This document shows positions 1-28,642 of a stretch of 28,642 nucleotides of DNA, in pieces; the stretch's first letter is position 1, and each line of letters begins with the position of its first letter. Origin of the DNA: a virus; IMG/VR virus record IMGVR_UViG_3300021371_000081, positions 1-28,642 of that record. One strand, given 5' to 3'. A program made the position numbers and the translations under genes. The notes below the pieces were generated by a model. The model saw nothing but the letters and a program-made list of their open reading frames with translations. It was not told where the DNA came from and searched no databases.

Positions 1-1323
1 CAATAGCGACTTGCCGCGACCTGTCGGCCCGACCAGCAGCAGAGCTTGTCCCTGTAAAGGAACCCTATCCAAAACCGCAGTGTAAAAACGCTGCATCCAC
101 GAGTAAAAGTAATCTAAGGCTGGGTTCTTTGAGCTATCCACAAATAGCTGATTCAACCATTGATGGAGGAACGGCCACTTTGATGGGTCACCGTCAGAGT
201 CGGGGCCGACTGGAACTAGGTTAGAGCAGTTAAGAATCCGGCTAGCGTTGTAAGATACAATACGCTCGTTTGAGAACACAACAGGAGCGATCTCGTCAAT
301 ACGGTTGTTATTACTAATCGTTAAAACAGCCTCCTCTACTTCGCTGATTGCTCTCCCTCTTCTTACTCTTACAGAGAAACCAGCCTGACGTAGCTCTAGT
401 AGAAGTTGATCTTTCGGGATTGATACAGCGTTACCAAAAAGAAGCTTGTAGAAGCACTTACCGTTAAACCAATATTCGTCTAGTAGAGTAGCTAGTTTTT
501 TAGTCTCATAGTCTTTAACAAAAGCACTACCAAAAATATCGGACCAGCTCATGAAGCCTTTACCAGCTCTGTCTGAATAACAAACGATACCATCCTCTAC
601 AACCTGACATCCGTCTCGGTTGATCCCATCATCAATCCAAAATAGTGGCCCTCTGGACCCTACTTCAAAGTCCCCCATCCAGCGATTCGGGAATCGGGAT
701 TCAACTTCTTTAGCTACAACATCGATTGGTATAGTCGTATCGTCCGACTCTGGTGGCTTGGAGGTGACTGCTTTTGTTAGAGCCGCTTGAACTATGTCTT
801 TAGGAACTGACCCGTTTAGTTTGGCCCACTCATCCCCTAATTCAAAATATTGGTTGGGGCGTAAAGAACTCGTGTCAAATCCAGCAAATAGCTTATCTAC
901 CTTAAGAGATCTGTTCATGTTTGCCATAAATGAATCAAACATAGAGGGATCGATGGGGATTGGCTCATCGAATTCCCAAACTAGTCTAAGGTAACCGCTA
1001 TATGTTTTAGAGGCCCAAGTTGGTTTGACGGTAGCGGCACAACCGTCCTCGATGATATTAGGCATGTTAGGCCAATCGACGGGTGCGTCGTAGTCTGCTA
1101 CAACCCCATAAATTTTATGTGCTGGGTTATCGCCTCCTATTCTTTTTGAAGGCGCACGCCCTTCTACAGTAGAGTAAAAAACATGATTAGTTTTCGGGTC
1201 GCCACACCATTCACGGTAATCAGCTTTTGATTTGAATTTTGGTTTTTTAGTTGGGAGTTTACTAAGGTCGTCTACTTTAGTTGTCTTTGTGTCGCGTAGG
1301 TTACGCAAATATCTGTATGTCAT
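1..1323 (-). CDS. Primase-helicase (AEP-like primase fused to P-loop helicase), 3' part cut by window edge
   Basis: Reading from the ATG at 1323 the frame stays open for 441 codons to the window edge, so the C-terminus is missing. The N-terminal part resembles an archaeo-eukaryotic-type primase. A hydrophobic strand ends in DYD (D77, D79), the expected metal-binding DxD. It is followed by SGYLRLVWEFDEP (109-121), which resembles the primase motif II strand but lacks its usual His. FDTSSLRPNQYFELG (149-163) then resembles motif III. At the very edge is a Walker A loop, GPTGRGKS (432-439), beginning a helicase of probable SF3 or D5-like type. The protein would prime and unwind DNA at the phage fork. 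The start codon overlaps the polymerase stop as TAATG, so the two are probably co-translated. The primase class is a motif-level inference; the P-loop is clear. Confidence 0.82.
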   Translation of the reverse strand, partial: MTYRYLRNLRDTKTTKVDDLSKLPTKKPKFKSKADYREWCGDPKTNHVFYSTVEGRAPSKRIGGDNPAHKIYGVVADYDAPVDWPNMPNIIEDGCAATVKPTWASKTYSGYLRLVWEFDEPIPIDPSMFDSFMANMNRSLKVDKLFAGFDTSSLRPNQYFELGDEWAKLNGSVPKDIVQAALTKAVTSKPPESDDTTIPIDVVAKEVESRFPNRWMGDFEVGSRGPLFWIDDGINRDGCQVVEDGIVCYSDRAGKGFMSWSDIFGSAFVKDYETKKLATLLDEYWFNGKCFYKLLFGNAVSIPKDQLLLELRQAGFSVRVRRGRAISEVEEAVLTISNNNRIDEIAPVVFSNERIVSYNASRILNCSNLVPVGPDSDGDPSKWPFLHQWLNQLFVDSSKNPALDYFYSWMQRFYTAVLDRVPLQGQALLLVGPTGRGKSLL

Positions 1324-3080
1324 TATTTTTGGTATTGGGTTAGAATTTCTCCCTCTGCATCCAGAGGAATATCGCTAATCCACTCAGGAGGAGTGGACAT
1401 AATTTGGGTAATTTTTTGTAGGGTCTCTTCAGCTTTATCTTCATCACACTCGCAGATTACTTCATCATGAACGTGGAAGATAATATTTATGTCAGCCTTG
1501 TCGATCTCTAACATCATAAAACTGAAAATATCTCTAGCTAGAGCCTGTGAGAGATTCTCAGCGAGGACTCCACCCCATAGTTTCATGATGCGTTTCTGTC
1601 CATTCCGGTTGATGCTAGAGACAAACTGGATTCGTCCTTGGGCCAGAGTCTTCCGAAGATTGCCGTAGTTGAGCGACCTTCCTGACGGGAGCGTCAGAGA
1701 CAGCCGACCAGCATTATATGCTTTATCGACTTCCTTGTCCAGTTTCTTCCAGTAACGAGGAACTTTCGCAATCTTGGTCCTATAAAGATCCACAGCGTCT
1801 TGGGCTTCTTTGAGGGGCATATCATACATCTCAGAAAACCGTTTAGCGCCCGCACCGTAGCCGCAGCCTAATACGAGAGCCTTGACTTTGTGCCTCAGCT
1901 TTGCGTCTTCTTTCTTCAGTATTCCTTTGTCCTTAGACCACAAGCCGAATTGGATTGCAAACGCTTCATAGATATCATCCGACGCTTCGATTGCGTCCAT
2001 TGTCTCTCGGTCGCCGGATAGCCAACACAGCGTGCGGACTTCGATCTGCGAAAGGTCAACAACGACTAGTTTCTTACCTTCAGGAGCAGTAATCAAGTTA
2101 CGCATATTGACTCCGAACATACCTTCTCTCGGCAAATTTTGGAGGTTTAGGTTACCCCCACTACCACTGAACCTTCCGGTGTGTCCTCCGAAATACATGA
2201 TACCGCCATAGTATCGGTTGTCTGGCATCGTCGCGTAGTCGAAGCTATCGAGTTTTTTCTTAATCGTGTTGATGCGTCGCCAGTTCGTTACAGCTTCGAT
2301 CCATTTGTATTTGTGGCCGTGCGCTAGTATCCACCTCTGGGCATCAACATCAGTCTTAGCGAGAGAAGCGGGGGGTTCGATGCCGAGCTTGATGCAGTGT
2401 TCATCGAATGCTTTGCGACTGAGTAAGGGCTTTTCGTCAGCCCAAGGAATCGCCTTCTCGGTTTCAAAGATGAGTTCATTGATTGTCTCTTTCGCTTTAC
2501 GGAGAGCGTCTATATCAATAGGGATTCCTCTCTGAACGATTCGTCTGTTTGTAACGCTGATGTCTCGCTCAAACTGAGACCACTTAGACTCGTAAGCCTT
2601 CCATAGACGGAGGCAGAGGACAGAGTCCTTGATGGCATACTCTTCTACTTCCTTCTGGAACTCCTTAGTCATGCCAGTCCACGTCTTACCTGACATGTTA
2701 TCGCGAGTGGATTTAGAGATCTCTAAGTCAAAGGCTTCAGCAGTTGAGTTCTTCAACGATCTTGGCAGACCTACAGCAGCAGCCATGTCTGCGGTGCAGT
2801 GCCATTCAGCGGGTTCTACTTTAGGCCACCAACCATAGTTGATGCCGTAGAGGTAAAGTGTTTCGTCGAAAGATGCGTTATGGGACAGGACAATATTGCC
2901 GTTAAGCATGGCCCAGTCAAAATTTTCAGGGTGGCCAACCCATTCGTATCCGTCATCTCCTACGACGCTAACCATATAGGCGTCGAAGTCGTAATGGGAA
3001 AAGTAACCTAGAGGGCCAAGCTTGCGTATAGAGCAGTGCTTGTCGTAGTAAGTTTCAAAATCTAAGGCGTATGTATTCAT
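1323..3080 (-). CDS. polA: Family A DNA polymerase with 3'-5' exonuclease domain
   Basis: 585 residues, without a 5'-nuclease domain, as is usual in phages. The exonuclease domain shows LDFETY (D7, E9), HNASFD (D72) and YAIKD (Y148, D152), a complete DEDDy set. The polymerase domain has TGRFSGSGGNLNLQNLPR (301-318), motif A VVDLSQIEVR (D342), motif B with R396, K400 and YG at 408-409, and motif C HVHDE (H538, D539, E540). The motif B position equivalent to E. coli Pol I F762 is Leu404, a variant common in marine phage polymerases. The leader is CACAAATAAACTTAT with no Shine-Dalgarno site. The start lies only 20 bp past the T-tract of a terminator, so expression may depend on read-through. It is the replicative polymerase, acting with the downstream primase-helicase. 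Confidence 0.97.
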   Translation of the reverse strand: MNTYALDFETYYDKHCSIRKLGPLGYFSHYDFDAYMVSVVGDDGYEWVGHPENFDWAMLNGNIVLSHNASFDETLYLYGINYGWWPKVEPAEWHCTADMAAAVGLPRSLKNSTAEAFDLEISKSTRDNMSGKTWTGMTKEFQKEVEEYAIKDSVLCLRLWKAYESKWSQFERDISVTNRRIVQRGIPIDIDALRKAKETINELIFETEKAIPWADEKPLLSRKAFDEHCIKLGIEPPASLAKTDVDAQRWILAHGHKYKWIEAVTNWRRINTIKKKLDSFDYATMPDNRYYGGIMYFGGHTGRFSGSGGNLNLQNLPREGMFGVNMRNLITAPEGKKLVVVDLSQIEVRTLCWLSGDRETMDAIEASDDIYEAFAIQFGLWSKDKGILKKEDAKLRHKVKALVLGCGYGAGAKRFSEMYDMPLKEAQDAVDLYRTKIAKVPRYWKKLDKEVDKAYNAGRLSLTLPSGRSLNYGNLRKTLAQGRIQFVSSINRNGQKRIMKLWGGVLAENLSQALARDIFSFMMLEIDKADINIIFHVHDEVICECDEDKAEETLQKITQIMSTPPEWISDIPLDAEGEILTQYQK

Positions 3081-3100
3081 ATAAGTTTATTTGTGGGCAG

Positions 3101-3147
3101 AAAAAAGCCCACCGCAAAGGGAAGAAAAGAAAAACTCTGCGGCGGGC
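3101..3147 (-). terminator. Rho-independent terminator upstream of the polymerase gene
   Basis: On the minus strand a 13-bp stem (positions 3147-3135 with 3119-3107, two G-T pairs) encloses a 15-nt loop and is followed directly by six T (3106-3101). It would end the leftward transcript after the 65-residue gene. The 3' arm can alternatively pair GTGGGC with GCCCAC across the T-tract (3112-3107 with 3098-3093). Confidence 0.78.
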
Positions 3148-3161
3148 TTGCTTTCTAACGA

Positions 3162-3359
3162 CTATTCTTTCGATTCCAAATCTAATTCAGTCTGCTCACC
3201 AGTAACATGCTGGAGTGCTTCCCGAACTACCCTCAACTTTCGCAAGTTGGCTCCGACTTGGGAGAGCTGATCCTCGACTTCAGCGATCATGCCGTCGAGC
3301 ATCTTGATCTCTTCGAGAAGGAGATCACGGGTTTTTTGTTCTTTCTCTTCGTCAGTCAC
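3162..3359 (-). CDS. Small charged coiled-coil protein, unknown function
   Basis: 65 residues starting at GTG 3359. The start is supported by GGAG seven nucleotides upstream, one of the few good Shine-Dalgarno sites in this window, and by its position two bases after the stop of the preceding gene. The protein is almost entirely Glu/Lys/Leu-rich with heptad spacing (LLLEEIKMLDGMIAEVEDQL at 13-32), so it is predicted to be one long helix or coiled coil. No catalytic motif is visible. It ends a replication transcript just before a terminator, so an accessory role in replication or recombination is possible but unproven. Confidence 0.68.
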   Translation of the reverse strand: MTDEEKEQKTRDLLLEEIKMLDGMIAEVEDQLSQVGANLRKLRVVREALQHVTGEQTELDLESKE

Positions 3360-3361
3360 AA

Positions 3362-4018
3362 CTACGCTCCAAGAAAGTTTTTAACAAAAGCGGTAACATC
3401 TTCACCGGCTTCTTCCTTAGTCACGGTAAGTGACGGATTAAACCAAGTGTATTTACCCTTACTGAGTTCTTCAGAAACGAAGTTCCATACTTTGCTATGA
3501 ATAGGGATTCCAGACTGAAGAGCGGCGAATGTGGCAAGACGCTTGTAAGTTGAACGGTATGCGTTCTTACCTACATTTATCTTACCCAACGCATAGTTGT
3601 GGTCGCCAATAGGCAACTGAAATGCCTCGTCGTTTTCACTACCTTCAGGCTGACGCATGAGAAGAGTGATCTCGGCGAACTCGGTCATATCCCACTCTGA
3701 TTGTGCTGCAATAGCATCAGACTCAGATTTAGACCAAGCGATACGGGGGATGTCCTCTTCATCGAAGGGGATGTTCTCCCGCCAGCCTTTTACGGCAGCG
3801 ACAGTGATCGTCTTAACCGGAGTGTCCGGTGGAGCGATCTCGTAAGTCTTGTCGAAAAGAATCGATCCAACTGGGGCGTCGGATTGAGACATCTTCTGGC
3901 AGACATTAATACGTGGAATCTCGATGTCCTCTACGTCGATTTCGATTCCGCTTACGTTGGTGGAAAGACCAGTATTGGTCTCGGCAGCAACGACTTCTTG
4001 GGTTTTGGTTTTAGCCAT
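3362..4018 (-). CDS. Possible ssDNA-binding or recombination accessory protein
   Basis: 218 residues. No catalytic motif. It has a low-complexity start (K/T/E/V), then IEIPRINVCQKMSQ (33-46) and a likely beta-rich core with repeated aromatic and basic positions, for example KINVGKNAYRSTYKRLATFAAL around 146-167. In many phages a DUF2800-type nuclease like the upstream gene is followed by a DUF2815-type ssDNA-binding protein of about this size. Position and composition therefore suggest an ssDNA-binding role, but I do not recognise a specific OB-fold signature. The ATG at 4018 follows an AC-rich leader containing a 15-nt element that recurs before the DUF932 gene. The gene sits between the nuclease and the 65-residue gene in one leftward transcript. 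Confidence 0.85.
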   Translation of the reverse strand: MAKTKTQEVVAAETNTGLSTNVSGIEIDVEDIEIPRINVCQKMSQSDAPVGSILFDKTYEIAPPDTPVKTITVAAVKGWRENIPFDEEDIPRIAWSKSESDAIAAQSEWDMTEFAEITLLMRQPEGSENDEAFQLPIGDHNYALGKINVGKNAYRSTYKRLATFAALQSGIPIHSKVWNFVSEELSKGKYTWFNPSLTVTKEEAGEDVTAFVKNFLGA

Positions 4019-4029
4019 AATATCAATTA

Positions 4030-4044
4030 TTGTTGGTTTGGTTT
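4030..4044 (-). repeat. 15-nt leader element, copy 1
   Basis: On the minus strand this reads AAACCAAACCAACAA and lies 11-25 bases before the ATG of the 218-residue gene. It partly overlaps the stop codon of the upstream nuclease. The identical 15-mer occurs at 26160-26174 in the leader of the DUF932 gene. It is unstructured and AC-rich, and neither gene has a Shine-Dalgarno site. A role in translation initiation is inference. Confidence 0.6.
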
Positions 4045-5140
4045 ATTGAGTCGCGACACAGTGCCGCTCGTCGGATGTTTCTACAATCCCTGCATCTTCG
4101 CAAGCATCGAGGAAAGGTTGTTTGCTATCGGCTCCCGCTTTTTTGGCAACCTTGGCGAGCGGGATGTTAACTTGATCGAGTAACGTGTCGAGATCTATTC
4201 CATGTTTTTTTGCAATTTTCACAAAAGTAGCATTATCAGAGATCTTTCGGGTTCGCCCCATCGAGCGAAGTTTAAGCCCGTCAAGCTTCTCGCCGTCTTT
4301 AAGAGCGTCGAGTGTTTTACGTTTAATGGACATAGACCAGTTCTCAACAATTTTCGCGATGTTGAATAGCTCAGAGAGTCTAGCCGGATTATCAACGTCA
4401 GTCGGATCGATGTCTGGCAACGTGGTGTCGAGTTTCTTAGCGACACTGATAACGAGTCCACCTAATGCAGGACAGGTGTCCTCGTGTTTACAAAATCTAC
4501 AGTATTGCGTTGGCGTGCATTCCTCCAGCTCCGGTGTGCCAGACTCCCACTTAGGTCGAATCTTTTCACCTGCCGTAATAACACGGCTAAGATCTTCGAC
4601 CAGAGTAGGGAGATCGTCCCGCGTAAACGTGTGATGAAGGGTCGCATTGTGTTGCGGCACGTAGAACGCGAAGACGATCTCTTGAATGTCTGGATACTTC
4701 TGGAAAGCTCCGCATGTATATGCTTTGGCCTGCCAGTTCTTATCTGGCGGATCAATGATACTGATTCCGGTTTTGTAGTCGGCCATGACGGCTCGGTCAC
4801 CGCCTTTAAGGATCAAGAATCGGTCACAGGTTCCCCATGTCTCGGTGCCGTCTAGGGCAACCTCAACTTGGATCTCGTTTAGCTCTTCAGAGATCTCGCC
4901 GAAGTTAGCCATGAAGTCCTGCTCCATTTTAACGATCTGCTCATAGATCTCATGCTCCTGTTCGGTGTGGAGGGCAGAAGGGTCGAAGACTTCTAAGGCC
5001 TCGTGAATTCTGGTCCCCATCTCGGCGGCGGCGGATGTTCCATCACGTCCTTGATAGCCAGCACAAGCGGCTACATATTTTAGGCTCGACGGAGAAAACT
5101 CCGCGTGGCCTCTGTCGCTATGGTTGGGTTGTTCGCTCAT
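4043..5140 (-). CDS. Cas4/RecB-like PD-(D/E)XK nuclease with Fe-S cluster motif (DUF2800-like)
   Basis: 365 residues. The N-terminal part has FSPSSLKYVAACAGY with Cys26, then GTRIHEALE (42-50), the helix with the His seen at the start of RecB-type nucleases. GTCDRFLI (103-110) and ADYKTG (120-125; D121, K123) form the PD-(D/E)XK core, and QAKAYTCG (137-144) is the QxxxY motif. Three cysteines spaced C214-x2-C217-x5-C223, together with Cys26, match the 4Fe-4S arrangement of Cas4, AddB and Dna2. Such phage enzymes resect or process DNA ends in recombination and replication. The C-terminal 140 residues are helical and Lys-rich and may bind DNA or a partner. Its start overlaps the preceding coiled-coil gene by 23 bp, and the possible ssDNA-binding gene follows. 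The family match is firm; the in vivo role is inferred. Confidence 0.9.
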   Translation of the reverse strand: MSEQPNHSDRGHAEFSPSSLKYVAACAGYQGRDGTSAAAEMGTRIHEALEVFDPSALHTEQEHEIYEQIVKMEQDFMANFGEISEELNEIQVEVALDGTETWGTCDRFLILKGGDRAVMADYKTGISIIDPPDKNWQAKAYTCGAFQKYPDIQEIVFAFYVPQHNATLHHTFTRDDLPTLVEDLSRVITAGEKIRPKWESGTPELEECTPTQYCRFCKHEDTCPALGGLVISVAKKLDTTLPDIDPTDVDNPARLSELFNIAKIVENWSMSIKRKTLDALKDGEKLDGLKLRSMGRTRKISDNATFVKIAKKHGIDLDTLLDQVNIPLAKVAKKAGADSKQPFLDACEDAGIVETSDERHCVATQ

Positions 5141-5294
5141 GGGTCGATTCGTTTATTTGCTTAATCTCACGCTGGAGGCGGTCGCGTTTCTTGAGTGTGC
5201 GCTCAACTTTGTGGTTTAGCATGTAGATCTCATCCTCAAGTAACTTGAGTCTGATCTTCTCTGCGTCTGACAGGTATTTAGTGTTGTTGCTCAT
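5118..5294 (-). CDS. Small coiled-coil protein, unknown function
   Basis: 58 residues from ATG 5294 (MSNNTKYLSDAEKI). The frame is open further upstream to 5351, but that longer form would lie mostly inside the preceding gene. The 5294 start gives a compact 17-bp overlap with its stop, as is usual in this gene-dense block. The product is Lys/Arg/Glu/Leu-rich with heptad spacing (LKLLEDEIYMLNHKVERTL at 16-34), a predicted single coiled coil. The 3' end overlaps the nuclease gene by 23 bp. No function is recognised; it may be a nuclease partner or regulator. Confidence 0.6.
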   Translation of the reverse strand: MSNNTKYLSDAEKIRLKLLEDEIYMLNHKVERTLKKRDRLQREIKQINESTHERTTQP

Positions 5295-5598
5295 TTTGTT
5301 GTTGTCTAAATTTTCTAATAATACTGTTAACTGCGTCACGACCAAGATCAAACGAACGCGCTATCAAATCTCTCGGATACCCCATATCAGCCAGCTCAGT
5401 GATGACACGATGCCTAGCGTGAGAGGATTCAATTCTGGTTTGTATAGTCCTACCTTTTGGACCTCCCTCATCGAAGCGACTCATTACCCATTTAGGGGGT
5501 AGCCCATACTGCTCTGAATATTTTTTAATCAGCCTTGTCGCATCAATGACAATGGCTTCTTGCATCATCTTAGAGTTCTCTTTCATTTCATTATTCAC
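5278..5598 (-). CDS. Helix-turn-helix protein resembling DnaA domain IV
   Basis: 106 residues, starting at GTG 5598. GGAG nine nucleotides upstream and a 2-nt gap after the preceding small gene support this start. The C-terminal half (about 59-98) has ARHRVITELADMGYPRDLIA then RSFDLGRDAV and a final basic helix. This is the order of helices in a helix-turn-helix and close to the DnaA C-terminal DNA-binding pattern (R-x-x-x-x-L, GY, IA-x-x-F, RDAV). There is no ATPase domain. The N-terminal half is helical. Together with the DnaA-like gene two places upstream it suggests origin recognition or transcription control. The HTH is likely; the DnaA relationship is tentative. Confidence 0.78.
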   Translation of the reverse strand: MNNEMKENSKMMQEAIVIDATRLIKKYSEQYGLPPKWVMSRFDEGGPKGRTIQTRIESSHARHRVITELADMGYPRDLIARSFDLGRDAVNSIIRKFRQQQNEQQH

Positions 5599-5600
5599 GA

Positions 5601-5741
5601 CTATTTTCTCCTTTTCTTTTTCTTAGGTTGTTTACCTTTCGAGTGTTTCGATTTGGAGGTGAGGTCATGATACTGAATTAAAGTCTGACCACCTTTGCCT
5701 GTGGCTGCAAACGGGGAGTTCCTTAAAATTTTTGGTCTCAT
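5601..5741 (-). CDS. 46-residue basic protein, unknown function
   Basis: ATG at 5741 to TAG at 5601, filling the gap between its neighbours: three bases after the DnaA-like gene stop and two bases before the next GTG start. It begins MRPKILRNSPFAATGKGG and ends in a run of Lys/Arg (GKQPKKKKRRK). The highly basic tail suggests nucleic-acid binding. Its stop region carries the Shine-Dalgarno site of the following gene, so it may serve translational coupling. The case for being real is its exact fit; no family is recognised. Confidence 0.6.
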   Translation of the reverse strand: MRPKILRNSPFAATGKGGQTLIQYHDLTSKSKHSKGKQPKKKKRRK

Positions 5742-5744
5742 GAC

Positions 5745-6068
5745 TTATGAGTTTAGTTGTTTAAGGACTGACTCAACTACTGACGCTATTTCAGGGTCTT
5801 CTTTGATTCTCTGATCGAGAGATTTAGATGCATAAGCAATCGAACTACCGTGAGTGTAACCGTAGTAAGAAGACAGAGAACTATAAGTGAATTTAAACTT
5901 GTTCCTCAAGATGCCGACAGCGACCATACGAGGTATACAGTAAGAGTAAGCCCTACTCTTAGTAAAAATCTCGTCACGATCTATAGCAAATTCTGAACAT
6001 ACTAGTTCGGTCACTTTATCTATTATTTCTGTTTTGTAAGGGGTCATCCCTTTTATTTTTGTTTTCAT
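5745..6068 (-). CDS. DnaA domain IV-like DNA-binding protein
   Basis: 107 residues. After an N-terminal helix come EIFTKSRAYSYCIPRMVAVG (33-52) and YSSLSSYYGYTHGSSIAYAS (62-81). In DnaA domain IV the same layout reads R-x-x-A-R-x-x-A, then S-x-x-x-I-G, then FG-x-RDH-x-TV-x-x-A, with YGYTHGSSIAYA (69-80) at the signature position. The AAA+ domain is absent. Such stand-alone domains may recognise DnaA boxes or an origin and so recruit or block replication. The 5' end overlaps the SF2 helicase stop as ATGA, supporting joint expression. Its Arg/Asp signature residues differ from canonical DnaA, so box specificity may differ too. Confidence 0.82.
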   Translation of the reverse strand: MKTKIKGMTPYKTEIIDKVTELVCSEFAIDRDEIFTKSRAYSYCIPRMVAVGILRNKFKFTYSSLSSYYGYTHGSSIAYASKSLDQRIKEDPEIASVVESVLKQLNS

Positions 6069-7357
6069 TGGTGTAGAGTATTTAAATTATCTGATTTTTG
6101 TTCGACAACACGCATAACATGTTCCTCTATCGAATCGCTTGCAACCAGAATCTTCTGAATGGCATCACTCTTTGCTCCGTTGCGATGGATACGACCTAAC
6201 GCTTGTAGGTGATCCTTGACGTTGAAAGTTGGCGAAATCAACGAGATCCGCTGCCTATTCCCGTTGATGTCGTGTAACGAGATTCCGGTTCCTCCGGCAG
6301 CGGTGTTGATTACTAGAACGTGTTCTTCATCTCGTTGGAAAGCATCGATGATGTCCTGCCTGTCCTCAATTTTTTGGCCTCCTTTAATGCACATACATTC
6401 TAGTAGCTCACAGAGGGTATCTACAGTATCTGTAAAATTAACAAACAGCACAACGCTATGCCCTTGCTCGACGTAGTCCTTAGCCATGTCCGCCATGTCC
6501 TTAGCCTTGAGTGACTCCGCTAGCTGGCGAGCGCGTAGTAGATTAACGAGAACCCAATCGCTATCTTCGACAGTCCCGTTCTCCAAAAGACTAGTGATTA
6601 TCTCTGGAGTGATACCGAGATCTTTGTAAGCCTTCGCGATCTTAGCAGCGGACCCAAAAGCTATAGGCTCAACGAAAACTCGGTTCTGTTTAAACGAGTC
6701 AGGGAAATCGGACACTGTAAGACGCTTAACATTCTTCCCATACATGACCTTATTAAGATCATTGAGTTTTGTCTTCCTCCGCAACTCCCATGCGTTCCAT
6801 TGGTTCTGGGTGCATCCGAATTGCATCATCCACCCAAACCAACTTTTAAGTTGGTCAGAGGCTTTGTTAAGATTATGTAGCCCTAACATATACCCGATTG
6901 GGCGCATCTCGGTAGGGTCTTCTGCTGCGGTCGCGCTCATCGCGTGGACTGAGTGACCTTGAGTGACGAGTGAAACTAACAACTGGGCGTTCTGTGTGTA
7001 AGGCCCTTTGCATTTATGCACTTCGTCAACTAGAACCAAAGTGCAGGGAGGTAGGTTCCACGTCATGATCTTCTTGCCCCGCTTGGACATGAAGTCCGTC
7101 CGGCCCGTTCTGATCTTCTCGTAGTTGAGGACGAACACCGGATCAATGCCCGTCTCTTTAAGCTCCCGCTCCCATGATGGAATAACTGCCTTCGGGCATA
7201 GGACCGCGACATTCATGCCAAGAGCTTTAGCAAGGTGGCAAGCAACGACTGTTTTTCCAGTCCCAACATGGCTAGTGTCTAGGGTATTAGTTGCGCTAAT
7301 TTGTTTATCGAAGAAGAAGTCGAGAGCTTCTTTTTGTTTTGGATATAGTGTCTTCAT
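6065..7357 (-). CDS. SF2 (SNF2/DEAD-like) DNA helicase
   Basis: 430 residues with a full superfamily 2 motif set. The Q-motif-like start is YPKQKEAL (5-12). Walker A is SHVGTGKT (29-36), motif II LVLVDEVHKC (107-116), and motif III MSATAAEDPTE (140-150). VINTAAGGTGISL matches motif V, and motif VI is QALGRIHRNG (385-394). The compact two-domain core without accessory domains resembles phage SNF2-like or UvsW-type helicases that remodel forks or branches. It lies between the RuvC-like resolvase and the DnaA-like gene, so branch migration in recombination-dependent replication is a reasonable inference. The 58-bp gap upstream (7358-7415) contains a short TGTCT/AGACA inverted repeat at 7365-7380; no convincing promoter was seen. 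Start ATG 7357 has an A-rich leader (ACAATAATAA). Confidence 0.93.
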   Translation of the reverse strand: MKTLYPKQKEALDFFFDKQISATNTLDTSHVGTGKTVVACHLAKALGMNVAVLCPKAVIPSWERELKETGIDPVFVLNYEKIRTGRTDFMSKRGKKIMTWNLPPCTLVLVDEVHKCKGPYTQNAQLLVSLVTQGHSVHAMSATAAEDPTEMRPIGYMLGLHNLNKASDQLKSWFGWMMQFGCTQNQWNAWELRRKTKLNDLNKVMYGKNVKRLTVSDFPDSFKQNRVFVEPIAFGSAAKIAKAYKDLGITPEIITSLLENGTVEDSDWVLVNLLRARQLAESLKAKDMADMAKDYVEQGHSVVLFVNFTDTVDTLCELLECMCIKGGQKIEDRQDIIDAFQRDEEHVLVINTAAGGTGISLHDINGNRQRISLISPTFNVKDHLQALGRIHRNGAKSDAIQKILVASDSIEEHVMRVVEQKSDNLNTLHQ

Positions 7358-7415
7358 TTATTATTGTCTATAAACAGACATATAATTGAAGAGGTGCGTT
7401 ATGTCCAGAAAAAGT

Positions 7416-7904
7416 TTAACTTTTTTCCCCACCCCAAATATATCGGGCGATGAGGTAAGCGTCGATCATACCATCATGCGGCGTCCGGCAACGTTTATTA
7501 GCGAGCCAATTCTCCGACGGCTCTAACTGATTTGCTAGTTCCAAGGCAACTTCTTTAGTCCTACCTTTAGGAACTCTACCTAACATAACTTTCTGCCATT
7601 TATGGACGGACACGCGCATTATGTTTTCGTAGTCGTGGGACTCAGCCATCCCGACTAATTTACCAAATGAGATCGCCATTGACCGAACCGCTTGGCTGCT
7701 TTTCGCGTGGGCTAACGGCTCCTCTACCGCAAAAATAAAAGGCGTGTTTAAGTCCATTATCCATTGGTGGACTTTACGGATATCAATCTCTTTCTTCTTC
7801 GACATCTGAAGAGTCGGCATCCTAATCTTATCAATGAGGCTACCATCAAATTTAGATATTGCACAAAGTCCGCCATCTAATCCGTTGTCGATGCCGACGA
7901 TCAT
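7416..7904 (-). CDS. RuvC-like Holliday junction resolvase
   Basis: 162 residues, the usual size for RuvC-type nucleases. The RNase H-like fold begins MIVGIDNGLDGG (D6), has a second acidic site in FAVEEPLAH (E61) and ends with the catalytic cluster TPHDGMIDAYLIARY (H143, D144, D148). These match the four-acid RuvC active site. The basic helix VPKGRTKEVALELANQL (111-127) fits DNA binding. It should cut four-way junctions during phage recombination or clean branched DNA before packaging. The start overlaps the stop of the preceding gene as ATGA. The neighbouring SF2 helicase is a natural functional partner. Confidence 0.9.
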   Translation of the reverse strand: MIVGIDNGLDGGLCAISKFDGSLIDKIRMPTLQMSKKKEIDIRKVHQWIMDLNTPFIFAVEEPLAHAKSSQAVRSMAISFGKLVGMAESHDYENIMRVSVHKWQKVMLGRVPKGRTKEVALELANQLEPSENWLANKRCRTPHDGMIDAYLIARYIWGGEKS

Positions 7905-8281
7905 TTTTCAGGACAATACAGATTGTCACACTCACCACCAGAAACTGGATTACTGCAAGTGCCACACTCACGCTCCTCGCTGAGTAACGCTTTCGCTAGA
8001 ATAGAGTAGTTCACCAGATCTTCACATGCGTCGTCTACTGACTCGCCAGCTACTTTTAACTCACCGTCGTTAACGAACGACTTGATACGCATCAGTTTAT
8101 CCTGCATCCTTAACAGCAATCCGGTGACCGGATGGAGACCTAAAGACTTAGCGGTCTTGAAGTTGGCGAGTGCATCGACAGTGTTCTCACCACCGCAGTA
8201 GTCAGAGTTTTTTGCTCGCATAATTTCGAGCGTTTTCTTGCACGTCGATTCGTGAAGACGGAATAGGGTTTCGGGTTTCAT
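7901..8281 (-). CDS. DUF1599-like protein with C-terminal zinc-ribbon-like motif
   Basis: 126 residues from ATG 8281 (MKPETLFRLH). A longer open frame starts at 8305, but 8281 has GGAAG seven bases upstream and an exact ATGA overlap with the 57-residue gene. The body (16-100) shows KTLEIMRAKNSDYCGGENTV, then LLLRMQDKLMRIKSFV and ESVDDACEDLVNYSILAKAL. This is the pattern of DUF1599 (nucleotide-modification-associated domain 1) proteins, a MazG-like helical family with acidic residues for metal-nucleotide binding. It is followed by CGTC (106-109) and C118-x4-C123, a probable metal-binding knuckle. A role in nucleotide pool or DNA modification is inferred from the family. The zinc knuckle is an addition I do not associate with the family. 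Confidence 0.82.
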   Translation of the reverse strand: MKPETLFRLHESTCKKTLEIMRAKNSDYCGGENTVDALANFKTAKSLGLHPVTGLLLRMQDKLMRIKSFVNDGELKVAGESVDDACEDLVNYSILAKALLSEERECGTCSNPVSGGECDNLYCPEK

Positions 8282-8451
8282 AAAGTTTCTTCCATCATAT
8301 CCCACAGAGTCTGCATAATATTCTCTCGGTAAGCTTCTCCTTCTGAAAAGTCGAACCCATATTCTTCAAGGTGGTTTTCAAACTCTTCCCTTTGGTGCAA
8401 TAAAAAAAGACGGATAATATCTAGTTTCTGCCAATCTAATTTAGTTTCCAT
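8278..8451 (-). CDS. 57-residue acidic protein, unknown function
   Basis: ATG 8451 to TGA 8278. The start overlaps the preceding stop as TAATG and the stop overlaps the next start as ATGA, so it fits exactly between two genes; a GAGGAG sits 19-24 bases upstream. The product begins METKLDWQKLDIIRLFLLHQ and is rich in Glu, with aromatic residues spaced along likely helices. No family is recognised. The perfect junctions on both sides are the main evidence that it is real. Confidence 0.72.
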   Translation of the reverse strand: METKLDWQKLDIIRLFLLHQREEFENHLEEYGFDFSEGEAYRENIMQTLWDMMEETL

Positions 8452-8681
8452 TATTTTGCTGGTATTGAATCTCCTCTAACTAGTAGGCCGTCGCCCTCTG
8501 CTGGAACTAAAACTCTGATCCCTTTTGGCAACGATTGTAAATAAAATACTTCGCGGGCCGTTGACGGCTTCACGCGATACCAAAGGCCGTCAGCGGTATC
8601 TACCGGAAAACGGAAATCCGCTCCGTCATCTATTCGGGTAATGAATTTAGGCCCTACCTCTGGTTGTCGGTTTTTGAACAC
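8451..8681 (-). CDS. 76-residue protein, unknown function
   Basis: Starts at GTG 8681; an in-frame TAA just upstream rules out an earlier start. It has a likely small beta-rich fold, with FRFPVDTADGLWYRVKPS (23-40) followed by GIRVLVPAEGDGLLVRGD (54-71). It is moderately charged with no Cys and no membrane segment. No Shine-Dalgarno site is present. Instead a -10-like TATAAA ends six bases before the GTG, so the mRNA may begin at the start codon. Its stop overlaps the 57-residue gene start. No function is recognised. Confidence 0.75.
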   Translation of the reverse strand: MFKNRQPEVGPKFITRIDDGADFRFPVDTADGLWYRVKPSTAREVFYLQSLPKGIRVLVPAEGDGLLVRGDSIPAK

Positions 8682-8687
8682 TGATTA

Positions 8688-8717
8688 TTTATACAAGTTA
8701 AACGGTTCGGGATACAA
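8688..8717 (-). promoter_or_regulatory. Candidate promoter for the 76-residue gene and downstream replication genes
   Basis: On the minus strand, TTGTAT (8717-8712), an 18-bp spacer and TATAAA (8693-8688) lie in a 49-bp gap. The predicted start point falls on or next to the GTG at 8681. A small inverted repeat, GGTAA-AAA-TTACC at 8718-8730, lies just upstream and could be an operator or a weak stop for the preceding gene. The -35 is poor. Confidence 0.35.
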
Positions 8718-8730
8718 GGTAAAAATTACC

Positions 8731-9375
8731 TCAACTGTCTGTAACTTCATCGACGTCGATAGCGTCCTTCTTCATCCTCTTAAGAGAGCCTCGCCCTTTG
8801 TCCGCGATACCGTTGTTTAAGATAGAGATATCGATCTGCATTTTACTATGCCCTCCAGCGTTTTTAGCGTTTAAACCTAAGTTCCTTCGGATGAGCTGGT
8901 CTAGGTCAGACAACTCTTTGACGGACCTCGGTCCTCTCAGGTTCTTCATACTGTCCCGCAATAACTTTATTCCGGCGGCTGCAATGTAATGCTGGTATTT
9001 ATCAGCGGGAGTAGACTGGGCCGCTGCTATTTCCGCCATAACCTCGTCTTCTTTCTCGGATGAGTTAGTCTTTAATTCTGATATAGACTTATCAGTGTAG
9101 TCGCTAAGTATGTCATCGGGGTCTTCTCCATCATGCATTCTTTTCTCGGCGGCTTCTGTAGCCCGCTTATCTGCGTCGATACGGGGAGTATATGTGAGCG
9201 AAGGCACAGTAGCTTTCCTCAACCACCGACGGACAGTAGCGGGATGCACATTAATTTCCTTAGCTACGCTAACACAAGCAAGTCCCTTCTCTAGAAGCTC
9301 GATTACTTTAGGAAGCTTCTTGTTCCTTTTTAGCTCGGCGTCGAACTGTTCCTTGTCAGTGGGTTCTATTTCCAT
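8731..9375 (-). CDS. Helix-turn-helix protein, probable small terminase subunit
   Basis: 214 residues. The N-terminal helix-turn-helix is VIELLEKGLACVSVAKEINV then HPATVRRWLRKA (about 24-55), of the type small terminases use to bind packaging sites. A charged acidic linker follows, then a helical region ADKYQHYIAAAGIKLLRDSM (about 123-142). Next is SVKELSDLDQLIRRNLGLNA, resembling small-terminase oligomerisation segments, and a basic tail. Its only unusual feature is position: it is divergent from the large terminase, with 15 bp between the two ATGs. It could instead be a transcription regulator of the divergent junction. Small terminase is my preferred call, at moderate confidence. Confidence 0.8.
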   Translation of the reverse strand: MEIEPTDKEQFDAELKRNKKLPKVIELLEKGLACVSVAKEINVHPATVRRWLRKATVPSLTYTPRIDADKRATEAAEKRMHDGEDPDDILSDYTDKSISELKTNSSEKEDEVMAEIAAAQSTPADKYQHYIAAAGIKLLRDSMKNLRGPRSVKELSDLDQLIRRNLGLNAKNAGGHSKMQIDISILNNGIADKGRGSLKRMKKDAIDVDEVTDS

Positions 9376-9387
9376 TACGCTGACTTC

Positions 9388-9416
9388 ATTATGGCAAGTA
9401 AAGATGAGGAACGCAA
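9388..9416 (-). promoter_or_regulatory. Weak candidate leftward promoter overlapping the large-terminase start
   Basis: On the minus strand, TTGCGT (9416-9411), a 17-bp spacer and CATAAT (9393-9388) precede the ATG at 9375. The -10 includes the terminase ATG. With only 15 bp between divergent starts, any promoter here has to lie in coding sequence. The -35 is weak, so this is tentative. Confidence 0.25.
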
Positions 9417-11181
9417 GAGAGTTCTAGAACCTCACATACACCCCGTATCCAAGATGATGGACATAGGTGGTCTGGAGATCCCACCGACCAGTCCTCTCAC
9501 TGCGCTACTCTACGGGTTCGCTCACCACCCCGAAAACAAGGCTAAAGAGTTCTACTTCTGGAGAATCTGTGACGAACTTTGGAACAACGACGACCTGCCA
9601 GAGAAGATGATGGTCCGCCATCCTTGGGCAGAAAAAATGATTAGGGCTGCTATTAAGAACAAGTATTTGGCGATTGGCGGTTCGGCTAGTAGTGGTAAAT
9701 CACACACGATGGCCGCGTGGGGTATCGTCCAGTGGCTAAGTCAGCCACGAGACACGCTCGTCCTGATGACCTCGACTACGTTACGGGAAGCAAGGAAGAG
9801 GATTTGGGGTAGTGTTATGTCTTTGTTGTCAGTGATCGACGGTGCGCCCATAAAGATTCGGGACTCAATCGGTAACGCCGCGTATATCGATGAGAACGGG
9901 ACACTTATTGAACGGGCTGGATTATCGCTTATCGCGGCGGAGAAATCCAAAACACGCGAGGCAATCGGCAAATTCATAGGAATCAAACAGAAGAGGGTAA
10001 TTATGATCGGTGATGAACTTTCAGAACTTTCTGAAAGTATCTTACAGGCTGGTCTGACCAACTTATCGAAAAACCCATTCTTCCAAATGATCGGTATGTC
10101 CAACCCGAACAGCCGATTCGACGCTTTTGGCGTGTGGTCAGAGCCGAAGAAAGGCTGGGAGTCCATAGATACGCAGACCGCTGATGAATGGACAACGAAA
10201 TGGAGGGGGCGGTATCTCCGACTCGATGGGGAGCGGAGTCCAAATATCATGTTAGGAGAAGTTAAGTATCCTTGGCTACCGACCGCTGAGAAGCTCGCGG
10301 AAGACAGGGCTTTGTTAGGCGCAGAATCTAGAGGGTATATGCGAATGGTCCGCGCCGTCTTCTTCGACTCCGACGAAACAACCGGAATCTATTCAGAAGC
10401 AGAGCTGGCTAATGGGGGTGCTATGGGCGAAGTCGATTGGGCAGACAAACCGACAATCGTTGCCGGAGTCGATCCGGCCTTCACGAACGGCGGCGACAGA
10501 ACTATTATGTATACAGCGGAGGTAGGTTACGCCCGCAACGGTCAGTATGTATGCAAATTGGGAGAGGCAATCCACTTAAACGACGACGCTACAAACAAAG
10601 CCGTTCCCCGAACCTACCAGATCGTCCATCAGATTATTGATCATTGTAAACGCAGAAACATCTCAGCCGATAACGTGGCTCTCGACTCGACCGGAGCAGG
10701 CGCACCATTCTGCGACGTTCTGGCGGGCGAGTGGGAGAGTTCGTTCATGCGTGTTACCTTTGGCGGGAAAGCTTCCGACAAACGAGTTAGTATGAATAGC
10801 CAACTTACGGGAGCAGAACTTTATACAAATCGTGTATCAGAACTTTGGTTCGTCGGCAAAGAACTCCTTAGAACCAAACAAATCTACGGCGTATCCTCTG
10901 ACCTTGCACAAGAAATGTGCGCCAGAAACTACGATATGACAAAGGGAACAGGCACGCTCAGAGTGAAAATCGAATCAAAGCCAGAGTTCAAGGCTCGGTT
11001 TGGTAGGTCACCTGACTTAGCTGATGCCGCGTTCCTTGCTCTCGATTGCGCTCGCCAGCGTTTAGGACTCGTGGCTATCGACCCACCGAAAGACGAAGAT
11101 GGTAAAGGGTTCAGGAAACAGGTTACGATTAAAACGCTTAGTGGCGCACTCGACAATCCCGACGCCACTCTACTCAGTTAA
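9391..11181 (+). CDS. terL: Terminase large subunit (packaging ATPase-nuclease)
   Basis: 596 residues. The ATPase domain has Walker A GGSASSGKS (96-104) and Walker B VIMIGDE (203-209; D208 and catalytic E209). The RNase H-like nuclease domain has AGVDPAFTNGGDRT (358-371; D361), NVALDSTGAG (428-437; D432) and GRSPDLADAAFLALD (538-552; D542, D545). This is the packaging motor that cuts concatemeric DNA and pumps it through the portal. No Shine-Dalgarno site precedes the ATG at 9391. No promoter is evident in the 15-bp intergenic space, so the plus-strand transcript probably starts inside the divergent gene. A portal gene does not follow, which is unusual. Confidence 0.97.
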   Translation: MASKDEERKRVLEPHIHPVSKMMDIGGLEIPPTSPLTALLYGFAHHPENKAKEFYFWRICDELWNNDDLPEKMMVRHPWAEKMIRAAIKNKYLAIGGSASSGKSHTMAAWGIVQWLSQPRDTLVLMTSTTLREARKRIWGSVMSLLSVIDGAPIKIRDSIGNAAYIDENGTLIERAGLSLIAAEKSKTREAIGKFIGIKQKRVIMIGDELSELSESILQAGLTNLSKNPFFQMIGMSNPNSRFDAFGVWSEPKKGWESIDTQTADEWTTKWRGRYLRLDGERSPNIMLGEVKYPWLPTAEKLAEDRALLGAESRGYMRMVRAVFFDSDETTGIYSEAELANGGAMGEVDWADKPTIVAGVDPAFTNGGDRTIMYTAEVGYARNGQYVCKLGEAIHLNDDATNKAVPRTYQIVHQIIDHCKRRNISADNVALDSTGAGAPFCDVLAGEWESSFMRVTFGGKASDKRVSMNSQLTGAELYTNRVSELWFVGKELLRTKQIYGVSSDLAQEMCARNYDMTKGTGTLRVKIESKPEFKARFGRSPDLADAAFLALDCARQRLGLVAIDPPKDEDGKGFRKQVTIKTLSGALDNPDATLLS

Positions 11182-11199
11182 AAACTTTTTCCCAACCGC

Positions 11200-11235
11200 C
11201 TTAGTATTATATAAGTATACCTAAATAATACTAAG
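11200..11235. repeat. 11-bp perfect inverted repeat after terL
   Basis: CTTAGTATTAT (11200-11210) and ATAATACTAAG (11225-11235) are perfect inverted copies with a 14-base AT-rich loop, 18 bp after the terL stop. An AT-rich stem without an immediate T-tract makes a poor terminator (a GTTTTT occurs 15 bases later). An operator for the downstream promoter is equally possible. Confidence 0.7.
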
Positions 11236-11281
11236 AGTCTAGTAGAATAGTTTTTCTCAGCCACCTTAGAATTACCGTTCG

Positions 11282-11310
11282 TTGACAGTTACAGCGTATT
11301 CTGTTAATTT
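11282..11310 (+). promoter_or_regulatory. Candidate promoter for the virion-protein genes
   Basis: A consensus -35, TTGACA (11282-11287), is followed by a 17-bp spacer and a weak -10, TAATTT (11305-11310). The predicted start point coincides with the GTG at 11317. TAATTTTA also resembles the Bacteroidota -7 element TAnnTTTG with TTG upstream. It sits in the only sizeable gap (135 bp) on the plus strand. Confidence 0.5.
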
Positions 11311-11316
11311 TAGCGC

Positions 11317-11610
11317 GTGGCAACAAAACGATTCAAACGCCTACCTTCAGGGCGAATCCAGTATCATGGGGAGACTTTTGCTGGCTTCAATAAGCCTAAA
11401 CGCGCCCCTAAAGGGTCGAAGAAGAAATTTGTGGTTTTAGGTAAAGAAGGCGACAAAATTAAAAAAGTGTCCTACGGCCATCGAGACTACAGCGATTTCA
11501 CAAAGCACAAGAACCCTAAACGTCGGGCTAATTTTAGGGCCAGACATAACTGTAAAACAGCAAAAGATAAAACAACCGCACGCCATTGGGCGTGTAAACA
11601 CCTCTGGTAA
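11317..11610 (+). CDS. Small basic conserved phage-type protein, unknown function
   Basis: 97 residues from GTG 11317; an in-frame TAG at 11311 excludes an earlier start. It is strongly basic, starting MATKRFKRLPSGRIQYHGET. The C-terminal signature is RRANFRARHNCKTAKDKTTA then RHWACKHLW (about 69-97), with two Cys and several His that could hold a metal. Small proteins with a similar RARHNC...WAC ending occur near structural genes of many marine phages; that comparison is from memory, not a search. It opens the cluster leading to the giant virion protein. There is no Shine-Dalgarno site and possibly no leader. A nucleic-acid-binding structural role is inference. Confidence 0.8.
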   Translation: MATKRFKRLPSGRIQYHGETFAGFNKPKRAPKGSKKKFVVLGKEGDKIKKVSYGHRDYSDFTKHKNPKRRANFRARHNCKTAKDKTTARHWACKHLW

Positions 11611-11612
11611 TT

Positions 11613-12668
11613 ATGGCTAAAAAAGATAAAGATTACGAAGATGATATGACTAGTATAACTGGGGGTGGTTTACCTTCCAGCGATGAAATGTCCAAGTTAA
11701 GCGGTGTGTTGTCTCGTAAAAGCGAGGAAATGGCGGCTCGTAGGAAAAAAAGTGAGGAAGAGAGAGCGGCTAGAAAAGCATCACTGCAAGAAAAAGCTAA
11801 GTCGATAACTGAAAAATACGCTCAAGGTAAGGAAACTCCTGAAGATTACGCGAAGCTAAATACTTATTTAGTAGATTATAAGAAGAAGATGGATGAGAGG
11901 GATGAGAGGGATAGTGTCCCTAAACCCTCCCGATTGGCTGTGTTTCGCGGATTGGACGCAGGAGGGTCGGGTTTATCTAAAGAAGCCTCTTCAGAATCTG
12001 ATTCCGACGTTATTAGTGGCCGTGTTAGCAACAAACCTGCTGTCTTTGAGGATCTGACTTTTAAACAAGATGCTTTCAAAAACTTAAAAAGTTTGTCGAA
12101 GCGTGGGGCTTTAACCCCAGAAATATATAATCAAGCAAAAGATACTTTAAAAAAATATGAAGGAGTGTCTGAAGAAGCTTTTGAATCGACGATGGCAAAA
12201 AATCGAATTAGCCCATCTTTTCAATCTACTTCACCTTCACCTTCACCTCCACCTTCATCTTCATCTCCATCTTTACCCGAACCCACTAACCCTAAAGAAG
12301 CAGCGCAGAACTACGCTTATCAAAGAGAGTTTGGCACGGGTATGGATGCGTTTAAAGCCATGCAAGACCCCATGCGAGAGTTCGGTTCAGGAGGGCCTTT
12401 AGGGAAAAACCAATCAACTCCCCTATATAAAAGAGAAAAAGGAGACCCCTCAATTATGGACCCTGCTACTAAAGGTCAGAGGATGTTAGCTCAGATGAGT
12501 GCTGGCAAATTGTTAAGGGAAAAAGAAGAGTTAACCGCTAAACAGCGGAAAAAACTAGATAAGCTCCTTAACAAACGCGACGGCGCAGTAAAAAAACCTA
12601 AGTCGATGGCCGAGGAAAACGAAGAGAGACGCCAGCAAAGAAAAAGAAGGAACAATACAAAAGACTAG
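11613..12668 (+). CDS. Charged, largely disordered protein, unknown function (possible virion protein)
   Basis: 351 residues beginning three bases after the preceding stop. The first 100 residues are dense in Lys/Glu/Arg and likely helical (SRKSEEMAARRKKSEEERAA at 34-53). A Ser/Pro-only linker lies at about 206-223, encoded by hexanucleotide repeats. The C-terminus is again very basic (NEERRQQRKRRNNTKD). No enzymatic motif is visible. Composition fits a scaffold-like or internal virion protein, and its position directly before two further virion-type genes supports that, but nothing proves it. Confidence 0.82.
   Translation: MAKKDKDYEDDMTSITGGGLPSSDEMSKLSGVLSRKSEEMAARRKKSEEERAARKASLQEKAKSITEKYAQGKETPEDYAKLNTYLVDYKKKMDERDERDSVPKPSRLAVFRGLDAGGSGLSKEASSESDSDVISGRVSNKPAVFEDLTFKQDAFKNLKSLSKRGALTPEIYNQAKDTLKKYEGVSEEAFESTMAKNRISPSFQSTSPSPSPPPSSSSPSLPEPTNPKEAAQNYAYQREFGTGMDAFKAMQDPMREFGSGGPLGKNQSTPLYKREKGDPSIMDPATKGQRMLAQMSAGKLLREKEELTAKQRKKLDKLLNKRDGAVKKPKSMAEENEERRQQRKRRNNTKD
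12228..12275 (+). repeat. CTTCAC/CTTCAT hexanucleotide repeat tract
   Basis: About eight imperfect 6-bp units (CTTCAC, CTCCAC, CTTCAT, CTCCAT) encode the Ser-Pro/Ser-Ser linker of the 351-residue protein. The length keeps the reading frame. Such tracts can change length by slippage, which would lengthen or shorten the linker in whole residue pairs. Confidence 0.75.
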
Positions 12669-12670
12669 AT

Positions 12671-13756
12671 ATGGCCGACCCAATTGACTTCAATCAAGGT
12701 ATCTCTCGTGAGAGAGATATTACTCCTATGCAGAATAGGTTTTTCTCTGAAGATAGCACTTACCCCATGCTGGGTGGAGGTGGTAAAGACTTAAACTGGC
12801 ATCTTAGATACCAGAAAAGTGTTTTGATGCCCCTACAAGAAGATATCCTCAAAACGCAGAAGAGCATTATGGAGCTAGATCAAGCTCGTATGGCTCAGAA
12901 AAAAGGACGTCAAGAGAGGAGGATGCAACGTGAGATGACTAAGTCAATCCCCCTAATTAAGGATAGGATGTCTGAAATAGATCGAATTGTTGATCCTAAT
13001 GATAAGAAATCAGCTTTCAACGACCTGCAATTAGAGTTTGCAAATTCTATTACTAAGAGTCCTGTCATCAGCAACCTATTCCAAATAAAGAATAAGGGTA
13101 TCAGTGACCAGATTTCTTCTGATGAAAAAGAAAAATCAAAGATGTCAGGGGCGCGTAACAGTTTTGCTCAGATATACCTGAATGCGACCATGAATAGTAG
13201 AGACCCTCAAAATAAGTTTGACGTTGATACTTACAACGCGATTAAATTTGGGGATGCGCCACTCAGTGACTACCAAGACATCGTTCAAAAATCTGTTCAA
13301 ATGTCTGACTCTGCGAAGGCGAGAGCGAGTAGCTTTGACGACTTTAAAGACTTACAAGAAGCAGAGTTAGAACTGAGCTTGATACCGCATCAAAAAGCGG
13401 AGTCTCTTCTAAAAGGCGTATCAACTGATCCAGAATCTTTAGATAATTCTGGACCAGAAGGCGCTGCTAACATGGATCGAATTTTAAGAGCTTACCTTTT
13501 AGCGCACGGAATTCAGGACACGGACGATAATCGGGAAAAAGTGAAAGTGAAGTTTGATACTTATGCTGACATAGCGAAAGCGACCCGACAAAAATCTTCT
13601 TTAGCTTTTCAGCAGGTTAACCTAGCTAAACTTAAAAACCTTGAGATAGAGCGAGAAAGGCTTATAAAAAGTACAGGGATTAGTGTTGCTAACCCAATTA
13701 AAAATTCATCTCCTTCAAGCAAGATGAATTACTCTTCTTCCGACCCCGAAGAATAA
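12671..13756 (+). CDS. Helical protein, probable internal or ejection-apparatus component
   Basis: 361 residues, starting two bases after the preceding stop. It is predominantly helical with long charged stretches (for example LKTQKSIMELDQARMAQKKG around 60-79) and a Ser-rich acidic tail (NYSSSDPEE). There is no signal peptide, Cys cluster or catalytic motif. Its place between the 351-residue gene and the giant gene, with almost no spacing, suggests it is made with the giant protein and may assemble with it, as the smaller internal core proteins do in podoviruses. This is inference from context only. Confidence 0.82.
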   Translation: MADPIDFNQGISRERDITPMQNRFFSEDSTYPMLGGGGKDLNWHLRYQKSVLMPLQEDILKTQKSIMELDQARMAQKKGRQERRMQREMTKSIPLIKDRMSEIDRIVDPNDKKSAFNDLQLEFANSITKSPVISNLFQIKNKGISDQISSDEKEKSKMSGARNSFAQIYLNATMNSRDPQNKFDVDTYNAIKFGDAPLSDYQDIVQKSVQMSDSAKARASSFDDFKDLQEAELELSLIPHQKAESLLKGVSTDPESLDNSGPEGAANMDRILRAYLLAHGIQDTDDNREKVKVKFDTYADIAKATRQKSSLAFQQVNLAKLKNLEIERERLIKSTGISVANPIKNSSPSSKMNYSSSDPEE

Positions 13757-13780
13757 GTTAACCTTATTACCCTTACATAG

Positions 13781-16700
13781 ATGTCAGAGATACTCGACTT
13801 CCAAACGTGGACCGCAGAGAACCCTAATGTTACCGACATAGGAGAGCAAGTAAAGCAGCACGCTTTGCACTTAAAAGAAGGGTATCTTGCGTCCCCTGAT
13901 CTTTCTGAAGATGAGAAAATTAGAAATATCTTTGAGGTTAACCAAGGTTCTAATAGTTACTTAATGGAGCAAGGCTTTGACGAATCCTCTATTAGGGATC
14001 TTAACACTCCCAGCTCTTTCTCTTTTGATGAGGAACTTAACCGTATAAAGCAATCGGGGGTAGCTTTGGACGACGAGGACGCCGCTAAAGTAAGAGACTA
14101 CAATGCTTATAGGGAACAAATTGCGTTACCGGATACTTCTGAGACTTACATTAAAGATTTTGCTTACTTAGAGAATGAAGCTTCTGAAGCAGTAGTTTCG
14201 GATAAATACCAAGAGGCTATTGCGGAGAGTTATCTAGATAAAAACGTAGCTCCTTTCGCCCGCGTTAAAGTTGAAGCTCCTGATGGTGAATATGAGGAAA
14301 GATTGATCGGAGGTTCCGCAGCCGAAGGTTTGACTGCGTCAGAGGCTTATAAGAAATCTTTAGATGTTGGGGCAATCCGAAGAGAGGACCTTGAGCAGGT
14401 CATTGATCTTATGCAGTCTAATTCCGACGGCATACCCATATACAAAATTAATAACTATTATGAGGCTCAAGATGGTCTGGCGGTGGCTTCAGAAGAACCA
14501 GATAGCCTATACAACATGCACGTAAAGTCCCTCCTGAGTGACTTTGTTGAAAAGGGTTCTTTTGATGCAGAGGAAATAGACTCGACAATACGTTTTCTTA
14601 GAATGGAACATAAGGGTCTTTTTAACGGGATTCCTGACGAAGATTTAGCTAAATCCATTGAGGGGCAGCTTGGTTATGTTGCCATGCAGGGTGGTATGGT
14701 TGATTTCAACGAAGACAATTTATCAGAGAATATCCAGCAATATGGCTATGGGCAGTATGCTATACACCCTGATTTGTTAGATAGTGATAGTCTTTTTGAA
14801 CAATCAATTGAGGGGTTTGGTGATGAGAAAAAACAAATACTGACCCAGATTAGGGCAGGTAATCTGATCGATTATTTTGAGGTTGCAGACCAAGCACTAC
14901 AAGACACTTACCTAGCTACTGCATGGAGTGAGGCAAAGGCAAAAGGTATGGATGAACTGGACGAGGCTTTGGAAAAAGTTGACTCTGAGATAGAAGACCC
15001 TGAACTACGTGAGGAAAAGAAAAAGAAACTCATAGGCGAAAACAACGTAAGAATTCTAAAAGAATTTAAGGAAAATCAGGATTACAGCGGGTTTAAAAAC
15101 GTCCGAGATGAAATGAGTGGTAAGTTTGTAAGTAGCTTTGCGTCTACTTACAATGCGGCTGGGGTTGTAGCTGACGACCCTGAAGCTATCGCCGCTGTTT
15201 TAGAACACGCTAGAAAAGCTAGCAGCAGGCGCAAAGTTGCTAGACTTTTTGGTGAAGATTTTGAGTTTGGCTCTGAATTGTTGGGTATGGGTTCCGCTCT
15301 TGTGTCTGACGCTACCCAAGTTATAGGCACTTCTTTTGCTACCGCTGGAGTAGGTGCTATACCCGCCGTCGCTGGTAAATTATCTTTAAAAGCGGTAGTT
15401 AAAACGGCTGTCGGTAACCAGATTAGGAAATCCCTCTTAAAAAGTGCTGTTACTAAGGGAGCGACGATGAAAATCAGTAAGTCGATAGCGAAAGGCGGCA
15501 CCCTTACGTCGATGTTCAAGGACACTGCGGCCAGCTTGGCGTCTAGTGGTTTTGTTAGGCAACCTGCCATGTTGTTGCAGACAGGTATTCAAAGCGGGGT
15601 TAATACTTACGCGGCTATTTACGACGTTTTAAAAGACGACAAAGAGTTATCTGATGAACAGAAAAGAGACGCCGCTATTTACGGAGGAGGGGCTGCGGGT
15701 CTATTAAGTATGGGACTTGTGGGGTCTTTCAATTTAGGTGGTATGGCGGGTGTTGAAATGGCCCTTATCCAGAAAGCTTCAGGAAAAGAAGTTAAAAAGA
15801 TTCTAGAGAAAATGAGCGGGGTTAAGGTAGCCTTCTCTAATAAAGAAGCTGCTTACAGGGACGCGTTTGAAAAAGTCCTCAAAGACGGTTATAAAAAATT
15901 CTATGGCGGGATGTTAGGTGGGGTAGGCGGGATGCTCAAGAGCGGTGGGTCTGAAGCACTTGAAGAAGGTGCTGATGAATATTTTAACACAATAATACAA
16001 GCCGTTGCGACTAACGAAGACCTTAGCTTTATGGAGGTCGCTTCTTCCGCAGGGATGGGAGGCTTGTATGGACTAGCTTTAGGAGCAGGAGGACCTGCGG
16101 CACAGTCCGCTATTAGCTCGGCTACTGATTTTGTCACAGGCAACCGCCTCATGAGGACACAGCTGGTTGAACAGCAGGTATTTCAAAAAGTCGGTAAGAG
16201 GGCTAAAAAAGATTTAGATAATACAGGTTCCGCCAAAGCCGCGAAAGAGTTTGAAAAGATTTTTAACAGAGCGAGAACTACGAAAAGAGAGAAACCAGCC
16301 GCTCAAACACCAGCCGCTCAAACACCAGCCGCTCAAACACCAGCCGTTGAGCCAGTTAGTTTCCCACAAACGGTTACTTTAGGGGGAAGCACGATAAAGC
16401 TCCGAGAAACCAGCACAGCAGACGGGGTAGAGCAAGGTGCCGCCTTGCGTTTGGAATTAGATCCAGAAACAGATACTGATACTTTATCCAATATTATCGG
16501 AGAAAGTTTACCACAGAACGGTAAATATAAAGACGCCAAAGTATCCGCCGTTAAAACCGATGGGGGTGGTGTTGAAGTTACTATTACAAAAGCTCCTCTT
16601 CTTAATGACGAAGGGAATCCTATTGTTGATGAGGCAGGGAATGTTATTTCGGAAGGGACTGAAAAGCTTACTTTTCAGCCAAATTCAGATGGGACTTCTT

Positions 16701-19700
16701 TAATACCAGACCAAGACGCTCTCATTGCCCTTGGTAGTGTTCTAGATCGGGCTAAAATCAAGGAGGGTAGTGGCCCCCTTAGCCGCCGTTCGATTGAACC
16801 TGAAGAAAAAGACCTAAATCAACTTGAGCTTCCTTTTACAGAAGCTGCTAGGATTGTTCAACAAGAGATTAGGTATGAGAAAGCTGAGAAGATACTCGAA
16901 GGGGATGCTGAAGCAACCGCTAGGATTAAAGAGTTTGTTGATCAGGGTTTTAGTCATGCGGAAGCTAAGGACATTATTATCCAAGAACTGTTGTCTGACT
17001 CTGAAGTTGATACAGAAACACCGTTTACTAAGTTAGATTTAGGTGACGAGTTTGATGATTTAGATCCTGATGAGGCTACTGATCCCACTAGAGATCCCGA
17101 CATAAATAATCTTATGTCTAAAAAACAAAAAAGAGTGGAGGAAGCTATAGAGGACCTCTCTCAGTTTGGTTATCCTGTGAAGCCTAAGTCATATCAGTAT
17201 GGCTTGGGAGCGGTGTCAAATGCGGAGATTAGTAAAATCAAAAAGGCTGTAGAAGAAAAAATCAAAGGTTACCAAAGTGACCCCAAGTCTCAGCACTACA
17301 TCCCCAATAAATCTGAACTAGCTAGTTATTACGATTACGTTCAAGAAGATTCGATTGTAGAAAATAAATCTTTGAATGGGGCTATGTCTTCTCCTGATCA
17401 CGGTTTTTTGTTTAACAACGACCCTCTTGCGACCAAGGCAGCTATAGACTCAGGTCATATCGTCACTATACCGGATTCTTATAGCGGACCTATAAATACT
17501 GACGTTTTCGTGATAGTAGATGGAGAGGTGCTTGACGTAATGAAGCCTAGCATCGAAGACCGGAGTCCCGTATCCGCTCTTAAAGATACTTCTAGTTCCA
17601 CGCTACATGATACGAAAGCTTCTGAGAATGTAATTGAGCTGGGCGGGATCATGGGGTCTAAATCTTCTCCCCTTAAGCTTAAGTTTAAACAAGCGGGGTT
17701 TTACTCAAAGAAAGCCCTGACTAAAATAAAAGGGTTAGTTAGTAAGAAGAAGAACAGCGAATCAAAAGCAGAGTTTCAAGAACGGTTAGCCTCAGAATTG
17801 GAGTCTCTAGCTCAATTAGACCAACAAGGTAGTTTCGACGACATTTTTGTTTTGGATGGAGAGCTTACTCTTTCTGAGGCGCTTCAAAAATTAAATAGTT
17901 GGGCATCTGAAAATATTAGATCCATTACGGGAGGGAGCCAAGAAGGCGGTTCTGTTGGTGTTAATGGTGTATCAGGTAAGATATTTAGTATAGCGTCTAA
18001 TATTAACCGACTTGGACTCAAAAATCCTGCGGTTGTCTCTGAACTTCAGGAAACTGCGTTTACACAGTTACTTACTGAATTGCGGTTAGGGCTGCAAGTA
18101 GAGTATTTACGCTCTCGCGTTTCTGAGATTAGTAGCGAGAAGAACTTAGACTCTGACGCAGCCTTAGATGATTTTGTGCAAAGTGAGGAGTTCATCGCTT
18201 TCTTTGACATGAAAGACGTCGATAATTTCTTAGAGAAGAAAGAAAACCAAGACATCAATCTCGGAAGGTCTAAATCTTGGGAGTCTAATTTAAACCTCTT
18301 GAACGGGACCCCGCTCCAGAAAATTTCAGCTTTTTTATACGCCACTACTTCTGGGCAAGGGGGGCTACTTAACAAAAAAACATTTAACGACAGTTTCTTA
18401 TCCACTACTCGCTCTAAAAATAAAAATGGTAAGTGGTCTTTAAATGACGGGTGGGAGGCAACGGTGGCTAAACAAACTATAAAAGGTCTCATGGGGCATG
18501 AGAATTTTAGGAGAAAGAACGGACCTTTCCCCAACTTCTTTTCTTACTCTCAGAGAGTCGGTGGGCGAATCCGAAACAAAGCTAGGTTACTTAAGATTAA
18601 AGACTCTAGACAATCAGAATTAGCGCCTGAAGAAAGTATGGCGAATCTAGCTGCCCCATCACCTGCTCCACAAAGCACTGCGGATAGCGAAAACATTTCT
18701 TATGACGCCTTTATCTCTAGAGCTAATCAAAATATACCTACTTTTGTTGAGCAGCTTACTTCCTCTATGTCGAGTAAGGTAAGAGTATTTGCTAACCGTA
18801 TTCTCAGCAACAAAATCGATAACGATAGCCAATACGCTCAGGAACTCTTAGTGCCTGAAGCGGACTTCTTGGGTTTAAGTAAAGCAGAGAAAGATTTCCT
18901 TGTCCTTGTAGGTTATGATACTGGAGAAGCCATTACACCAGACCTAAAAAGAGCGAGATCAGTTTACGAGAATCTGTATGTAACTAGAAACAACGCTCCG
19001 AACTTAATCACCGACGCAGACGCTAAACAGCGGATCGAAGAAAACATAGCGGATATCTACAGGCTCGCTTTAGAGAGCGGGGAACCAGAATCTGTCTTAG
19101 CGGCTCTTAAAATTATCGAGAAGTCTGGAGTTGATGATTCCCACAAACTCGTTGCTGAGTTGTTGTTGAGAGACCCTGAATTTGTTCGCTCAGTTAACTT
19201 TGAAATTGTAGATGACATCCAAGATTCCGCAGGTTCATTCTTACAAGATGAGAAAGGGAGGGGGACAGTCAGGATCAATATTTCTTCTACCTACGGTAAA
19301 GGGGTAGAGTCAATTTTATTGCATGAATACCTCCACGCTTTCACAAAGAAACTTCTTTCTACTGATCGGTCATTGTTGACTGTCGAGCAGCGTAGGTCGC
19401 TCGACAAACTTGAGGCACTTAGGCAGTTGATGATCAAAGAACACGCCAAGAATCCTAAGAAGTTTGACTCGCAACAGGATCAAACAGCTTTTGAAGCTGG
19501 CTTGGCTAACATCGATGAGTTTATTTCTTCAATATTCACTTCCCCTCGTTTCCAACAAGGTGTCAGGGACCTCCCTCAAAAGGGTTTATTGCGAAGAATT
19601 ATAAATAGCATCAAACAATTATTTGGTATCGAACCTAAGACTAATTTAGATACCGCCTTCGATGATTTAGTTGATTTCCTTAACATGGATGTAGTCCCTG

Positions 19701-22700
19701 ATCTTGCTGGTAGGTATTTAGTTGAGCGGCGGATAATGCAAGAGCTTCAGATCCTCAAAGCTGAAGAAGTTATTGAGAAGAGTAAGGCAGAAACTAACGA
19801 CAACGCACGTAAGAATTTCGAGAGGAAAAAATATGACTCTCTTGAAAACTTAAGTTCGGATGATGATGTAACAGAGGATCAGTTAGCTGATATAAATAAA
19901 ATGATTCAAGAGGTAGCGGCGCATACTATGCCCGCATCCGCAGCTCCTGTTGTTATATTAAACAACGAGCAATCCGAAGCTGAGTTTAAGTATGCCCCTA
20001 ATGAGTTGTTTAAGACGGTCCAAACTCCTAATGAAGACGGTGGGAGTAATTTAGTTATCCTTGTGAATGGTAAAAACTCTGGTCAGATCTTGGCTAGGTA
20101 TGGGGATATCGCAAGGAACTCTATTCACCTCAAAATGATTCTTGAGGCGGAACTAAATAGTATTTTCGTTAAGTCAGTCCAGTCAATCGAGTTGACCGAC
20201 CAAGAAATTGATTCAGCGATTGCCGAAACGAGCGACGGGTCCTTCAGAAACTTTGCTAAAAAATATATCCAAGACCCCACTGAACTTGAGAATGTGCTAA
20301 AAGCAATTGACGCGGGGGACGTTGACCTTAAAAGAAACCTCGTCCGTGATATGTTTGCGGACCATTATGAGAGAGCAACTAGAGGCTATACTTCCTACGA
20401 AGACGCTTCTTTTTACCTGACTCAACCTAACACGGCTCGTGTCTTGATGAGGTTCTTCGCTGGTAGTCTGAAGAAACTTTCCTTACGAGCTAAACTCCGC
20501 AAGAATAACCCGAAACTTTCCCGAAAGATAAACGAAATCTCGGATGAGATTAGTTATATCAAGAGTGGTGGTCGGTTTGATTACGCTATTAAACAGTTCG
20601 ACATTGAAGTTCCCGACGAATCTCTCGTAAGTTTCGCTAACCAAATCAGCCTTACTCTCAATGAAATAACTGAGGACACAACTTACGAAGAGATCGTAGC
20701 CAAGCTACCGATGTTCAAGGGGTATAAGATTGCTCTGGGCGCTTTCGCAGGCGGTAAGTATACCAGTCGCACGGGCATTAAAAGAATCTTCCAAGGTAAC
20801 CTTGACCCAAGAATACTGGAACTTAAAAAACAAGCTGATGCGGTGCAGCGGGCTGTTGAAAAATCAACTGAGACAATCGCTAATAAGATTACAAGCTACC
20901 TTAAAAAGAATACAGTTGAAGACACTATTTTAGGGGATTACTTAGGACGACCTGATGATATTGAGATTAGTGAAGAAGTAGAGACTCAGATCGAGAACGA
21001 ATATCGGGTTCGTATAAGGGATTATAAGAATAGCGGTAAGAAGATTACTTCCGAACAAGAAGCTTCTCTCTACAAACTGCACGTTCTGGATAGGAAGGCA
21101 GCGGAAAAGAATACTCTCCTCGGTTTATCGAAAGCGAAAAGAGAGGCTGCTGCTAGCGTCCTAGCCGCTAGCCACCCTGAGCTGCATGAGAATCTTGGGA
21201 AACTCAGGTTTGTCTTAGACTCTATGTCTAAGATTATGAAAGATGAGTTCGGTATTAGTGGCGATCTTGGAGCTGTGATTGACAGTAGGCTAGGCGTTTA
21301 TGTTACCAGAACTTATCGCGCTTTCACTGATGAAGCCTACATGGACAATGTGAGGCGTATCATGCGGGGAGATTTCACTAATATCGACCAAGTGATGGTT
21401 GAGAATTATGAGAATGCTTTAGAGCAATTCAAAGAATTCTACATCGAGTCTGAGGTAAGAAAACGCGAGGCTGGTGTTTCCGCACAAGAAGCCCGAAAGA
21501 GAGTAGAGGATATCTACAATACTGACCCCGCCATAGCTATTCAAATTAAAGAAGCGATGAGGGATTACGTTGAGTCTCTTGATGCGGACAAACAATTCGG
21601 TAGTTCTAAGGGAGGTCTTAAGGACGGAAGCATTGCTAAATCAATTATTGATAACCTAAAAAGGCGTAAAAGAGTTCCTCCAGCCATCCGTAAGTTTTTA
21701 GGGCAGCACGCTGATTCAGAGGTAGTTAACAACGTAATCCGATCTGTGTCTATTTTAAGTCGGTCTCTCAGTAGGGAGTCAATGATATCTAATATGATTG
21801 CTCTCGGGCAAGCCGAAGGTAATAATTTCGTTTACTCTACCGATGATTTAGACCGAATGGGTCCAGAGGCCACGTTAAAGTTGAATATCGTCAACATGAG
21901 GACGGGGGAAGCTTATCGTTACAACCAAGAACCAGAAGGTTTAAGTGAGGAGGATGCTGAATTCAATAAGGGGTTCCATCATTACATTGATGCTGAAGCT
22001 TTTAAACAGATCCAATCCTATGTTCAGAAACAAGATAAGATAAACGCACAAGAGTCTGAGTTAGGTAACTGGATTGTGGGGGGTGTTCAACTCGCCCAAG
22101 GGGCCACACTAACAGCTAAGACATTATTCGGTATCGGTTTCTATACGCGTAACGTGATTGGTAACTTAGGTTTCTTCGGGCCGATGCAGGGCCTAAACCC
22201 CCTGACCCTTACTGAGCATATTAACCAAGTAGGTAAGGTCCTAAACCCACTAAACTCTAATGAGAGTCTCAGGTCTATCGACGCATATCAGGGTAGGTTA
22301 CTTAGCCTGAACGTAATTCAGGGGGATATCACCAGTCAGCTTTTATCGGACTTAGTTAACGGAAACACTAATATAGACGTCCTAAGAGAAAGACTACAGA
22401 AAGAATCAGAGAAACTCCTAAGTGCGAAAGTCAAACTGAAGGCTATGAATGCTTCTGCCGCAGTTAGAAAGAAAACTTTAGATCCTGTTGTTAACCGGAT
22501 GATGCTTCTTTCTCAGGCAGTAGATGACTTCTATAAGATTGGTTACTATGAGTTTGAGCTTTCTGTTTTGAAGAGAGCCAGACACAGCGATTTAAAGAGC
22601 GGTAATGACACAGGTTATAAAAACCTTACGGATGAAGACCTTGAAGTTATAGCGTCTAAAACCGTTCGGGACACTTCTCAATCTTATGTAGATTCTTATG

Positions 22701-23833
22701 AGGCTATAAAAGACCTTTCTTCAAGGTATGGTTTTGTCTTTGCGTCCTTCTTAAGGTTTAAGACAGACACTGTCCGGATCTTTTTAGCGACTCCCTCCGT
22801 GATAAAAAAAGAAATAAGTAGCAGCAACCCAGTCATCAAAAAGAGGGGTTTCCGCAGGCTTGTTGGATACTCCGCAATCGTAGGTGGGGTAAGTATACTG
22901 GGAGCGCAAATCATGCGGGCTATTTTCGGTGTTTCTGAAGAAGAAGATGAGTTGAACAGGAAAGGCTTACCTGAATACCGACAAAACTCTACCATTTGGT
23001 ATTTCAATTGGTTCGGTGAGCAGGTCCAGTGGGACATGACTTTCCTTAACCCGATGTCACCTGTTACGAATTCCCTTGAGAGGTTGTCAAAATACGCTCA
23101 AAAAGGTCAGTTCTTAAAAGGGATTACTGAAGCCTCTGGTATGTTCCTTAACGAGTTTATTGAGTCACCTATTCTTGGCCAAGCTTGGCGGGAGTCCCAA
23201 GAGAATATTGATTCTGTTACTAAGCAGAAGATTTATAATGACTTTGATGAACCTGAAGTAATCTTTGCTAAGAGGGCTTCTTATATCCTCAAGAATGCAT
23301 TTGAGCCACGGGCGCTCAACTTTGCCCGAAAAGTTATTCAGACTACTAAAGGCGAGTCGCCTTCGATGTCCGCAGAGGATAAGTTGGGTCAGCTTGTGAT
23401 GAATGAAATTTCTCCTGTGAGAAACTTGAATGTGGACCACACTAATGCTTTCTACAGTGCTATGCGAGAGACTCGCGATGATTTGAATGCTTCTAGGTCT
23501 ACTACTGACAAGTTAGCTTCTAATCAGTTTCTGTCGGATGATGATGTAGAAGAGATCGCTAATACTTTCTATTCGGATGACCTCAAGATCATGAAACGCG
23601 CTCGCGGTTGGTATAAAACTTCCCCACTTCCTAAAAAAGAAAAAGATTTAATTATTAAATCTTTGAGGTTAAACTCAGATGTTGCAAAAGCCATACGCGG
23701 ATCTGATTTTAAGACTAGATCTTTAAGCTCTCCGATTTTGGACAGGCTGAAAAAAGACGAGGTTCTACGTAAGCGAGGCAAGGATGTTCAGAGCATTCAC
23801 AAAGAGAAACCTAGAGTTAATCCTTTGGATTAA
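13781..23833 (+). CDS. Giant multidomain virion protein with HExxH metallopeptidase and membrane-active segments
   Basis: 3350 residues in one unbroken frame. In order: an acidic helical region (1-470); Gly/Ala-rich hydrophobic segments at about 500-546, 630-663 and 707-785, including GGMLGGVGG and EALEEGADEYF, of a type common in giant phage ejection proteins; a TPAAQ repeat linker at about 839-857; acidic and helical regions; and a basic stretch at about 1555-1625. A zinc-metallopeptidase motif follows, ILLHEYLHAFT, with H1848, E1849 and H1852, and a possible third ligand E1913 in NIDEFISSIF. Near the end are NWIVGGVQLAQGATLTAKTL (about 2762-2781), FASFLRFKTDTVR and a membrane helix at about 3027-3051. 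I infer that it is packaged in the capsid and ejected to open a path for DNA through the envelope. No T7/N4-type RNA polymerase motifs were found. Confidence 0.93.
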   Translation: MSEILDFQTWTAENPNVTDIGEQVKQHALHLKEGYLASPDLSEDEKIRNIFEVNQGSNSYLMEQGFDESSIRDLNTPSSFSFDEELNRIKQSGVALDDEDAAKVRDYNAYREQIALPDTSETYIKDFAYLENEASEAVVSDKYQEAIAESYLDKNVAPFARVKVEAPDGEYEERLIGGSAAEGLTASEAYKKSLDVGAIRREDLEQVIDLMQSNSDGIPIYKINNYYEAQDGLAVASEEPDSLYNMHVKSLLSDFVEKGSFDAEEIDSTIRFLRMEHKGLFNGIPDEDLAKSIEGQLGYVAMQGGMVDFNEDNLSENIQQYGYGQYAIHPDLLDSDSLFEQSIEGFGDEKKQILTQIRAGNLIDYFEVADQALQDTYLATAWSEAKAKGMDELDEALEKVDSEIEDPELREEKKKKLIGENNVRILKEFKENQDYSGFKNVRDEMSGKFVSSFASTYNAAGVVADDPEAIAAVLEHARKASSRRKVARLFGEDFEFGSELLGMGSALVSDATQVIGTSFATAGVGAIPAVAGKLSLKAVVKTAVGNQIRKSLLKSAVTKGATMKISKSIAKGGTLTSMFKDTAASLASSGFVRQPAMLLQTGIQSGVNTYAAIYDVLKDDKELSDEQKRDAAIYGGGAAGLLSMGLVGSFNLGGMAGVEMALIQKASGKEVKKILEKMSGVKVAFSNKEAAYRDAFEKVLKDGYKKFYGGMLGGVGGMLKSGGSEALEEGADEYFNTIIQAVATNEDLSFMEVASSAGMGGLYGLALGAGGPAAQSAISSATDFVTGNRLMRTQLVEQQVFQKVGKRAKKDLDNTGSAKAAKEFEKIFNRARTTKREKPAAQTPAAQTPAAQTPAVEPVSFPQTVTLGGSTIKLRETSTADGVEQGAALRLELDPETDTDTLSNIIGESLPQNGKYKDAKVSAVKTDGGGVEVTITKAPLLNDEGNPIVDEAGNVISEGTEKLTFQPNSDGTSLIPDQDALIALGSVLDRAKIKEGSGPLSRRSIEPEEKDLNQLELPFTEAARIVQQEIRYEKAEKILEGDAEATARIKEFVDQGFSHAEAKDIIIQELLSDSEVDTETPFTKLDLGDEFDDLDPDEATDPTRDPDINNLMSKKQKRVEEAIEDLSQFGYPVKPKSYQYGLGAVSNAEISKIKKAVEEKIKGYQSDPKSQHYIPNKSELASYYDYVQEDSIVENKSLNGAMSSPDHGFLFNNDPLATKAAIDSGHIVTIPDSYSGPINTDVFVIVDGEVLDVMKPSIEDRSPVSALKDTSSSTLHDTKASENVIELGGIMGSKSSPLKLKFKQAGFYSKKALTKIKGLVSKKKNSESKAEFQERLASELESLAQLDQQGSFDDIFVLDGELTLSEALQKLNSWASENIRSITGGSQEGGSVGVNGVSGKIFSIASNINRLGLKNPAVVSELQETAFTQLLTELRLGLQVEYLRSRVSEISSEKNLDSDAALDDFVQSEEFIAFFDMKDVDNFLEKKENQDINLGRSKSWESNLNLLNGTPLQKISAFLYATTSGQGGLLNKKTFNDSFLSTTRSKNKNGKWSLNDGWEATVAKQTIKGLMGHENFRRKNGPFPNFFSYSQRVGGRIRNKARLLKIKDSRQSELAPEESMANLAAPSPAPQSTADSENISYDAFISRANQNIPTFVEQLTSSMSSKVRVFANRILSNKIDNDSQYAQELLVPEADFLGLSKAEKDFLVLVGYDTGEAITPDLKRARSVYENLYVTRNNAPNLITDADAKQRIEENIADIYRLALESGEPESVLAALKIIEKSGVDDSHKLVAELLLRDPEFVRSVNFEIVDDIQDSAGSFLQDEKGRGTVRINISSTYGKGVESILLHEYLHAFTKKLLSTDRSLLTVEQRRSLDKLEALRQLMIKEHAKNPKKFDSQQDQTAFEAGLANIDEFISSIFTSPRFQQGVRDLPQKGLLRRIINSIKQLFGIEPKTNLDTAFDDLVDFLNMDVVPDLAGRYLVERRIMQELQILKAEEVIEKSKAETNDNARKNFERKKYDSLENLSSDDDVTEDQLADINKMIQEVAAHTMPASAAPVVILNNEQSEAEFKYAPNELFKTVQTPNEDGGSNLVILVNGKNSGQILARYGDIARNSIHLKMILEAELNSIFVKSVQSIELTDQEIDSAIAETSDGSFRNFAKKYIQDPTELENVLKAIDAGDVDLKRNLVRDMFADHYERATRGYTSYEDASFYLTQPNTARVLMRFFAGSLKKLSLRAKLRKNNPKLSRKINEISDEISYIKSGGRFDYAIKQFDIEVPDESLVSFANQISLTLNEITEDTTYEEIVAKLPMFKGYKIALGAFAGGKYTSRTGIKRIFQGNLDPRILELKKQADAVQRAVEKSTETIANKITSYLKKNTVEDTILGDYLGRPDDIEISEEVETQIENEYRVRIRDYKNSGKKITSEQEASLYKLHVLDRKAAEKNTLLGLSKAKREAAASVLAASHPELHENLGKLRFVLDSMSKIMKDEFGISGDLGAVIDSRLGVYVTRTYRAFTDEAYMDNVRRIMRGDFTNIDQVMVENYENALEQFKEFYIESEVRKREAGVSAQEARKRVEDIYNTDPAIAIQIKEAMRDYVESLDADKQFGSSKGGLKDGSIAKSIIDNLKRRKRVPPAIRKFLGQHADSEVVNNVIRSVSILSRSLSRESMISNMIALGQAEGNNFVYSTDDLDRMGPEATLKLNIVNMRTGEAYRYNQEPEGLSEEDAEFNKGFHHYIDAEAFKQIQSYVQKQDKINAQESELGNWIVGGVQLAQGATLTAKTLFGIGFYTRNVIGNLGFFGPMQGLNPLTLTEHINQVGKVLNPLNSNESLRSIDAYQGRLLSLNVIQGDITSQLLSDLVNGNTNIDVLRERLQKESEKLLSAKVKLKAMNASAAVRKKTLDPVVNRMMLLSQAVDDFYKIGYYEFELSVLKRARHSDLKSGNDTGYKNLTDEDLEVIASKTVRDTSQSYVDSYEAIKDLSSRYGFVFASFLRFKTDTVRIFLATPSVIKKEISSSNPVIKKRGFRRLVGYSAIVGGVSILGAQIMRAIFGVSEEEDELNRKGLPEYRQNSTIWYFNWFGEQVQWDMTFLNPMSPVTNSLERLSKYAQKGQFLKGITEASGMFLNEFIESPILGQAWRESQENIDSVTKQKIYNDFDEPEVIFAKRASYILKNAFEPRALNFARKVIQTTKGESPSMSAEDKLGQLVMNEISPVRNLNVDHTNAFYSAMRETRDDLNASRSTTDKLASNQFLSDDDVEEIANTFYSDDLKIMKRARGWYKTSPLPKKEKDLIIKSLRLNSDVAKAIRGSDFKTRSLSSPILDRLKKDEVLRKRGKDVQSIHKEKPRVNPLD
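16295..16350 (+). repeat. 15-bp tandem repeat encoding PAAQT linker
   Basis: CCAGCCGCTCAAACA occurs three times in exact tandem (16295-16309, 16310-16324, 16325-16339), followed by a partial, diverged copy. It encodes a Pro-Ala-Ala-Gln-Thr repeat in the giant protein. Exact identity at DNA level suggests recent expansion. It marks a hinge between the membrane-active N-terminal part and the next domain. Confidence 0.9.
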
Positions 23834-23880
23834 ATAAAAACACCCGCTACCATAAAAAACACAAAATGGCAGCGGGTGTT
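23831..23880 (-). terminator. Intrinsic terminator of the right-hand minus-strand operon
   Basis: On the minus strand a 10-bp stem (23880-23871 with 23848-23839), one mismatch, then four more pairs (23869-23866 with 23853-23850) and a 12-nt loop are followed by TTTTTATTTA. The T-tract overlaps the giant gene's TAA, so leftward transcription stops just before running antisense into that gene. There is no T-tract on the plus strand. Confidence 0.85.
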
Positions 23881-23899
23881 GGGTGTGGACTATTGCCCA

Positions 23900-24040
23900 C
23901 TAAGTTTTGTTGGCCTGCTTCGCACGCTTTTGGTCGAATCTTTTTTGCGTGCGCTGCATGTTAGCTACGATACAGCAAATACCGATAGGGAGCAAGGGCG
24001 TAAATGCAAGGTAACTAGCGATTTGCGTGATAGTTATCAT
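23900..24040 (-). CDS. 46-residue single-pass membrane peptide
   Basis: ATG 24040 overlaps the preceding TGA as ATGA; TAG is at 23900. The N-terminal half is one hydrophobic span (IASYLAFTPLLPIGICCIVA, about 7-26). The tail is strongly basic (MQRTQKRFDQKRAKQANKT), so by the positive-inside rule the C-terminus should face the cytoplasm. It is the last gene of the right operon, 20 bp before the terminator hairpin. Size and topology would suit a holin-like or membrane-inhibitor peptide, but no lysis gene is nearby, so no function is assigned. Confidence 0.68.
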   Translation of the reverse strand: MITITQIASYLAFTPLLPIGICCIVANMQRTQKRFDQKRAKQANKT

Positions 24041-24225
24041 ACGTGATAGTGAGGTTGGATGACTCTGAAGGTGAAACCTAACTCTTTGAGAGCCTCACGG
24101 TCACTTTCAGTGAGCGATTTATGGCCCGTAAGCTTAGTGATGATACGTTTTAGACTGACGTCAGCTACGTAGCACGTTAAGTTACCATAACTAGGTTTAA
24201 ATATAACAGGTATTTCGGTTGGCAT
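24037..24225 (-). CDS. 62-residue protein, unknown function
   Basis: It begins MPTEIPVIFKPSYGNLTCYV and contains LKRIITKLTGHKSLTESDRE then ALKELGFTFRVIQ, which reads as a beta-strand pair followed by a helix and a final strand. There is no signal peptide or catalytic motif. It starts four bases after the preceding stop; its leader contains AACAAATAGAG rather than a Shine-Dalgarno site. The stop overlaps the start of the membrane peptide gene. No family is recognised. Confidence 0.72.
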   Translation of the reverse strand: MPTEIPVIFKPSYGNLTCYVADVSLKRIITKLTGHKSLTESDREALKELGFTFRVIQPHYHV

Positions 24226-24229
24226 GGCT

Positions 24230-24505
24230 CTATTTGTTCTTATGTGGGTCTGCGAGAGACATTATGGGTTTTTTTGCGAGTTCCTCTAACTTATGCTTGT
24301 TCATCCAAGCGAGGAAATCATAGATGTCGAACTCGACATCCCACTCATTCAACTCATTGGTCTCACTGCCTCGGCCTTCAAAGCCTAAGACAATCTTACC
24401 CTCTTGTGTGAGGTATGAACGGGCTGTAAAGGTCGCATCGTGGATGTATTCCTTGTAGTTATCAGGGACATCTGGTTTAGATGGGATTGGAGCATTTAAT
24501 TCCAT
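24230..24505 (-). CDS. 91-residue protein, unknown function
   Basis: ATG 24505 (MELNAPIPSKPDVPDN) lies five bases after the preceding stop, fitting the spacing of this operon. A longer frame reaches 24550 but would overlap the upstream gene by 40 bp. It contains a likely beta sheet with TFTARSYLTQEGKIVLGFEG and RGSETNELNEWDVEFDIYDF, then a helix LAWMNKHKLEELAKK. It is acidic overall, with no Cys or membrane span. Function unknown. Confidence 0.7.
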   Translation of the reverse strand: MELNAPIPSKPDVPDNYKEYIHDATFTARSYLTQEGKIVLGFEGRGSETNELNEWDVEFDIYDFLAWMNKHKLEELAKKPIMSLADPHKNK

Positions 24506-24510
24506 AGCTT

Positions 24511-24801
24511 CTATTGTGCGTCGATTCCGGCGTTGTTTCCACCAGAACAATGAATCAGAGTATCTAACTGGGCTAGAAATGCCTGTCTATACTCATCAGC
24601 CTTCTGCTCTCCGGCATCGCCTTTCGGGTAATGGTTACGGCCATGAAAGCTCTCGTGAGGGAACAACTCTCGCGCTGTTTCGAGGGCTTTCTGGAAGGTG
24701 AACCACTCTTTCAAGAGGGCGTCCTTGCTGGAGCCGTTGAGGTGGACTACTGGGCAACCATGACCTTCGTCGGTCATGTCGTTTATTTGTTTATTTGTCA
24801 T
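24511..24801 (-). CDS. Conserved phage-type HLNG/HGRNHY protein, unknown function
   Basis: 96 residues if ATG 24801 is used, overlapping the preceding gene by 11 bp. A second in-frame ATG at 24777 (MTDEGHGCPVV) is preceded by AAATAAACGAC, the leader type seen elsewhere here, and may be the true start. The sequence VVHLNGSSKDALLKEWFTFQ followed by KALETARELFPHESFHGRNH matches a small phage family I recall with an HLNG(T/S)S start and an HGRDYY-like end. Its function is unknown. It has two Cys and several His but no clear metal site. Confidence 0.75.
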   Translation of the reverse strand: MTNKQINDMTDEGHGCPVVHLNGSSKDALLKEWFTFQKALETARELFPHESFHGRNHYPKGDAGEQKADEYRQAFLAQLDTLIHCSGGNNAGIDAQ

Positions 24802-24979
24802 AGATTTTGGTGGTTGATTCTAAAACCTCCTGCAACACTGTGAGGGCGCGGAGGCAGTCGGTGGTTTCGTCTTGGAGCCGCTCCAACTCTTGTTCCTTCT
24901 TCATTTTCTTCTCCAGCAACTTTGCGTGGTTAATTGATTGGACTCGCAAAGCGAAAATCAGGTCTTTTATATCAGTCAT
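24791..24979 (-). CDS. 62-residue coiled-coil protein, unknown function
   Basis: ATG 24979 follows an A-rich leader (GAATAAAGATAAT). The protein is a single predicted helix with heptads (LLEKKMKKEQELERLQDETT at 21-40, then LRALTVLQEVLEST). There is no further domain. It starts after the stem-loop at 25010-25049. No function is recognised; oligomerisation with a neighbour is possible. Confidence 0.7.
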   Translation of the reverse strand: MTDIKDLIFALRVQSINHAKLLEKKMKKEQELERLQDETTDCLRALTVLQEVLESTTKIYDK

Positions 24980-25009
24980 ATTATCTTTATTCAGTCTCAG
25001 GTTGATTCC

Positions 25010-25049
25010 TGATTGCTGCCCCCTCCAATCGGAAGGGGCAGAGTATCAG
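25010..25049 (-). other. Intercistronic stem-loop after the DUF932 gene
   Basis: Outer arms CTGAT/ATCAG (25010-25014, 25045-25049) and inner arms CTGCCCC/GGGGCAG (25017-25023, 25035-25041) can form one extended hairpin. No T-tract follows, so it is a poor terminator. It could protect the 3' end of the DUF932 message or set the ratio of upstream to downstream expression. Confidence 0.6.
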
Positions 25050-25054
25050 GCTTC

Positions 25055-26134
25055 TTAGCCTTTAAGTGTTTCTTCCATGACAACACGACCTTCCTCTGCA
25101 AGCTGGTCAATGGAGTCAGCATTGTCGATGAGGTAATCACCGAATCTACGCTTGTGGGCGGCGGCTGTGCCAAACTCTGAAGAGAAGGCTTTGTTAGTGT
25201 CAGATGTCCTCTGACCAACACCTTCACCCGACGTCCAGTATTCAGTGCCTCCGTTGAAGACGTCGTATAAAGACTCTCCACGGTTACCCCTACCCCTGAT
25301 CGACAGGTCAGTGATACCGGATACGGCGTTCAGGGTTCGGGTTGAAAACTTATCAACCTTACTGAATGCCTGCTGGATGTAGTATCCCGCCACGATGTTC
25401 TGGATGTCAGACTCTGCCACCTTCTGGGCGGCTAGCATCTCCATCTCTTCAACGTAGCTTTCCCTACTCTTGAGTAGTCCGGTAATCTTCTGGGCGAGGT
25501 CCCTGCACTTGAATTCTACGTTGCCTTTATGGACTACTTTGAAGTCCATGAGTTTCTTGTCGCCGTAGCGGCTGGCGTCGAAGGTATTGGCACACACTAC
25601 TCTGGTATGTGATCCATGAGTTCGGAAGGACATACCACAGTGATTAGTGAGGGCGTTCAGGTGAAAGAGATGATCCTCCCCATTGACCTTGAACATACCA
25701 CCGTTCTCACCTAACTCGATTGAGACGAAGAAGTGAGACAGGTTCTTGAGCGTCCCCATTGCAGAGAACTTGTATTCTACTCCAGCTTCTTTGAGTGCTG
25801 AAGACATAAGATCCGCGATCTTCCGGTTCTGGATGATGGCGTATTGGTTCGACGCTACGTGAATCGGGACTAGTTGTCCTTCTCTAGTCTCTGCGACAAG
25901 ACCTTTGTGGGACGGCATCTCGACATGCCGGTGAGTCTCCGTCTCGTCATCCTCTGACTTATCTTTGACAGTGGCGACGATCTCAGCTTCTCGGATGGTA
26001 GGGAATAGTCCTACCTCCTCTGCCTCACGGGGTGTGATTAACCCACTCGGTGATACCTTCTCAAGGTTGTGCCATGTGCGGTAGTTTTCACCTGCGGGGA
26101 CCATAACGGCGTCTAGTTCTTTAATTCCATGCAT
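25055..26134 (-). CDS. DUF932 (phage/plasmid-like) family protein
   Basis: 359 residues, a normal length for DUF932 proteins. Characteristic segments are a central GQLVPIHVASNQYAIIQNRK, FVSIELGENGG, then HCGMSFRTHGSHTRVVCANT and, near the end, SLYDVFNGGTEYWTSGEGVG. These families occur in phages and plasmids. Their biochemical role is not settled, though links to DNA recombination and plasmid maintenance have been proposed. The ATG at 26134 follows a leader with two overlapping ACCAAACC-type elements and no Shine-Dalgarno site. It is the largest gene of the right operon. The stop is followed by a stem-loop. Family assignment is confident; function is open. Confidence 0.88.
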   Translation of the reverse strand: MHGIKELDAVMVPAGENYRTWHNLEKVSPSGLITPREAEEVGLFPTIREAEIVATVKDKSEDDETETHRHVEMPSHKGLVAETREGQLVPIHVASNQYAIIQNRKIADLMSSALKEAGVEYKFSAMGTLKNLSHFFVSIELGENGGMFKVNGEDHLFHLNALTNHCGMSFRTHGSHTRVVCANTFDASRYGDKKLMDFKVVHKGNVEFKCRDLAQKITGLLKSRESYVEEMEMLAAQKVAESDIQNIVAGYYIQQAFSKVDKFSTRTLNAVSGITDLSIRGRGNRGESLYDVFNGGTEYWTSGEGVGQRTSDTNKAFSSEFGTAAAHKRRFGDYLIDNADSIDQLAEEGRVVMEETLKG

Positions 26135-26147
26135 AATATGTTTTTTC

Positions 26148-26174
26148 TTTGGTTTGGTTTTGTTGGTTTGGTTT
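26148..26174 (-). repeat. AACCAAACC leader repeat, copies 2 and 3
   Basis: On the minus strand the DUF932 leader carries AAACCAAACCAACAA (26174-26160), identical to the element at 4030-4044. A near copy, AAAACCAAACCAAA, sits at 26161-26148. Both lie 14-40 bases before the ATG in a 45-bp gap with no Shine-Dalgarno site. Confidence 0.6.
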
Positions 26175-26179
26175 TGCTT

Positions 26180-26641
26180 TTATTGTTCCAGAGCAAAGAC
26201 TGGAGAGTTATCGGATTTGTATCTGAGGACATGCTTGATGACCTCATGGACTGAGTAGATGCGGCAGCGCCGTTTCAGACTCTTGTCTTTGATACTGGTT
26301 GGTTTATCGACAAGTCCACAGATGTATTCTTGTCCTTTGAATAGGTAGAAGTGACGTCCAGCAAGGACAAGATAAACACGTTGAGGCGTGCGCTTCTTAT
26401 CGTATTCCTTAAGCCACTGGTTGACGGTTAGCCCTTTTACGTTCAGTTCATCTGACGTGTGATACCCGAAGTCTTTGAGGGCGAGCCTCAAGAAGTGGAT
26501 GCCACACGATCTTACAGCCCGTTGTCCTGAGTGTCTCCTGATATGGCGGGCGGCTACGTGAGTCGGGATGCCAGTCAGGTAACTAAGGATAGCGGGGCCA
26601 CAGTATGAATTGAGGCCGCGTTTAGGGTAGTGTAACTTCAT
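26180..26641 (-). CDS. C39-like (papain-fold) cysteine peptidase-type protein
   Basis: 153 residues from ATG 26641, whose TAATG overlap with the preceding stop decides the start over a longer frame to 26695. GLNSYCGPAILSYLTGIP (9-26) carries a Cys14 at the head of a helix. GRHFYLFKGQEY (95-106) gives His97 and LVDKP (110-114) gives Asp112. This Cys...His...Asp order and the CGPA context are typical of C39-like and related bacterial or phage papain-fold proteins. There is no signal peptide, so it would act in the host cytoplasm. Substrate unknown; a role in host takeover or processing of a phage protein is inference. If the residues are not catalytic it could be a pseudo-enzyme. Confidence 0.78.
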   Translation of the reverse strand: MKLHYPKRGLNSYCGPAILSYLTGIPTHVAARHIRRHSGQRAVRSCGIHFLRLALKDFGYHTSDELNVKGLTVNQWLKEYDKKRTPQRVYLVLAGRHFYLFKGQEYICGLVDKPTSIKDKSLKRRCRIYSVHEVIKHVLRYKSDNSPVFALEQ

Positions 26642-27270
26642 TAGTAAAGTGCTACTGTTTTGGTCTCCTCCCATTTGTCTTTGATGACACACCATATGGT
26701 TGCCTGATACACGCAGGGGGGATCGTCGGCAAGCTGCGCCTCCTCAAGGGTAATCTCCTCTAGCCTAGAGTATTGGGCTAGTGTCGGGGACGCCTGACAA
26801 TCGACACGGCCTTCTCGTGGCTTGGTGATACAGGCTCTGGTATGCCAGACGTCAACCACGATACGGTTAGCCAGACACCCATTGACGATGGTATCTGCGA
26901 AGGCAGAGACTTTGGGTGACGATGCAAGGACATCTCGCTCACCTTCGAGGATACGCCATGCCTTGTCACGGTTAGAGTGGAAGGTGCAGACGGTGACGGA
27001 CTCTTGAGGGTCACCACTAGCCCACGCTTTGCACAGGTCCCATGCGTCATGCACATTACGCTCCCACTTGTTACGTGGAGAGAGGGCGGCGATGACGGCT
27101 GCTGCTGCGACTTTCTCGACACCAGTGATGTCTGAAATGCAGGTAGCCTCTTCCTCTGCCTTTTCATACCAGACAGAGCCACGGTCTCTCTGGTCTTCGT
27201 CGGCGAGTTCATACCATGCCCGCAAAGAATTGCGGATCTGTCTGTCGGTGTAACTGTTTATTGTTCTCAT
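26641..27270 (-). CDS. ALSP-motif phage protein, unknown function (glycosylase-like?)
   Basis: 209 residues. VEKVAAAAVIAALSPRNKWE then RN (51-72) and KVSAFADTIVNGCL (120-133) followed by RIVVDVWHTRAC (136-147) are the recognisable segments. I recall similar ALSP-x-x-x-W-x-x-N and VD-x-W-x-x-RA signatures in phage and plasmid proteins of unknown function. Their all-helical layout recalls helix-hairpin-helix DNA glycosylases, but the catalytic Lys/Asp of that family is not evident here. The start overlaps the repeat protein's stop (ATGA), and its own stop overlaps the peptidase-like gene start (TAATG). Function unassigned. Confidence 0.8.
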   Translation of the reverse strand: MRTINSYTDRQIRNSLRAWYELADEDQRDRGSVWYEKAEEEATCISDITGVEKVAAAAVIAALSPRNKWERNVHDAWDLCKAWASGDPQESVTVCTFHSNRDKAWRILEGERDVLASSPKVSAFADTIVNGCLANRIVVDVWHTRACITKPREGRVDCQASPTLAQYSRLEEITLEEAQLADDPPCVYQATIWCVIKDKWEETKTVALY

Positions 27271-27689
27271 TCTATTGTTAGTTTAAATGTTGATTCGGTG
27301 ATCTTCGTGATGGCATCACTAACTATGTCATCGACATCGACAAGCACACGGAGCTTATCGGCGACCTCATCTTGATCTATCTTCTTGGCGAGTTCGTAGA
27401 TATCGATCTCGGTAGCGATCTGATACTCGTCGATATGTTCGGCGATCTCTTGAGAGTCAAAGCACTCTGCGACCTCCCAGCTTTTGATGTAGCTGGCGAC
27501 TTCGGACGCTGACACTTTGGCGGCGATGTCCTCTACCTCAATCTCAGAGGCGAGGTCTTCAACAGAGACGGTATTGGCCTCTACGGCTGCTTTGACCTTG
27601 TCTTCAATAAGCTCGGTGAGGAGCTTAGAGTTGAGTAGCCGTGTGACTACTTTGGCGGCGGCGCGATTGATGCGCTGTTTTATTTTCAT
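27267..27689 (-). CDS. Protein built of eight 9-residue repeats
   Basis: 140 residues. After a basic helical start (MKIKQRINRAAAKVVTRLL), residues 42-113 are eight consecutive units of exactly nine residues with pattern x-x-x-(E/D/Q)-(V/I/L)-A-x-x-(I/V/L/F). Examples are SASEVASYI, DSQEIAEHI, DIYELAKKI and DQDEVADKL. There are no gaps. A 9-residue period with hydrophobics at 5 and 9 and Ala at 6 suggests stacked short helices or a strand-turn solenoid rather than a heptad coiled coil. The protein is very acidic, so DNA mimicry or a protein-binding scaffold is possible. It is the first gene after the strong promoter at 27741-27769 and has an A-rich leader (CCTAAAAAACACA). Confidence 0.85.
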   Translation of the reverse strand: MKIKQRINRAAAKVVTRLLNSKLLTELIEDKVKAAVEANTVSVEDLASEIEVEDIAAKVSASEVASYIKSWEVAECFDSQEIAEHIDEYQIATEIDIYELAKKIDQDEVADKLRVLVDVDDIVSDAITKITESTFKLTIE

Positions 27690-27740
27690 TGTGTTTTTTA
27701 GGTTAAGGTTGGCTTCAGTGCCTTTCCTTATTGTAACTAA

Positions 27741-27769
27741 AGTATAGCATATAATATCAATAAAGTCAA
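27741..27769 (-). promoter_or_regulatory. Near-consensus sigma-70-type promoter of the right operon
   Basis: On the minus strand, TTGACT (27769-27764), a 17-bp AT-rich spacer and TATACT (27746-27741) match the consensus at 5/6 each. Transcription would start near 27734, giving a leader of about 45 nt before the repeat-protein ATG at 27689. This is the best promoter in the window. Confidence 0.8.
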
Positions 27770-27780
27770 TATTAAAACGC

Positions 27781-27795
27781 GTTATTTTTAATAAC
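27781..27795. repeat. GTTATT-TTT-AATAAC palindrome upstream of the promoter
   Basis: A perfect 6-bp inverted repeat with a 3-base centre lies between the stop of the preceding gene and the -35 box (11 bp away). It is too AT-rich to be a good terminator and could be a regulator site. Confidence 0.45.
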
Positions 27796-28110
27796 TTACT
27801 CTTGGTCTAGGTTAAGTGGGTCTAGGTTAAACTGACCCACGACTTCTGGTGATACTTCAAAACAGATATACTCATGAGCTGCATTACCGTAGCGGACCCC
27901 CACCGTAAGCCATCTACACTCTTCGTTTGAGTAAAAACGATAGGCATCTAGCTTGTCTGTGGCTTGGCTTAAGTATTTAGCCGTGTCTGTTACCGTCCTC
28001 TCGTAGTGCGGGTTATCTTTATTGTATTGAGCGGTCTTAGCTCGCATCACTTCCCACAAATCAAGAGGAACTGCTCCAGAGTAAGGCTGGTGCCAATGGT
28101 TACTTGTCAT
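27796..28110 (-). CDS. PLDLWE-family small protein, paralog 2
   Basis: 104 residues. HWHQPYSGAVPLDLWEVMRA (5-24), DKLDAYRFY (52-60), VGVRYGNAAHEY and a final FNLDPLNLD align along the whole length with the C-terminal part of the preceding gene. The two are therefore tandem paralogs. It is rich in Trp/Tyr and acidic, with no catalytic motif. ATG 28110 overlaps the upstream gene by 11 bp. No function is recognised. It lacks the long N-terminal coiled coil of its neighbour, so it is a stand-alone copy of the shared domain. Confidence 0.8.
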   Translation of the reverse strand: MTSNHWHQPYSGAVPLDLWEVMRAKTAQYNKDNPHYERTVTDTAKYLSQATDKLDAYRFYSNEECRWLTVGVRYGNAAHEYICFEVSPEVVGQFNLDPLNLDQE

Positions 28111-28642
28111 TGTCTCGGTTGAGGGGGTCTAGGTTAAACAAAGCAGCCGTTTCGGGTGTAATGAGCGGGGAATCGTAATCACCAACACCCATACCGTAAC
28201 GGATACCTAAGATCGGTTTGGAGATCCATAGTGAATGACAGTCATCATCCCCATGCTGAATCCAACCATTCTCAGGGTAGTATATACGATAGGCGTCTAG
28301 CTTATTGGACCTTGTGGAGTGATGGGATACCGTCTCCATGAGGAGGTCATGAGTTATCTTGCCATGTATTTCATACGTTATGGCTCGAAAGAGTTCCCAC
28401 AAATCAAGTGGCACTGCTTCGGGATAAGGCTGATACCAATGACGGCCCTTCTCTCGTTTCTCATGGGCCTCCAGATCGGCGAGGCGGATCTTCTCCTCCT
28501 CCTCCTGCCGGATCTTCTCCTCCTCCTCCTGCTCAAGCAGGAGCCGCTCTGCATCTTCAGCTTGTTCCAGTAATCGATTCGCTTCTTTTCGGACATTCTC
28601 CCTGTCCCAGTTTCTAGTCTCGTCATCAGTATGAGCCGTATC
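28100..28642 (-). CDS. PLDLWE-family protein with N-terminal coiled coil, paralog 1, 5' end outside window
   Basis: The frame stays open to the window edge, so at least 180 residues are present and the start is missing. Annotation from an internal GTG at 28414 would cut off 76 residues. The visible N-terminal part is helical and Glu-rich (RLLLEQEEEEKIRQEEEEKI), encoded by a duplicated stretch of GAG codons. It then enters HWYQPYPEAVPLDLWELFRA, followed by NKLDAYRIYY, LGIRYG and FNLDPLNRD. This domain is shared with the next gene. The fusion of a coiled coil to the domain suggests oligomerisation. Function unknown. Confidence 0.78.
   Translation of the reverse strand, partial: DTAHTDDETRNWDRENVRKEANRLLEQAEDAERLLLEQEEEEKIRQEEEEKIRLADLEAHEKREKGRHWYQPYPEAVPLDLWELFRAITYEIHGKITHDLLMETVSHHSTRSNKLDAYRIYYPENGWIQHGDDDCHSLWISKPILGIRYGMGVGDYDSPLITPETAALFNLDPLNRDNDK

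Follow-up and report, generated by a model that had tools for sequence, protein, structure and literature searches.

What kind of protein is encoded by a single reading frame that fills 35% of a viral sequence? The stretch of DNA that we analyzed (the window) is an entire IMG/VR virus record of 28,642 bases, which probably represents a genome fragment, and one plus-strand frame of 3350 codons (13781–23833) runs through it from an ATG start to a TAA stop. An earlier note on this DNA, which gave the same 35% share, had proposed a virion-type protein that might be a distinct ejection machine. Giant ejected proteins are typified by that of phage N4, whose cargo is an RNA polymerase (RNAP). We find it likely that the window protein (hereafter, the giant), from an uncultivated tailed phage of marine origin, is the largest of the internal proteins that this phage ejects, and that it acts as a membrane-inserting delivery chassis with an exchangeable slot.

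The giant gene and its genomic setting

A stop-free run as long as this frame has a chance probability of ~1e-88 at the GC content of the window. A near-identical contig (L001) carries the gene intact, encoding a protein of 3355 residues that is 98% identical to the window copy, and the codon differences between the two copies comprise 153 synonymous and 56 non-synonymous changes. With the relative's copy intact and purifying selection acting, the giant ORF is real. No clear Shine-Dalgarno sequence precedes its ATG (window positions 13757–13780).

To the left of the giant gene lie minus-strand replication genes (encoding a family-A DNA polymerase, an exonuclease, a helicase and RuvC), and the plus strand carries, in order:

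9391–11181, plus strand: large terminase subunit gene, terL (phrog_2, E 5e-16)
11317–11610, plus strand: 97-amino-acid basic head/DNA-pilot-like protein (phrog_7595, phrog_220), 92–99% identical across the lineage
11613–12668, plus strand: g351, candidate ejection partner, fast diverging
12671–13756, plus strand: g361, candidate ejection partner, fast diverging
13781–23833, plus strand: giant ORF, 3350 amino acids, putative ejected internal virion protein, a single ATG-to-TAA frame with a relative in L001

The PHROG matches of the 97-amino-acid protein are a minor head protein and a DNA pilot protein, and the giant, together with g351 and g361, is encoded among late or virion genes, directly downstream of terL and the 97-amino-acid gene (g97). 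Farther along, a stand-alone gene (26641–27270) encodes a DUF7178 protein, and DUF7178 also matches the giants of 3 of 13 relatives (E<=0.01).

TerL is present in 465 IMG/VR loci. In the phage collection, the best match to the DNA polymerase was only ~27% identical and no TerL match that spanned most of the protein exceeded 24%; cultured phages close to the lineage are thus absent from that collection. The portal and capsid genes of the relatives had no database match, and the tail is probably short. The gene order of one relative (G006) hinted at a member of the Schitoviridae, but profile comparison led us to reject this assignment. TerL was not detectably related to the schitovirus terminase, g351 and g361 showed no homology to N4 gp51 and gp52, and candidate portal and capsid genes, picked out only by their size and order, did not match their schitovirus counterparts. 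Four TerL relatives (L207–L210) lie inside MAG contigs labelled Opitutae, Blastopirellula or Altibacter; these labels are weak and conflicting host hints, with mis-binning the likely cause.

A shared plan around a variable slot

Whole-protein searches with the giant against Pfam, PHROGs and the PDB returned no match, and profiles built from relatives were required. We drew relatives from IMG/VR as 27 TerL-selected records and 70 loci from a scan with the C-terminal module, which together yielded 50 distinct giants for comparison. All 27 TerL-selected records carried a giant homologue at the same place, and most of the 50 giants, which ranged from 2284 to 4270 amino acids, shared one plan: an N-terminal module (~1–880), a slot, a zincin-like C1 domain (1740–1990) and a C-terminal module (2000–3350). 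In the window copy the parts are as follows:

13781–15100, plus strand: helical N-terminal domain, residues 1–440 (AlphaFold2, mean pLDDT ~90)
15218–16270, plus strand: Ala/Gly-rich membrane-type helical segments, residues 480–830
16271–16420, plus strand: low-complexity PAAQTP-type linker, residues 831–880
16418–18997, plus strand: variable cargo slot, residues 880–1739 (J-domain, GNAT or H1-like tail in relatives)
17120–17605, plus strand: unnamed conserved domain with FNNDP (1211–1215), residues 1114–1275, in ~32 of 50 relatives
18998–19750, plus strand: zincin-like C1, residues 1740–1990, with HEYLH at 19322–19336 and E1913 as the probable third ligand
19778–23830, plus strand: helical C-terminal module, residues 2000–3350, of which ~2500–3300 are homologous to phi18:3 gp123, Y3, HTVC027P and 023Pt
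22859–22915, plus strand: marginal TM-like helix, residues 3027–3045 (mean hydropathy 1.64)

AlphaFold2 predicted residues 1–440 as a confident helical domain and gave low confidence to most of 495–830. Neither of our two AlphaFold models had a Foldseek match in the PDB at E<=0.001, nor did the N-terminal model in BFVD; the second model had a pTM of 0.36, so its lack of a match carries little weight. The Gly/Ala-rich segments that had been noticed near residues 500–785 are indeed there: Ala and Gly make up 27% of residues 480–800 against a mean of 15%, and the richest 300-residue window of the giant begins at residue 491. The hydropathy of this membrane-type segment (480–830) is modest. Within it, an ExxEEGxD...GxxxG motif (residues 725–768) is invariant, and its ExxEEG...GxxYG form weakly resembles residues 388–434 of the N4 N-terminal domain (hhalign against 375–435, E 0.0018; hmmsearch not significant). 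The second hydrophobic region that had been proposed, at 2760–3051, held up only in part: it contains the one marginal TM-like helix, which recurs at about the equivalent place in 13 of 13 full-length relatives, and is otherwise weak.

The slot varies from ~85 to more than 1,400 residues across relatives. Some giants have N- and C-terminal modules but no significant match to C1; in three such giants the slot spans only ~85–190 residues. In three relatives (L087, L142 and L183), a J-domain with an intact HPD directly follows the N-terminal module, and in L142 and L183 it is followed in turn by a GNAT match, which exceeds the Pfam cut-off in L142 only. A histone-H1-like Lys/Ala tail occupies the slot of L088 (residue ~942), with a similar tract in L091 (residue ~1039). 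The slot of the window copy had no Pfam match, and its sole recognizable content is the FNDP domain, whose motif reads FxNDP across its ~32 members.

Such contents raise the alternative that the giant is a polyvalent effector that mainly disarms host defence after injection, with an incidental membrane segment. Polyvalent proteins are likewise giant, encoded near late genes, and equipped with a zincin-like domain and with enzymatic modules that include GNAT across relatives (PMC5512222), and the zincin, GNAT and other enzyme-like modules in our lineage are of this kind. However, no Pfam LPD domain was found in the giant, and a conserved chassis dominates it: the N- and C-terminal modules are conserved across relatives and the slot is not, near-slotless forms exist, and C1 is the only enzyme-like domain recognizable in the window copy (L142 and L183 have the J-domain, GNAT, below the Pfam cut-off in L183, and the zincin). 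We consider a primarily anti-defence role unlikely, although it is compatible with a delivery chassis and differs from it in emphasis. Iyer et al. (2017; PMC5512222) use neither 'DnaJ' nor 'J domain' in describing polyvalent proteins.

The N4 domain plan without a detectable polymerase

Two modules of the giant are homologous to proteins of virions, which supports the proposal of a virion-type protein. When a profile of 13 giants was compared with solved structures, its sole match at E<=0.01 was gp48, the tetrameric ejection protein of Pectobacterium phage PhiM1 (8vb2_A), over C1 (E 2.4e-6); the cryo-EM structure of PhiM1 places gp48 in the core of the ejectosome (PMC11440229). The aligned part of gp48 (PDB 8VB2), residues 381–510, lies inside its 'endolysin-like' domain (268–528); gp48 is a protein of 1263 amino acids without the giant's C-terminal module, and only the C1 stretch aligns. 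C1 also matched the C1 of N4-like virion RNA polymerases (vRNAPs; hhalign 95%, E 2.8e-8) and a protein of Vibrio phage 1.205.O (E 1.8e-13). These comparisons indicate, at the level of sequence profiles, that C1 is homologous to PhiM1 gp48 and to the C1 of the N4 vRNAP. Because Vibrio phage 1.205.O carries LPD38, we considered membership in that family and rejected it (hhalign E 0.17).

The C-terminal module matched the ART protein of Pseudoalteromonas phage Y3 (E 1.5e-49), gp123 of Cellulophaga phage phi18:3 (E 1.9e-30; hhalign 100%, E 1e-57), pelagiphage HTVC027P gp85 (E 3e-23) and 023Pt (E 7e-19), and reversed sequences used as controls were negative. The phi18:3 record attributes the gp123 annotation to experimental MS/MS proteomics, which marks it as a virion protein. 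Homology extends over the C-terminal ~650–740 residues of phi18:3 gp123 (Pachyviridae) and the Y3 protein and over ~390 residues of HTVC027P gp85, and these three genes, like that of the giant, close the structural block or lie near its end. Their products are shorter than the giant, have no C1 match and carry other N-terminal parts (ART in Y3). When genome contigs were scanned with the C-terminal module, no relative turned up.

These homologies bear on the idea that the giant is not ejected from the head but is a tape-measure or other structural protein of the tail. Its length and helical content would suit such a role, and BFVD held a distant match to a tape-measure protein that was not significant. 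The C1 and C-terminal matches nonetheless indicate ejection or virion proteins, and a span of 2284–4270 amino acids among relatives is unlike a ruler in a single lineage, which makes this assignment highly improbable. Neither an RNAP fold nor a tail-fibre fold, which the earlier note had set against its own reading if spread across most of the protein, was found.

The structure of the N4 vRNAP comprises an N-terminal domain with membrane helices, a 100-residue linker, the RNAP, a zincin C1 and a helical C2 (PMC12633501). The giant has a membrane-type N-terminal domain, a linker, other modules, a zincin C1 and a helical C terminus, which is the plan of N4 gp50 minus the RNAP. N4 gp50 and the vRNAPs of the Schitoviridae are of similar size, and their C1 is homologous to that of the giant. 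The opinion that the domain order departs from that of N4 thus did not survive comparison: the order is N4's, with the polymerase absent. A 'distinct ejection machine' is apt only in the sense of an RNAP-free, cargo-variable version of the N4 plan, not of something unlike N4. The C-terminal module showed no detectable homology to N4 C2 (residues 2376–3500) in profile comparison.

Could the slot instead be a remote single-subunit RNAP, making the giant a vRNAP that has diverged beyond the reach of profiles? The shared domain order (PMC12633501) and the homologous zincin C1 would both fit, as would the similarity of the C-terminal module to a 'putative virion-associated RNA polymerase' of Stenotrophomonas phage StenR_269. 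To look for an RNAP we replaced a PF00940 search, whose control gave no signal, with a profile built from three schitoviruses, which recovered three held-out schitovirus RNAPs at E 1e-26 to 4e-33. This profile had no match in the window or in eight genome records of the lineage, one of which (G021) appears complete because it has a 123-bp terminal repeat. The earlier statement that no RNAP is visible is borne out by this search. A direct hhalign comparison of the slot with the RNAP domain gave E 0.84, the window slot has 860 amino acids versus ~1100 for the N4 RNAP, and the ~85–190-residue slots of three relatives are below RNAP size. A concealed polymerase is therefore extremely unlikely. The StenR_269 protein (L134:7351–14163) shares the C-terminal module at hhalign E 4e-10.

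The peptidase motif that had been placed at residue 1848 is exactly there (HEYLH, 1848–1852), within the part of the protein that is best conserved across the family, and the window copy has HExxH plus a distal Glu (E1913), as expected of a zincin. All 13 aligned full-length giants have E1849 and H1852. Residue 1848, however, is His in 24 of 40 C1-matched members and Glu in the other 16, giving EExxH, and EExxH-type motifs occur in eight further relatives without a C1 match (nearly all such members). Peptidase activity is possible for the window C1, which retains the full motif and E1913, but the EExxH forms indicate that it is not a property of the whole family, which weakens the reading of the domain as a peptidase. 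Many relatives have lost the first zinc ligand, which is relevant to whether the zincin domain common among ejected proteins acts as a protease at all.

From these homologies, we infer that the giant resides in the virion and is ejected. As a membrane-inserting delivery chassis, it would be stored in the phage head and pass through the tail before the DNA or together with it, upon which the N-terminal helical domain and the Gly/Ala-rich segment (480–830) would insert into the cell envelope. The C-terminal helical module may hold the giant docked in the virion or fold the injected complex. Located between C1 and the membrane segment, where N4 has its RNAP, the slot would hold exchangeable effector modules for delivery to the periplasm or cytoplasm, and g351 and g361 are probable partners. 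The lineage suggests that the delivery frame is more general, with the polymerase as only one of its occupants, and the natural cargo variants and near-cargo-free forms of the lineage offer material for studying how 350-kDa proteins pass the tail and cross the envelope.

Probable exchange of the ejection cassette

Among the TerL-selected relatives, the replication genes, TerL and the 97-amino-acid protein are mostly 78–96% identical (protein medians; 47% for the gene beside terL), versus only 26–40% protein identity for g351, g361 and the giant. At the nucleotide level, the backbones are 80–90% alike up to the stop codon of the 97-amino-acid gene, and similarity then stops at ~11,609–11,643 in the 12 relatives listed, with matches beyond this point being shorter than 100 bases and inside g351:

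11610–11643, no strand: identity cliff between the conserved backbone and the putatively exchanged ejection cassette

One triplet of relatives provides the detail. L011 and L022 have TerL proteins that are 97% identical and giant N-terminal modules that are 34% identical, and in blastn their alignment breaks 13 bases past the 97-amino-acid gene, with only short matches further on. L011 and L050, by comparison, have TerL proteins that are 89% identical and N-terminal modules that are 78% identical, and they align through the giant at 72–76%. Because rapid divergence alone would not yield this reciprocal pattern, the triplet is best read as an exchange of the ejection cassette between phages.

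Cassette replacement on backbones that are 80–90% alike points to strong selection at the ejection step. Tentatively, these observations could be joined into a fuller picture of a delivery chassis with an exchangeable cargo bay, in which a conserved insertion and docking frame, akin to the N4 vRNAP in architecture and C1 and lacking the polymerase, has its J-domain, acetyltransferase, histone-H1-like and unnamed modules swapped, and in which phages of near-identical backbone trade the cassette as a whole, which may adjust entry to the envelopes or defences of hosts.

The gene beside terL (8731–9375) has a weak terminase-small-subunit-like match and is 47% identical across the lineage, between neighbours that are 84–95% identical.
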